A program made the translations under genes and the position numbers. DNA of 64,000 nucleotides from Gloeophyllum trabeum ATCC 11539 (Eukaryota; Basidiomycota; Agaricomycetes; Gloeophyllales; Gloeophyllaceae), in NCBI RefSeq assembly GCF_000344685.1, contig NW_006920425.1:275144-339143 (forward strand). The letters run 5' to 3'. Shown here in pieces: positions 1 through 64,000 of the stretch. How positions within the stretch are numbered: the stretch's first letter is position 1; each line of letters starts with the position of its first letter. Below the pieces are notes generated by a model that was given only the letters and a program-made list of their open reading frames with translations, was not told the origin of the DNA and did no database searches.

Positions 1-1196
1 TGAACCTAAGGGTCGGGTCGATGTAGGTTTGGGTCAGGAGGGTCGGTTCAGAGGTCGACCTCAGTTCAGAGGGTCGTGAACCGAACTTCGGCAACTTTAC
101 TCATACCTCCTCAGGAGGAACAGGGAGAGGGACTAGAGACCAAGTAGAGACTTCTAGAGTCAACTAATAGACCATAGACCAGGCTCTGACTTCTTCAGAA
201 GCGAATGGAGGAGTAGTTGTGTGGCTGGTGGGTAGTATGGGGAGTGGGTAAACTCCTATGTTTGATGGAGCGGTCCAAAAGGCTAGATATTGAGTCTGTT
301 GAGTATAGGGAGTGTGGTCCGACACTTGGTAAAGGCATGAGGAACTGGCAACTATGGTCCATGGCCAACAAATGATGGATGAGTCAAGTAATGAATGGAC
401 CATATGAACCCAGTAATGAAGGGTGATAGCTTGTAATGGGGATAAAGAGTGATGGATAGTGAGGGGTAGGGACCTGCTATACGGACAGTAGAGGTGAAGG
501 CAGAGCTGCTTCCGCAAACAGAACCTAGTGGGGCATATCAGCGCACTTCAAAACTATGTTGCACATAGGTAGATTGGACCATATAGAGTACAGTAGTAGT
601 CCTATACACATCTGCAAGGTCCCCAAATAATAAATATAACTATTGGAGCCCATCCAACCAGGGTGGTTCCATACTTTTGTGAGTCACTGTACAATGTACC
701 AGAACATACCAGAACCCTCTGGAATATTCTGGTATATCTCATTATTGTACAATGGCATGGAGCTCATGTGGGTCAGTGACATCATAGGTGGAGCTCAGTA
801 GGATTATAGATATTCCACATAGCTTAGTCAGCCTATGGGCCACTGTGTATATAAACCCTGCAGCTCTGCTGCCTAATGACAAGGGTTGTTCATATGAGCT
901 TTACCAGTAGCTACAGCATCCAACCAATACAGGTGAGTTGTGTTGGGTGCACTGTGCGTGCTGCTGCCTCCATAACTCTTCATCATTGAAAACAGCCTGG
1001 TTTATCTAATCCAAGGTTGCCGCAAGAGCACCTCCTGACCAATGAGAAGTGATTATGCAAGCGGGACCCCATGACTGTCGATCAGAGGCAGTCGAGGTAG
1101 TCGTGTTCATGGAATTCTCCAGGCGATGCCCCTTGGGGTGCGTCTCTGTGCATCTTCCACTACCAATGAGTGGCAATGCCTGTAACAATGCACTAC
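1..1196. other. Non-coding stretch, possible LTR-like remnant
   Basis: I see no supported gene here. Bases about 690-932 look promoter-like: a run of inverted GAA/TTC-type repeats around 697-735, then a TATATAAA box near 848. This resembles the U3/R part of retrotransposon LTRs, but no second copy, primer-binding site or pol fragment is visible in the window, so the LTR reading is a guess. Confidence 0.25.
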
Positions 1197-1602
1197 TGAC
1201 AAGTGCCTTACACACCATGGCAGAGTGTCTGACACACCACGGATGAGTGCACCTCCAACAAGTACCATGTACACCATGAACAAGTGCTTTCTACACCATG
1301 GACAAGTGCTTTCTACACCATGGACAAGTGCATTATACAATACAAACCAGTGCTTTGTGCATCATGGACGCGAACACTGCACACCACGAACAGGTGTTTT
1401 CTATACAATGGTCAAAGTCCTTGTACACTAAGGACGAGGATGTTACATGCCACGGAGAAGTGCTTTCTACACCGTGGGCAAGTGCCTTTTACACTGCGGA
1501 CTACACCACAGACAAGTGCCTTGTACACGGGGGATGAGTGCTTTTTACACCAAGGGCAAGTGCCTTATGCACTACCGATGAGTGCTTCCTACACTGTATA
1601 AC
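1197..1602. repeat. Degenerate minisatellite, unit about 21-22 bp
   Basis: Around 18 diverged head-to-tail copies of a unit close to ACACCATGGACAAGTGCTTT fill this stretch. The best-preserved copies lie at about 1272-1335, where two neighbouring units are identical. Further out the copies differ by substitutions and small indels. Several overlapping open frames run through it only because the unit carries an ATG and few stops. I do not regard them as genes. Confidence 0.75.
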
Positions 1603-3387
1603 CCACTCACCGGAATATAGACTGGAGTCTCAAACGTCGCGCTACCAGATAGCATGATTGATGTGGACCAATTCCAACCACCCTCCCCGATGACCAGCTT
1701 GTCTAGAATGAGTGTGCGTGCGTCAGAAGAAGACGGGCTACAACTCGAAGTTGCGGAATTCGGAAGGCAAAAGATAAATTGCCACGGTGGCGTCCTCACC
1801 GTTGGTCGGTCGTTGTTATAATAACCTCCAGCTGTAGCCTCTCACTGGCAGTGTGCATCCAGTCACCCTCATTCCCATCTCCTCGCAGAATGCAGGTCTA
1901 TGCTACGCACGCTCGGCCCGCCGGTTAGGGACCCCTTTGCAACCCGAACTCTTCGGCACTGGCTCAAACTTGAAGCTAACTTTGTATCTCGACTTCTCCG
2001 TCCCTAGTTGGTTCCTATGGACTCCACGTCTAAGTTGAAACGCCTGCTTCCCTTCCAGATGTCAAAGTTCAACGTCGTATCCTCTCTATCGCGGGCATGT
2101 AGAGCAGCCGGCTTGCATAGCTTCAGTGTTCACGTCAGATACGGACAAAAACTTCAGGACATGTTCCTCAGCGGGCTCTTCCTCTACCTCATTTTTAACT
2201 GAAGCTTTGTTTCATCGGCTGAATCATGTATTTCCCATCAAGGGTGCCGGTATCGTGCCCAAGGCCGAGCATTCTACGAATACCCCGTAATTGAGAATAT
2301 ACGTCGCATTCCCTTTCGACCTTGCGTCTAGCATAACCTCTCGTCTGGAACTCGAGGACGGCCTGGAGTCACGCGTTCGCGTGAGACGCCTCGGTGCTAA
2401 AATACCAGCTCTCTCTGGAACATAGTTGGTATCAGTACATCGGCGTAGAGTCCGATTATGCACGTATTATGCACGCAGCACGCATCCTGCGAATTCGCCA
2501 TTTCATTTCCAGATGACCGCTACGCAGAACGCATCAGTCCGGGACTTGAAGTTATGATAGAACCCCTGCCTCGAGCGTTCCTTTAATACTAAGCCCGCTT
2601 CCCATTGCCATATCACGCACCCAAACCAAAGCGCGAGAAGTCAGAAGCTCGGGCTCGTGTGTATCGCTCACTCTCCAATCTGGCCGTCCCTTTGTACAAT
2701 CCGCTCACAAGGGTACGTCCTCTTCCCCATCGTCCCTCGTGTATATGAGACCATCAGAATGCTGTACGAGAATGTTCGCACATTCCCATTGCGCTCGGAG
2801 GACCCAGGGCCGCTCAGGGTGGGTAACCGATCCCGGCCCTTCTGATGTCCGTCATGCCCTGTCAGCGTCATCTCTCGTACACATCGCATACCCCGAATTC
2901 GAAAACTCCTCTCTTCCGCCTTGGACCCACACAAGAAGCTTCACCACACGTTATCATTACATGATTACTGTACATCAATTACTATCGTATGGTACACAGT
3001 CCGTTGAGCCTGGAATGGTAGTATTCATTCCAATTGTTACGCAGGGGAGGAAGTGGCCGTAATTACAAGAACATATACAAGAAAGACAAGAATAAATCAT
3101 TACAAGAACATACGAAAATCCAAGACCGTGCTCATGACAGGATGAACGAGCAATCAAGTAGAAACAAAAGGGCGAGCGAACGACTATGCGGTTATGCCTC
3201 CCATCCAAGCAACCCAAGATCCCAAGACAAGCCAAAGGGTATCGAGTTACCGGGGGATATGTATGTACGCGGTTGGGCGACCGCCCGTCAGTTGGGGACG
3301 AGCAGCACGCCCAGATATGTACACCAAGACAATCCGAACCCAGCGGCTGTCCCGAGTCGAGTGTTGGTCCGCCGTTCTTCCATGGTC
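1603..3387. other. Intergenic, no supported gene
   Basis: Both strands show only short open frames without recognisable domains or convincing splice chains. The F-box gene ends at the right edge on the minus strand, so part of the right flank is probably its 3' untranslated region and terminator. Confidence 0.5.
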
Positions 3388-4820
3388 TCACCGCGTGCCC
3401 CTCCGCCCGCCGGCGCTCACCGTGCTCGACGACGCACGGTACCCCGCCTCCCTAGCGTACCCCGACGAACTCGAAGACGCCGGGTAGGCTTGGTAGTACC
3501 CCTGGTGCCCGCCAGACGAGGTGTAGTAGTAGGCCGCAGCATACTGCGCCGACGCCGACTCGGGCGGCGGCGGCGGCGGGCACCGCCCTTTTCCCGAGCT
3601 CGGGGCGGCGGGAGGATGCCCGTACGCGCTGCGGTTGTGGCTGTAGTTGTAGCTCGACGGCGCGAGCGAACCCATGCTCTGCGTTGGCTTGATCTGCTGC
3701 CCGGAGGACGAGGACGCGGGCGGGGACGGCGAGGTCGAGTACGTATTCGCCCTCGCGCGCACGGTGGGTCTGTAAGTGAAGGTGAGATGAAGGTATGATT
3801 CTGTGAAAGGGAGCGCACGCACGTCCCGCGCCGGATGCACGTCCAGAGTCGCTCATGCTTGCGCGCTTCCTTCAGAAAAAGCCCGTTGCCCGTGCCGAAG
3901 ATGACGCCGGAGGGCGTTTCGTCTGTGATCAGCTCGATGTTTCGCAGGGCAGGGTTCGTGGAGAGGGTGATGAAGCATGCGTTGAGCCTGTGTTATGGTA
4001 TGAGTGATCGAGATCGCAGAGATTAATATGATCGAAACGTACACCGTGGGCATCACCGCGCGCACGGTGTGCAGTCTCGGAGCGCGAGAGAGAGACGAGA
4101 CAAGCAAGTCCGTGCTGGGCGTCGACGAGAGGCGGAACGCGAATGTGAGAACTTCCTAGAATCGAGTGGGAAGACGCACAAATGCCGCAGCGAAAGTAAC
4201 GGTTCTCAGATCCGGCGTGCATGGAGTGCGAGACATGTACTCACGAGGTTTCTCCAGAACTTGACGGCATCAGCTAAGGCTTCCAGCAGCAGCCTCGGTC
4301 TGTCGTGCGTGAGATAGGTGCTGGCAGGCTTCCTGAGCGTCAGCGATCTGATCCTATCGAGGCGCGCGAGCGCCTTGCTGAAGCGCCGGATATGTGCTTC
4401 ATCAGCCTCAGCGTTCCCGACGCCACCATCGACTAAGGATATGTCCAACTCTTCAATGCCCCTGCATAGGGCGAGGATGTGGTAGGAAACATCGTGAACG
4501 TCGGCGCTCTGCACGACGAGTTTGCGCGCGAAGCTGCCGAGCAAGGGGTTCGCGGTGAGGGTGTGGCAGAGGCGGTGGGTCTGGCGCGGGGAGCGGAGCG
4601 TGAGCGTGTGGTAAATAAGGGGGGTCGCGATGCGCAGGAAGCGTTTGCAAACGAGGAGGGGGGCGGTGCGGTGGGCTCCGGAGGGGCCGGACACGTAGGA
4701 CGAGGAGGCCGGCTCCGGGGTGTCGATGCAGAGGGCAAGGATACGTTCGAGGAGCTCTTCGGGGATGGTGGACAGCGTGTTCTGGCGCGGGGCACTGCGG
4801 GACCTGGAGGACCGGAGCAT
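3388..4820 (-). CDS. F-box family protein, 411 aa, 4 exons
   Basis: Exons (complement): 4245-4820, 4043-4155, 3823-3987, 3388-3769. The introns carry GTGAGT, GTACGT and GTGCGT donors and all phases close. Residues about 15-65 read as an F-box: IPEELLERILALC, then a VCKRFLRIATPLIYHTL core, as in basidiomycete F-box-like proteins. These recruit targets to SCF ubiquitin ligases through Skp1. The middle has weak leucine-rich character (LDISLVDGG, IRSLTLRKP). The last 125 residues are low-complexity, rich in Ser, Pro and Tyr with an uninterrupted PPPPPP run, and differ in composition from the rest. The C-terminal exon frame rests on splice phase rather than homology. The substrate is unknown. Confidence is good for the F-box and moderate for the tail. 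Confidence 0.75.
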
Positions 4821-7800
4821 GGCGGACGGCGGGCTGGAGTCTGGGAGGCTGGGAGGCTGGAGGGAGATAATAAATTAGACGGAGTTGCTGCGGCTGACAG
4901 TGGGCAAAGGAAAGGACAACAGTCTGGGACGGGGGCGGACGCGACTGCAGATCGTCAGCGCAGACCGGCCATAAATTTATAAGAGATGCATGTCAGAGCC
5001 AGCGTCTTCCAGGGCACATCTGGTCCCCAGAAGCTCCCGAGACTTCCTTTTCCGGCACAAACGACTAGACTATCTCCGATGCCCCCGATTCATCAATGAC
5101 GCCGTGCGGGATTATACTTGCCTTTTAGGGGGCGTTCTTCTGCCTGAACTTTCGTTGATGGGCGTTGGCGTTATACGTGGCGTCGTGAAAACTCGTCAGT
5201 GGGCGCAGCCGCCAGACCATCGTCCCAACTGCCCATCTTTATAGGTCGCCTCGGGCACCCGCGGCAACGAGCATGCCCTCCCCACGCAGCGTTGAACACA
5301 AAGAGAGCGCTGGACAATTGCATGGGCACTGCGGCCTCCAAGACAAATAGCGGACAGCCCGCGCCCTCCTCGGCGCACTGCAATTGCCCGAACAGCTTGT
5401 GCCTCAGCCCGGATTGGGTGGCCCACCAGACATTATTTACGTAGCGCTTCTGCGATCGTGATCTAGCCTGCTTCCGTTAGAGTTACCCGCCGCGGCGGGT
5501 GTCGCGCCATTCTATCTTGGGGCTGCCATCCGCTGCGCGCAGGGTGCCGTCAGCCACCAGCTAGTTCCAGTACAAAGTAATCTTTCATCATCCTGCATCG
5601 TGGATATCATGAATGTAGCGCTCACGCGGGCCCGAAGCTTCGAGTTGGAGAAACAAGGTCATCCCCAGGCTTCTTCATCTCCCAAGCTCCCGCATTTGGG
5701 CGTCCGTTTGTTGTCACCTAAAAGTAAACTCTCCAGCCGTCTCCATCATGTGTCCCTTGTTGCTCTCGTCTTTCTATTGCAGAGATGACCGATTCAGCGA
5801 GCAGTGACGGTAATCCATCATCGTCAAGGGTTCAATGTTCATTGCAAGCCTAGACTTGAGCCGTGTTATTTTGTCTTGTCTTACGGCGGTGCCGTCTCTT
5901 ACGACACACCGCCGCCGTAATTGTGAGATTCCACAGCCACCCCGACGGCCGACGACTGTCAATTGCGATCGACCAATGCGCGGCTGTTCCCACCATCTGA
6001 ATCGCGATGTTGACTGCAGAGCTTCAAGGCGCATAGCTCGAATCCACAAGCTGCCATTCTAAGACATCCACTGCGATGCGAATAGCGATCCCGCGAAGAA
6101 TGGTTTGACTCGGACTGGCGGTGAATACGGTTCACCGGTGAATGGAACTGGACGCTGAATATGTATACACTGAATAGCGCTTGCTTCCTCCCGCGCTTCT
6201 AGCTCAGATTGTCTTCTCATTCATGAATCTCTAATAAACTCCATGATACACTAAGTACATACTGCTCGATGCTTAGGAGAGGTCAGTCTGAATCGAAACT
6301 AGTGTCCCAGTTCCATTGCTGTCTGACCACCCGAGGATTAGTACGAGACTTAGGTACTGAGTCCGACATCGAGGACGAATACGCGTACTGCTCCCGGCCG
6401 CCCCACTCGGGCGACGGAGGGAGAACATCGTCAAGACCAAGCCGCAGCATATGACAATCGACGCAGTGCAAGTGCGTAGGACCTGTCAGCGAGTGGGGAG
6501 GACCAGACAGAATAAGGTTCCGATCGCATCACTCATTCCCTGAGAAGAGGCGTTTGACTGTAAACATCTATCTCATACTCTGGATCTTGCATTGCCGTGG
6601 CTGCCACGGAGTATAGAGGCATCTGCAGTAGAGGCATCGCTCTGAGGAGGATTCTGTGACTGTCCTACCATGATAGGTGAGTCGTGTTGATAGCGTCGGT
6701 GTTTCCTAAGGAAACGACAAAATTTGGCACAAAGAAGGAGAATAGTTAGAAGGTATTGGTACGTCCGCAGAATCCTTTGTCGCGGATGAATATTTATGGA
6801 AGTCGGTCGCGGTGCAAGACCGATTCGTTCATGGTGAGACCCGGCCAAACTGTGGTCCGGCGAACTAGTCCTAGGTATACGGGCCCTCAGGCGGAAATGT
6901 CGATATATGTGCACTCGGTGGACTTCCTTACACCGTAGCATGAATGTAAGGGTATAACACCGACCTTAGAGAAGCCCCTCTCACTAGCGGCAGTGATCCA
7001 TCCCAAGAGCCACAACTCTGGATGATGCACGAGTAGGCAGAACAAGGCCCGGATACCATGTTATCTGGAACGAAGCATGCGCGACGCATAAACCATGATA
7101 TGTACTTTAAAGGGCGTGAGCTCAGTAACTATCCGTATCAAGTTTCAACATACATCTGACGTGTGCCTTCGGAGCTGACATCAGTGATCTACAGGTGCTG
7201 GTATCTCTACCCTCATCATCACTCCAATAAAGCTAGCTTGCCGATATACGCCTATTTCCATCATAGCGGGCGTATATCGACATGTTGCACCAGTACACGT
7301 AGCCTTGTTTTGTCGGACACTGCAAACACTATAGCATCCGGTACATCCACTTTCCCCACTTCCTACTTCCATAATACCGATTACCGGATGACCACCGACT
7401 CCTCTGCACAAATCACAAGCAGATCTCCGACTAAGACGGTTGATTCATTGCTAGGGGTACTTACTATCGTTCTGGATATAGTAGAGGCAAACCGAACAAC
7501 ACCCGAGGTACCGTGCTTGGGCGTTACCTCGGAAGCAAGTTGGTAATGAATCATCGGATACTAGGAGATCTTGAGAAATCACTTCAGAATCAGGTTTCTT
7601 CCTTCAGTGAGTAGCATCGAACGGAAATGCAGTGCTCTTACTATTGTGCTTTTCTACGAAATCAAATGACCGACTACTCTTCCTGGCTGCAGGCTCCTCA
7701 TGTAGGTACGTCCGTGGAATATGTTCGTGTCATACTGTTCTCACATATGCATCGTGGAGCTGTCATGGAGCGCTCTGTCAGGGAATGTTTCTGGCCACCA

Positions 7801-9972
7801 AGGTACCTTCGATCCAAACCCAGGTCTCCTGCCAGCCAAGCCCGTCTCACCTCTTCTCAAGGTTAGGAGTTATGCTCTCCCCGAAGCGAAGTACTTGTAC
7901 TATCCGCGCAACCCGCTCGGTCTTTTGGCAGACCGACATATCTGCATCTGCCCACTAGCCTGCAAGATCATGTGGCGGAGATGGACTCCTGGACTGATGG
8001 CGCTAGTGTAGGTTTATGTATGGAACAGAAATACTTGTTGGGTGCACCCCGTAGAGGGAGGACATTTGTGGGTGCACATGCTGGCTAGTTTGGACTGTGC
8101 TGAAAGTCGTAGCCGGCCTTGGGTCTGCTCCCAGCGTACTAGCGCGTGCAAACCCTGTTTGACTGACGCCGGAAAATCTTACCCTTTCCTGTCGGTGATT
8201 ACGCTCTCACTGCTTTGCACAGCGTGCACGACGATTATATCCAGCATGCCATTTGGGCTGCGGTTCTTCTTACCCCGGTATCCCGTAGGTGCCCGTACTA
8301 ATAGGCGCCCATCCTGTGACCTACGATACGATGATCGAAATCTTCCATATCCATCACACGTCAAGGCTTGAAAGGTATCTCTGCAACAGGTGTCTGTCCT
8401 TACAAATGAACTATAGACTTCGAAACGCGGTGGTTTTCGGTTGTTCCACATCCTCATGGTCATGCAGAAGCTCATACGCCTGGGACCCACTTAGGGCTGT
8501 GTCTTCGAATTCTAGGCAACATACATGCGCGTTGGCGGATTTGGGCTGCCCACGATGCCTACACGGCGCCTCGCTTTGTCTTGTCACCTCTTGACTGGTG
8601 GCAGCAACACACCTGCCTGGAGCGTTGGCGGATCTTGACTGAGATTTGGAGTGACAGATAAGGGAGCTCACCCTCCTCGTCAATGGAAGCTGCCAGCTGG
8701 TTGCGCTACTGATGTCTTCGTGTGGATCCAACGGCATCACTCTGTGGGACTCAGGCTCGCGGCACGCCTCTACACACAGGACCATCTCAGCCCGTCTTTC
8801 CTTGCGCCGAACAAACTACGACTTCCCTTCGGTACTCTATTTGAAGTGGCCTTCGCCGCCCCATCCGCACACTCCCTGCTGTCTGATCACTCCGGTTGTT
8901 GTAATTTGTCGCTATAAAGCACGTGCATGATGGAGAAGGCTATAACGACAATCCAAGAATGATGTACATTAATGAGGAGATCCTCTAGGGGTCTGATCTG
9001 TGTATCATTGTTCAAGTTGTCTACCTTCGCGGCGACAATGGAAAAAATATGCGGTGGCTCCGGCTGGCGCCCTGCACGTCCTACGGGAAGTCATGCGGAT
9101 AGATCTATGGGGTGCTTCAGCTCTTGCGACTCGGCGATGCTGTGGCTCTGCAGTATTATGGGTCTCATTCACTTCATCAAGCCATGATTACTGGACCTGA
9201 TCGACTAGGCGCTGGCTACGTTTAGTGGCAGAGTGAGCCCAATGTCAAACAAGCTCGACGCGAGGAACGAGCGGCTTGAGCTTGTGCTAAGCCAAGCTAG
9301 GTGTGGCCGGAGAGCCCTCGCGTGCTGAGCAGGCGGCGCCACGTGAACGCCGCCTTCTCCCGTAAGTGCTCAACACGCCGCGTCAGTCCTTCGCGCTTTT
9401 TCACGCTTTCTCTCTCCCCTCATCTTCACCACCTGAGAGGAGAGAACATTTTTGACCCGCCCACCACTGCCCTGTCAGTCTAGTGTGTTAGGGTGTAGCC
9501 CGGATTTCGTCTCGTACCCGAAGTCCGCGCTGTGGACACCCCACACTCAGAGCCTGCCACACTCAGAGTCCGGACGCGGCTGCCGATTGGCTGCCACCCG
9601 CTTCTTTGTAGAATTGTGGCCGCTGTGGTGGCAAGTGTGGAGTACAGGCACGCAAATCGACGAAAGAGGCCTACTGCGAGCGTGAAGGAATCACGAAAAA
9701 GGACGCGATTCGATTTGTGGAGGCAGGAGACGAGTCTCTTTTGTATCGGTATGTCATACTTATCCGTGTAATCTGCCTTACTGAGCATCATCACTCCAGG
9801 TATACTTTGTAATGATTCGCTACTTACGAGTTACGATGATAACGAAGGTCAGAATTAACCAGTAAATCTCTTGAACCCTGTTATTCTGTATCATATACTC
9901 ACTTATACTGATCTCCTATAACACCCATAAAGACGTATATGCTCGAAAGAGTTCGTTCACGACACATTCTAA
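4821..9972. other. Gene desert of about 5 kb
   Basis: I find no gene that can be defended on either strand. Open frames of 60-130 codons are scattered through it but show no domain, no signal peptide and no coherent intron chain. Composition shifts from GC-richer next to the F-box gene to mixed sequence further right, consistent with decayed repeats. Bases 9326-9360 contain an 8-bp hairpin (AGGCGGCG/CGCCGCCT). A promoter for the F-box gene must lie just above 4820. Confidence 0.45.
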
Positions 9973-10885
9973 TTGCGAGCGAAGCGAGCAATCATTCTCT
10001 AGGGCTGAAGTCCGCGACAAACATGTACAAATTCTTCGCACTGTGGCTGAGGGACCCACAAAGGCTTCAAGTATGCAGAAAGTTGCCGCTATTCTGCCAA
10101 TACTGCATAAAGGAGCCTCGTAAACACTCTCAAATTGCTGTATGTACATGTATCTTATATGCTAGTATTGAAAACTGCACGAAAATCCATGCATGTTACC
10201 ATTCTACAGCCTTCCAACCGCTTTGCAACATCCTCCGAGTCGACCAATGTAACAGTCATGCTCAGATGTTTCCACTTAAAATTACCTGGAGTATGGTGTA
10301 GGTGCTCTCCTTTACATTATGTTCGATTTCGGAAGGAATTATCTGTATACTGTAACCCCTGGACAGTTCTGTGGTCGTATTCAGTCTTGGTCTCGTGCCG
10401 GTCGTACCATGGACCGACTCTATGGCACACAGAACCACGGCCGGGCTATCCTGACGGTGTTCCAGTCATCCCAGTCACTGCGATTAAATCAACATTTGAG
10501 CACGGTGGGAAAGCAATGTCCCGTACTAAATTACCCTTGCGCCTTGCGTGGGCTGTTACCGTGCACAAATCTCAGGGCACAACCCTCTCGAAAGCCAGAA
10601 TTGGTCTCGGGACAAGGGAGTTTTGTTCCAGCCTCACCTTTGTAGCACTATCAAGGGTGAAAGACTCGCTAGATCTACTGCTCATCAATCAGGGGGACTT
10701 CAATCGGGTCAAGAAGCTGGGTGGCAAAAATCTGGCTGAACTTCGGGATGACTTCAAGGGTAGATACAGTGTCATGTAATTCCAGGAGGTAGTGCTACCA
10801 CAATGTGCTGTGCATTATATTTGGAGTCCGCAGCCACGCCCTAGCTCTTCGAAGCGAGCAACTCGGCGCGACCGCGGATCCCTAG
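9973..10885 (+). mobile_element. Helitron relic (3' end and helicase fragment)
   Basis: The right end reads CTAG at 10882-10885 followed by T. It is preceded by a short GC-rich hairpin at about 10866-10876, which is the 3' architecture of Helitrons (hairpin, then CTRR, inserted before T). A PIF1/Helitron helicase tail lies inside at 10405-10779. Bases 9973-10062 recur at 60788-60879, and the terminal 40 bases recur at 61098-61129, so two related copies exist in the window. The 5' end (TC) could not be placed; the stated start is the left edge of the shared sequence. The element is inactive: no Rep domain and only the end of the helicase remain. Confidence 0.6.
10405..10779 (+). pseudogene. 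PIF1/Helitron-type helicase, C-terminal fragment
   Basis: About 124 residues are recognisable up to the TAA at 10777. They include LPLRLAWAVTVHKSQGTTL and FVALSRVKDSLDLLL, which correspond to motifs V and VI of the superfamily 1B PIF1-like helicases carried by Helitrons. The Walker A and B motifs and the Rep nuclease are absent upstream, where the frame no longer resembles the family. It is therefore a broken piece of a transposon helicase, not a host PIF1 gene. Confidence 0.75.
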
Positions 10886-10890
10886 TAGTA

Positions 10891-11487
10891 CAGTCGTTTG
10901 CATATGAAACCGAAAATCGGGTTTCCGTGAGCATTGTTTGTTCGAGCCAAATATACCCATATGCAGTAATGCGAGATGGCTTCTTGTGACTGTGTGACTC
11001 TGTAGACTGCAGCCCGCCCTCAGGCTGACAAACTGCATGTGCTGTGTAGTCTGTTGTAGACTTGATCTCGTAGCTCATCAAGGTAAATAGCAGGCTCTCC
11101 CTCAATAACTGATCGCACGAAGTTCATATCCTGCATGTCGAGAGTGCGCGGCCGGCCTCGAGGTCTAGCATTCGGGTTGATGACTGTGCCCGTGTAGAGT
11201 CGGAGAACTTCGAAGACTGTGCTTATGCCGCATCCCGCAAGCTCAGAAATCACTCGGAGTGTCTTGTTTTGCTCATGGCGCCAGACAATGATACGTTCAC
11301 GTAGTTGTCGAGTGAGGTGAACCATGGTACCAGCCAGTCGATACTTCAAGTTCGAGACGTCGATGAATGCTATCTGACAGTCACGCAGTCACAAGAAGCC
11401 ATCTCGCATTACTGCATATGGGTATATTTGGCTCGAACAAACAATGCTCACGGAAACCCGATTTTCGGTTTCATATGCAAACGACTG
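10891..11487. mobile_element. Tc1/mariner-type element, 597 bp, TA-flanked
   Basis: Perfectly opposed ends of about 108 bp (10891-10998 and 11379-11487) begin CAGTCGTTTGCATATGAAAC and differ at very few positions. Each is flanked by TA (10889-10890 and 11488-11489), the target duplication of Tc1/mariner elements. The interior encodes only the DNA-binding half of a transposase. The element sits four bases beyond the Helitron CTAG end. The near-identity of its ends suggests recent movement, which would need a transposase supplied from elsewhere. Confidence 0.85.
11020..11349 (-). CDS. Transposase N-terminal HTH fragment (Tc1-like)
   Basis: The 109-residue frame inside the TIR element begins MKYRLAGTMVHLTRQLRERI and continues with a helix-turn-helix stretch (LRVISELAGCGISTVFEVLRL), then a GRPRTLDMQD segment typical of the second HTH or AT-hook-like part of fungal Tc1-type transposases. 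The DDE catalytic domain, which should add over 200 residues, is missing, and the frame runs into the left inverted repeat. It could still make a DNA-binding protein that occupies the element ends, but it cannot catalyse transposition alone. The start is the first ATG downstream of the right repeat. Confidence 0.6.
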   Translation of the reverse strand: MKYRLAGTMVHLTRQLRERIIVWRHEQNKTLRVISELAGCGISTVFEVLRLYTGTVINPNARPRGRPRTLDMQDMNFVRSVIEGEPAIYLDELRDQVYNRLHSTCSLSA

Positions 11488-11494
11488 TAACATA

Positions 11495-11728
11495 CTGTAC
11501 CATTTCGATCTATTCGGCAGGCGGTGTGACGTGTGACTCATCTGACCGATTCGTCATTTCGGCATTTTACTATATATGGTGCGAAGTGGCGCCGCAGGCC
11601 AGCTTCTGATACCAAATATGGTAAGTCTCACGATCCCAGAGGCCCTGTGACCGGTGACAAACGCCAGATTTCGTCTTCGGCAGGTACCCCTGTGACGTGT
11701 GACTGCCGAATAGATCGAAATCATACAG
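11495..11728. mobile_element. Small TA-flanked MITE, 234 bp
   Basis: Opposed ends CTGTACCATTTCGATCTATT and its partner (26 bp, two mismatches) lie at 11495-11520 and 11703-11728. TA dinucleotides flank them at 11493-11494 and 11729-11730. Just inside each end is the direct motif GTGACGTGTGACT. There is no coding capacity. It lies only five bases from the 597-bp element, so two different TA-inserting families landed side by side. Confidence 0.75.
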
Positions 11729-12019
11729 TACTTTGCGGGAAATCCTGACATATCGGCAACTTCCGAAGCGGAAGCATTTCGTACATTGTACAACTCGGGC
11801 ACATGCTATGCCGACTTTCTTGCTTGCTGCATGACAAAATCTAGTGATAGATGGTCTTCCATCACCAAACCTTGTCTCTATATATCAATTCTATATCCAA
11901 ATTGCTATGCGATATGGGGATGAAGCGAATCCGATTCTGACATGAAAACGTGTATAAAATCACAGATACGAAGCGGGGGTATATAGTTTTGATTGCCCCC
12001 TGTCCATCCAGACACTGCG

Positions 12020-13297
12020 ATGATTAGTGGATCAACAAGGACGCCGCCGAAACTGTTCCAACCCGTCCAAGTAGGGAATCTGACGCTCAAGCACCACATC
12101 GTCCTCGCACCTTTGACGCGATTCCGAGCCGATGATACACACGTCCATGGAAAGCTGGCGGTGGAATATTACGCCCAGCGTGCCAGCATGCCCGGTACGC
12201 TCTTGATTACTGAAGGGACATTCATCGCTGCAAAAGCTGGAGGTATGCCTAACGTTCCTGGCATCTGGAATGATGAACAGATCGCTGCATGGAAAGAGGT
12301 GAGCAACCGCTGTGTGCAAGAGATGGCTGGAGTTAAGCGTATCACCTCCGTAGGTTGTCCATGCTGTCCATGCGCGAGGTTGCTACATTTACCTGCAACT
12401 ATGGGCCCTCGGCCGCCGTGCCAAACCTCAAGTGCTTGCGAAAGAAGGCATCCACGATTCCTACGTCTCCTCTTCCTCTATCCCCGAACCGGGCGCGACA
12501 GCTTCACCACGTTCCCTTACCATCTCCGAGATCAAAGAGTACGTCCAGCTATACGCGACCGCGGCCTTCAATGCCGTGCACAAAGCGGGCTTTGACGGCG
12601 TCGAGATCCACGGCGCAGGCGGGTACCTCCCCGATCAGTTCCTGCAGGACGTATGCAATCAGCGCGAGGACGAGTACGGCGGTTCGCTGGAGAACAGGTG
12701 CCGCTTTTCACTGGAGGTGGTAAAGGCGGTTGCGGACGCGGTGGGCGAGGCAAAGACGGGGTTCCGGATCAGCCCGTGGGGGCGCTTTGGAGGTGTGTGC
12801 CATATCAGTATGCTACAGGCGATGGTATTTATACCCGGTAGGTATGCGAGAGAAAGATCCGAAGGCGACATTCAGCTATTTCCTGCGACGGCTTCGAGAT
12901 CTCCACCCGAGCCTGGCGTACCTGCACATGATCGAGCCGCGCACGGACGGGCCTATGACGGTGAAAGACATGCCCGAAGGCGACTCGAACGACTTTGTAC
13001 GCGAAATATGGGCGCCGCGGCCGATCGTCAGCGCGGGAGGGTATACGAAGGAGTCGGCGCTGGAGGCTGCTGAGAAGTACGGATACCTCGTTGCATTTGG
13101 GAGGTATTTCATCGCTAATGTGAGTTTTGCGGATGTGCGTGCGTGAGTGACGTGGGGAACTTATGTGGGATTGTGTGAAGCCTGATCTCCCGCAGCGCAT
13201 ACTGCAGGATATTCCGTGGACGCGGTATGATCGAAAGACGTTCTATATCCCGAAAACGCCTCGGGGGTATATTGACTATCCTTTCGCGAAACTGTGA
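12020..13297 (+). CDS. Old yellow enzyme (NADH:flavin oxidoreductase), 370 aa
   Basis: Exons 12020-12298, 12354-12792, 12842-13119, 13181-13297. This is an FMN TIM-barrel ene-reductase, which uses NAD(P)H to reduce activated C=C bonds. Family landmarks: KLFQPVQVGNLTLKHHIVLAPLTR at the N-terminus (with the FMN-binding Thr), GVEIHGAGGYLPDQF, RCRFSLEVV and the C-terminal TPRGYIDYPF. Length is normal. The last acceptor is set at 13180, so the product keeps the usual PDLPQRI after FIAN; the later AG at 13195 would delete it. Oddity: the usual His-x-x-Asn substrate pair reads His179-x-x-Gly182, while Tyr184 is kept. A TATATAG box lies about 40 bp upstream of the ATG. Physiological substrate unknown. 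Confidence 0.9.
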
Positions 13298-14799
13298 CAG
13301 TTTCCGGATATTCGACGTATGATGCGTCCCGAACGGCTCCTTGCTATGATGCTGGGCACCCGTCCTTTGGGTCCTATGGTGGCTTTGTGCGCGTCATCCG
13401 AATGTGGACCAGGGTGTCATGTCGCTGGAATACCCCGCTAATAGATCACGATGGAAACTTCTCATCTACGCGTTGCTTCAAATTTGGAGGAAGAGATGGT
13501 TTCCGCAAGCGGTGTTTATCAACATTGTAGATGTGCAGCTTGCATGCGTTTTGTATCTAGTTCTTTCTTCCCCTGCCGCCAGCTCCCTTACAGAATCGCA
13601 GCTGGGGTTTATGTATGGCAGTCATCGTACTTGACGAAGACAGCACGATTTGTCCGCATTCATTAACTTGTGAAGCGCCGTCTGGCGCCGGCAACTTACC
13701 CCTCCTTTGTTCAAGAAATTGACCTTGAGAACTTGCACTAAGGTCAAGATGTTGCGGCTGCTACAGGGCGTTGACAAATCATCGTAAGGGCATTCTTGGA
13801 TAGGGGGTCAGTATCTCTTAGACAACTTAGGATACAGCAGCACAGGACATTCTACCTGGCCCTAGATGGAGCTTGACTGAAAGAGAACTGGGAAAACTTG
13901 GGTCCCCTATATTACTAACAATATCCCTTGCATTATGTTACATGGTAGAAATACTCTTTAATGGTGCATGTCTGTTGCTTGGACATCTGGCGCCCATCTC
14001 ACATCATAGTTTTATCTTACAGTCTGTTGGGGCTCATGATCATAAGCCATGAAATGATATGGATTTTCTGAATTCTATGTATTTGTAAATTGTCCATCAC
14101 AGACTTGAGTATGGCATGGAGACCCAGAAAACTAGAATGATTGAATACCCATGTTAGATGGAGTGCACATACACTCAAATCCTTCTCAAGCTATGACATA
14201 CAACACTCAAAAATTTTGAGGTACAAGGATCTATGTTTAATACTATGCTCTCCCTATGCCTCTAAGTTCTAGATCACAATAGGCCTTCATCTGTACCTTA
14301 TGGCATCCACAAACCAACACTAATTACATAGTTGAGAGGGACTGGAGTGTGGAGTCCCGACCATGGCTAAGTCCTTATTTAGTAGTGGCGCCACTAGAGC
14401 CAAGCATAGCACGCCGGAGTTTGCCGGTGCGACGAAAAGTGCGACGCAATTCAAGGGTGCCAGAACCCCAGGGACATATTCATTCCCAGGGTTGTGGCAA
14501 TCTATCCGAATGCACGTTTGGACCGCTATCACCAGGCCGCGTTCAACATCCGCTCAAACGCCGCTTGTGTTACTCCATTGCAGTCAATTGCGATGCTCAC
14601 TGCATTGCCATTCCTATATATGATGGCCAGAGGTGTCTAGGAGATGTATTTTTCGCTGTAGGTGACATTGAAGTTGCTTGTAACCCCATTCGCTCGGGCG
14701 CCTTACACGATTATCCGGCAGATAACCGCAAATAAAACCGTCCGCTGGAAGTGGTACAGAGCTACTTACAGCTGAAGACAGTCTTGGATTACCTGAAAT
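13298..14799. other. Intergenic, AT-richer, no supported gene
   Basis: The 1.5 kb between the old yellow enzyme and the dehydrogenase contains only short open frames with no domain. No matching inverted ends or target duplications were found by eye. The last few hundred bases should hold the dehydrogenase promoter. Confidence 0.45.
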
Positions 14800-15969
14800 A
14801 TGTCCACCTCCGAGTCTGACCAGAAAGTGTGGTTCATCACAGGTGTGTCCTCAGTCCTTGGTAACCCGTCCTTTCCATCACGCTTGCCATTAAGGAACCT
14901 CGTCTGGTTTTGGACGGAGACTTGTCAAGCTCGTCCTCGAACGCGGTGACCTCGTCATCGCGACAGCGCGCAACTTAGCCAAGATACAGGAACCTGCATT
15001 CTTTGATCTCGCGTCGGACGCACATACAAGCAGTCTGCGAGTATTACAGCTGGACATCGACTCGGGGGTGGAGAACCTCAAAGAAGTGGTGAAAGAGGGA
15101 ATGCAATTCTGGGGAAGGATAGACGTTCTCGTGAATAATGCTGCTTGGGCGCAGCAGGGGCTATTGGAGGAGGCCGGGTGCGTGAATAGCTGTACCAGCG
15201 TATCACAGACCAATGCTCATTTGTTCGTGGTAGGTCGGATTTGGTGAGGAGGATCTTCCAATCGAACGTGTTCTCAATGTTGGACGTAACTACGGCTGTG
15301 TTGCCATACATGCGCGAGCGTAGGTCTGGGACTATTGTGGTGATTGGCAGCCGGACAAGTTGGATGCCGGAGAATCCGGTGAGTACCCTCACATCCGTGT
15401 CCATGTTTTCGGTTGTTAACATTGGTGTTTGTTACAGAGTGGAGGTACATTTTTCGGCTTATACCGGGGTATATGCCGGGCTGACGCATCAAGGAAGGCA
15501 TATATGCCTCCTCAAAGTCCGCCGTACGAAGTGAGTAACCCAAGCTAAGCTTTCCACGGTCTCAAGCTGACCCAAGTGTGTTCTAGCTATCGGTGAAACC
15601 CTCTCTGTCGAGCTAGCCTCCTTCAACATCCGTGTTCTCATCGTCGAGCCCGGTGCCTTCCGCACCGAGGGCATCTTCGCCCAGCCCTTCTTCCTGGAGA
15701 ACCAGATCCCCGACTATGACGAACTACGTGCGAGTTCCCAGGCATTTTACAACTCAATCAACGGGACACAGAAGGGTGACCCCACCAAGGCGATGCGGGC
15801 CGTAGTGGATGTGGTAAGGGGAGAGGGCAGGGCTACAGGCAAGGCATGGCCACTTTACTTGCCACTGGGCATTGCAGCGGAGAAAACAATCAGGGAGAAG
15901 TGTGAGAGGATGACGGGAGTCCTGGAGGAGTGGAAGGATGTAATCAGGGATGTGAATTTTGACCAATAG
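14800..15969 (+). CDS. Short-chain dehydrogenase/reductase, 297 aa, 6 exons
   Basis: Exons 14800-14842, 14895-15177, 15234-15378, 15438-15444, 15498-15530, 15587-15969. This is a classical SDR with a Rossmann fold. The glycine-rich dinucleotide motif (FITGTSSGFGRRL) is rebuilt across intron 1. NNAA follows, then the catalytic Ser region (IVVIGSRTSW) and YASSK, the Tyr-x-x-x-Lys pair, which is assembled over two introns. The C-terminal half (IGETLSVELASFNIRVLIVEPGAFRTEG) is typical of fungal SDRs that act on carbonyl or hydroxyl groups. Exon 4 is only 7 bases long and is required to keep SGG before YASSK in frame. Start: first ATG with the motif in frame. Substrate cannot be told from sequence. 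Confidence 0.88.
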
Positions 15970-16525
15970 GATGTGGGAGACAGGCATGTGTGTGGATATC
16001 ACGGTGATCATTAATATTCACACTTGCTAAACTTGACTCTCAGTGCCTTTGCCCTTACAAATTGATCAAACGGCTTTGACAATACTTATTGACATCATTC
16101 TCAATGCTCTGTAACCCCCCTGCTTAGCATTGACAGTGATGACTTAAAGATGGGTTTCTCTGGAATACATATGCATACTGAGTGATTTTTCCTCGCTAGA
16201 CACGACTCTCTTGTGGTGACTAGACTTCTCTAACCCTTACAAGAACGAGACGTCAACTCCAGTCTTCCCATAATATATGTCACTGCTACTTCCCGATTGC
16301 CTGAAGCTTCCATGTAACAACTGGAATCCGGTTCCCTTGCCAAGTCAGCGTGCGGAGAAAAGCCTGGGGCCGCTTGCCGGTCTTTCGGCGCCCCGGTGAC
16401 GTCTTACTGAGCATCCCCCAAACTCGGCCCGGAACTCCCACGTTCGGATTATCGGGGACGCGTCCTGAGATATATACCGCAAAGCGTCACCGACGTTCCC
16501 TCAGACTTCCATTGTAACCACCATC
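15970..16525 (+). promoter_or_regulatory. Intergenic promoter region of the transaldolase gene
   Basis: No gene in these 556 bases. A TATATA box at 16471-16476, 55 bp before the start codon, is a credible core promoter. Pyrimidine-rich sequence and an ACCACCATC context precede the ATG. Confidence 0.5.
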
Positions 16526-17617
16526 ATGACCACCTCCCTGGACCAGCTCAAGCAGACCGGCACCGTTGTCGTGTCCGACTCCGGTGACTTCGAGTGTGAG
16601 TGCGGGTACGATGCGCTCCCGATGGCTGGCGATACTGATGAGAGTGCAGCGATCGATGTCTACAAGCCCCAGGATGCGACGACGAACCCGTCGCTGATCT
16701 TGGCTGCTGCCAACAAGCCGGGATATGCCCGCCTTATTGACAATGCCGTAAAGTATGGCAAGGAGAAGGGCAGCAATCTTGAGGAGCAGACGAACGCGGC
16801 CATGGACAGACTGGTGAGTATAGTCGTGGGGTGTCTGTGAGCCTCAATCGGATCCTGACTGCCCGTTTAGCTGGTCGAGTTTGGAAAGGAGATTCTCCAG
16901 ATCATCCCTGGTCGTGTCTCGACAGAGGTTGACGCCCGCTTGTCATTCGACAAGGAGGCCACCAAAGCCAAGGCGAAGGAGCTCATCGCTCTCTACGACT
17001 CGGTCGGAATCAAGAAGGAGCGCGTGCTGATCAAGATCGCCTCCACGTGGGAGGGTATCCAGGCCGCCCGCGAGCTCGAGCGCGACGACGGCATCCACTG
17101 CAACCTGACGCTGCTCTTCGGCTTCGCGCAGGCCGTCGCGTGCGCCGAGGCGGGCGTGACGCTCATCTCGCCATTCGTGGGGCGCATTCTCGACTGGTAC
17201 AAGAAGAACCAGCCGGGCAAGAACTACGAGGGTGACGAGGACCCCGGCGTGCAGAGCGTTAAGCGCATCTTCAACTACTATAAGCAGCACCACTACAAGA
17301 CGATCGTCATGGGCGCGTCCTTCCGCAACATAGGCGAGATAAAGGCGCTTGCAGGTGTCGACTTCCTCACAATCTCGCCGAGTCTTCTCGAGGAGCTCAA
17401 GAAGAGCACGGACCCCGTGCCCAAGAAGCTCGACTCGCAGAAGGCACTCCAGGCGGACCCCATCCCCAAGGTCTCGTTCATCAACAACGAGCCCGAGTTC
17501 AGGTGGGCGCTCCTCCAGGACCAGATGGCATTCGACAAGCTCCATGAAGGTATCAAGAAATTCGCTGAGGACGGAGAGACCCTGAAGGAGCTCGTCAGGA
17601 AGAAGCTGCAGGCTTAG
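16526..17617 (+). CDS. TAL1: Transaldolase, 326 aa
   Basis: Exons 16526-16595, 16650-16813, 16871-17617. This cytosolic enzyme of the non-oxidative pentose phosphate pathway moves a dihydroxyacetone unit from sedoheptulose 7-phosphate to glyceraldehyde 3-phosphate. The reading covers the whole family length: TTNPSLI near the N-terminus, the Schiff-base lysine Lys133 in [44 protein letters not shown] and a final helix [11 protein letters not shown]. Codon use is strongly biased to C/G third positions compared with the neighbours, as expected for a highly expressed housekeeping gene. A 243-codon open frame on the opposite strand is a by-product of that bias. No defects seen. Confidence 0.97.
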
Positions 17618-18165
17618 GTTGTTTGAGGCGTTGTAGAATCGGGGATTGTAGGCTGAAGAAAAAGAAGAGGTCAATACAACTGTACTGGAAAATAATCACT
17701 GTTGCGAATAGATGTGTTTCTTCTCGTTCATATATGGCCTAGGAGGACGTCAAGTCGGATTCATGGCCATCCGGCATTGTGGCAGCCGGCTATTTATAAC
17801 CTGTCCCGGCTATAATTATTCGGTTATAATAACTAAAGTCGGAGGCCGGATGAGATATGCGACGCGTTCGTAAGGTTCGAATTCGAAGCAGTTCTCATGA
17901 TTGCTGCGCATTGAACCATATGATGGTGGCGGTTCTTTGAAACACCACTCGCAGGTGTATCCAGCGTACTTAACACCCTTCGGTGTGATGCGAGGATCTC
18001 ATGCGCTGACCTCCAGCCTGAGCGAGAGCATCCTGCTAGACGCGTCTATCTGTCTGGTTAGTCAACGGTTATTTGGATTTTGTAAGGCTGATTACCATGC
18101 GAATCGTTCCCAGTGGACACATTGCACTCTGGGCTGGAAGCCTATGCGCATCGTGCTCGGCAAAG
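17618..18165. other. Intergenic between transaldolase and GT15 genes
   Basis: These 548 bases have no gene. They should contain the transaldolase terminator (AT-rich sequence around 17680-17720) and the GT15 promoter. A short AT-rich patch with TTATAACC/GGTTATAA-type inverted words lies at 17790-17835. Confidence 0.5.
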
Positions 18166-20058
18166 ATGTCATTGTTGGGACATAGACGTTACATCCTAAT
18201 CAGCCTGGTCATCCTGGTAGGTGCACGACCTCGAGATTGACTTGACGCCCATAAACATTCCTTAACTGTGGATCCCATCAAATTTCTATTAGTTATCACT
18301 GCTATTCCTCCTGCGTATATCTCGCGATGCAAAATCCCAAGACACCACCATATCGAGACTCTACGAGTCCATCCACGAGTTCCGGTACTCCGAGGAGACG
18401 GCTGAATTAGACCGAACGCATCTGGAATTGGGCATCCCGAATCAAGCGCAGCCTCCACCAGACACACCGCAACACAATGAAGTCGGAATACCCTCGGAAA
18501 GCCTACGAGTAGCCCCAGTTCGCCGAGGGAGAGCGAACGCAACGCTTGTATTCTTATGCCGGAATAGCGACCTGGCTGGCGTGGTTAGCACCATCCAACA
18601 AGTCGAAGACAGGTTCAACAAGAAATTCGGATATCCTTGGGTCCTGCTTAACGACGAGGAATTTACGGATTACTTTAAGACGTCAGTGTCACCTCCGTCG
18701 ATAAGTTGTAGAACTTATATGGTCGATCTTCAGCCGTGTGAGCGTGTTGACGGATGCCCCGATGCAATTTGGGCTTATCCCAAGGGAACACTGGGTCCAG
18801 CCGGACTGGATAGACGAAGGCAGGGCACAGCAGGCAAGGAGAACGATGAAGATGCAAGGAGTCATCTATGGAGGTGTGCTCTCATCGACGCTCTTGTACG
18901 TCGTCGCCTGCTTACGGTCAATGCAGATAGTGTTTCGTGCGTGCAATAGACTGAAAGCTGAGGTATCTCTGACCTCGCATTCAGATATCGAAATATGTGC
19001 CGATTCAACTCAGGGGTGCGTACTCCAAGTAATGGTGTTTCGAATGTTGTGTTGCTCACGATGGCTTGCAGTTCTTCTATAAGCACTCGCTTCTGCAACC
19101 CTATAGATATTACTGGCGCGTCGAGTACGTCTTATGCCCATCCTCCTGATGTTTCATTCCCAGTACCTCTACTACTCTGCTGCGTTGTTAACCCTCCGGA
19201 CAGGCCGTCGATTAAATTGTATTGCGATCTAGACTACGACCCCTTCCTGTTTATGGAGGAGCACAAAAAGACCTACGGTGCGGAGTTTTTTTCCGTATCT
19301 CCAAATAATTTAATCGGATGTCGGTCTGTAGGATTTACAATCACGTTCGACGAGATTCCGAAAACGGTCCCGACCTTGTGGGATACCGTTAAAGGTGAGT
19401 ACATCTTTTCTACGGACTATATCGGTTGGAAGCGATTCTCACTGCGAACGACCGCGTCCAGAATTTATGAAAGAACATCCAGAGTATATAGACAAGGATA
19501 ACGGGATGGATTATTTATCGGAGGACCACGGCCTTACATGGAACTTGTGTCATTGTAAGTATGTCACGCTTTGTTCGCGAGTGCTGGTGACAGACACCCT
19601 CAGTCTGGAGTAACTTCGAAATAGCCGACATGGATTTCTGGCGGAGCGAAGCCTACGAAGCCTTCTTCGGCTTCCTCGAGTCGAAAGGCGGGTTCTACTA
19701 CGAGGTTAGTGTTCGAAATTTCCGCACACTCGGTTTCTTGAACTGGTGAACACAATCTTGGTTTCAGCGGTGGGGCGACGCGCCGGTCCACAGCATCGCC
19801 GCGGCGCTCTTCCAGCCGAAGGATCGGATCCACTTCTTCAGCGACATCGGGTACCGCCACGACCCGTTTCAGCATTGCCCGAGAGGATACGATGAATGGA
19901 GGAGAGGGAAGTGTGCGTGCGATAGGCATGATACGTTCGGTGAGTGACCTGATGTTCTGGGTGGATCCGGATGCTTATTAGGGATCGTAGATTATGCAGG
20001 GCAATCGTGTTTGTGGAGGTTTGAGGATCTGTTCTACATGCAAGGGAAGGTGTCATAG
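18166..20058 (+). CDS. Alpha-1,2-mannosyltransferase, GT15 (Kre2/Mnt1-type), 414 aa
   Basis: Twelve exons: 18166-18216, 18293-18681, 18734-18873, 18927-18936, 18985-19015, 19072-19124, 19204-19277, 19332-19394, 19462-19554, 19604-19704, 19768-19939, 19991-20058. It is a type II Golgi membrane enzyme that adds mannose to O- and N-glycans. Exon 1 plus the start of exon 2 encode a signal anchor (YILISLVILLSLLFLLRI) after a short basic tail. The luminal domain follows the family: ANATLVFLCRNSDL, FGYPWVLLNDEEFT, a QFGLIPREHW block, MCRFNSGFFY, YYWRVEP, YCDLDYDPF, CHCWSNFEIAD with the glutamate proposed as catalytic, and RWGDAPVHSIAAALF. Length is normal. Exon 4 is only 10 bases; without it the frame fails. 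No defect visible. Confidence 0.95.
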
Positions 20059-20119
20059 GGTAGTGTTCGAGGGGAAGTGCGGTGTACATTATGTTAGATG
20101 GGGCCGAATGCTATTCCGC

Positions 20120-20870
20120 TATATAACTACTGAATGCAATCCTCCCAACAAAGTTGAGGACGCGCATTACGTAATGGGACCCCGCGCGGCGCGGCGTCCA
20201 CTCCGCAGGGCAGCGTCGGCTCAGCGGGTTAGTTGTATACCGTACCAATATATATTGAACAATGACATGACAGTCATTGTCCTTGTAGTTCAGTTGGTAT
20301 ACTGCATGTCACCTTTCCGACGAGGTCGGGAGTTCGAGTCTGGATGTGGGCAGTTTCAGTACCATTTTTTCCCGATGGGTTCTCAGTTCAATAAGATGTA
20401 TATACATCGTGAATCAAAACTCATTACACCATTGTCGAGCTTATCGTAAGCACCGTGGGTTGAATCCTCAAATATTTTTTATAGGAACTATTTGCATGCA
20501 CTGTATCTTTGATTCCTATAAAAGTAACTGTGATTTACACCTGCGCCCAGAGTTATAAGACCGACTTGATGCATTCCCCTCCGTCTGGTGCACCCCCCTT
20601 TTCACCCCAACGAAATTGTCATTCTCAGTAAATATCACATAAAATACAATACTTCGTGTCCTCCCAGGACCGCCCTACGTACTCTACATCAGGCTCCTAG
20701 AACCATCCACCTCGCGTCCTCATCCTCTCTGGAGACTGTGGGAATGCACCATGGGCGCTACGCAGACTTGCCGCACAGCCGCCTGTGCACTCACTTCACG
20801 ATGGCCTCGACCTTCCTTTTACGGGCCGCGCGTCCTCAACGTTGTTGGGAGGATTGCATTTAGTTATATA
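20120..20870. mobile_element. Inverted-repeat element with tRNA-like insert, 751 bp
   Basis: The left end 20120-20165 and right end 20828-20870 are reverse complements (TATATAACTACTGAATGCAA; one 3-base difference plus isolated mismatches). The ends begin in TATA, so a TA target duplication is possible but cannot be separated from the repeat itself. There is no transposase frame inside. It lies 61 bp downstream of the GT15 stop codon. The interior carries a tRNA-Asp-like sequence. Confidence 0.7.
20281..20350 (+). ncRNA. Degenerate tRNA-Asp-like sequence (A and B boxes)
   Basis: A good A box (TAGTTCAGTTGG, 20286-20297) and a good B box (GAGTTCGAGTCTG, 20330-20342) are spaced as in a tRNA, with CTGCATGTCACC where a tRNA-Asp(GUC) anticodon arm would be. 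The acceptor stem does not pair and the T stem is poor, so it is not a working tRNA. It could be the head of a SINE or a captured, decaying tRNA gene with an internal RNA polymerase III promoter. Confidence 0.4.
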
Positions 20871-21163
20871 ACTCGTCATGCGCATCTCAGATGTCCCTTA
20901 AAGTACATATCTTGAGAAGACTGTCGCTGTGTATGTTATCTACGTTAGACATACCTTGGGCCCCTTCATCGGGACGAAGATGCGGAGCAATGTGTGAGTA
21001 CCGCAACACAGTCGACCTGATTCGCAATATCTCATGGTTCTGGTAGTGCAGCCTGTTATATGCTTCCCATGGGCGTGGCGTTTCTGTTCAGCTACCACGA
21101 CGCACGCAGCGGACTCGGCTGTTGAAACCTGAACGCGTTTTTCCACCCTGGGGTTGAGAGGCC

Positions 21164-21830
21164 ATGGGATTCCTCCTGACTATATGGCTTTTCGTTCCTC
21201 AAAACATCAGGCTTTATGCGTACAAACTCCTAGTGCGTATGGGGCTCCGTCTATATGGTCCAACCACATCTCCCAGCTGCTTCCGCTTGCCTTTCGACCT
21301 TTATGCGAAGGCGGGGCGCGCCGTGGATGTGCACGAGGCAAATGCGTTACGATTTATCTCTCAGCGTGTGCGCGGACCAGTACCGTCCCTGGTCGATGTC
21401 GTCCCAAATCCCCAGTATCCGGGCCGCGTGTTCATGGTCATGACGCGCTTGCCCGGAGATCCGCTGGAGGGCCGTCTATGGGATATGTCGCCGAAACAAC
21501 GATCATTGCTCGCCTCCGAATTGAAGCAACTCTTCGACACAATGCGCTCAATCCCCTCAGACGGGTCCGAAGATCTGCGCAGTTGATGGAGGCCCTGTGC
21601 TGTGTTATCGCGTCCGAACTAAGCTTCCGAAACCCTAACCCTGCAAACTCAGGCTACTGCATCCAAGCGGCGGTGACAGAGTTCATTGCCGCAGTTGAGG
21701 GAAGCGTCGGAGGGGGGACACCGCCACTGATCCCCTGGTTACGCGCGACTTCCAAACACCATCGTGACTGTCCTACACGTTGTTGTAGCATCGGGAGATG
21801 GCCGGCTCAGGGGGGGCAGGAGAGAACATC
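21164..21830 (+). pseudogene. Aminoglycoside-phosphotransferase-like kinase, broken
   Basis: The first 140 codons from the ATG at 21164 read like the N-lobe of fungal APH-fold kinases: PFDLYAKAGRAVDVHEANAL, then RVFMVMTRLPGDPL, matching the usual hinge segment. At about 21570 the family match jumps one frame (KICAVDGGPVLCYRV), so a single-base frameshift separates it. Beyond 21640 only traces remain (ATSKHHRDC near the place of the catalytic-loop HGD motif), and the catalytic residues are not recognisable. An intron cannot explain the jump because no donor or acceptor fits. It is best read as a recent pseudogene or a sequencing error followed by true decay. Confidence 0.6.
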
Positions 21831-24800
21831 AGATGCCTCCTGCACGCCGAGGAGCACACTGCAGCGTGATGCTTCCTGCCGACCCGGTTAGTGGTCACTG
21901 AGGTTACTAGTCTCCGTAGTCATCAAGAGTACATGAGAGATAGCTGCAGCCGCCGGGTATGGAGCTATACCCCCGGACTGTCCCACAACAGCCTTTCGTT
22001 GCACGGCAGACGAGGGCCGTAGATGTCGGCCACCGGACGGCATTCCGGACGTCGATCTGTCCCGTCATTGCTATGGGACCCGGTACCGAAGTGGAGGTAA
22101 CAGTGTTGAGATGAAGATAGGTTTGTAGGCTCCGTGGCTCGCCTAATGAGGGTGCAGTGAAGGGAAGTGAGGAGACAATGACCAGGCTAGTCTTCACAAG
22201 CAGCAGGCAGCATTGCGAGTCTGGCTCCGGCATGGACACCTTGGTTGCCGGATGTTGATCCGTCCCATAATTGTCCTGCGATGGCCCCAGAATGGACTAG
22301 TGGTGTTGAGGTCGAGAGGACCCGGGAAAGTCGTGGATTCGTTGTCCGCGGTGCATCCCTGAGTGAGGGCGAGAGCGAGGGTAGGCCAGTGGAGGTGGCA
22401 TCTCACAGGGAGCCAGAGTACTTGCGTTCAAAGAGAGCTTTGCGGCGGGAGGCGAGCAAAGGTGGGATGAAGCTTTGTCGAAGGCGGCACACTGGCGACG
22501 TCTCGCTCCGAGTCTGCGGATGGCGATCCACACAGTAACCATACAGCGCACTACCCGCAAAGCTAACCAAGAGAGCGGAGTTCGTCGGCTGAAGTACCCA
22601 CTGCCAGCTTTGATGACTTGTTAACGAACGCGGCAGCATTCATATGTGCGAGCGTTGACCACGGACCTGACTCGGGGGAAGTCGATCTGCATAGACTTTC
22701 CCGACTTTGCAGGGGATTGCGGAGATAGCAGCAGTGCAGCCGTCCGAAGTCCGCGCAATGGTTATATCGGATGGCACGTCAATCCTTCATAGCAGTCCAC
22801 GGCACACGACACGGTGGCAGGTACATGTATTGCGAATGAGTTGCTCGGCGGAGGTTGATCTGTCCCATCGTCGACGAACAGGCTACGCTGTAGCCACCCC
22901 ATTACAACAGCGGCAGTGGCCGTGGGTAGTGTTGGGCTCATACCCGTGCTACCCGGGTAAATAAGAAGTGCGAGCGCATATGTGGGCGAAGAGGCTTGTG
23001 GACGGCATCACGACTGCTTCCTGTTTGCTGGTGAGTCGGATAGCCATTGTTAAAGTGAACAAACGCACGCCTAGTTGAGAGACAGCAAAGGCAGGCAGAG
23101 ACATTGATACCAAAAGCGAGATGACGTCGGTAGCACTAATGAAAGTACAGCTCCGTAACACGGGCACAACTCTATCCACATTGTGACACCTGCAGTATTA
23201 CAGTCAGCATCAACTTGATCACAGCAGATGAATAGCACTCACTGGGTGAACGACTCTGGCACAGGGGAGCAATTGTCCACATCGAGCCGCTGATGAACAG
23301 GCCTTATCTGGAAGACAGGCGAGCTATGGAGCAAGAAACATCAAGCATACCTCATCAACCAATTCTCGTGAGGTGATAGGACATAGGTTTCTGCTAACAT
23401 TGTAGCCTAGCCTAGCGGAATACATTAAATCAAGCTCGTAAAAGATAAATATCTAGGCTATGCACCTATACAACAAAGATTTGCTCAGGATTCCCCGTGG
23501 GGTTGCTTCCAGCGGAAGACCGTATGTTCGCTAGCATTGTCTTCCGCTGGTTGCAAAGCTGATGATGAGGCCGGCGTGAAGTGTCATTGCCAAGTCTATG
23601 AGCATGATTTGTCATTAGAAAGAGATTACAAGGCAGGATCAGCGCAGCAAGACTTACAATGTGAACACGTACTCCGAACTGATCCCCACCTGGTGTGGAA
23701 AAATGGGAAGAAAATCTGCGGGACAACGAAGCCGGGTAGCAACTGATCGTGCGAGACGCGAGTCGATAGGTTCCGCAGATAAGAGGTGTATACAATGGTC
23801 CCTCCAGGGAGAGCACATTGTCGGCGTGTGCACGACCAAGATGCAGGGTAGTCCACTCAGCCGACGAGACTCCGGGGAACGCGCACCCTTGAAAGCAATG
23901 CTGCAGCTGCAGAGGCATCGGAAGTGCAAATGCACACCCGCGTACAGTTCAGCGACTACATACAGGGATTTGACGAAATCGCGGACAGCAAAGCATCAGA
24001 TAGAGCGGCAGTTTTCCGTCTCATTTGTTTGCAAAGTGCGAAATCAAGTATCCTGGAAAGGCACCCGGAAGGTAGGGGAATTCAGCATTGGGCAATGAAC
24101 TATACGGACAGGCATACTCACCATCTCCGAGCGTTATACAGCCATATTCCTCGTTTTCTTCAACCATTTATTCCAGCCCCTACACGTCTCATTCATCCGC
24201 TCTACGCTTCCTCGGCGACAGCACTTGGTGAGGGCCGTAGCGAGGCTCCCAGAGATTATCGGTCAGAGTAAAGAAACGAGGTAAAAGCCACGAGCTTTGT
24301 ATGCATCGTGCTGAACGAGTAACCTGCAAGCGAAGCTTGCATGAACACATCGTCGAGAGTCAGACTCGTCTAGCAGAGGCAGACATACCGAGATGAGCAC
24401 CACGTGCGCAACACTGCCACCACTCGTTATCATCGCGTCGGATCTGGTCCATCGTTATCGCTGCTGGATGCCCCTGCAACCAAGTCAGCTCATGCATACT
24501 TGCGGAAAAAGTAGTACTCACATTTTGTGTGCTATTGCGATCATTTGAGGGACAAGAGGCCGGCGCAAGCGCTCCGCGTCAGACATCGCGAGGACTCGCA
24601 GTAGCCGTTCAACCCTGCAGAGAATCTGAATGACGTGAAATGGTAAGCAAACACTCAAGCTAGCATGTTATTACCCAGACGGCTTACTGCTCTGATCACC
24701 ACCGGAAAGCAGGTGTAGGCACCACCAGTGTACTTATGCCAGTGGACACTGGCACTTGCGCCGGAGAAGCATAGGTAACTACGAGCTACACAAGATAGAG

Positions 24801-26040
24801 GCAGCATAAGTGGGTGTGTCGAAGCCCTCAGATCAGACAGTGTACGAGCATAATGAGGGCATAAGGGGGCATCCGGATCGCAAGTATCTCACGAGGTGAG
24901 CTTATATACTGAGCAACCGGAGTTTCGTAAGGGGATTGCCACCCTCGTCCGATGTCTGGGGTCAGGCTGGAAGTGCTGTGTACCACGGCAGACGTCTCTC
25001 GGAGATGTGATGGGGAAGCGGCACTGGCTCCCAAGCACTGCTTCCAGGAGATGCTTGTGGCATGCCGGCAGGTGTCGCATATACCTGTCCCGATCACATA
25101 ATCCCAGGGAAGCTGGGAAAGAAGCAGTATATTGAGAGATCCGTCCAACAAAGCAATATGTTGCCTGTCCTCGAGCTGCAGTATTGTATTGTAAGCCGAG
25201 TGCTTACTTTGACTCATGTCCTGCTCAAGGGGACAATTACTGAGTGCTTGGGTATTTCCAGTGCCGAACAGCAGCTCAGCCCTGGACACAGAGAAGTGTT
25301 TCAGCTTCCCCATGTCCAGGGCCGCCTCTTGATCGGCATTGTTAGATGTCCAATATAGTCCTGATTACTTCTGAGTTTGAAGACACCGTCAGATGCTGTA
25401 GCTAGATCTTTACTATTCCACCTCAGATGAGTCAGTCTGATCACCAGCTGCGGGGTACGTTGCAAACCGCAGGAGACTGTGAAGGCACGACTCTGACTGC
25501 AAGTAGAGTTACGTATCTGTTAGATTGTCCGAGCTCAAGCAGGCCCAAGCCTGATGTGCAGAGATGTCTTCCGATTTGCTGTTTATCCTAAGCTGGCTAC
25601 TACTGGTAATTGCTAGGCAGATGTACTGACAATAAGTATATGGGATAACTTGACAGGGAAGGACAGCATGCTGAGCAGGTGGGCCGCCGTCCTGGGTGAG
25701 ATTCTGTGAGATTATCTATGTGCTTTGGTCGACCACAACTTGAATTTTGACGGATAATTGCATCGATAGGGCAATGCTCGTACAATTATGGCGGGTGATA
25801 CCGCATATACCACCCATAGTATATCTTGACGTCCATATCCATCCGCGGCTGGTGAGCGAATATGCAGACTGGCGGAGACCATCGATTGAAGCTTGAGGCA
25901 GACGTCAACTGCGAATACGATGCGACGGTCGCGATAATCCGACTGCATCGCAGTACCTGGAGGTTCCGTTCCGGAGCAGTCATGCGTCGCAGACGAGGAA
26001 GAGACAGAGGAGGACGAGATCTGTTGTGGCTGGAAATACG
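21831..26040. other. Accessory intergenic stretch, no supported gene
   Basis: Over 4 kb without a defensible gene. Open frames up to 161 codons exist (for example 24828-25313 on minus) but have no domain and no convincing splicing. Noted structure: GAT(C/T)TGTCCC-like words recur at about 22050, 22252 and 22853, and a perfect 12-bp inverted pair lies at 23509-23520 and 23539-23550. This looks like old, unrecognisable repeat DNA. Confidence 0.4.
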
Positions 26041-26048
26041 AGTCCGAG

Positions 26049-26474
26049 CAAGGGGTGGACACCGGGAGAAGCCGAGACCGCATGAAGGGGGGAGGGGGGG
26101 GTCTCGAGGGCCTTAACAGGAATTTATTAAAAATAGATTTGGCTCTGTGACAGCCCTGATGGCAGAGATACGGTACAGGTGGTACTAAAATTGCTTGCTA
26201 GTGAGGGTTACAGGGCTTTATTAGCCAGGACAACCTCGCCTTGGCCATTGCACGGAAGAAAACATAAAGCGTGACAACATATAGTGTGACAATAGAGTGA
26301 CGTGTGGGAGCACTGAAAGATGACTAAGCAAACCCTAACCTGGATGTGCCTGGGACCTACCTACCTTCCCGATATGGTACAGTGGGACGCTCCCACGGGG
26401 GGGAGGGGGGCCTCTGGGACCTTAGCAGGATTTCCTATCATGCGGTCTAAAATTTTATTATTGTCCACCCCTTG
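26049..26474. mobile_element. hAT-like MITE, 426 bp, 8-bp target duplication
   Basis: The 13-bp ends CAAGGGGTGGACA and TGTCCACCCCTTG are perfect reverse complements. An 8-bp direct duplication AGTCCGAG lies on both sides (26041-26048 and 26475-26482), the signature of hAT-superfamily insertion. The interior is non-coding. It holds two G-rich direct repeats at about 26088-26130 and 26393-26437, in which long G runs are followed by a shared CCTTA(A/G)CAGGA word. Confidence 0.8.
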
Positions 26475-26482
26475 AGTCCGAG

Positions 26483-27482
26483 ACCGGAATGGTGATTGGA
26501 GACGCGTTCCGTCCGAACATCCTGCAGCCTGAGCTCGCAGCGACGGCCCTACTGAATCCTGGTATTCACTGCAGTACTCATTTATATCTCAGCTGTCGTC
26601 GGTATGCTGGTCTGTCAATGCGATTGGGGGCTCTTGATTTGATTTGTTCACTTCATCGGGCTTTGTCTGTGGGTTAAGTTCTGGTGCCGACACATCCCCT
26701 CCTCACTCATTACCGGTGTCGTCGTTCACGCCCGTACTCGCCTTCACGGATTCAGATGGTATTCCCGACTTCTGAGTGAATTTATTGCACACGGTTACAA
26801 GTGAGGATTGCGAATCATAACGCCACTTGCCACACGCCTTCGTATGACCCTCAGACCCAAGGAATGGGACGTAGACATGCTGGTCTCGCAGAGATTCATT
26901 TGCAAGCTGTATGGTATATGTGCCTGCTTTATTTCAATCACACAATATCCTTTCTGGACGTCGAGCACTGTCTATCACGTCGCACGCTGGTCAAGAGTTG
27001 CAGGAGTCTGGTATACGAAAGTCGGACAATCCGACTTTCGTTCATCCGACAGCTGCTTTGCACTTGACCGACTGGCTTGACCGATCGCCAACGTTCTCGG
27101 TCCCTGTTCATCTAATCTACGTACTGCAAGCTGGCGCAGCGCGAAACACTTCAGCTGCAGGCGTCGAGGTAAGTCAGTACGCTTCGCGAGGCAGAGTTGG
27201 GAGGAGTTCGCCGCTGGGATAATCGAGCAGAGGATCTCAGGGGTGGAGCAGGCAAGGTTAGGTCTGCAAGGGTCGGGGACGGATATCATTTGAATGTACG
27301 TCGCTGTGTCCGTTGAGCTCGCATGAAGCTCGATGTCTCCGTCTGCGATCGGTGACTCGGGGCTTCGCGTCCCGCGCGTCCCGAGTTGCTTCCATCGGAG
27401 CGGGCGTGCTTTGTACAGCTAAATCTACGGATAAACTAATCCCTGTCCCAAACGGACGGGGGACAGACGCCACTCGATAGCC
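26483..27482. other. Intergenic, no supported gene
   Basis: One kilobase between two mobile elements. Only short open frames are present, without domains. It could not be assigned to either element. Confidence 0.4.
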
Positions 27483-27489
27483 AGCATTC

Positions 27490-28068
27490 CACCCGAGTGA
27501 CGACAGAAACAAGCCTAACTAGGCTTGCGACTGTAGACGGAGTCGCGAGCCTAGCTAGGCTCGGAAACCTTATTTGCCCACCCCACGTTAATGCCCCACC
27601 TGTTTCCTACCCCACCTGTGCTCTCTAACTTACGAGCCAGAGTCCCTTGTATCTAGTGTACGTAGCACTGCCCAGCGTGTATAATAACCGCTGCCCTCTG
27701 TCGCCCACATCCCCGCCCTTGCTGTCTCCCCCGACGACCACACTGCTGCCCGGGCCAACTCTCGTAAGGGTCTGGTAATAGACCCCAACCCTAAGATGCT
27801 GCCCACGTGTCCCGCCATGTCACTGCCGCGTTCGTCGGCGCATCCCGCCTCTGTCGCTGTCCACCGACCCGTCGTCGTCGGCAACAACGACGAGCACGAC
27901 TTCTTGCTTATATATAGTCATAAAAATGTACAATAAATCTCATTAAATACAGAAAATTTGTGACATTGACTGGACATATCAGTGCTGTCAATTGAGTGCT
28001 GCTATCGAGTGTCGCGATCGCCATAGACCCCGAGCTCGTCGCGCCCATCGGCGGCAGCAGCAATGGCC
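27490..28068 (+). repeat. Left terminal inverted repeat of the large element
   Basis: Contains two subterminal palindromes, AAGCCTAACTAGGCTT at 27511-27526 and GAGCCTAGCTAGGCTC at 27547-27562, which are good candidates for transposase-binding sites. An 85-codon open frame (27630-27887 on minus) is present in both repeats only because the repeats are nearly identical. Confidence 0.9.
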
Positions 28069-28755
28069 ATTGTATACTAGTAATATGTGTTGTATCATAT
28101 AGGAAATGCTTGATACACACTTACCCTGTATATGTAACACCAATATTCACCCATGTTCCAGCATACATGGAGCAAAATCAATACTATCAGCAGTAGCAAC
28201 CCAGACCAGGCCAGATACTCACATAGGGTCAGGTACACAGTCACGTTCCAGCTGCATTTCATGGAGGTATCATCAAGCAATAGTCCTACACGGAATGACC
28301 CACCTTGGGAAGGAGGCAATATAGTGAACGGAAGGGGTGGTGTAAAAGATAGAAACAGAGGGAACAGCAGGAGGAAGGTATACAGATTGCATTGACCTAC
28401 GTACCTGTAATGAATGTGAGCCTTGTTGCAACCTATAGCTAGTTGAGACTAAGGGAAGAGCGAACTCTTGGATAGCTGTCCGGTGTTGATCCAAGGGGAA
28501 GCGACACAGGAGGAAGCTATGAAGAGAATGATACAATAATAAAACCGCCAAAGAAGATGGTAGCTGGGTGAAAGCTAGCATAATAACATCAAGGACGACA
28601 GAGGTATACCAATGGATAGCAAGTGAATGAAACAGTAAAACAATTGCACTTCGAGCAACGGGGCAGGCAGAGATTGAAGAAATAAGGCTTTAATGACAGA
28701 AGACTTACAGAAGAAGAGGAAGAACTGCAGCGTAATCGTTGCAACCGCATTGCAT

Positions 28756-29406
28756 GTGTACTTGGATCCCACCCGTCATCCTACCGCATGTTAATCCACC
28801 GGCTTCCGAGCAATCGTATAGCCCTTCCAAATACGAATACGTCGTAGCAGCGAGAGAAGCGCGAACGTCAATATGTATGAACGTGCACGTAGCGAGCGTA
28901 GACATGTCGACATCAGAGTTCATGAGAGGAATGTAGATGAGAGCTCGCGCCACCAGCGCCGTCCGCGTTCTGTCCGAATACATGCTTCCTGCCGTCATGG
29001 CGCCTTCGAACCTGACCTCGTCACCCGTGCCAGCTATTCCACTGGGCTGATTCAGCCGTATATCTCGCTCGCAATGTTCTGATATTTCTCGCAACCCATG
29101 GGAAATATTCAAGGCTTATGGACATCAACCAGTGCACGGCGACGAATCAAACGCAGGCTATAGGTAAGTAACCGTCTATACTGCGATGGCACCGCGTTAA
29201 ATGGATAACTAATGGTACATTGGGGACTGTATAAGGCTCTAATGTAAGGTTCCTACCCTCTGGCCACGACTCGGTGAGCATATCTTCGACACCTGCACGT
29301 ATCCCCTCTTCAGCCTCTCTGACATTCGCTACGTGTTTGAATTTCATTGAGCGGACGGGATATTATGAACATGGGCTAATGGCTAATAGTGAGTACCTAC
29401 TGTTAG
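28756..29406 (+). repeat. First copy of a 651-bp exact duplicate flanking the gap
   Basis: Reads the same, base for base as far as I could compare, as 29850-30500, with a constant offset of 1094. It ends exactly at the first N of the gap. Confidence 0.9.
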
Positions 29407-29849
29407 NNNNNNNNNNNNNNNNNNNNNNNNNNNNNNNNNNNNNNNNNNNNNNNNNNNNNNNNNNNNNNNNNNNNNNNNNNNNNNNNNNNNNNNNNNNNNN
29501 NNNNNNNNNNNNNNNNNNNNNNNNNNNNNNNNNNNNNNNNNNNNNNNNNNNNNNNNNNNNNNNNNNNNNNNNNNNNNNNNNNNNNNNNNNNNNNNNNNNN
29601 NNNNNNNNNNNNNNNNNNNNNNNNNNNNNNNNNNNNNNNNNNNNNNNNNNNNNNNNNNNNNNNNNNNNNNNNNNNNNNNNNNNNNNNNNNNNNNNNNNNN
29701 NNNNNNNNNNNNNNNNNNNNNNNNNNNNNNNNNNNNNNNNNNNNNNNNNNNNNNNNNNNNNNNNNNNNNNNNNNNNNNNNNNNNNNNNNNNNNNNNNNNN
29801 NNNNNNNNNNNNNNNNNNNNNNNNNNNNNNNNNNNNNNNNNNNNNNNNN
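29407..29849. other. Assembly gap (443 N)
   Basis: A run of N between two identical 651-bp flanks. Nothing can be annotated. The estimated size is probably not real, because the flanks look like the same locus present at two contig ends. Confidence 0.99.
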
Positions 29850-30500
29850 GTGTACTTGGATCCCACCCGTCATCCTACCGCATGTTAATCCACCGGCTTC
29901 CGAGCAATCGTATAGCCCTTCCAAATACGAATACGTCGTAGCAGCGAGAGAAGCGCGAACGTCAATATGTATGAACGTGCACGTAGCGAGCGTAGACATG
30001 TCGACATCAGAGTTCATGAGAGGAATGTAGATGAGAGCTCGCGCCACCAGCGCCGTCCGCGTTCTGTCCGAATACATGCTTCCTGCCGTCATGGCGCCTT
30101 CGAACCTGACCTCGTCACCCGTGCCAGCTATTCCACTGGGCTGATTCAGCCGTATATCTCGCTCGCAATGTTCTGATATTTCTCGCAACCCATGGGAAAT
30201 ATTCAAGGCTTATGGACATCAACCAGTGCACGGCGACGAATCAAACGCAGGCTATAGGTAAGTAACCGTCTATACTGCGATGGCACCGCGTTAAATGGAT
30301 AACTAATGGTACATTGGGGACTGTATAAGGCTCTAATGTAAGGTTCCTACCCTCTGGCCACGACTCGGTGAGCATATCTTCGACACCTGCACGTATCCCC
30401 TCTTCAGCCTCTCTGACATTCGCTACGTGTTTGAATTTCATTGAGCGGACGGGATATTATGAACATGGGCTAATGGCTAATAGTGAGTACCTACTGTTAG
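29850..30500 (+). repeat. Second copy of the 651-bp exact duplicate
   Basis: Starts exactly at the end of the gap and matches 28756-29406. After 30500 the sequence continues into the right part of the TIR element, while the first copy continues leftward, as expected for overlapping contig ends. Confidence 0.9.
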
Positions 30501-30952
30501 TGTGCTTGCACTTCTGCCTGTACGTTCGCACCTTTTCCCCTCCCATCGTACAGTTCTCCTCCAGGTTCAGTCGCACATTTCGAGGCATTACAGGGCCTGA
30601 TATTTAAGGCTCTTCTATTATTCTTGCTCTCTTTAGCCATTGTCTTTTGTGTTCTTTTCTGCTCTTCCTTGCACTCACTTCCACTCTCGTGGTTGCTTCT
30701 GCGCACTAGGTACTCCAGGATCATTTCTATGGCGCTCTTCACGACCTCTAGGTAGTACTGCGCTGTTGAGATGATGCTTTGGGCATTCCCTTCACCTGAG
30801 AGCACCCGTCACTCTTGCTGATTTCTATCCTGTGGTATGTACACTACGAGAAAGGTGAGAATGCACATATACATATACGGTCATCTCGAATGTGTACAGA
30901 TGACTTGAGATTTGAGCGCATGATTAACAATATGTCTGTCCATTAGTTTGAG

Positions 30953-31531
30953 GGCCACTGCTGCTGCCGCCGACGGGCGCGACGAGCTCGGGGTCTATGG
31001 CGATCGCGACACTCGATAGCAGCACTCAATTGACAGCACTGATATGTCCAGTCAATGTCACAAATTTTCTGTATTTAATGAGATTTATTGTACATTTTTA
31101 CGACTATATATAAGCAAGAAGTCGTGCTCGTCGTTGTTGCCGACGACGACGGGTCGGTGGACAGCGACAGAGGCGGGATGCGCCGACGAACGCGGCAGTG
31201 ACATGGCGGGACACGTGGGCAGCATCTTAGGGTTGGGGTCTATTACCAGACCCTTACGAGAGTTGGCCCGGGCAGCAGTGTGGTCGTCGGGGGAGACAGC
31301 AAGGGCGGGGATGTGGGCGACAGAGGGCAGCGGTTATTATACACGCTGGGCAGTGCTACGTACACTAGATACAAGGGACTCTGGCTCGTAAGTTAGAGAG
31401 CACAGGTGGGGTAGGAAACAGGTGGGGCATTAACGTGGGGTGGGCAAATAAGGTTTCCGAGCCTAGCTAGGCTCGCGACTCCGTCTACAGTCGCAAGCCT
31501 AGTTAGGCTTGTTTCTGTCGTCACTCGGGTG
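30953..31531 (-). repeat. Right terminal inverted repeat of the large element
   Basis: Mirror copy of the left repeat, equal in length. The mismatches noticed are single bases near the inner edge and in the TATATAAG region. The low divergence points to a young insertion. Confidence 0.9.
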
Positions 31532-31538
31532 AGCATTC

Positions 31539-34500
31539 GTAGCGGGGGCTTGGACTGATTCCAGATTGACAGTTGCCCTGCTAGAAAGCTCAGGGCCACT
31601 TACGTTCCTCGCGCCGTTCATCGGATGCGTCTGACACTGCGCTTACACGACGGCACAAATGCCATTCAACTTGAATTGATCCGGCGAGTGGGGCGATGTG
31701 TGATGATCGCCCGTGCATTGCTGACTATCCGCATCTAGAAGCTACCGTCGTGCTCAGTGTCATCCTTACGGGAGGACAATGTACGGGGACCTTGGCCGTC
31801 GGATCTATGTGAATAGGCGAGACCGCTGCGGCGCGCCGTACTATGTTGGCTGAGCTCGTAAATGGTGACGATGCGCGATGTACGTGCGTGGCTCCGTATC
31901 TACCTGACTGCCTCGACAATACAACGTCGCGATGCCCTCGCTATCTGCGACTTTGGATGTGTCCTATAATCATGCTACCTGCTCCAGTATCCTACAAGAC
32001 AGCGGGGCGGCCGCCGACGGGCCCGACGCTACCGATGCACCCAGACGCCAGGAAATACGATGCACAAAGACACTAATTCCGCGCCGCTATGCGAAAGTCC
32101 CCGTCCAGGGGAATTCTCACCGTGATTACGGCGCGGACTTGTTGCGTTTCAGCCGCGAGATCGCGCATTTTTGCTCTGGAAGGGTTGGATTCGGAAGGCT
32201 TGCCCTCAAGTCTTCGGCGCGCATAAATGCTGAGGGTTGGCACTCAAAGTCGCCATCCTCGTCCCTCTCCATTCTTTCGTCAGTACTCCCCTCGTCCAGT
32301 TCGGCCGTTGCTATCCCTGCGATGAGCACGACGCATTCATCGTTGGTAACCTGCATTTGCGCCGCTAGACATCGTTTGACCCGCCTTTTGCTCCGTCAGG
32401 TCTTACTCTACGTATTGAGTGTATCCTGTCCTCGGCAACTCAACGTTTTCCGTCTATACAGTGGCTACAACGCGTTCGCCATTGGTAAGCTTCATTTGCG
32501 CTCTTGTATGCTGTCTGACTCCCCTTACAACCTGTCCTTGTCAGTGCTCGCGCCCAATCCTGTATAGCCGGTATGTCATTTCTCACTTATTACTTGTCAT
32601 ATATATCGTACTGACTGTGTTATGTAGGGTATTATCAAAGCTACCATGCCGACCGCTTGCTCGTTCGTTCGTATCGTACTATGCGTTCTCCGTTAGCGTG
32701 TCAGCGGCAGCGGCTCCGCCGATGCAAGTCGCTGTATCAGCAGGCGACGTCAAGGGGTGTGACTGAAATGGTATGTGTTCGTCGGTTTATCAATCCCCGC
32801 TCTCATCCTTTACCTCAGGACGCTGCAGGTCGTGCTTGAATATGGGACCGGCGCTGCGCGTGTATTGCGAGCCCCCTGCTAGAAAATGTGCAGCCCGTGC
32901 TCGTAAGCACGGCAATCGTCTTGTGCCGCGATGTCAGTGATCCGACCGATTTGTTACTCAATAACCCGGATGCTGATTTCGAGTACGACTAGCTAGCTAG
33001 TTAGTCTCTACATATCTCAGGGAGGACATCGGTATGTATATCCTGGTGGCGTATGCAAGCCGTCGATTAATCCCACCCGACGTTTGCCCCTAGACGGAAT
33101 GCTGTCGACGTAAATGCCTACAGCCGTGACCAGGCACGCTCGGCGTTGATCGCGCACTAGAATGCGTAGGTTCACGTATGTACCTTGAAATATGCCCAGG
33201 TATGTAGATATTGCACGCAGCCTCACATTCGGGTTGCACGTAACCCACTTGCCGTCTGTGTAGATCAACTAGGCTGCGGGAGCTCCGTCGAGTACCCGCT
33301 TAGACGAACGTCTACATTACATCTTTGGACCCAAACAAACAGTACTGGCTGACCTGGTCCAACTATTACAATCCCGTAGCTACAGTGGACGAAGCGACAC
33401 AGGGCAGCGAGAGCGAGATGGACACAACGTCCGCCGCGACGCCGTCGACACAGCGAAATAGCTGGCGCACGTGGAGCAGCAGGCGCTGGCATAGACGCTG
33501 GGCCGCCCCCCCACCGTCGGTATCCCGTTTGTAGCAATCAGCACAGCGAGCGCCAGCGGTCATGCCTCCGGCGACCTGCGTGAAGGCGCGACGGCCACGG
33601 CCATCGACGTCGGACCCGCGACAGCGCTGTGCCGATCGCCGTGCAAGCCTGGTGATCGCGCGTACGAGGGGAGCTGCGTGGGCTGGACACGATACGACGG
33701 ATCTGTCGATTCCCGCGTCGCGTCCGAACGCCGTCGGTCGTGTCGTTGCCAGGAGAGTGGGAGCCTGTGCTGCGGCGATACGCGAGCGCTGTGCCGATGC
33801 GTAAGGAGGGGAGACTCACAAGTGTCGGCCCTCCAACCATGCCCCTGCGGATTCCTTCTCACAATCGGCACTCACTCTGCCCGTCCTTTCGCTCGAATGT
33901 TTTTTTTCTTGGACTCTCGTAGTCGGTTAGATCTTGACATACATAGTGATGTTATTGAATGCAATTTGTGATAGTGGGACGCTGGATGAGACATACCATG
34001 CGAGACTGGAGTCATAGGTACTGCCCAGACGTGGACAGGGCCGGCCGTTGGGAATCACGAGTGCCGCCTGGAAGCAATGCCGACGCGCATGTCAGAGTCG
34101 TCGAGGGCGCAGCACCGGGGCCACTATATGCAGCTAGGAACGGAACGCAGTGGTCTGCCTCCAGCTCCTGCGGTCGGGGGGAGCGGCGGTTCGCTGGTGA
34201 TGCGATGGGCAATCGTGCGCGATGCCGCGGACGTCGACTCATTTGTCCCACCTTCCGTGCTTACCAATCCCGCTCCATTCATCGCGATGAAGACCTGCCA
34301 AGGCGTGATGTCGTCGTCGACGCGATTGGCGGCGGTTCGTCGGTTCAGTTCGCAAGGAACGCGTCTTGAGCAAACGCACACGCGGACTGCCTGCTTGGAA
34401 TGCCTGACAGGATGTATCGAGCCGGCAGTGACGTCGCCGGGTTCGATCGAAGGGAGTGGCTGTGCACGCCACGCGACGCGCGTCAGCCGCAACACGTCAG

Positions 34501-34591
34501 GGACCGGGTAAGGCTCACAAGGCCCGAGGACAGGCGGAGTGACGCCTGACTTAAAAGCCAGTGACGGCTGCAGAGCGCCACGCCCGTCGGC
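31539..34591. other. Accessory stretch, one doubtful spliced frame
   Basis: No confident gene in 3 kb. At 32260-32838 (plus) a frame can be followed through three phase-consistent introns (32347-32399, 32485-32541 and 32572-32627 approximately). It would encode a Cys- and Arg-rich peptide with a CYPCDEHDAF stretch and end at a TGA at 32837-32839; its 5' end is unclear. Another frame at 33017-33268 (minus) has a protein-like look but no domain. The last few hundred bases must hold the promoter of the ArAE gene. Confidence 0.3.
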
Positions 34592-37500
34592 ATGCAACTC
34601 ACCCCTTTCCCTGCGTGGATAACCCAAAATGTCCGCTCGCCAAAGTCACTCAAGCTGTTGTTCAGATGCTGGCTCGCGTCCTGGCTCGCGTTCGTCCTCC
34701 TGCTCCCGGATAAATCACTCCAAACTCTTGGGAATGCGTGAGTTTCGTGCTCTCCAGCTCCCGCCGCGGCTAACACGTCCTCGAAGGGCTTTCTTTTCAG
34801 TACTGGTCAGCCTGATGCTTCCGCCAAATATGCCAGTGCAAATGTTCATCTTCGTACGTTGTCCTGTATGGCCTCGCGTTCAGTCACGCTCTGATTCTCG
34901 CATCCGCTCAGGCCATCGCCATGCTCTACATTGGCCTGCTCCTTGGCTGGGCGTTCGGTGCCGCGGCAATGCGAGCATCACTCGCAGCGCGTGACCAGGT
35001 TCTTCTCCAGCACGCTTTTCAAAAGGTCCAGGAAAGGTATCTACCTACCACCACTCATCTCACTCTGTTCTCATATCCCCTCAGTGCTGCTGGTCTCTCT
35101 AATCCTGATGCCCTCTACCGGATCGACATCTTCCACGGTTACTTTCTCGATCCTCGGTACGTCCATTCTCCTCTGATGCCCTATAGTCCGACGTTGATGT
35201 CTTTCAAGATCAACTGTGGTCTATGGCGTCTTCCTCGGCGTGTGCAACTTTCTATTTGCGCTCCTCCGCGCGTACATCCCGAAGCTCATGTTCATGTCCT
35301 TGTTCGCAACTATTGGTATCGACATATTCTGCGTAAGTGGGCGTTCACCCCCTCTAATGCCTTTTAGCCTGACGTCCAAGCGCAGTCCTACGCACCCCTC
35401 TTCCCTTTCGCTCAATACACCCTCCTCAATTCCGTTCTTATCTCTTCTGCAGCCTATACAGGGATTGCGTGTATCATGATCCTTCTCGTATTCCCCGAAA
35501 CCATGGCCCATTCCTACCTGGAAGGGGTGGAGTCCGTGTTAGGGATCTGCGGGAGCTTGGTGAGCGTTCAGGAGGACGTCTTATGTGCCGGTGCAGGAGA
35601 GGACATTCCTAACGAGACGGAGACCAAGCCTGGCGCAAAAGCACAACAAGAAGGCCTACAGGCGGCAAAAAGCAAAATCGACGGCCTGAGGGCGCAAGCC
35701 ATCGGGGGCCTGCAGCAGCTGGACGCCAAGACGATGTTCGTCGACCTCGAGTTCAGCTACGGGAAATGGAACAGCAAGGATGTGAAGGCCCTGGCGGAGC
35801 CTCTCCGGCTGCTCACGGTGCGGGCGATCAGCCTGCAGACCCTCTCGCGTCTGCTGCTGCGAAGCCAGGAGAAGGACTCGGACGTGCCCCGGATCCCCCG
35901 CACGGCCGAGACGAGCGAGTCGGCGTCGACGTTCGAGGGTGCCTCTGTCCGTGCAGATCACGCCGCGGGACTTTCGGCCAACAGGGACGCCTCGCCGGAC
36001 ACGCAGCTCCTCCTCCAGCTGTATAGTGCGCTGAACCGCGAAGCCGAGTCAAAGTACTCCATCCGTCCCGAGGACATTCTACCGCTTCTGCGAGAAATAA
36101 CTGGCCCTCTTCGTCAAGCCATAGTCGACGCTCTGGCCCATACAAAGGGTGTCGTGGAAAGCGTGAATCGGCGCAGGTGGGCCTTGGGAGAGGGGAAGGT
36201 CAAAGGGCAGCAGTCGTCGGAGCAGGACCTAGTCCAAGCTACCGCGGCACTGAGAAGGGAGCTGGAAGCCTTCCGCGGCGGAAAGTATAAGGAGCTCGTC
36301 GAGCCGTTCGCGCCGCTGTTTGAGAAGACGGAAGGTGAAGAGGCGGCGTCGGCCCAAAGTGCGGGGCTGCTCCCGCTCCGTGCGCTGAATTTTGCGTATG
36401 TCTTCTCTGCGTCGCTGATCGCGACGGCGGAGGCGACCCTTGGGCTGCTCGATACTGTGCTGGGCATCACGAAAAAGAGAACGAGGAGGCGGGTGTGGGC
36501 GCCTACGGGGCTCCGGGCGCTTGGCAAGCTCTTTACGAGGAGGGACGGGGAGGGGGAGGGCAAGACGCTCGGTGAGGACGTAGATGTAGGGGAAGGAGAA
36601 GAGGGAGAGTGGGAGCGCGAAGCAAGTGCGTGGTTTCCGCGGTGGCAAGAGACAGGCGTATATATTGACCGTAATGCACAGGACGTGATCCGGACAGTCG
36701 CCCTCCGAAGAATGCGTTCCAGCGCTTTATGAACTTCGTTCATGCAGTGTTTCAATGGACGAAGTCCCCTGAGGTTATGGTGCGCCTCCGTCGTCTCATG
36801 ATTGTGTACCAGTGATTCCTAATGGGACAATCGATAGTTCGCTGCGAAAACTGTCATTCTGACGATCTGCTTATGGCTGCCTCAGGTTATTCCGAGGAGC
36901 GCCGGTGAGTGTCTATTCATCCGTATACTCGAGTTGCCTCGTGGCTGATGGCTACTTTCGCGCAGCTTTCGCCTACGAGCAGAAGAGCGTCTGGTAAGTG
37001 CATGAACATTGTCCACCGTTTTCCTTTGCTCAAGATTATGAAGGGCATTGATCATGGCTCAGATGACACTGAATGTGTACGCATCTGACCAGATATTCAA
37101 GTAAGCATCCATCCGAGTGCCATAGTCTGCGTACAACTCATTCCATGTCGCAGCTACTTTACACGGCTCGCTGGCACTCTCGTTGGGCTGGTATTTGGTT
37201 TGTTAACCTGGTATATCGGTGCGCCTTACCAGTTGTGGTTTGAAGCTATCCCTTACTGATGTTGGTCCAATCAGGTTCTGGTAGCGGGAATGGAAACCCG
37301 TATGGCATCGCTGCGTCTATGGGAGTGTTCCTGGTTCCTACGGTATTCCTGCGGCTGTTCGCGCCTCCTGCGACTTTGTCAGGCGTGGTCACTGGAACTG
37401 TGTGTCTCCCTCTTAAATATATCGCGTTGCTCTCTCACACTATCGAATGACTAGGTGACCGTGGCGCTTATAGTGGGATACTCATGGATTGACGGTCACC

Positions 37501-38576
37501 TGCCGTTGTACGGTAATCCTGGTGTGGGGTGGTCTATTGCTTGGCGAAGATGGGTCCTAGTGGTCATTGGTATGAGTACGATGCGCCTAGACATTATTCC
37601 TGCTAAACGTTCCGCAGGTTCAGCAGCTTCATTCATCATCATGATGTTCCCGCCCAAGTCGGGTCGCAAAGCGGTCCGGCTACGCAATGCCACGACAATC
37701 AAGAGGATATATAACTTGTATAGTCTGCTTATTTCCAGATGGATTTCAGGCGCCGACGGGGCAGAAAGTCACGTCGGTACAGATGGCAGCCTTGCCGGAG
37801 AGAAATCCGTAGCTCCTGATTCCAAAAGCTGGTCTACGTTCTTTCGCTCGGATTTGGTGAGCATTGCAGAGCAGCTGCAGGCTCTCAAGAGCATGACGGC
37901 TATCGCGAAATGGGAAGGAAATGTTCGCGGAAGCTGGCCGTTTGAGGAATATAATCGCATGGTGGATGTACAGATCCAAATGTTAGGCAATCTTGCACAG
38001 GTGCGCTTGCTTCATGTATCATGAAGTATACAACTATTTACCCAAGGGCTCTCAGCTGGGAGGTGCGCTGTCGCATATGAGCGAGGAGTGGCGGCTTGCG
38101 TTCCTGAAGCGCACCAGAGCGCTTAATCCCAATTTCGTACGTCCTTCCTCATCTGACGATGCCTGCGTAGCTAATAGCGTCCGCAGATTACGGATGTGTT
38201 GTCACTGTTTTCTCTTATCTCTCAGTCCCTTCGTACGGGGGAACCTTTGCACGAGGTCCTTCCAAGCTCCTTATTCGAAAGGCTTGCATACCATCATCAC
38301 CGGACCAGGAAGATTCGAGATGCACCGATAGATGCACCCCAGCTGGAACAGTTGCAGTCGTTGGACTACATGGTTTATGCGAGCGGAATGATTGCTGTAC
38401 TGGAGCTCATAGTGGTCCGTTTCATTATCGTTCATGAAGAGCGGTCAATGTCAGGTCTGACGGAATATGCACAGGGTCTGGATGAATTGCACGCTATAAC
38501 AAGGCGACTCTGCGGTGAAGTCTCCCTCAAGGGTTTCGGGGAATGGAGGAATGAATATCTCCGCGGAATGGTATAA
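34592..38576 (+). CDS. ArAE/DUF2421 multi-pass membrane protein (Bre4-like), 1060 aa
   Basis: Sixteen exons: 34592-34737, 34787-34853, 34912-35036, 35085-35156, 35209-35332, 35386-36625, 36682-36779, 36838-36904, 36966-36993, 37044-37100, 37154-37218, 37275-37399, 37455-37569, 37618-38000, 38056-38136, 38187-38576. The layout matches the fungal family related to brefeldin-A sensitivity protein 4. An N-terminal six-helix block (LFRCWLASWLAFVLLLP, FFSVLVSLMLPPNMPVQMFIF) comes first, then a long cytosolic loop from about residue 200 to 590. A second six-helix FUSC-like block follows (FAAKTVILTICLWLPQV, GNPYGIAASMGVFLVP, LIVGYSWIDGHLPLYG), then a DUF2421 tail containing MMFPPKSGRKAVRLRNA. Relatives resemble aromatic-acid exporters; transport is inferred. 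It borders the metabolite genes and could export their product, but such genes are also common elsewhere. Acceptors at 34786 and 38055 were chosen by family fit. Confidence 0.9.
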
Positions 38577-38692
38577 CTCTTGATCATATGCGTAGTTACA
38601 TACTTCCGGCATAATATACATGATACCCACTGGCTTCATTCGGACGTCGACACGCAGTAACTGATCTTCCGACGTTTCTTCACGTTTTTTGC

Positions 38693-39911
38693 TCAGAGTT
38701 CAGCGCCACCCTCTACCGTGACACCGCCGAATCTCCCTGATTTGAATTCGTCGACCATCTCTCCCATGGTCATCCATTCTACTCCCTCGTGCGAATTGAC
38801 ATATTCGATAAACCTGCAAGAGCACCTCTCGTGCATCAGTATCACCTGAGGCTTCCCACTGACCTGAGGATGAATGGTGATCGGGAAGACAAAGGTATCA
38901 TATTCGCGGTAGAAGTAGTCGAACTGTTCTTTCCACAACCGCTCAATGACGTGGGGGTCAACATAACCTTGCTGAGAAGCAAAGAGATGATCGCACTTCA
39001 ACAAAGGCCAACTCATGAAAACAACGTAGAAGCTCACAGTGTTTGGTTGAGTCGGTACGAATTGGAACGGCGCTGTTTGCATATGGTGAGTCATTCCTTG
39101 GTGGAAAGAGAAGAAACTTATGACGTACGCCAGTCGTCCAAATGCCAGTTAGCTGGAATCTCTACCACAGTGCTAGGATTGATCGCAGTCATGGGTTTCA
39201 TCCACTCCTCCGCCTGTTTCTCAAGGTCGGTCTCGGTCCAAGTGGCAGACCCATCCGGGACGAGATACATTTGGCAGTCGTGGTGCATGAAGGTGTGGTC
39301 GTACTCAATTCCGGCTTCCTCCAATATGTTGACGAGCTCTGGAGTGGATGTCCAATGTGGTCCCGTGAAACCTCGGGGAGGTTTTCCAGTGAAAGAAGTG
39401 ATGACGGAAATCGATTTGGCCATGACATCGCGCTGCTGCTTACTCGACAGGGCTGAGAACCATTCGTGTGTGTATCTCCAGATACGCAGCTCATTCGGAT
39501 TGCAGCCAGTGCCCGTCGAAATAATAAGCTTACCCATGAAGGCCACTGGGCTCTGGTTAGTACGGTCCAGTAGACACCCCGCTGGTGATATCTTACATTT
39601 CATGCCCGGCATCCCTGACCTTCGCCAGCTGCTTGGGAAAACTCTCGATGGAGTGCGCAGGCGCGAACCAGGTACCCTTAATCTGGTACTTATCAAATAA
39701 CTTCAACAATCTGTCGACTCCGACAGTTGCACCGAAGACTCCACGAGAGACATTCGTCGCGTCAGCTTTCTGACCATTGCGGGTGTTGATCCTGGTTTAA
39801 ACTGACGTTAATTAGCCTCAATAACTGCTCGTACTAGTATATGGCTGACCAATTGGATACAGCGTCGACATCAATGCCGTAACCGACGAGGATGCGTTTC
39901 TTGCTCGTCAT
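38693..39911 (-). CDS. CE4 polysaccharide deacetylase (PgdA/PuuE-like), 309 aa
   Basis: Exons (complement): 39850-39911, 39597-39791, 39534-39545, 39129-39475, 39038-39072, 38693-38971. NodB-fold metal-dependent deacetylase of the cytosolic type: YGIDVDAVSNW (motif 1 with the metal Asp), KGTWFAPAHS, GHEIGLHGYTHE (motif 2, His pair), PRGFTGPHW (motif 3), EIPANWHLDDWPPF, then a C-terminal VILMHER. There is no signal peptide, so it acts inside the cell; the substrate may be a small N-acyl or carbamoyl compound rather than chitin. Exon 3 is only 12 bases. A further in-frame 12-base stretch with GT..AG ends (38814-38825) adds four residues inside the last motif. It shares a 444-bp divergent promoter with the Ntn-hydrolase gene, which suggests co-regulation. 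Confidence 0.88.
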
Positions 39912-40355
39912 TTAGCACCGGCTGTTTAGAGGCAAAGGCTGGAGACGGGTCTTCGCGAGGCAGTAATCTGATAGGCATTATAATGCTACTAGTACCCAGT
40001 GGTGTCGTGACTGCTTTGGCCGTTGTTTAAAATTACAGCGATAAGTGAACCTTCCGAGTTGAAAAACGCTTCGACGCCTATTTATGGCGGCGTAACCCAG
40101 ACTGCTGGTACTGGATACTAGTCTGACTCCCGTGTAACATCTCATTAAGACCATTCGCTCTCACGATCTCGTCGCAGGAGAATGACACGAGATTGCAATC
40201 TTATCATCCAATTGTGGCCGTGGCCTCGGATCCCGCGATCTCGTCATGAGCCACCTTCAAGTTGTGGTATAAGGCTAGCGCTCTCAAGCGAGGGAGGATG
40301 CAGAACCCAGATCCCACTAGAACTGTGAACAACACCAGTCCAGGGAACCTTCGGG
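39912..40355. promoter_or_regulatory. Divergent promoter, deacetylase / Ntn hydrolase
   Basis: 444 bases between two start codons that point away from each other, and no gene inside. A shared regulator for both genes is an inference from the arrangement; I recognise no specific binding site. Confidence 0.45.
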
Positions 40356-41617
40356 ATGGCGCTGCTTGAAGTGGATTGCTCCGGAAGTCCGTATGAGGTG
40401 CGTCAAATTACTAGTACAGCTCATACGTATCTCGAACTCTGCGACTGCTCTACGTGCCATTGAACTATCAAAGATTGGCGTTCAGCATGGTCAAGCGGCC
40501 TCTCTTCATATCGGGCGTGCGATAAAGTTCTATGCCGGCCTCTTCCAAGCTTCAGCTAAACTAGATTGGGTTGGTGTATGTGAAAAAGCCGTGGAGTTCG
40601 CTCCAAGTATACAAAGGAAATTTCCCGCTTTCGGCGAGGAGATGAGAGGTACGTATGGACTTAGACGTCTTGAACTTACTACCACGCTTTCTGTCTCTAG
40701 GAATTGCCGATGGTGCAGGTGTGACCTACGCCGATATCTTGGCCTTGAATGTACGGACCGAGATCACGTTCGGTCTCTTCAGTGACGGCTGCACCGCCGT
40801 GTCGTGGAAGACGGACAAGAAGAGCTTCCTGGCTCAAAATTGGGATGTGAGTCCAATTAAATCCCTGTAAGCCATTGTGTCACCATCCAAATGTATCCAG
40901 TGGATGGAGCAACAGAAGGAGAACCTCATAGTCGTTAACATCCATCAAGAAGGCAAACCTCGTATTAGTATGATGACCGAGGCTGGATTGATTGGAAAGA
41001 TCGGTATGAGACTCCGTCTTCCTTGCCTGCCGTTATTTACGTATGATCCAGGGCTCAACTCTGCCGGTGTCGGGGTATGCCTGAACGCCATTCGCGTCAA
41101 AGGCATGGATCCGACTCACCTTCCAGTCCATCTTGGTCTGCGTGTCGTCCTCGAAAGCACTTCCAAAGAAGAAGCCATCTCTCAACTCGAGAAATACGGG
41201 ATAGCTTCATCGGCACATATGTTAATCGCAGACCCAAACGGTGCGGTCGGGCTAGAGTGTACCGCTATAGGTTTCGCCAAACTCCCCATGGACAGTGACG
41301 GCAAGATTGTGCATACCAACCACTTGCTTGCCAAACATCCTGGGGTAGAAGATACGATGTTTTGGAAAGACAGCTTCAACAGGATCGATAGGATCCAGGG
41401 CCTTATGAAGACGCTTCCCAACAACCCGGAAGACAGCGATATCTATGAACTCTTCAAGGACGAAAATAATTTCCCCGCATCAATCTGTCGAGCACAAGCT
41501 GGTGACAGCCGTGCAGCTACCCTGTTCAATATCGCCATGGACTTGACAAGTAAGATGGCTACGGTGACGATGGGGCGCCCGATCGCACCGGAGGAAACTA
41601 TTATATTGGCACCGTGA
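40356..41617 (+). CDS. Isopenicillin N acyltransferase-like Ntn hydrolase (C45), 343 aa
   Basis: Exons 40356-40397, 40474-40648, 40701-40846, 40901-41003, 41052-41617. Homologue of the acyl-CoA:6-aminopenicillanate acyltransferase family. These are made as a precursor that cuts itself before a cysteine, which then becomes the N-terminal nucleophile for amide hydrolysis or acyl transfer. Seen: SDGCTAVSW with Gly102-Cys103, the same position as the processing site of the Penicillium enzyme, then FLAQNWDW, GLNSAGVGVCLNAI and HTNHLL. The C-terminus (ILAP) is not a peroxisomal targeting signal, unlike the penicillin enzyme. It sits between a deacetylase and a synthase and converges on the latter with only 158 bp between stops. 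Acylation or deacylation of the cluster product is the likely role; the substrate is unknown. Confidence 0.9.
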
Positions 41618-41775
41618 GGGATCGTACAAGTATACCTTTACAACGTGACGAAGGAAAGGATAAACAAAGGCCTGTATTGTATTACTTTCAGTGAGCCATA
41701 CGACAGCAGAATGACCTCGATTCCATTGGACTTCGAGCTGCGGGTGTCGCACCTGCGATGTCCTATACTGAAAGG

Positions 41776-44700
41776 TCATCCGTCATTCCAGACCGTAGTG
41801 GGCAAATGGGCCATCTTTGTGCTTTTCGACCAAGCATAAATTTCTTCCCATTTCAGATTGATGCCTGACTCGAACAGTTGACCGAAGACGTTTTGCAAGC
41901 CATCGTTGAAGGCTACTATCGTCTGCGTGCTGTCATCAATGAGGCTGCTCGTTGACAGGTCCACGACCATATCGCATCGGGAAGAGAAGCATTCGAGGAC
42001 GGCCGGCACGTCTATCCGTCCGGTGACCACCGAGTTCCAATAGTGATGGCTCTCCGAGAGCTCGGCATCCACCAACCCGCCTAGCTGAGACGACACCAAC
42101 GCCACAGCTCCAGCCTTTCCCCGCTTTCCCCTGCGAGTCTTGTCGTCGGCCAAGCGTCCACGTAAGAACAGGGACGCATCTGTGAATTCCACGCCTTGCA
42201 TCCTCTCCTCCAATTTCTGCAGTATTTCTGGACGACCGGTAATACCAAACATTCGTTGCCCATACTCAGCGCGAACCCAGACTTCATCGGGCCCGAATTC
42301 CAGTAGGTAGTCCTGTAGAGTATCATGGGGGCACCTATCCACGACTTTGGAAGATACATCATGATCCAGAGCCTCGGTTTCGAGTGCCGCAAGGAGGTCG
42401 AATGCATCTTGCAAGCTTAATATGCCAGCAAAGACGGCGGCAATGTACTCGCCTGGTCCTTCTCCAGAGACCACAGAGACTCGACATCCGAAAATCTCGA
42501 GCACCCTTGCCACGGCAAGCTGCCTAGCGAACCAGTCCAGTTCGAGTGTACAACCATGTCTGTAGCATTCTGCCACAGTTTGATGATACATCGGGTTATC
42601 GATGACCGGCAGAAGTTGGGCGTGACGATGAGGGAGACTAAACCATAGAGCAACCGTAGTAGATGGAGGGGACCACATAGGCAAGGGGCCGTCGAGGCTG
42701 GTGCGCACGCACTTGAGTAGTTCATTCCAACTCCGTGCAACCCATGCCCGTCGGTACGGAAGAGGGTCCCGGGCACTTCTCGACGTTCGACATACTTCAT
42801 TAAAAGAAGCCATATGTGCTCCCACAGAATTTGAGAACGAGATAAACCGCCTCATGGTGAAGATGAGTTGTTGCGTAGACGGGGAAGATAAGATAAAGAC
42901 TTGTTCATGACCGTTACTTGCGCTTTGTAGGCAGATACCCTGACCTTCCCCTTCGAGAATGATGTGTGCAAGGGTACCGGAGAGTCCAAACGAGGAGACC
43001 GCACAGACAACTGGCTTTGACGAGTCGGGGTCCACCAAGGCCTGTGCTGTTCTCGGTATGACGATCTTTGACGCACAGGTGTCAAGGTTTGGATTGATGA
43101 ATCCAAGATTCGGCTGAGGAGGAACAGTTTTATATCGCAAGCATAGCATGGTCTTGAGGACGCCTACCAAGAAAGAGGTTACGAAGATATCATGATCGCT
43201 GGGCGGTCTCACCTGTAAGTCCTGCACATTCTTCTGTATGACCCACTACAGCTTTCACAGACCCAATAAGGAGCGGTCTCGTGCGTTTGCCGCCATATAC
43301 CCGATTGATTGCGTCCACTTCGATAGCATCTCCAACGGGCGTTCCAGTGCCGTGTGCTATAGCGCAGAAGGTGAGGATAGTTTTACTTTAGCCTACTCTA
43401 GGCTATGCTTACCCTCATAGTAGTAAATATCGTCGGGCACGCAGCCAGATGTAGTCAGGGCTTTTTGCAAAACATCTGCTTGCGCAGCGGCGTTCGGGGC
43501 AGTAAAGCCTAGAGATCGGCCATCTTGACCGACCGCAGTGCCCCGGATGCGTGCGTAAGGAGTGACACTGATATCCCTACGCCGCTGTATGAAGATCGCT
43601 GTACATGCCTCACTCGGAAGAAAACCATCAGCATCCTCCGAGAAGGTTGAACATTTGCCAGAGCGAGAGCCAATACCCGCTCGAGAGCGGAAGATGGCAG
43701 CGCTCGGCATAAGATGAGTGGTCGCGGCTATTACGAGTGCCGCTTCGCAGTCCCCAGCTTCGATAGATCGACAAGCTGGCCTAGGTTAGCATGTCATACG
43801 CACAGAAGTCGGTGATCAAGTCATACCCTGGTGGATAGCAACTGCGCTGCTGGAACATGCTGTCTTGATGTCCATACAGGGTCCCCTCAAATCAAGGAAA
43901 TAAGCTAAACGCCCTCCCGCACTATCATCCGATGCAGAGCTCCACTTATCGCTGTACTCTGAATGGAATGAGTGTACGGGAGGCAAGGCTGGGATGACGG
44001 TCCCTCACCTTGGAGACTGAGTTTGGAGAAACGGTACTCACGCCAGCCGGAATCATTGAGGCTTGTGAATATTCCCCAGCGTCGCCCTGAAACACTCCTG
44101 GGAGCCATCCCGGCATCTTCCAAGGCATTATACCCATGCTGCATTACTAAGCGAGCATTGGGACTCATTGCCGCGGCTTCGGGAGGGGGAATATTGAAGA
44201 AAGTCGAGAAGCTGTGAACGTCGTCCAGGGGGCGGAGATCCAACCAGCCCATGGGTAGATTTGTGTCTGATACCTCTGAATCCCATCTGGACGAAGGTGC
44301 CTGCCTGCCTAAATGAGCCACGTATGCTTCAGGTGAGACAAGGGTTGACCAAAAGTCGTCTAGAGTGTTCACCCCTCCAGGAAATCGGCAAGATGCGCCA
44401 GAGATGACAAGGTCACTATCATCAGGTGAGACATGATTGCGTCTCTCTTGAGATTCTGGTACTGGTGAAGCAGCTGCGACTTTACCCTTATTATGGGACA
44501 GAAGACGGCACAAATCAGATACGGTATCAGCGGTGTAGAGCTGAGCCCTGCTGATACCAGTTGTGCATAGGGCCCTTAGTGCGTTGGCAAGACGGACTGA
44601 TGCCAAAGAAGTCATGGGCAAATCCGACAGACGAAACTGGGGGGCTTGAACATCCTTCACAGCGATACCAAAGACATCAGACAAAAGCCCTTCGACGCGG

Positions 44701-46708
44701 TCCCGCAGACTAGTATGGTGCTCCGAAACGTAGGTGAAAGACATTGAGGCTGAGGGCAGCTCTTGCAAACTGCTTGAGGGTGCGTGCCACATACGGTTGG
44801 CAGGCCAGCGTCCACCGCAACTGGCTAGTAATTGCTTGACTTTCTTCCTGTGCAGGGTGGATTTACTTGTTGAAGGCAGCTTGTCCACGAATAGTATGTT
44901 GCGACGATGGATCCTCTTTTCAAAGGGAAAGCTCCCATTGAGGTATAGAATAGATTCAACTGCGAGCTCGAGGGATCCATGCTCTGAGGCCAGTTCGATG
45001 AGAGCGACCAGGGCATCACCAGAAGAATCTGTCACAAGTGCTGACCTGACAATGCCAGGCTGAGAGTTCAACATCCGCTCAACACCTAGTGCGTCGACCT
45101 TTACGCCCGAAGACAGGACGACGATGTCGTCAAGACGGCCCAGATAGAAAATACCTATTGGCGTCATCGTTAGTAGCTGATTGTAGGTACAGTCCGCGCT
45201 CACGGACCGGACATAACAGGCTGACGTGTGTCGAACCCAGGCATCTGGGATCCCTTTGTGATGGTCTTCCCATAGAACTCTGACCCGATGCTGTACAGGT
45301 CCCCCGTCCTATATGCTATTGTTCCATCCAGCGAGACTGAGTAAGCATCACTAGTGCCATAGTCGTAACTCGATGGGATACTCTATGATCCCGGAGTGTA
45401 AGTTGACAGAACACGTGGATGGAGACGATATTCGGACTTTACTAAGAATTATAAGTTCCCCAACATCGTCACTGTCCTGTTCCAGCTCTAAGACACCCAT
45501 TAAGCCAGACATGACTTGGAAACCACTGGTAGTGTCCCATGTCTTGGAGAAACACATTCCACCTGCGACCTCCGTCGCACCCACTAAATCCATGTACTTG
45601 ATGTTCTCCTTCTGCGCCCAACGCACAAGCTCAATCGGCGAAGCTGCCCCTGCCGCGCATATGGCGTCGAGGGACCTTAGCCACTGCTTCTCTTCCGGCG
45701 TCATCTCGCGATAGGTCGAGATAAGGATAGTCGGAACGGCGAACAATGAATGGACTGGGTGATGATATGCCAGAGATGCGAGCAGTAGTCGAAGTAAAGG
45801 TGTCTCCGCAGTCATACTCGGGGAAGATATAGACGGATTGTAGAACAGGTAGGATCCGCCGGTTTGAACAACGACTCCACTATATGAAGTATTAACATCC
45901 AAAGACTTTCTCAACCAAGAGTGCGTACTAACAGGAGACCGATGGTCAACTCGAAAGCGTGACTTAAGGGCAGCCACCCCAGATGGCGTTTGGGACTGCA
46001 CGCGTAGCTCGAACCTCCGAAGGCCTTGATAGTCCGCAGACTCGACTCCATCAACGTCAAATGAGTGTAGCTTACACACTTGAGGGTAGCCACATCGACC
46101 CCGGAACTCGTGAACAATACGACCGCTGGATCACTAGGTAGCCTGTCTTTGATACTCCAGGGCATCTCGGCGGGCTCATGCTCATTCTCGCGCACGCATG
46201 CCATGCAGAAACGTATGATTTCGGGAGAATTCCAAGACTCACTGCCACAACTGGAACCACGAACGACTTCTTCCAGGGACAAGATTGGCACGGGACATCG
46301 ACGCCTCCCTCCGACAGCGGACACAAAACCATCAATAGATGACTGCTGCATGAGAACTAGGTCGACCTCAGCTACCTGAATCATAGATAACATGAGGAGG
46401 GGATCAGATTTGATATTCAAGGGCACAGGGACTATTCCCATAATCCAGAACGCCCACAGGCAGATGGGATAGAGTGGACTGTTGTCGGACACGATAGCGA
46501 CTCGCGCCCCATGAGTAGTGCCAAGGCTAGGACAGAGTCCAACGAGATTACGGGGTATAAGGCCGACTGCTAGGGTTTTGCAAGCAGAGTAAGACAGGTA
46601 ATCATTTTCCCTCTCGGCAAGGAAAGGAGCTGATGGGGTCGTCGACGCCCAATGGTCGAGTAAGTCCAGCAGCGTCGGGAAGCGCCGATGAATTTCACCA
46701 GAAGTCAT
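41776..46708 (-). CDS. Hybrid synthase A-ACP-KS-AT, 1521 aa
   Basis: Exons (complement): 45933-46708, 45438-45879, 45208-45382, 44009-45154, 43827-43958, 43413-43775, 43213-43356, 41776-43163. Domains: adenylation about 10-580 ([41 protein letters not shown]), ACP about 610-685, ketosynthase about 713-1150 ([18 protein letters not shown] with Cys881, [23 protein letters not shown]), AT-like about 1225-1500. It should activate a carboxylic acid as AMP ester, load it on the ACP and extend it. Oddities: the A10 lysine is Thr564; the ATP loop reads [12 protein letters not shown]; the ACP Ser647 stands in TSL rather than DSL; the AT motif GHSxG is GEGPG (1293-1297) and its FHS histidine is absent. 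No reducing domain and no ACP follow the AT. No stop or frameshift breaks the model. The KS is intact. Confidence 0.9.
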
Positions 46709-47438
46709 GAGTTGGCCTCGACGTTGGAAGGATGAAGCCGGCTGATTGCTCCCTATATACAGCGGTGTTGGGAAGGAAAAACACAGCGTACCAATTCTGT
46801 CTCAACTTGACTCCGGGGCCCTCGTCAGTGTGGCAAATGCTCCCGCTCAATCGGAACCATCATAACGTTCGCTAAGCACGGACAGCCTGTCATTTGGATC
46901 CTTCGGTGTTCACAGGCAAACCAATAATAACCTCCATCTGATACCAGAAGCGCTGCACCCTGAAGAGGAGTGACTGGCGCGGCCGCGAAGGGACACGTCG
47001 GGGGAGGAAAGCACGCCTGCCCGCAATCACGGTAATCACAATCATCGGTGGTCTCGGAGAAGTTCGGACGCCCACAGAATGGAGCTCCGGCATGTGCCGC
47101 CTCTCCAAGGCTTCAATCCAGTACAGCTCATTTGGAACTTCAACGGGTGCTCTGTAAATCCAGGCAATGCGCAGTCGTAGGCATGACAGGCTATGCGGAA
47201 GACAATCAGATCCGGGACCATCTACGTTAGGGTCTTCCCACTGTTGTATGGTTGTCCATCTAACGGCGATGGCGGTCCTCCGGGCATCCCTTCTTGGGAG
47301 CTTAGCTGTGGGTGACATCTCGTACTGTGGGTCGTAAGCTAGCATCCCGAATTCTGGCCTTTCTACGGGACGGACATTAAGACATCGACTCTCGACGGCG
47401 ACGGACGGGTTCATTTATCATTCCTGTAACTTCATAGA
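46709..47438. promoter_or_regulatory. Divergent promoter, synthase 1 / monooxygenase
   Basis: 730 bases between divergent start codons. A 174-codon open frame on minus (46890-47414) has no domain and lies where both promoters must be, so I leave it out. The shared promoter supports joint regulation of synthase and monooxygenase. Confidence 0.45.
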
Positions 47439-49267
47439 ATGCACGCGTACAGGAAAGCTTCATTATCTCTGCGTTTCGTGATCATCGGTGGTAGCATCGC
47501 AGGCCTCGCATGTGCGTGTGCCCTACAAGATGCCGGACATCAAGTACGGGTGCTGGAAAAGAGCAGTGGCTCTTACACCGGGGTGCGTCATTTCCGTAGA
47601 TCCCTTCGAACATCGACTTACCCCAAGTATCGAGGTGGCGGGAGGTGTGCGTTCACCGCCAAACATGACCCGAATCCTGAACGGTTGGGGTCTCGGCCCT
47701 TATCTGGCGGACGTAGCCCTCAGCAGCCGAGGGATAACCTTCAAGCTGAGTAGGTTAGGCCCTGCTTACACTCTGGAGGGGTTCACAGTTATGCATCACA
47801 ATCAGGTGGTAACGGAGATCATATTGGGACATCCCTATTCCATCAGGATATCATGCAGAGCTTGGGCGCAGAGTATATGTTCATTGCGGTATGGGCATCA
47901 TTGCTGCTTCAATCCCCTATTCCATGCTGATTGAGTGATATCACTTGTAGTACAGTGATCTTCATAATGCTCTATATACTATGGCTCTGGAGGCTGGAGC
48001 AGTCATCCAGTACAATGCAGGGGTCATTAGCATTGATCCCTATACTGCTTCTGTCCATCTCGAAGGAGGTGCTGTGATCGAGGGTGACATTATTATTGCT
48101 GCCAACGGCTTTGATAGTTTTGTGCGTCCTCTTGTTGCAGGCTGTTGTCCCCAGGAAAGCACAATCAAATTTTGCGAGGCCAAGTCAATGAATTGTTACT
48201 TCATCAACCATGGCATTCTGATGATAGCCCAGCTCTTGCATCCCAGCTGAAAGAATGAGAGATGATGAGAATCTTGCAGGTCTTCTGCACACCCCAGAAG
48301 TGAGTTCCATTTGCACTTGTGTTTTTGAGGCTGATGTCAAGAGGCTATAGCTGAGCATTTGGATGGGTGATGGGCATGCTGTTTGGGGCCATCCAGTAGT
48401 GTGTCATTTGCACAAATATTATGGTATCATGACTGATTGCCCCCTAGCACCACAAAGATTCATACGCTGTAGTGATAGCATGGCCTACTAAGCTGGATAT
48501 ATTTAATGAAGATTTTGGAACAGAAATGCCTCTTGAAGTCATTGATTTCAAGATGAATGAGTTAGACAAGAGGTGCGAGTGATTCCTGTGTAGTATCCAT
48601 TTCTGACAAACAAAATTACTAGCTTGTGTGATCTCTTATCCCTGGCTCAGCCACTGAGACCTACACTCTATAAACCACACAAAGGTGAAGCACTTGGAAA
48701 CCTTGTTCATGAAAGTGGTAAGGTCATCTTGGTTGGACATGCAGCACATCCATTGCCCGTGAGTACCATCCAGCATGTCATATTTCCTGCATCTCATTCG
48801 GGTATCATATACAGCCAAATGGAACACAGAACACTGCACTCGTCATTGAGGACGCTGCAGCTCTCGGGACTCTGTTTGCACATCTGAGTTCCCATGATCA
48901 GATACCAAGCCTGGTCAGTGCATTTGAGGAGATTCGTCTCCCTCGCTCTGCAGATGTGATCAAGTCAGAGATCGGCAAGCTCGAAGCTGTTGCCCTTCCT
49001 CACGGCGCAAGTGAGGTGCAAGCGAAGGGCCTCTCGTCAGCACTGTCAATGCCACTAACAAGCTGGGACGATGATATCGAGAACAACCTACGGGCGGAAT
49101 GGGAGGAGCTTATTCGCATGTTCAACTACGATGCTAACGAGGTGGCTGAAGATTGGTGGGTCACATGGGGCTCAATCATGGAACATTCAAGCCCGCCGAT
49201 CGATGGCCCCTCACGCGGCGAGACAGGCATGATGGAGATCACAGTTTCACGTACCCCCGTGTCGTAG
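47439..49267 (+). CDS. FAD-dependent monooxygenase (group A), 471 aa
   Basis: Exons 47439-47582, 47635-47805, 47847-47888, 47951-48183, 48233-48299, 48351-48395, 48448-48572, 48623-48758, 48815-49267. Salicylate-hydroxylase-like family: FAD-binding FVIIGGSIAGLACACALQ, VRSPPNMTRILNGWGL, YSDLHNALYTMALEAGA, DIIIAANGFDSFVR (the DG-type motif reads NG), then GHAAHPLPPNGTQ and IEDAAALGTLF at the second FAD site. Such enzymes hydroxylate aromatic or enol-type substrates with NAD(P)H and oxygen. Oddity: the usual GD at the second FAD motif is GH. Two apparent frame breaks (near 47840 and 48200) vanish if a 41-base and a 49-base intron are accepted; the donors GTGGTA and GTCAAT are weak, so those joins are the least sure part. 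It lies between the two synthases and probably tailors their product. Confidence 0.8.
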
Positions 49268-50313
49268 TTTGTTCTTAGTATGTATGGAATTGACCTATCC
49301 CCATGCCACCACCCCAAAGTCTTTGTTGTTGTCGACAGGCGGTCGTCATTACCACGGCTTGTCTGATCCATGACACTCCCCCTAACCTGAGACACCGGGC
49401 GCAAGCAGGAAAAGATAAGATTCCAAGCTCGACGTCAAACAGGTACATAAACACCGTGAACATCGGTGATGATGCAGCAGGATGTCCGGGTCGGGAATTG
49501 TGCGGACACCAAACGCCAAGGAAGCAGCCAAGTGACAAATCGCGGAATAACGGCCAGCGCATAGCACGAGACGCGAACTCACAGCGATCTGATACCATAG
49601 CCGGTCGGGAAGTCGCACCTACGGGGTAATGATGAAGATGTATAACGAAAGGTGGACCTACAGAATCCATTCCGATACGATGACCGGTCATGAGAAGCTC
49701 TCACGGTTAGCCTCGCAGAGTTTGAGAACCGCGGCGGCCGAAAAGCATACTGATAGTACCTACCGCCCTCGAAAATAGCTGGCAAATTGGCGTAAGACAG
49801 TGGCGCAGGAACAAAATTAGTGGCATTAATCACCTACTAATAGCCTAACGAGAAGTGACCTCCAACAGTGATGAAGTGCAATCTCTGCAGAAGATATTCG
49901 TGCATGAGCCGATCGTCGAACCGCTCTCGCGAGATAGCTTCGCAACTCGGGGATACAAGAAGAGAAGTATGAGAACCTGAGAACATCGTACTTCTGGCTT
50001 GAGGCGACGAATCATGACAGCATCCGTGGGCGAGAGCTTATGATAAGCACATGGAGGGATGCTCTTGAGGCTAGGCGAGGCACATGTGTCAACGGTAAAC
50101 CCAAAGGGACCATCTTCAACATGGTGCTAAGGAACCCGTGCGGAAGACAGGTCAACCTGCTGCATAAGAGCATCAGGACGTTAGGCCACATACCAATATG
50201 TACAATCCCCTATCACGGCGACGAAAGTTTTGATCTATCCATCAGGAGGCAGCAGCAAGAGCTGCGGGTCCCCGAAGCCAAAGAAAGCAGCCCTGCGCTC
50301 AATATACGACCAG
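49268..50313. promoter_or_regulatory. Upstream region of synthase 2
   Basis: 1046 bases without a supported gene. No adenylation or other loading domain is encoded ahead of the second synthase, which matters for its model: it starts directly with a ketosynthase. Confidence 0.45.
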
Positions 50314-53300
50314 ATGTCTGACCAACCTGACCCCATCGCCATCATAGGATGCTCTTGTCGACTCCCAGGGAACGTCCGCAATGCGACTAATTTCTGGACG
50401 CTACTATCAAGTGGTCAATGGGAAGAATGCAGCACAGAACCACCTATATCCCGAGGATTCGACAGGATGCACCCGGAGAGCGTTGGCTATATCAAGCACG
50501 GGGGTTGGTTGGGCCCAGAGGGAGTCGAAGATTTCGACGCGAAGTTCTTTGGCATACCGCCTGGCGAAGCAGAGGTCCTTAGGCCTAACAGTCGGATAGC
50601 TCTAGAGTTGACATGGGAAGCCCTCGAGAATGCAGGCATCCAGCCCAGTGCGCTGAGAGGTAAGAACGTATCGGTGTCCATCGCCATGGGCGCTGAAGAC
50701 GGTTGGGATTTGCGGCGATTTGCCGAAGACGGCCGTGAGGCCTTCGACCATAATTGGGCGCAGAACAGCGATCCCAGTGCTGTGGCGGGACGCGTCTCGC
50801 ATTTCTTCGACTTCCATGGCGCCATCGGGACAGTTTCGGGAGCTTGTGCAAGCGGGGTGAACGCTTTAGAATATGGTAGGATCGCAAGCTCATAGTCGGG
50901 ATGTATTTTCTGAGTTGAAACAGGGACCAATTCGTTTGTTGCACAAGGGGCCGAGCTCGCCGTTGTGGGTGCACTGGCCACTCACTTTACCCCGGCACCA
51001 TTTCTATGGGCTTCGTCCGTCGGAGTTGCCTCTTGTCGGGGGAGGTGCTCTGCATTTTCAGATCAGGCAGACGGTTACCTTCCTTCGGTTAGTCCGATAA
51101 GTATGACGCCTGGTTGGCGCAATTCAACCTATATCATAGGAGGGCGCGGTTTTCTTCATTCTGAAGAAAGCAGCACAAGCAAGGTGCAATGGAGACTGCA
51201 TTTACGCCTTGATACCGAGTATCACTCTGCGACATAACGGGTTCACTCAGACTCTAACCAGCCCCAGTGCGGATAGACAAGCCTCTCAGCTCAGAGAATC
51301 ATTATCTGCAGCTAACATTTCGGCGGGAGATGTGGTGTTACACGAAGGTAGGGTAACTATGTTTTCCAGCGGATGGTTGTTCGATATTTCTAACATGACG
51401 CAGCTCACGGCACGGGCACGATACTCGGCGATATGATTGAGCTTGAAGCCATCAAAAATGTCTACAACGTCAGTCGGGAAGATCCACTGTATCTCACATC
51501 TTCTAAGACGATTGTGGGGCACTGTCAAGCGGCTGCAGCCCTGGTCGGTACGTCCACAAAAATTACCAATCAATGTGCGATCTCACGTGCTTCCAGGAGT
51601 TCTGAAGGTCATATTGTGCATCGTGCACCGCACGATTCCTCCGCATCACATTGAGCCTTACCCAGACCTCAAGGACGGCATTATTCGAGTTCCTATCAGG
51701 CCCATTTGTGTTGGAAATGACCGTCCATTCATTGCCACCGTTAGCGCCCTCGGGTTCAGTAAGTCGAGAAGTTGTTGGAAATCTGCACTTGTACTAAATA
51801 TTATCCGTAGCCGGTGGTGCTGGAAGTATCGTGCTACAAGAACCACCACGACCGTCGGTGGCGAGTCTACCGTCATACAGGCACTATCTTCTACCCTTCT
51901 CTGGAAAAACAAAGGCGGCGCTCCGCACGTCCATGGACTCTGTGGGCCATTGGATAAAGACATGTGACTGCAGTATTCAAGAGCTATCCGTTATTCTCTC
52001 TCTCACGCGGGAACATCACCGAGAACGAAAGGCATTTGTAGTGCAAAGCCTCCGTGAGGCGCTGGCGTGTCTTGGCTTGACTGCACCCGGCGGCTCCTTG
52101 ATCTGTACGCGTGCTGATGATTCAGGGGGGTATGGCTCAGAGTGCTCTGATGCTCCAGACATTAGGGAGCTTGCTTCATCGTCTTCACACCCCCTGGCTA
52201 CACTCGCCTATATGTATGAAACTGGACGCGATTTGGATTTCTCACTTGCGTACTGCAGGAGTATGATCCCAGCACATTTATTGCGTAGTTTCCCCACCTA
52301 TCCTTTTGAGAGGGAGCGGTATTGGCGTTATCCCCCGTCACGTCCAAAACCCGAGGTCGCTGGGTTCTCGCTCCCAAGCCCCGTCTCGGTATCCTGTCCT
52401 GACAGTGATGCGACAGGACGAGATTCGGACTCTAACACGTCTCACCTTTCTGTCCAGTCTGTCTCAGCCATCGTCTCCAAGCTGCTCCACCAGGAAATGG
52501 TCGAAATTGACCCAAGGGCCAGCGTATTCGACTTGGGAATAAATTCGCTGAGCAGTATAGAACTCGCCCAATCTCTGTCCAGAGGGTTCTCGCGCACTAT
52601 CAGCGTAGGCGACCTCTACAGGCTTAGCACCATATCTTCTATCTACGACTTCCTCGTTGGTCGGTCAGGGTACTCTTCCGTCTGTACCCAGGGGCATCTG
52701 GATGCTCTGATAGAGAAGTTCTCCGCACCTTTCAGGCACTTCCCTCAAGACGCACACCGACGTCCCAACAGAGAATCGGAAACGACGATCGTGTTGACAG
52801 GTGCGACTGGGTTCCTTGGCTCTCGCATTCTTTCTCGACTCCTGCGCATGCAGTCCGTAAAGGTGGTATGCCCGGTCCGTGGTAGCCACCCAGCACGATT
52901 AGATCAAGTCTTCGGGGCTCGAGGCCTCGACAGAGACGTTTTGCAGCACGCTTTGCAGCATGGCACCCTGCGCGTGGTAACAACTTCAGGTCTAGGCGAT
53001 CCCCTCCTCGGGTGCTCGGACGAAGTGCATCAAAACATCTTGGGCTCCGTGGATGTGATCATTCATTGCGCCTGGAAAGTTGACTTCAACCACCACCTGC
53101 CAGGATTCGAAGCGGACTTAGCCGGGGTACGATCACTGGCCGAAGTCGCAGTTCGAAGCAGAAAGACACCCAAATTGTACTTTATCACGAGTTTCAGCGC
53201 ATCTTTTGGTTACGAAGGCGTCTCGGTCCCAGAGGTTCCATTGGACTGCAAGATTGGTCACGCATTGTCCCAGGTTTGTGGCGAAATTGAAACATTCTGC

Positions 53301-55516
53301 GGGGTTCTTATTTATCTTTTAGGGGTACGCTGTATCCAAGCTAGCAGCTGAGTACATCCTGTACGGTTTACGTGACCGTTACCCCGGACGCTTTGCACTG
53401 GGCATAGTCCGAGTAGGTCAAATCTGCGGTGATTCCAGGAGCGGCGGTTGGAATACCAATGAGATGATACCGATGGTCTTGCGTTCAATCTTTGCCTTGG
53501 GCATGGTTCCAAGGGCTCTACCTGATGTCTCATGGGTTCCTGTCGACGTGTGTGCGGATGCAATCTGCGATTTTGTCAGTGATGCCCTCTGCGAGCGAAG
53601 GCAGGCACTAATGGTCTACAACGTGGCTAATCCCGAAATCGTTGCATGGCCAACGGTTGTTCGGTATGCAGCAAGTGCCCTGGACTGCCCCATGCCTCGT
53701 ATGGTGGACCTCGGCGAGTACATCAAAGCCCTTGAAGCCTTTGAAAAATCACTCAATGCGGACGAACTCCTTGTCCGTCGATTGCTTCCATCATTGAAGG
53801 AAGCTGCAACCACTTCAGGTTTCCCGTCGAGATACTGTCCTCTGGATGTTCGCGAGTCACTTAAGTTCAGCCCATCCCTATCCAACTGTCCAGTGATAGA
53901 TGAGGAGTTTGTCAGGTTGCTCATGCACAATATGAGCGGCGTCTCTGTCGAGGTATGTCAAGGTTCTCCGCAAGCACTTGTTGGTAGCGATACCGTTAGT
54001 GGCGTTCAGTATGCATTCGTGTTTGGTCCTTGGGCAGGTACCGTCACGAGCTGGCCCTCAGACCTTGCTTACAATCGGATTTTGGAACGGCTCTTTGCTC
54101 GTGCGGAACAAGAACGTTCAGAGCCGTGCATAACTGATGATAGAACGTGAGCTGTTCGCGAAAATCTGCATTCTTAATCGTGAAAATGATCTCGTGTCTT
54201 CTAGTCACGGCACCACACAGAATGCCCTCCAGTTCCAATTGCGTGCGCTAGCCTATCAGCTATTTAACGTCGAAAGACTCAGCAGGACTGGAATACGACC
54301 GTCACTCGTGACAGGCTATTGCTTTGGTGAATTCGCCGCGGCAATTATTGGTGGTCGTGCCAGCGAGGCGGATGTGGTGAAGGTCTTAGTTCAACGAGAT
54401 CTGGCTATTCGAACCAGCCGGCACAAGAAAACCGTTCGAGATATCTCCTTGGATGCTGATGGAGGACGAGAGGACACGGCCGCAATGTTGAATGTATTCC
54501 TCTCCGCCGCCATCGTCCAGCGGCACCTCATCCTTATTGGCGCGGAGCTCGATATAGCCATCCACGCAGGACCCATGCACACAATTATATCTGGTTGCCC
54601 CGCAGCAATCTCCCGTGCAGAGGCTTATTTTCTCGCCCGACAGCTTCCATGCAAATTGATAGCAACTGATATACCGTTCCATTCCAAGCAGATGAACGGC
54701 GCTGTCGATCTGCTTCGGCAGTTGCTGGGCGAAGCACGTCCCGTTAGTTCCTCAGACAAGTGCATCTACCTATCCGGGTTGACCGGAAATGTGCTGTCGA
54801 AAGGTTCCCTAGCGATGGCTTACTGGATGCGGCACATGCGGGAGCCTGTGCGCTTCTCAGAATGTATGCAAGTACTTCATCGCATGAGGCATTCAGAAAG
54901 TGGCTCTGCGTCAACAGCAGGCTGGACATTCGTTGACATGGGGCCCGGTATGGCTCTGACGAGTATCGTAGGAAGATACCAGTGGGAGGACTTCCAGTTG
55001 GTGTCAGTGGATCAATGTCTTCACCATTCACATCCCCTCGATAAACTCTCTCCTCTAATCAGACACACTAGAGATGACCCACCGCCTAAGACGGCAGAAC
55101 CAGCGATATCGCTCTCCCGGTCAAATTCCTTGCAAGATCCGATGCTCTGCGAGTCTAATACCCCTGCGAGTCGTACGCTCCAGACGGGCTTGCGCATGGT
55201 GAAGAGCCTCGGTACCCATCTACACACAGACGTCCATGAACTAAAGATCCCGAGTCCTCCTTTGACTGCCGCCCCTTTGCCGGTGGAGAACAACGACACC
55301 CTCAAGTCCGCCTTCCTTTCAACCATGTCTGATCTTTTTCGTTACGCTCCCGAGTCTGATAGAACATTACTCCGAGGGACGTTCATCGGTCTCGGGATCG
55401 ATTCTCTGAGCTTCGTACGCCTTTCGCAGGCGCTGAGGGACAAAACAGGACGGACGCTCCCTGCGTCGGCATATACGTCTGGGGCTTGTATCGAGGACAT
55501 TTTACGTAACTTGTAG
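50314..55516 (+). CDS. Hybrid synthase KS-ACP-TR-AT-ACP, 1612 aa
   Basis: Exons 50314-50875, 50924-51087, 51140-51347, 51404-51547, 51597-51758, 51811-53273, 53323-54146, 54205-55516. Domains: ketosynthase about 5-430 (PIAIIGCSCRLPGN, GACASG with Cys178, EAHGTGT with His313, KTIVGHCQ with His351). A short linker ends in SFPTYPFERERYW, the sequence that normally follows an AT. ACP with Ser660 (GINSLSS) is next, then thioester reductase about 740-1110 (LTGATGFLGSRIL, YAVSK 903-907, NADPH), acyltransferase about 1130-1500 and a second ACP with Ser1576 (GIDSLSF). Placing AT-ACP behind the reductase is unusual, because reductases normally end the line. One exon (53323-54146) runs from the reductase into the AT, so it is a single protein. 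The AT nucleophile motif is GYCFG (Cys1215) instead of GHSxG; IPFHS is kept. Likely partner of the minus-strand synthase. The first Met is the one in frame with the KS. Confidence 0.9.
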
Positions 55517-55760
55517 GTGAAGCAAGGATGACTAATATCCAATCGTCGTGAGGTCGCGACCGGTGATAGCGTCTCTTTGCTGTGTACTACAACGTGCGTG
55601 TATTATATATTATGGGTGCAATGTGTAAGTCTCGCAGTAATGTACAACTATTGTCTCCCGGTTGAGCTTAGGAACTCGTCACTGAAATGAATGCTGATGA
55701 CATGGCGATTGCCATTATCCCGCCTGTCTTAGATCTCTTTTTTATCACAGCAAATGATCT

Positions 55761-56833
55761 TCATACTTGTTGCATCGAGGACGAGATCCGATCCACCGGG
55801 TCGGATGGTGACTTCTCCGGACGAGTAGTGTCTTGCTCAGGGTTGAGGCGCCAGTACCGATAGCTACAGTGTATAAGCACTGAGTGTCCAAGCTTCGACG
55901 GGAAGTATGATGTACTCACTGTTTAAGAATGGCGTAGAATAGGGAAGCAAGCAAAGACCCGAGGAACGGGCCGACCCAGTACTATACAACGTTGAAGATG
56001 ATATCAGAAATGCATCTGGCCGAGAGACGCGTGAGAGACGCACCACCCAGTGATGGCCGTCGGGAAACCCGGTGACGACGGCTGGCCCGAATGCTCGTGC
56101 TGTATTGAGTGAACCGCCGGTGTAATATACAGACCAGAGCTCAGCGACGAAGAGTGTCAGACCGATGCCTAGCTGCAAAATAATGACGAATTGTCAGTCG
56201 GCGCGTATATGGAAAGACACGACAGCAGCACCAGCGTACAGGTGCGAAGGGCGTCGATTGGTGCTTCTCGGCGGCGAGCATGAGGACGGATAGTACGAGG
56301 GCAGCGGTGACGAACATCTCGATGAAGACGCCCTGCGCGGCATTGATGCCCGGACCTAAGATGGTGCTGCACATAAATGACAGTTAGGAATCCTCACTAT
56401 CAGCAACGGCATGAGTCACTAACTTGCTAGCCAGTGGGCCAGGGGTCAGCGCAAGCACAAGCGCCGCAGCTGCGATACTCCCGACGAGCTGCGCTATACA
56501 GTACAGCACGAATCGCACTGGACCGATCACCCCACATATGAACAGCGCCAGGCTAACGTTCGGGTTAAACAACCCTCCTGTGACTCTGAAGAACAGCCAC
56601 GCAGACACTGCAAGGCTAAAACCGAAGCATAGGGAGATGTATAGTATCCTTTCGATATTGGACACAGTATTCGGTGTGGACTGCGCTTCGGCGGTGACCG
56701 CTTGCACGCCACCAAGGGCAAAGAGGAGGAAGATAGTCGTCCCAACAAACTCGAGGAAGGCGGCGAAGAGGTCGTCAGTTATGGTGGCGAAGAGCCCTTG
56801 CGAGGACATCGTCTGTGGGCGAATACGAGGCAT
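55761..56833 (-). CDS. Aquaglyceroporin-like MIP channel, 276 aa
   Basis: Exons (complement): 56424-56833, 56240-56366, 56044-56172, 55920-55981, 55761-55863. Six-helix major intrinsic protein for water, glycerol or other small neutral molecules. The N-terminus FLEFVGTTIFLLFALGG is helix 1. The first pore motif is GGLFNPNVSLALF (NPN instead of NPA) and the second GGSLNTARAFGPAVV (NTA instead of NPA). The tail LKHYRYWRLNPEQDT is characteristic of basidiomycete members and sets the last splice. Length is normal for a short fungal MIP. It lies 244 bp from the stop of the second synthase, in convergent orientation. It may simply be a neighbour, or may move a small precursor or product. Confidence 0.92.
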
Positions 56834-57678
56834 GGTGAAGCGTGAGGTCGTTGAACCGGCGGTAACGACACCTGAACCTTATATTACAAGTGTACGCCAA
56901 CGTCATTCGTTGTTAAAGGACTTTGCAGTGGCATAAAGTGACGCTCTGCAAAGCCCTTGACGCTATCGCCAAGGCCCGGGGCTACATTGGAGGTAGTTTG
57001 ACAGGTTTGACAGCTCCAGGTCTGTGAGGATTGTATTTTACTATGAGCGACGATCGGAACCCACGTACATTAGGAATGCACGAGTTCCACTCATGCGCGT
57101 CGTATTTATTCTCTGCTCGAGATCGAGGCTTGCCATACCAGCCTTGTCACAGGATAATGTGATGCCGTTCATTTCATTTTCTAGCGCAAGAGGAGGAAGG
57201 GCAACTGTTACAATGGCTGCTCCTGGCAATCACTTACTATAGTGGATTGACGCGCTCCAATCGTTCTCGAACGCTCGGGAGTGATTGCCACAAACGCTCC
57301 AATTACAAGGCCCCTCCAGGAACACTGACGTGGACCCTAACCTTGCCGGGGTGCTTCGTGCTCCGGACCCCGGTAGACTCGATGAGGTTCTCACTGAGAC
57401 AGCATGTAACGCCATTCTAACTGCAGCTGCTATCATGAGCTGAAATCTGTTGAAATGAGCGACGACGAAAAATCTCAAGTTTCGTCAGTACAACTTGCAG
57501 TAAGGTTACACATTTTCGGAACCATCGTGCGGGTCCATTGCCCGGGTCACGGGGGCCCCTCTTCAAAGCTAAACATACAACACAGGGTATCATAGGATAG
57601 GACACAGTCCTAAAAACAAATCACGATGCCTTTGGAAATCAAAGATAATAACTACGCAAAAAGCCAACTGCTCAAGAC
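56834..57678. other. Intergenic, no supported gene
   Basis: 845 bases containing the aquaporin promoter on the left and the 3' flank of the secreted-protein gene on the right. Only short frames occur. Confidence 0.5.
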
Positions 57679-59648
57679 TTAGAGGTTGACAGCCTTGCCC
57701 TGGTTATCCAAAGGCTGCACATTCGCAAAGTTGGTAGTGATCCCAAACACAGCGTTGAACGCATCAGCCTGGGCGCCTGTCTTCGCCGTCTTCGAGTCGA
57801 AGGCGGTCTTGGCCTTGGCACACGTCGCCTTCGCCGTGTCGTCCGCGCCGCACTTGTTCACCAAGTTGTCACACATCTGCAGTCCCAACCAGGTCAGCGC
57901 TCAGTCTTGCCTGCCTCTGACAAGGCGCGAGGTTGCGGAAGGGTACTCACGAACTGGGTGATGATATCGCCGTTCTGCGCTGAATCGTGAGCGTACGATG
58001 CTTTGTCGGTAGGCTGGAAGCTCGTCTCCTTGCGGTTGTCGAACCCGGCGCCGAACTCGATCTGGGGAACCGAGCAGCTACCGAAGTTACCAATACCAGA
58101 CGAGGAGCCGGAGGTGGAGGACGCGGCAGCAGCAGAGCTCGATGAAGTCGCGGTGGCGGTAGCGTCAGCGGCTGAGCTGGTCGCTGCAGCGGAAGATGCT
58201 GAAGCGGAGACCGATGCAGTGGCGGAAGCAACCTCGGAGGAAGCAGATGCGGACGCGGCAGCGCCGTTACCAGTGCCAGCGACAACCTGACCCTTGTCAT
58301 CCACCTCAGCAACGTTCGCGAACTGGGTGGTGATACCGAACACAGCGTTGAAAGCTACGCAAACGTCAACTTACTACTGTGCAAGAACCCTCAGGAGAAC
58401 AGGGAACACGCACCATCGGCCTGAGCACCAGTCTTCGCGGGCGCAGCCAAAGCAGCTGTCTCCGCTTGGCGACACGTATCCTTCGCTGTCTGGTCCGCGC
58501 CACAGCTGTTCGTCAGCGTATCACAGATGAAGTCAGTAATGATCTGGATGCCCTGCGCGCTGCCATGGTTGTAGCTCGTCTTGTCGACGGGCTGGAACGA
58601 CGTCTCCTTTCGGTTGTCGAAGCCTACGCCGAATTCGATCTGGGGAACTGTGCACTTGCCAAAGTCACCGATAGCACCAGCGGAGGCAGTTGAGGACGCC
58701 GCGGAACCACTGGCCGCGGCAGTAGCAGAGGCTGAAGATGATGCAGAATCAGTGGCAGCAGCGGAGGATGTCTCGCCGGTAGCAGTAGCAGTAACAGTAG
58801 CGGTCACAGTGACAACGCAGTCGGTACCAGTGGTCGCAGCATCGGACGCGGAAGCGGTGGCAGAAGCATCGGAAGTGGTGGTGGCTGCAGCGGCATTGTT
58901 ACCAGCGCCAGCGGAGCTGGCCGTAGCAGAGGACGAAGCGGATGCGGACACGCTGGAGGAAGAGTTACCAGTGGCACCGCTCTGACCGAAGGGGAAAGTG
59001 TTGGCTTGCGAGCCCTTCTTCACTGTCGCTTTGGTAGCAGGGTCGAAGAACGCGTCTGGGTCGTTAGCTACACGTCAACCTGTCAGCCACATGATCCTCC
59101 GCTCAACATCAATACACATTCTCACCGGGGTCCTGCGCCTGCACCAAACCGTTCAACTCAGCGTTCTTCGGCGCTTTCTGGCAGAAGACAGAGTTGCGGT
59201 TCGTGGGTGGGTTCGTTGTAAAGTCGGGAGGGGTGTTCTTCTCCGCCTGACGATACTCGATCGCGAGCTGGATCATATTTTGCTTCGTCGCGTCATCGAA
59301 CTGCTGGGCGGCATCGATAATCGAGTCGGCCATGTCCTGCTGAGTGCATTCGCCCTGAGCAGCCAGGAGCGGGGTAATGGCTTGGCCTGCGAGCGTGCCA
59401 CAAACCTTTCAGTATACAAGAAGGTTAACTTAAAAGGAGACGGTGAAAGTAAGAACATCCAGACACACCTGACCAGGACAGGCAGAGGAGAGCTTGTCAA
59501 TCACGGCGGGGTGCTCTTGACCGAAACGACGAGGGTGTAAAAGAACAGCTCTGTCATCTCTCTCCATCCACCGGTATCGCCCGAGAACTGGCTCGGACAA
59601 GCTGAGGAGGGAGAGCGCGACAAATGCTGTCAGGGATTTCGAGTACAT
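57679..59648 (-). CDS. Secreted two-module Ser/Ala-rich protein, 571 aa
   Basis: Exons (complement): 59469-59648, 59126-59405, 58414-59067, 57951-58354, 57679-57876. The N-terminus MYSKSLTAFVALSLLSLSEPVLG is a clear signal peptide. About residues 60-160 form a Cys-containing conserved domain. After it come two homologous modules, each CxVPQIEFGxGFDNRKETSFQP followed by a Cys-rich segment (CGADxTAKxTC) and FNAVFGITTxFANV, separated by long Ser/Ala/Thr linkers likely to be O-mannosylated. The family is known to me as uncharacterised secreted proteins of wood- and litter-decay basidiomycetes; I cannot assign a function. High GC3 codon use suggests strong expression. The duplication of the module is internal and unequal. 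Confidence 0.85.
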
Positions 59649-60417
59649 CTTGGGATATGTGATTTGTTCTTGGTCCTACGAATTAGGTCTGTATGTTTAG
59701 GTCGAAAAGGGGCGGGAACGGCTGAACTGCGCTGACGAGGAAGAAAAGAAGGAAAGTGGTGACACCTGGTCGGAGAGCCAAAGAAACGGCCGTTCAACGA
59801 CCAAAGCAAGTTGGAGAACTTCGGTGGAAAGTGGGAAAGGCATGGGGCAGGACAGCGTGCGCTCTTATACGGTAGCCATGCCAAGAGAATCGCGAGGACG
59901 GCTCCGGGCGTTGTCCCTGTCGTCGTCAACGGGAGCCGTCTTCCTTCGGGCCTGGTCTCTGGAAACCCTGCGTGAATGCTGCACAAAATGAAGAGCACTG
60001 GTCCGTCGGTCGGAAACCTGCACATGATCTCCCTTCGGGCAGGGGCTCGGTTACAAGGCCGAGCGTGAGAATAATACGTCGGAAAGGCAAGTAAGATCCG
60101 CAAAAGGCAATCGCGGTATCTCTTTGTGGTTCCTGGTTACCTCGCGGTGCCGATGACGCTCTCCCTATCAACACACCGGGCTTTGGCAGCCGCACTCTCT
60201 TTGTCGAGCGAGATTTTACTCAGGTTCGCTCAGCCGGGGGCCATCTACTCTTCAGTGCAGACGGCAGTATCTATTATTTCAGTCTTCGGTGGCATAACAA
60301 TCACTGCTCGCTCTGTTATGATCCTCGTCACCGAGAGGATTTGTTTCGTATCGCACCTCAAATCGCGTTCAGGGTCGCTGCTGGGATCGATCGGCGGTTC
60401 CGAGAATCCACCTGGCC
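59649..60417. other. Promoter of secreted-protein gene and intergenic DNA
   Basis: No gene supported. A short-lived frame at 60126-60428 (plus) has hydrophobic stretches but no domain and ends at the edge of the next transposon. Confidence 0.45.
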
Positions 60418-60425
60418 TCGCGATA

Positions 60426-61307
60426 TAAGACTCCAACCTTTTAGTTTATTTACTGTTTTAAATGGTTTTTTTGTGTTAAAGTTTATGTTTATTTGCGTCA
60501 AGCCAGTAAACCCGGGGTAAACAGTATATAAAGGGTAAACAAACAGTTAGATATAACATCTGCTTGAGCTGATCTGGCACCACGGAAAGCTCGTATAGGC
60601 TGTCCATGTTCAATTCATAGACAACTTGGGGGGCTCAGGAGAGTGTACTCCCCGTGCCACAGGCTTTCGATACTTCGTCGGTCCTTCGGGACTTACCGAC
60701 CTCCCTCGTGGGTAGTCTATTTTAAGGTAAGTGGCGGGTACCCTCGAGCCACAAGGACAACCGGCTTCGACGGTCCTCCCAGTATGTTTGCGAGCGAAGC
60801 GAGCAATTCTTCACTAGGGCAGAAGTCCGCGACAAACATGTACAAAGTCTACTCCCGGTGGCTGAGGGACCCACAAAGACCAAGCACCAGCAATAAGTCG
60901 CTACAGAACACATAATATATACAAAACGAAGCTGGAAAAGCTCTCATGCTGTCTCTACCCTTTTTTACACTGTTATGGCACAAAAACTGGTGGCAAGATA
61001 GAGGAGATTTTCGGTAACACGATGTCGGTTGGGTTGTTCAGCAAAGTACTGTGCCACAACCTTGACATGCGTGTCGTCACGCCACACGAAACGCTGCGCG
61101 AGCAACTCGGCGCAACTGCGCATCTCTAGTAGACTATGTCACGTACGGCTCTCGTGAGCTCTTGGAGGCATCCGGGCATTATAGAGGGAGCAAGACGTCA
61201 CTTTACCTCGGTATCATACGAAACAGGCTGTTTACTGTTTAGTTTACTGGTTGTTTATGTTTATGTTACAAGAATCTGTAAACGTAAACTAAATGGTTGG
61301 AGCCTTA
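60426..61307. mobile_element. hAT-like element, 882 bp, with internal Helitron piece
   Basis: The ends TAAGACTCCAACC and GGTTGGAGCCTTA (imperfect inverted repeat extended by TTTAGTTTA) are bordered by the 8-bp duplication TCGCGATA (60418-60425 and 61308-61315). Near both ends GTAAAC/GTTTAC words are repeated, as in hAT subterminal binding sites. There is no transposase frame. A Helitron-related segment at about 60788-61129 lies inside. Confidence 0.8.
60788..61129 (+). mobile_element. Helitron-related fragment (second copy)
   Basis: Bases 60788-60879 match 9973-10062, and bases 61098-61129 match the Helitron end at about 10854-10885, including the final CTAG followed by T. The end hairpin GCGCA-AC-TGCGC differs from the other copy (GCGCG-AC-CGCGG) by a paired change at the loop-closing position. 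The helicase part is absent, so this is a non-autonomous or internally deleted copy. Confidence 0.6.
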
Positions 61308-61488
61308 TCGCGATATAATTTGCGACCCACGACATGTACTCGAAAGTGCCGACTTCACGTCGGCATCTCTGCCCCTGCTCTGGCTGCTTGCAACCAGGGC
61401 TAGCTGATTTTCAAGTTTGATGGTACGCTACTGCTCTTAGCCTCTTACATTTGTCTCGGCTTTAAGTTTGTGTTATCTGTCAATGCTA

Positions 61489-62677
61489 CAGTGCTTTGCA
61501 TAAAAGTCCGGAAACCGCGATTCGTGAAATTGTGCTAGTGTTGTTCCTGAAGTGAAGTGACTTTAAAGTGCGCTTCACTTCACTTTAAGATTATATGACT
61601 TCACGTCCCTTTGAAGTCGTCATCAGTCGCTTTGAAGACTTCATGAAGTCAGTGATAGAATCATGTGATTGCCTAATTGAGCAATTCGAGACTGGTCCCC
61701 CGAAGGCAGACCGAATTACCTCCCTTATAAGGCAGGAGAGCGGTCTAACCCGACGCATTGATGGCTATAGCCGATGGCGGGTAAAGTGCGTGTTCTGGCG
61801 ACGATAAAAATGCAAGAAAATCCATAAAACTGAAGTGAAATGGGATGTTGTCCAGTATGTCGAGTACACCACCATGGTGCCCCTAATATTGTTTCTGCGG
61901 CAATTTCGAGGCTCATGCTTGTCCACCAGTTTTGCTCCCATATGCTAACTGATGCCTCTGGCATCTACCGGCATGGGCAATTGGACTTTACGGCCGACTA
62001 GATAGTGACAGAAAATGAGCTTCGAGAGTTACACAAACCTGGGCCTTCCGGGGAGACGTTCCGGGACCTGCTCATGAATGATCGGGTGGACGCAGCAGCT
62101 CAATTCTAGGAGATGCACCTTCCTGACGAGGGGGTACATAATTATGAACATTGCATACATTTCTATGTGCAATACATGCTGCATAAAATCAAGCAACGAG
62201 GGAGGAGAGGACTCCGCAAAAAGTTGCCACAGTCGTGAGAAAGTGACTGTTTTGTGAGTCGCGACTTTGGTAAGTCTTCAAAGTGACTTTAAAGTGACTT
62301 CATTCAAATGAAGTCCGCCAATTTCGCACTTCAAAGGACTTTGACTTCACTTAGTGAACAACACTAAATTGTGCCAGCCGAACAAACCTATATGGGGTAG
62401 TCGATCACCGTAGCGCGGGCTGTTGACTGGTTGGCGGGACGCTTCGATATCCATGTATGAGGGTCGTTCTTGGGGGATTTTGACCTCGGCGTGCTCGATA
62501 TGCTGAAAAGATACAGATCTAAACGTTACTCAGCCTTGAGACGGGCATTTGTGTCCCAGGAGCGATATAGGCTGACTCGAGGAACCGTCGCGCCCTCGGT
62601 CAGGTGTTACCCTATAAGGTATTGTTTGGCTGAGAAACGCGCGAAACGCAGTTTCCGGACTTTTATGCAAAGCACTG
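61489..62677. mobile_element. Tc1/mariner MITE split by a hAT-like insertion
   Basis: The ends CAGTGCTTTGCATAAAAGTC (61489 onward) and their reverse complement ending at 62677 match over about 31 bases with one or two differences. TA flanks both sides (61487-61488 and 62678-62679). Taking out the inner element and its duplication leaves about 350 bp, the size of a typical MITE. No transposase. Confidence 0.8.
61536..62366. mobile_element. hAT-like element, 831 bp, nested
   Basis: The ends TAGTGTTGTTC and GAACAACACTA are perfect reverse complements, with a degenerate extension of GAAGTGAAGT type. The 8-bp duplication AATTGTGC flanks it (61528-61535 and 62367-62374). Subterminal AAGTGACTTTAAAGTG-like words occur at both ends in opposite orientations. 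Short frames inside (61595-61807) do not resemble a hAT transposase that I can recognise. Confidence 0.85.
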
Positions 62678-62679
62678 TA

Positions 62680-64000
62680 AGTGCTGCAGTTGTGGCCGCG
62701 GTGCATTCAGCCAATGCCGGTAGGGTGGCATTTTGAGGTCCCAGAAACCCCTGCAGAGCAGGGGCATTGCAAAGAAATAATTCTGCTATAGCATTCATGC
62801 ACGAAGCACCCTATACTTTACGCGAGGCTCATAAATGTCTGACCAGTGGCCACAGAAGACCATCTGCGACGATGTCGATGAGGTGCAGTAATGATGTCGC
62901 TCACGATCCAAGCACGAAACTGCTCTGATTATGCTATGTTATACAAATGCTATTCGGTTCTCTTAGTCTCAAGGTCCTCTCAGATAGCGGTCGATCCCTT
63001 CTGCTGCTGCCTCTTCCCAGCCTCATTCAGTGATTCCACGAACTTGCTATCAGCGACTATAAATCCAGAGCACGTCGCACCGGTCCCACTAGAGCCTCAG
63101 CTGGGATACTCACCTTCTTCATTAGGTCCTCTTGAGCCCAGCGCCTCCCGATGCCCGCCAGGGCCCTTCTCCTGGCGCGTGTCAGGGTGCGCATCGGCGC
63201 TCTGCTTATGACTCTACCGATCCCCACAATGACTTCGTCAGACGGCAGCACAGACAAGAGACGAAAGGGAAGCCTACGAAAGCAGTAGATCCCATTCCCT
63301 TTTCGCGGTCATGGCTCGCCTGCCCTGAAAGGCTGTCTGTGTTCACAGGATTGTTCGACGTCGAGGTGACGTTCTTCAGCGCGTCTTTCTGGTTGACTCC
63401 GCCGCTTAGGCCCGTAGCGTTGTCATCGTCGAATGGCTATAAGCAACCGTCGGACATCGATTGCTCGTCTTCTAGGGAAATAAAAAGCGTACCTTGCCCT
63501 TGTAGTGCGTCGTCGACATGATGGTACTTTAGTTTATCGGGCGTTTGAGCCTTCGATGTATAGGCACTTGGTCGTGTTATGTACCTTCGCAGGAGGAGCG
63601 TGACATCATTTACGACCCGGAAACTACAGTCTGGAGTGAATGACGAAGAGGAACCCTCTAGCAGACGTAGTATGCATCACTCCATTGGTTTGCGCCCCAA
63701 CCTACGTATACGGGATTCGGAGGAACCTAGGGGGGTCGGTGGGTTAGAGTTACACGTTGAACATACTAGTGTACACGAAACTAAAACGCGGCCTGTTCTT
63801 AAGACCTGGTGTTGCGGCCTGTCTAAAGTACACATGTAAGTGTAACGGAGTGACTCAGTGACTCCAGTCACATGATTTATCTGCTTCCAATGCCTTCCAT
63901 GTGACGCACGTCTCTTTATGGACGGTCGACGGAAAGCCCACGCATCTCTGCACTCTGCACCGTAGACATCTGACGACAAACGAGATAGTGTACAGATTAT
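62680..64000. other. Right flank, no supported gene
   Basis: 1.3 kb with overlapping short frames on both strands and no domain. No inverted-repeat ends or target duplications were found by eye. A gene may lie beyond the window edge. Confidence 0.4.

Follow-up and report, generated by a model that had tools for sequence, protein, structure and literature searches.

Related synthases and the Gloeophyllum trabeum locus

Hispidin synthase has an adenylation (A) domain and an ACP ahead of its KS-AT core, its malonyl AT carries the GHSxG motif, and a flavin enzyme is encoded in its cluster. The orthologues that have been tested also contain KR, DH, and a C-terminal ACP (PMC9866795). In ascomycetes, the HR-PKS/NR-PKS pairs of zearalenone, radicicol, and other pathways consist of two type I synthases that make one product, and the second member bears a GxCxG acyltransferase (PMC10401856); the same account describes composite two-PKS pathways as yet unknown from basidiomycetes and the inert GxGxG SAT of ACAS-type NR-PKSs as thought to be retained for structure. 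In bacterial and algal trans-AT PKSs, KS and ACP occur without an AT between them and the AT comes from elsewhere; algae have been described as displacing ATs (PMC4661987). The tenuazonic acid synthetase TAS1 (C-A-PCP-KS) has a C-H-N KS, which cyclises (PMC4640141).

We analyzed a stretch of 64,000 nucleotides from G. trabeum ATCC 11539 (contig NW_006920425.1, positions 275,144 to 339,143), hereafter the window, in whose numbering all positions are given. Gene 1 (41776..46708, minus strand, 1521 aa) encodes an A-ACP-KS-pseudoAT synthase in 8 exons (46708-45933, 45879-45438, 45382-45208, 45154-44009, 43958-43827, 43775-43413, 43356-43213, and 43163-41776). Gene 2 (50314..55516, plus strand, 1612 aa) encodes a KS-ACP-TR-AT-ACP synthase, also in 8 exons (50314-50875, 50924-51087, 51140-51347, 51404-51547, 51597-51758, 51811-53273, 53323-54146, and 54205-55516). 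The two are large, intact, intron-containing neighbours on opposite strands, and all 14 of their introns in the spliced models are of the GT..AG type with lengths of 48-58 nt. In protein searches, gene 2 matched the public model P0121 (G. trabeum GLOTRDRAFT_96463) at 100% over 1612 aa, and the best match of gene 1 was P0001 (1522 aa), at 97% over the full length. A gene for an FAD-dependent monooxygenase (PF01494, FAD_binding_3; 47439..49267, plus strand, 9 exons, 465 aa, intron 4 junction unsure) sits between them. Splicing, the protein matches, and the PF01494 gene confirmed the picture given in the initial annotation, namely two large intact genes with an FAD monooxygenase between them.

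Both genes encode a KS with Cys-His-His and an ACP with its Ser, as is characteristic of type I polyketide synthases. When an ACP profile was run against all six frames of the whole window, three ACPs passed the inclusion threshold, a single one in gene 1 and the other two in gene 2. KR, DH, and ER families were not listed by Pfam in either gene, as had been proposed from the sequence. Like the adenylate-forming and aminoadipate reductases (A-T-R), the pair combines the TR family with the A subdomain PF23562; those reductases, however, are one chain, whereas A and R are here in separate proteins, each with a KS. No description of this gene pair was found in the literature searched. One up-regulated NRPS-PKS hybrid has been reported in G. 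trabeum, given there without a gene number, so that it is not assignable to gene 1 (PMC7399148).

Domain content and pseudo-AT of gene 1

In gene 1, Pfam identified the A, ACP, and KS domains, both exon by exon and on P0001. The A core (PF00501) lies at 45447..46654 and its C-terminal subdomain (PF23562) at 44832..45134, both on the minus strand, as are all features of this gene. The P-loop of the A domain (46079-46114) departs from the TSGSTGxPK type and was non-canonical in 15 of 15 sequences of the gene-1 family comparison; in view of this P-loop, the adenylating activity is putative. The ACP (PF00550), located at 44502..44702 by Pfam, alignment, and the profile scan, has a conserved Ser, and the KS (43105..44414; Pfam and alignment) has its Cys-His-His. 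The KS is followed by a KS-AT linker (KAsynt_C_assoc/CurL-like) at 42697..43029, a pseudo-AT at 41827..42660, and an 11-residue remnant of the post-AT linker at 41779..41811, where protein 1 ends.

The six-frame ACP scan of the whole window detected no ACP downstream of gene 1. We compared 16 relatives, comprising P0001 (97%), 14 others at 33-42%, and the fragment P0016 at 44%. In all 16, the protein ends no more than 21 residues from the post-AT linker, without a second ACP. The ACP-less ending of gene 1 is a family trait, with 13 of the 16 relatives coming from named Agaricomycetes. An annotation error as the source of the missing ACP was ruled out by the six-frame scan and by the same ending in the relatives. 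A continuation of gene 1 into a further ACP, which the initial annotation had named as grounds for abandoning its proposal if seen in transcripts, was not found in the sequence of the window.

The pseudo-AT has the AT fold without the catalytic Ser. Its motif is GEGPGE (42448-42465), and the GHSxG serine position is occupied by Gly in gene 1 and in 16 of 16 relatives; in this alignment the bacterial rows were chosen by the GHSxGE motif (14 of the 16 named had one, so their 14 of 14 is by construction), and the motif pattern used for cutting matched the 16 gene-1 relatives and the 8 gene-2 proteins without exception. Ser, His, and Arg are all lost in the gene 1 AT, and the Pfam AT model gave no match in a scan of 16 sequences, made up of the window exon and 15 relatives. 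On the other hand, AlphaFold2 gave the pseudo-AT a pLDDT of 75, and Foldseek matched the model to a KS-AT didomain with an E value of 1.4e-21. Sequence and fold prediction indicate that the gene 1 AT survives purely as a structural element of the KS-AT core, without the ability to load malonate. The A-ACP-KS-AT order without a downstream ACP, as first annotated, therefore stands for A, ACP, KS, and the missing ACP, but its AT is predicted not to work. Since the inactive AT and the absence of a downstream ACP are family-wide, protein 1 cannot by itself make up a full elongation unit.

Because the AT fold persists along with the ACP Ser and the KS Cys, the pattern looks like selection, not decay. 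Degeneration of a gene copy, with AT residues lost by drift, would account for an AT without Ser, His, and Arg and for the odd P-loop. This is very improbable, however, as identical losses and the same stop point recur in the 14 full-length relatives and in the 44% fragment, where the KS Cys and the ACP Ser are retained, and the second gene-1 copy of G. trabeum agrees in AT motif, P-loop, and ending. No relative with a working AT occurred among the 16. The losses common to the relatives, together with the conserved KS Cys and ACP Ser, led us to reject gene 1 as a pseudogene. An inert acyltransferase with Gly at the nucleophile position within an active synthase is also seen in ACAS-type NR-PKSs, although the inert domain is the SAT there and occupies the elongation AT position here. 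TAS1 resembles gene 1 in that a fungal activating domain, a carrier, and a KS share one chain without a working AT; gene 1 differs in its C-H-H KS, its pseudo-AT, and its partner protein.

The likeness to hispidin synthase raises the question of whether the locus is a caffeic-acid cycle cluster of hispidin synthase and hispidin-3-hydroxylase. An acid-activating domain and an ACP are fused before the KS-AT core in both, and the A-ACP-KS-AT order with an adjacent FAD monooxygenase, the kind of enzyme found in the pathway, is similar. Yet the orthologues tested in PMC9866795 have KR, DH, and a C-terminal ACP, whereas gene 1 has no second ACP and no AT serine and has a TR-bearing partner. In addition, the gene 1 AT is predicted to be inactive, no hispidin synthase name appeared among the best 120 of 378 gene-1 matches, and the FAD gene comes from a family with many matches in the G. 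trabeum genome. We regard such a cluster as hardly credible, and a hispidin synthase identity for gene 1 was rejected for want of the C-terminal ACP and of a GHSxG malonyl AT.

Displaced AT and release domain of gene 2

The Pfam order in gene 2 is KS, ACP, TR, AT, and ACP, all on the plus strand. The KS (50329..51646; Pfam and alignment) is followed at 51665..52325 by the KS C-terminal linker and then directly by the post-AT linker, which reads FPTYPFERERYW at 52290-52325. ACP1 lies at 52461..52655 (Pfam and profile scan) and the thioester reductase (NAD_binding_4), with its Y-x3-K, at 52794..53565. The AT is found behind it at 54001..54997, with the nucleophile motif GYCFGE at 54314-54331 and with Arg and His kept, and ACP2 lies at 55295..55510 (Pfam and profile scan). 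Thus, no AT is present between KS and ACP, yet the post-AT linker is retained there, and the AT is placed after the TR. Normally the AT stands between KS and ACP; its displacement in gene 2 was overlooked by the initial annotation, whose assignment of a KS, two ACPs, and a reductive release domain agrees with Pfam and, for the ACPs, with the profile scan. Gene 2 is like the trans-AT PKSs in having KS-ACP without an AT between, but its AT is fused behind the TR and not free-standing, and the KSs of this locus form their own clade, which is set apart from the bacterial trans-AT KSs only tentatively.

In the gene-2 family, the AT nucleophile is Cys in 7 of 8 proteins and Ser in one, and Arg and His are conserved in 8 of 8. 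The GQGxQ motif is lost from the gene 2 AT. Three of the eight family records lack a domain, namely P0126 (ACP1), P0127 (KS and ACP2), and P0241 (KS), owing to the gene model or to true loss. The AlphaFold2 model of the AT-ACP exon was weak (pLDDT 56), and its best PDB match for the AT (E value 2.3e-8, TM about 0.35), coming from such a model, is supportive only.

The Arg that holds the carboxylate in malonyl transferases is conserved in all eight gene-2 ATs. The Cys AT might be a SAT-like receiver that takes a diketide from protein 1 to the ACP and KS2 of protein 2, like the ascomycete HR/NR partners, since GYCFG matches the GxCxG signature given for SAT domains (PMC10401856). A GxCxG or GxSxG motif is indeed present throughout the family, in the proportions stated above. 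The conserved Arg argues against a receiver, as does the assignment of the domain to PF00698 by Pfam, which listed no SAT model, and we consider such a hand-over rather improbable. The pair recalls the ascomycete partners in that two type I synthases would make one product with a GxCxG-type acyltransferase in the second; here, by contrast, reducing domains are missing, the Cys AT is near the C-terminus instead of the N-terminus, and loading would be by an A domain.

The AT matches listed for the G. trabeum genome numbered 13, a list that is incomplete in that the second gene-2 copy is missing from it. They comprised gene 2 (one), matches with a KS match within a few kb (nine), a fatty acid synthase (one), and one locus elsewhere in the genome, on C24 (two, at about 61.2-62.7 kb of C24). 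The best of them, on C12, sits in the fatty acid synthase, which we take to be one from its motifs and neighbouring frames, and was rejected as a free-standing malonyl transferase for this reason. The C24 locus has a GFSLGE motif and PF00698 in two frames, with no KS match in the 8 kb analysed there. Either a broken synthase or a discrete AT may lie at this place, and the locus could be an alternative malonyl donor in trans.

KS phylogeny, distribution, and a two-protein reading

The initial annotation had suggested a phylogeny of the two KS domains as a check. The KS1 and KS2 families formed one clade in three trees (support 100/99, 100/99, and 100/100), in which they are sisters; the branches connecting KS families are long, and the deeper placement of the clade is loosely fixed. 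The trees contained 33 bacterial rows hand-picked from the matches and omitted P0001 and P0121 (near-copies), P0127 and P0241 (no KS), and one 171-aa row from the G. trabeum genome; two further rows from this genome were dropped from the second and third trees. In BLAST, KS1 scored up to 280 bits (39%) against bacterial KSs, compared with 222 bits (32%) against KS2.

G. trabeum has two recognised copies each of gene 1 and gene 2, all on one scaffold. Because the two gene-1 copies stand apart in the KS tree while the two gene-2 copies fall together in a three-row clade with Heliocybe, the copies do not clearly appear to be kept as fixed pairs. In the protein searches, candidates were preselected by shared words and length, clustered at 90% identity, and represented by the best 120 of 378 and of 531 matches. 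A third search covered proteins of up to about 1531 aa, shorter than full gene 2, and added one species, Pleurotus ostreatoroseus. Among the matches listed, gene 1 was found in at least 13 named Agaricomycetes besides G. trabeum, including Lentinula edodes, two Pleurotus species, Armillaria solidipes, and Heterobasidion irregulare, and gene 2 in at least 7 named species including G. trabeum. Both genes occurred in Dentipellis, on contigs of 522231 bp, and in Collybia nuda, on contigs of 265056 bp. Among the same matches, gene 2 was not listed for the other 11 of the 13 gene-1 species, nor gene 1 for 4 of the 6 species that have gene 2 apart from G. trabeum. Both genes were thus found together in two other named Agaricomycetes, with incomplete co-occurrence among the matches listed.

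The best explanation, to which we assign a probability of about 0.5, is that the two genes encode a two-protein type I PKS of Agaricomycetes in which protein 1 loads and condenses, the AT of protein 2 serves in trans, and the TR releases the product. Protein 1 would be the subunit for loading and for the first condensation: a carboxylic acid activated by its A domain would pass to its own ACP and on to KS1. Because the AT of protein 1 is predicted to be unable to load malonate, malonyl would be supplied in trans, most likely by the Cys-type AT of protein 2. This AT would either recharge protein 1 at its only ACP or charge the ACPs of protein 2, with KS1 then condensing against these. Judging from the domain content, KS2 may go on to add unreduced units, and the beta-keto chain would leave through the TR as either an aldehyde or an alcohol; the release first proposed, without KR, DH, or ER, is compatible with the Pfam results. 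The original proposal of one split line holds in part. The incomplete protein 1, the presence of its missing parts in protein 2, the sister KSs, and the contigs of equal length in two other fungi speak for it, and the asymmetry of the halves and the incomplete co-occurrence speak against it. The two-protein reading is further weakened by the AT locus on C24, the higher BLAST scores of KS1 against bacterial KSs, the long branches, the copies that are not clearly paired, the odd P-loop, the lost GQGxQ motif, and the domains missing from three gene-2 family records. No docking helices were obvious by eye in the two proteins.

The asymmetry lies in protein 2, which alone has KS, AT, ACP, and TR. 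With all elongation and release domains present, it may prime itself from malonyl and work alone. The two proteins could thus be independent enzymes, protein 2 a self-sufficient iterative permuted synthase priming by malonyl decarboxylation, and protein 1 a synthase with another trans partner or another role. SAT-less basidiomycete synthases can prime with malonyl-CoA (PMC10401856), gene 1 was listed from more named species than gene 2, and the AT locus without a recognised KS beside it points in the same direction. However, the genes adjoin here and lie on same-size contigs in two other species, their KS families are sisters, and the listed AT matches outside that locus adjoin a KS or belong to the fatty acid synthase. 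We therefore judge independence to be possible but unlikely.

A stricter form of the two-protein reading is put forward tentatively, at less than even odds. It holds that the pair is an obligate two-subunit eukaryotic PKS conserved in Agaricomycetes, with a scaffold-only AT, a rebuilt A-domain P-loop, a Cys AT moved behind the reductase and serving in trans, and KSs from one ancestral KS. If true, it would make the pair the first composite two-PKS pathway in mushrooms. With an AT-dead synthase conserved next to a permuted partner that bears the AT, the locus offers a directly testable case of division of labour, and a test case for AT displacement in fungi and for the retention of a dead domain as a scaffold. 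The gene 1 family points to a family of metabolites in the 13 or more further Agaricomycetes. A place for the FAD gene as a fixed part of the unit is not supported, with 0 of its 51 listed matches near the second copy of gene 1 or gene 2; at this locus, the neighbouring monooxygenase may perhaps oxidise the product.

Domain layout of the pair and the AT fold of gene 1

Gene 1 (complement of 41776-46708, 1521 aa) and gene 2 (50314-55516, plus strand, 1612 aa) lie on a scaffold of 801,214 bp in a genome of 35.5 Mb, and both follow GT..AG splicing with introns of 48-58 nt. The gene 2 product was identical to GLOTRDRAFT_96463 of Gloeophyllum trabeum ATCC 11539 in the protein search, and a FAD_binding_3 monooxygenase of 465 aa is encoded between the two genes. 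For gene 1 (searched by exon, and also on P0001, a database protein 97% identical to its product), Pfam searches gave A-ACP-KS and no AT match in the stretch that follows; for gene 2 they gave KS-ACP-TR-AT-ACP, in this order. The layout proposed in the initial annotation, A-ACP-KS-AT plus KS-ACP-TR-AT-ACP, agrees with Pfam and splicing, except that the AT of gene 1 appears dead family-wide and that of gene 2 is displaced. As had been claimed, no KR, DH, or ER family was among the Pfam matches of either gene, and gene 1 has no downstream ACP: a profile scan found three ACPs in the window, and the C-terminus is at most 21 residues from the post-AT linker in 16/16 gene 1 relatives.

These 16 relatives led the best 120 of 378 matches in the protein search. 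Thirteen are from named Agaricomycetes (Dentipellis, Sanghuangporus sanghuang, Collybia nuda, Heterobasidion irregulare, Hysterangium stoloniferum, Armillaria solidipes, Cyclocybe aegerita, Mycena floridula, Amanita inopinata, two Pleurotus, Lentinula edodes, and Rickenella mellea), and three, including one fragment, have no species name. The KS cysteine was present in 17/17 aligned rows of the family and the ACP serine in 16/16 rows covering the site. When the window exon and 15 relatives (P0015 was left out) were scanned with Pfam, the AT model matched 0/16 sequences at E up to 1, and two KS-AT linker families matched all 16. In an alignment with 14 bacterial ATs, which had been selected by their GHSxGE motif, the AT serine position was Gly in 16/16 relatives; 1/16 had the catalytic His, and 1/16 the conserved Arg. 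A PDB search with the predicted structure of this region (461 aa, mean pLDDT 75, pTM 0.72) gave matches to KS-AT didomains and to isolated ATs; the best E was 1.4e-21, and isolated ATs had a TM of 0.63-0.68 on the target. The alignment and the model indicate that the gene 1 AT has lost its chemistry and retained its fold. A parallel to this pseudo-AT is ACAS, an ascomycete synthase that is active and, according to PMC10401856, requires its inert GxGxG SAT (starter-type acyltransferase) domain, probably as structure.

The adenylation domain is also altered across the gene 1 family. The P-loop (46079-46114, minus strand, in gene 1 itself) reads FTSS[AG][VI]x5K in all 15 members covering the site, the canonical form being found in none. 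In the aligned reductases this site reads TSGSTGxPK or a near form, the strict pattern also failing on two fungal reductases with a variant one residue longer. Motifs A5, A7, A8, and A10 are conserved in the rows covering them.

The displaced AT of gene 2 and the proposed supply of malonyl

Between KS and ACP1, gene 2 has a KS linker and a post-AT linker (FPTYPFERERYW), and alignment and Pfam detected no AT there; the AT follows TR. Its motif is GYCFGE in 7/8 family members and GYSFGE in 1/8, the His and Arg are conserved in 8/8, and GQG is absent. The conserved Arg of malonyl transferases holds the substrate carboxylate, so that malonyl is the likeliest substrate. The motif is also compatible with GxCxG, given as the signature of SAT domains in PMC10401856. 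The Y and K of TR were present in 7/7 aligned rows. All five domains occur in 5/8 family models; P0126 has no ACP1, P0127 no KS or ACP2, and P0241 no KS, either in reality or through the gene model. ACP2 has GxQS, not GxDS, in P0124 (Sanghuangporus baumii), P0125 (Fomitiporia), and P0126 (Collybia nuda).

As read from the sequences, protein 1 lacks both a competent AT and a second ACP, and protein 2 has one AT, two ACPs, and one reductase. With a family-wide dead AT and a displaced Cys-AT, the single split line of the initial annotation becomes a concrete reliance, as we infer, of protein 1 on an AT in trans. Protein 1 would receive malonyl most likely via the AT of protein 2. Its sole ACP would be reloaded once KS1, the KS of gene 1, holds the starter, or KS1 would condense against an ACP of protein 2; TR would finally free an aldehyde or alcohol.

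The 13 AT matches listed for the genome comprised the one of gene 2, nine within a few kb of a KS match, one in the fatty acid synthase, and two that form a single locus on C24. This AT-like locus (L028:2686-4196; G000:C24, about 61.2-62.7 kb) has a GFSLGE motif and is either a broken synthase or a discrete AT. The 8 kb of sequence covered there contained no KS match, and the locus may be another trans malonyl donor. Protein 2 may also work without a partner, since malonyl can serve for priming in basidiomycete synthases that lack a SAT, according to PMC10401856. The same paper states that no composite PKS pathway is known so far from basidiomycetes. The pair was not described in the literature searched, most subscription papers being outside its scope, and an earlier mention of the architecture is possible.

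KS kinship, co-occurrence, and neighboring genes

For the KS phylogeny envisaged in the initial annotation, a 60-row tree was built, in which the further fungal KSs were four own-genome rows. The 17 rows of gene 1 KSs formed one clade, as did the 6 rows of gene 2 KSs, and the two were joined as one clade with support of 100/99. This value was 100/99 after removing two own-genome rows and 100/100 with a simpler model. However, BLAST placed KS1 nearer to bacterial KSs than to KS2 (the KS of gene 2), and the branches are long. The tree indicates that KS1 and KS2 are related.

The search for the gene pair elsewhere found the two genes in Dentipellis and Collybia nuda, in each case on equal-sized contigs (522231 and 265056 bp, respectively). 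Among the matches listed, gene 2 relatives came from seven species in total, gene 2 was not found in 11/13 named gene-1 species, and gene 1 was not found in 4/6 gene-2 species besides G. trabeum. Sanghuangporus and Pleurotus have both genes at the genus level only. Because the searches scored about 8,000 candidates, used clusters at 90% identity, and relied on gene models, a missing partner does not mean absence.

The G. trabeum genome has two recognized copies each of gene 1 and gene 2, all on one scaffold. The second gene-1 copy (G000:C16:503389-508254; L023/L024) is about 82 kb from the second gene-2 copy (G000:C16:416686-421833; L021/L022; P0122, 46%). The former has the dead-AT motif SGEGPAE, a changed P-loop (FTSSPVATSSLK), and the same ending as the first copy, and its KS stands apart from that of the first copy in the tree. 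A copia-type gag gene is near it. A PIF1-like helicase, as also found in Helitrons, is about 6-7 kb upstream of the second gene-2 copy. Also near the latter are frames resembling a flavin-dependent halogenase, by motif and unmatched in Pfam, and an MFS-like transporter with a Pfam score under the cut-off (L026:35-747 and 5356-7361).

The acyl-CoA:6-aminopenicillanic acid acyltransferase family (PF03417) is represented by a gene at 40321-41617 (plus strand, match at 40871-41617) that is convergent with gene 1, with 159 bp between their ends, and is a possible tailoring or amide-forming partner. The window also encodes an ArAE_2_N/BRE4 membrane protein (34816-38024, plus strand), a polysaccharide deacetylase-like frame (39118-39702, minus strand), and, directly past gene 2, an aquaporin-type MIP (56384-56878, minus strand).
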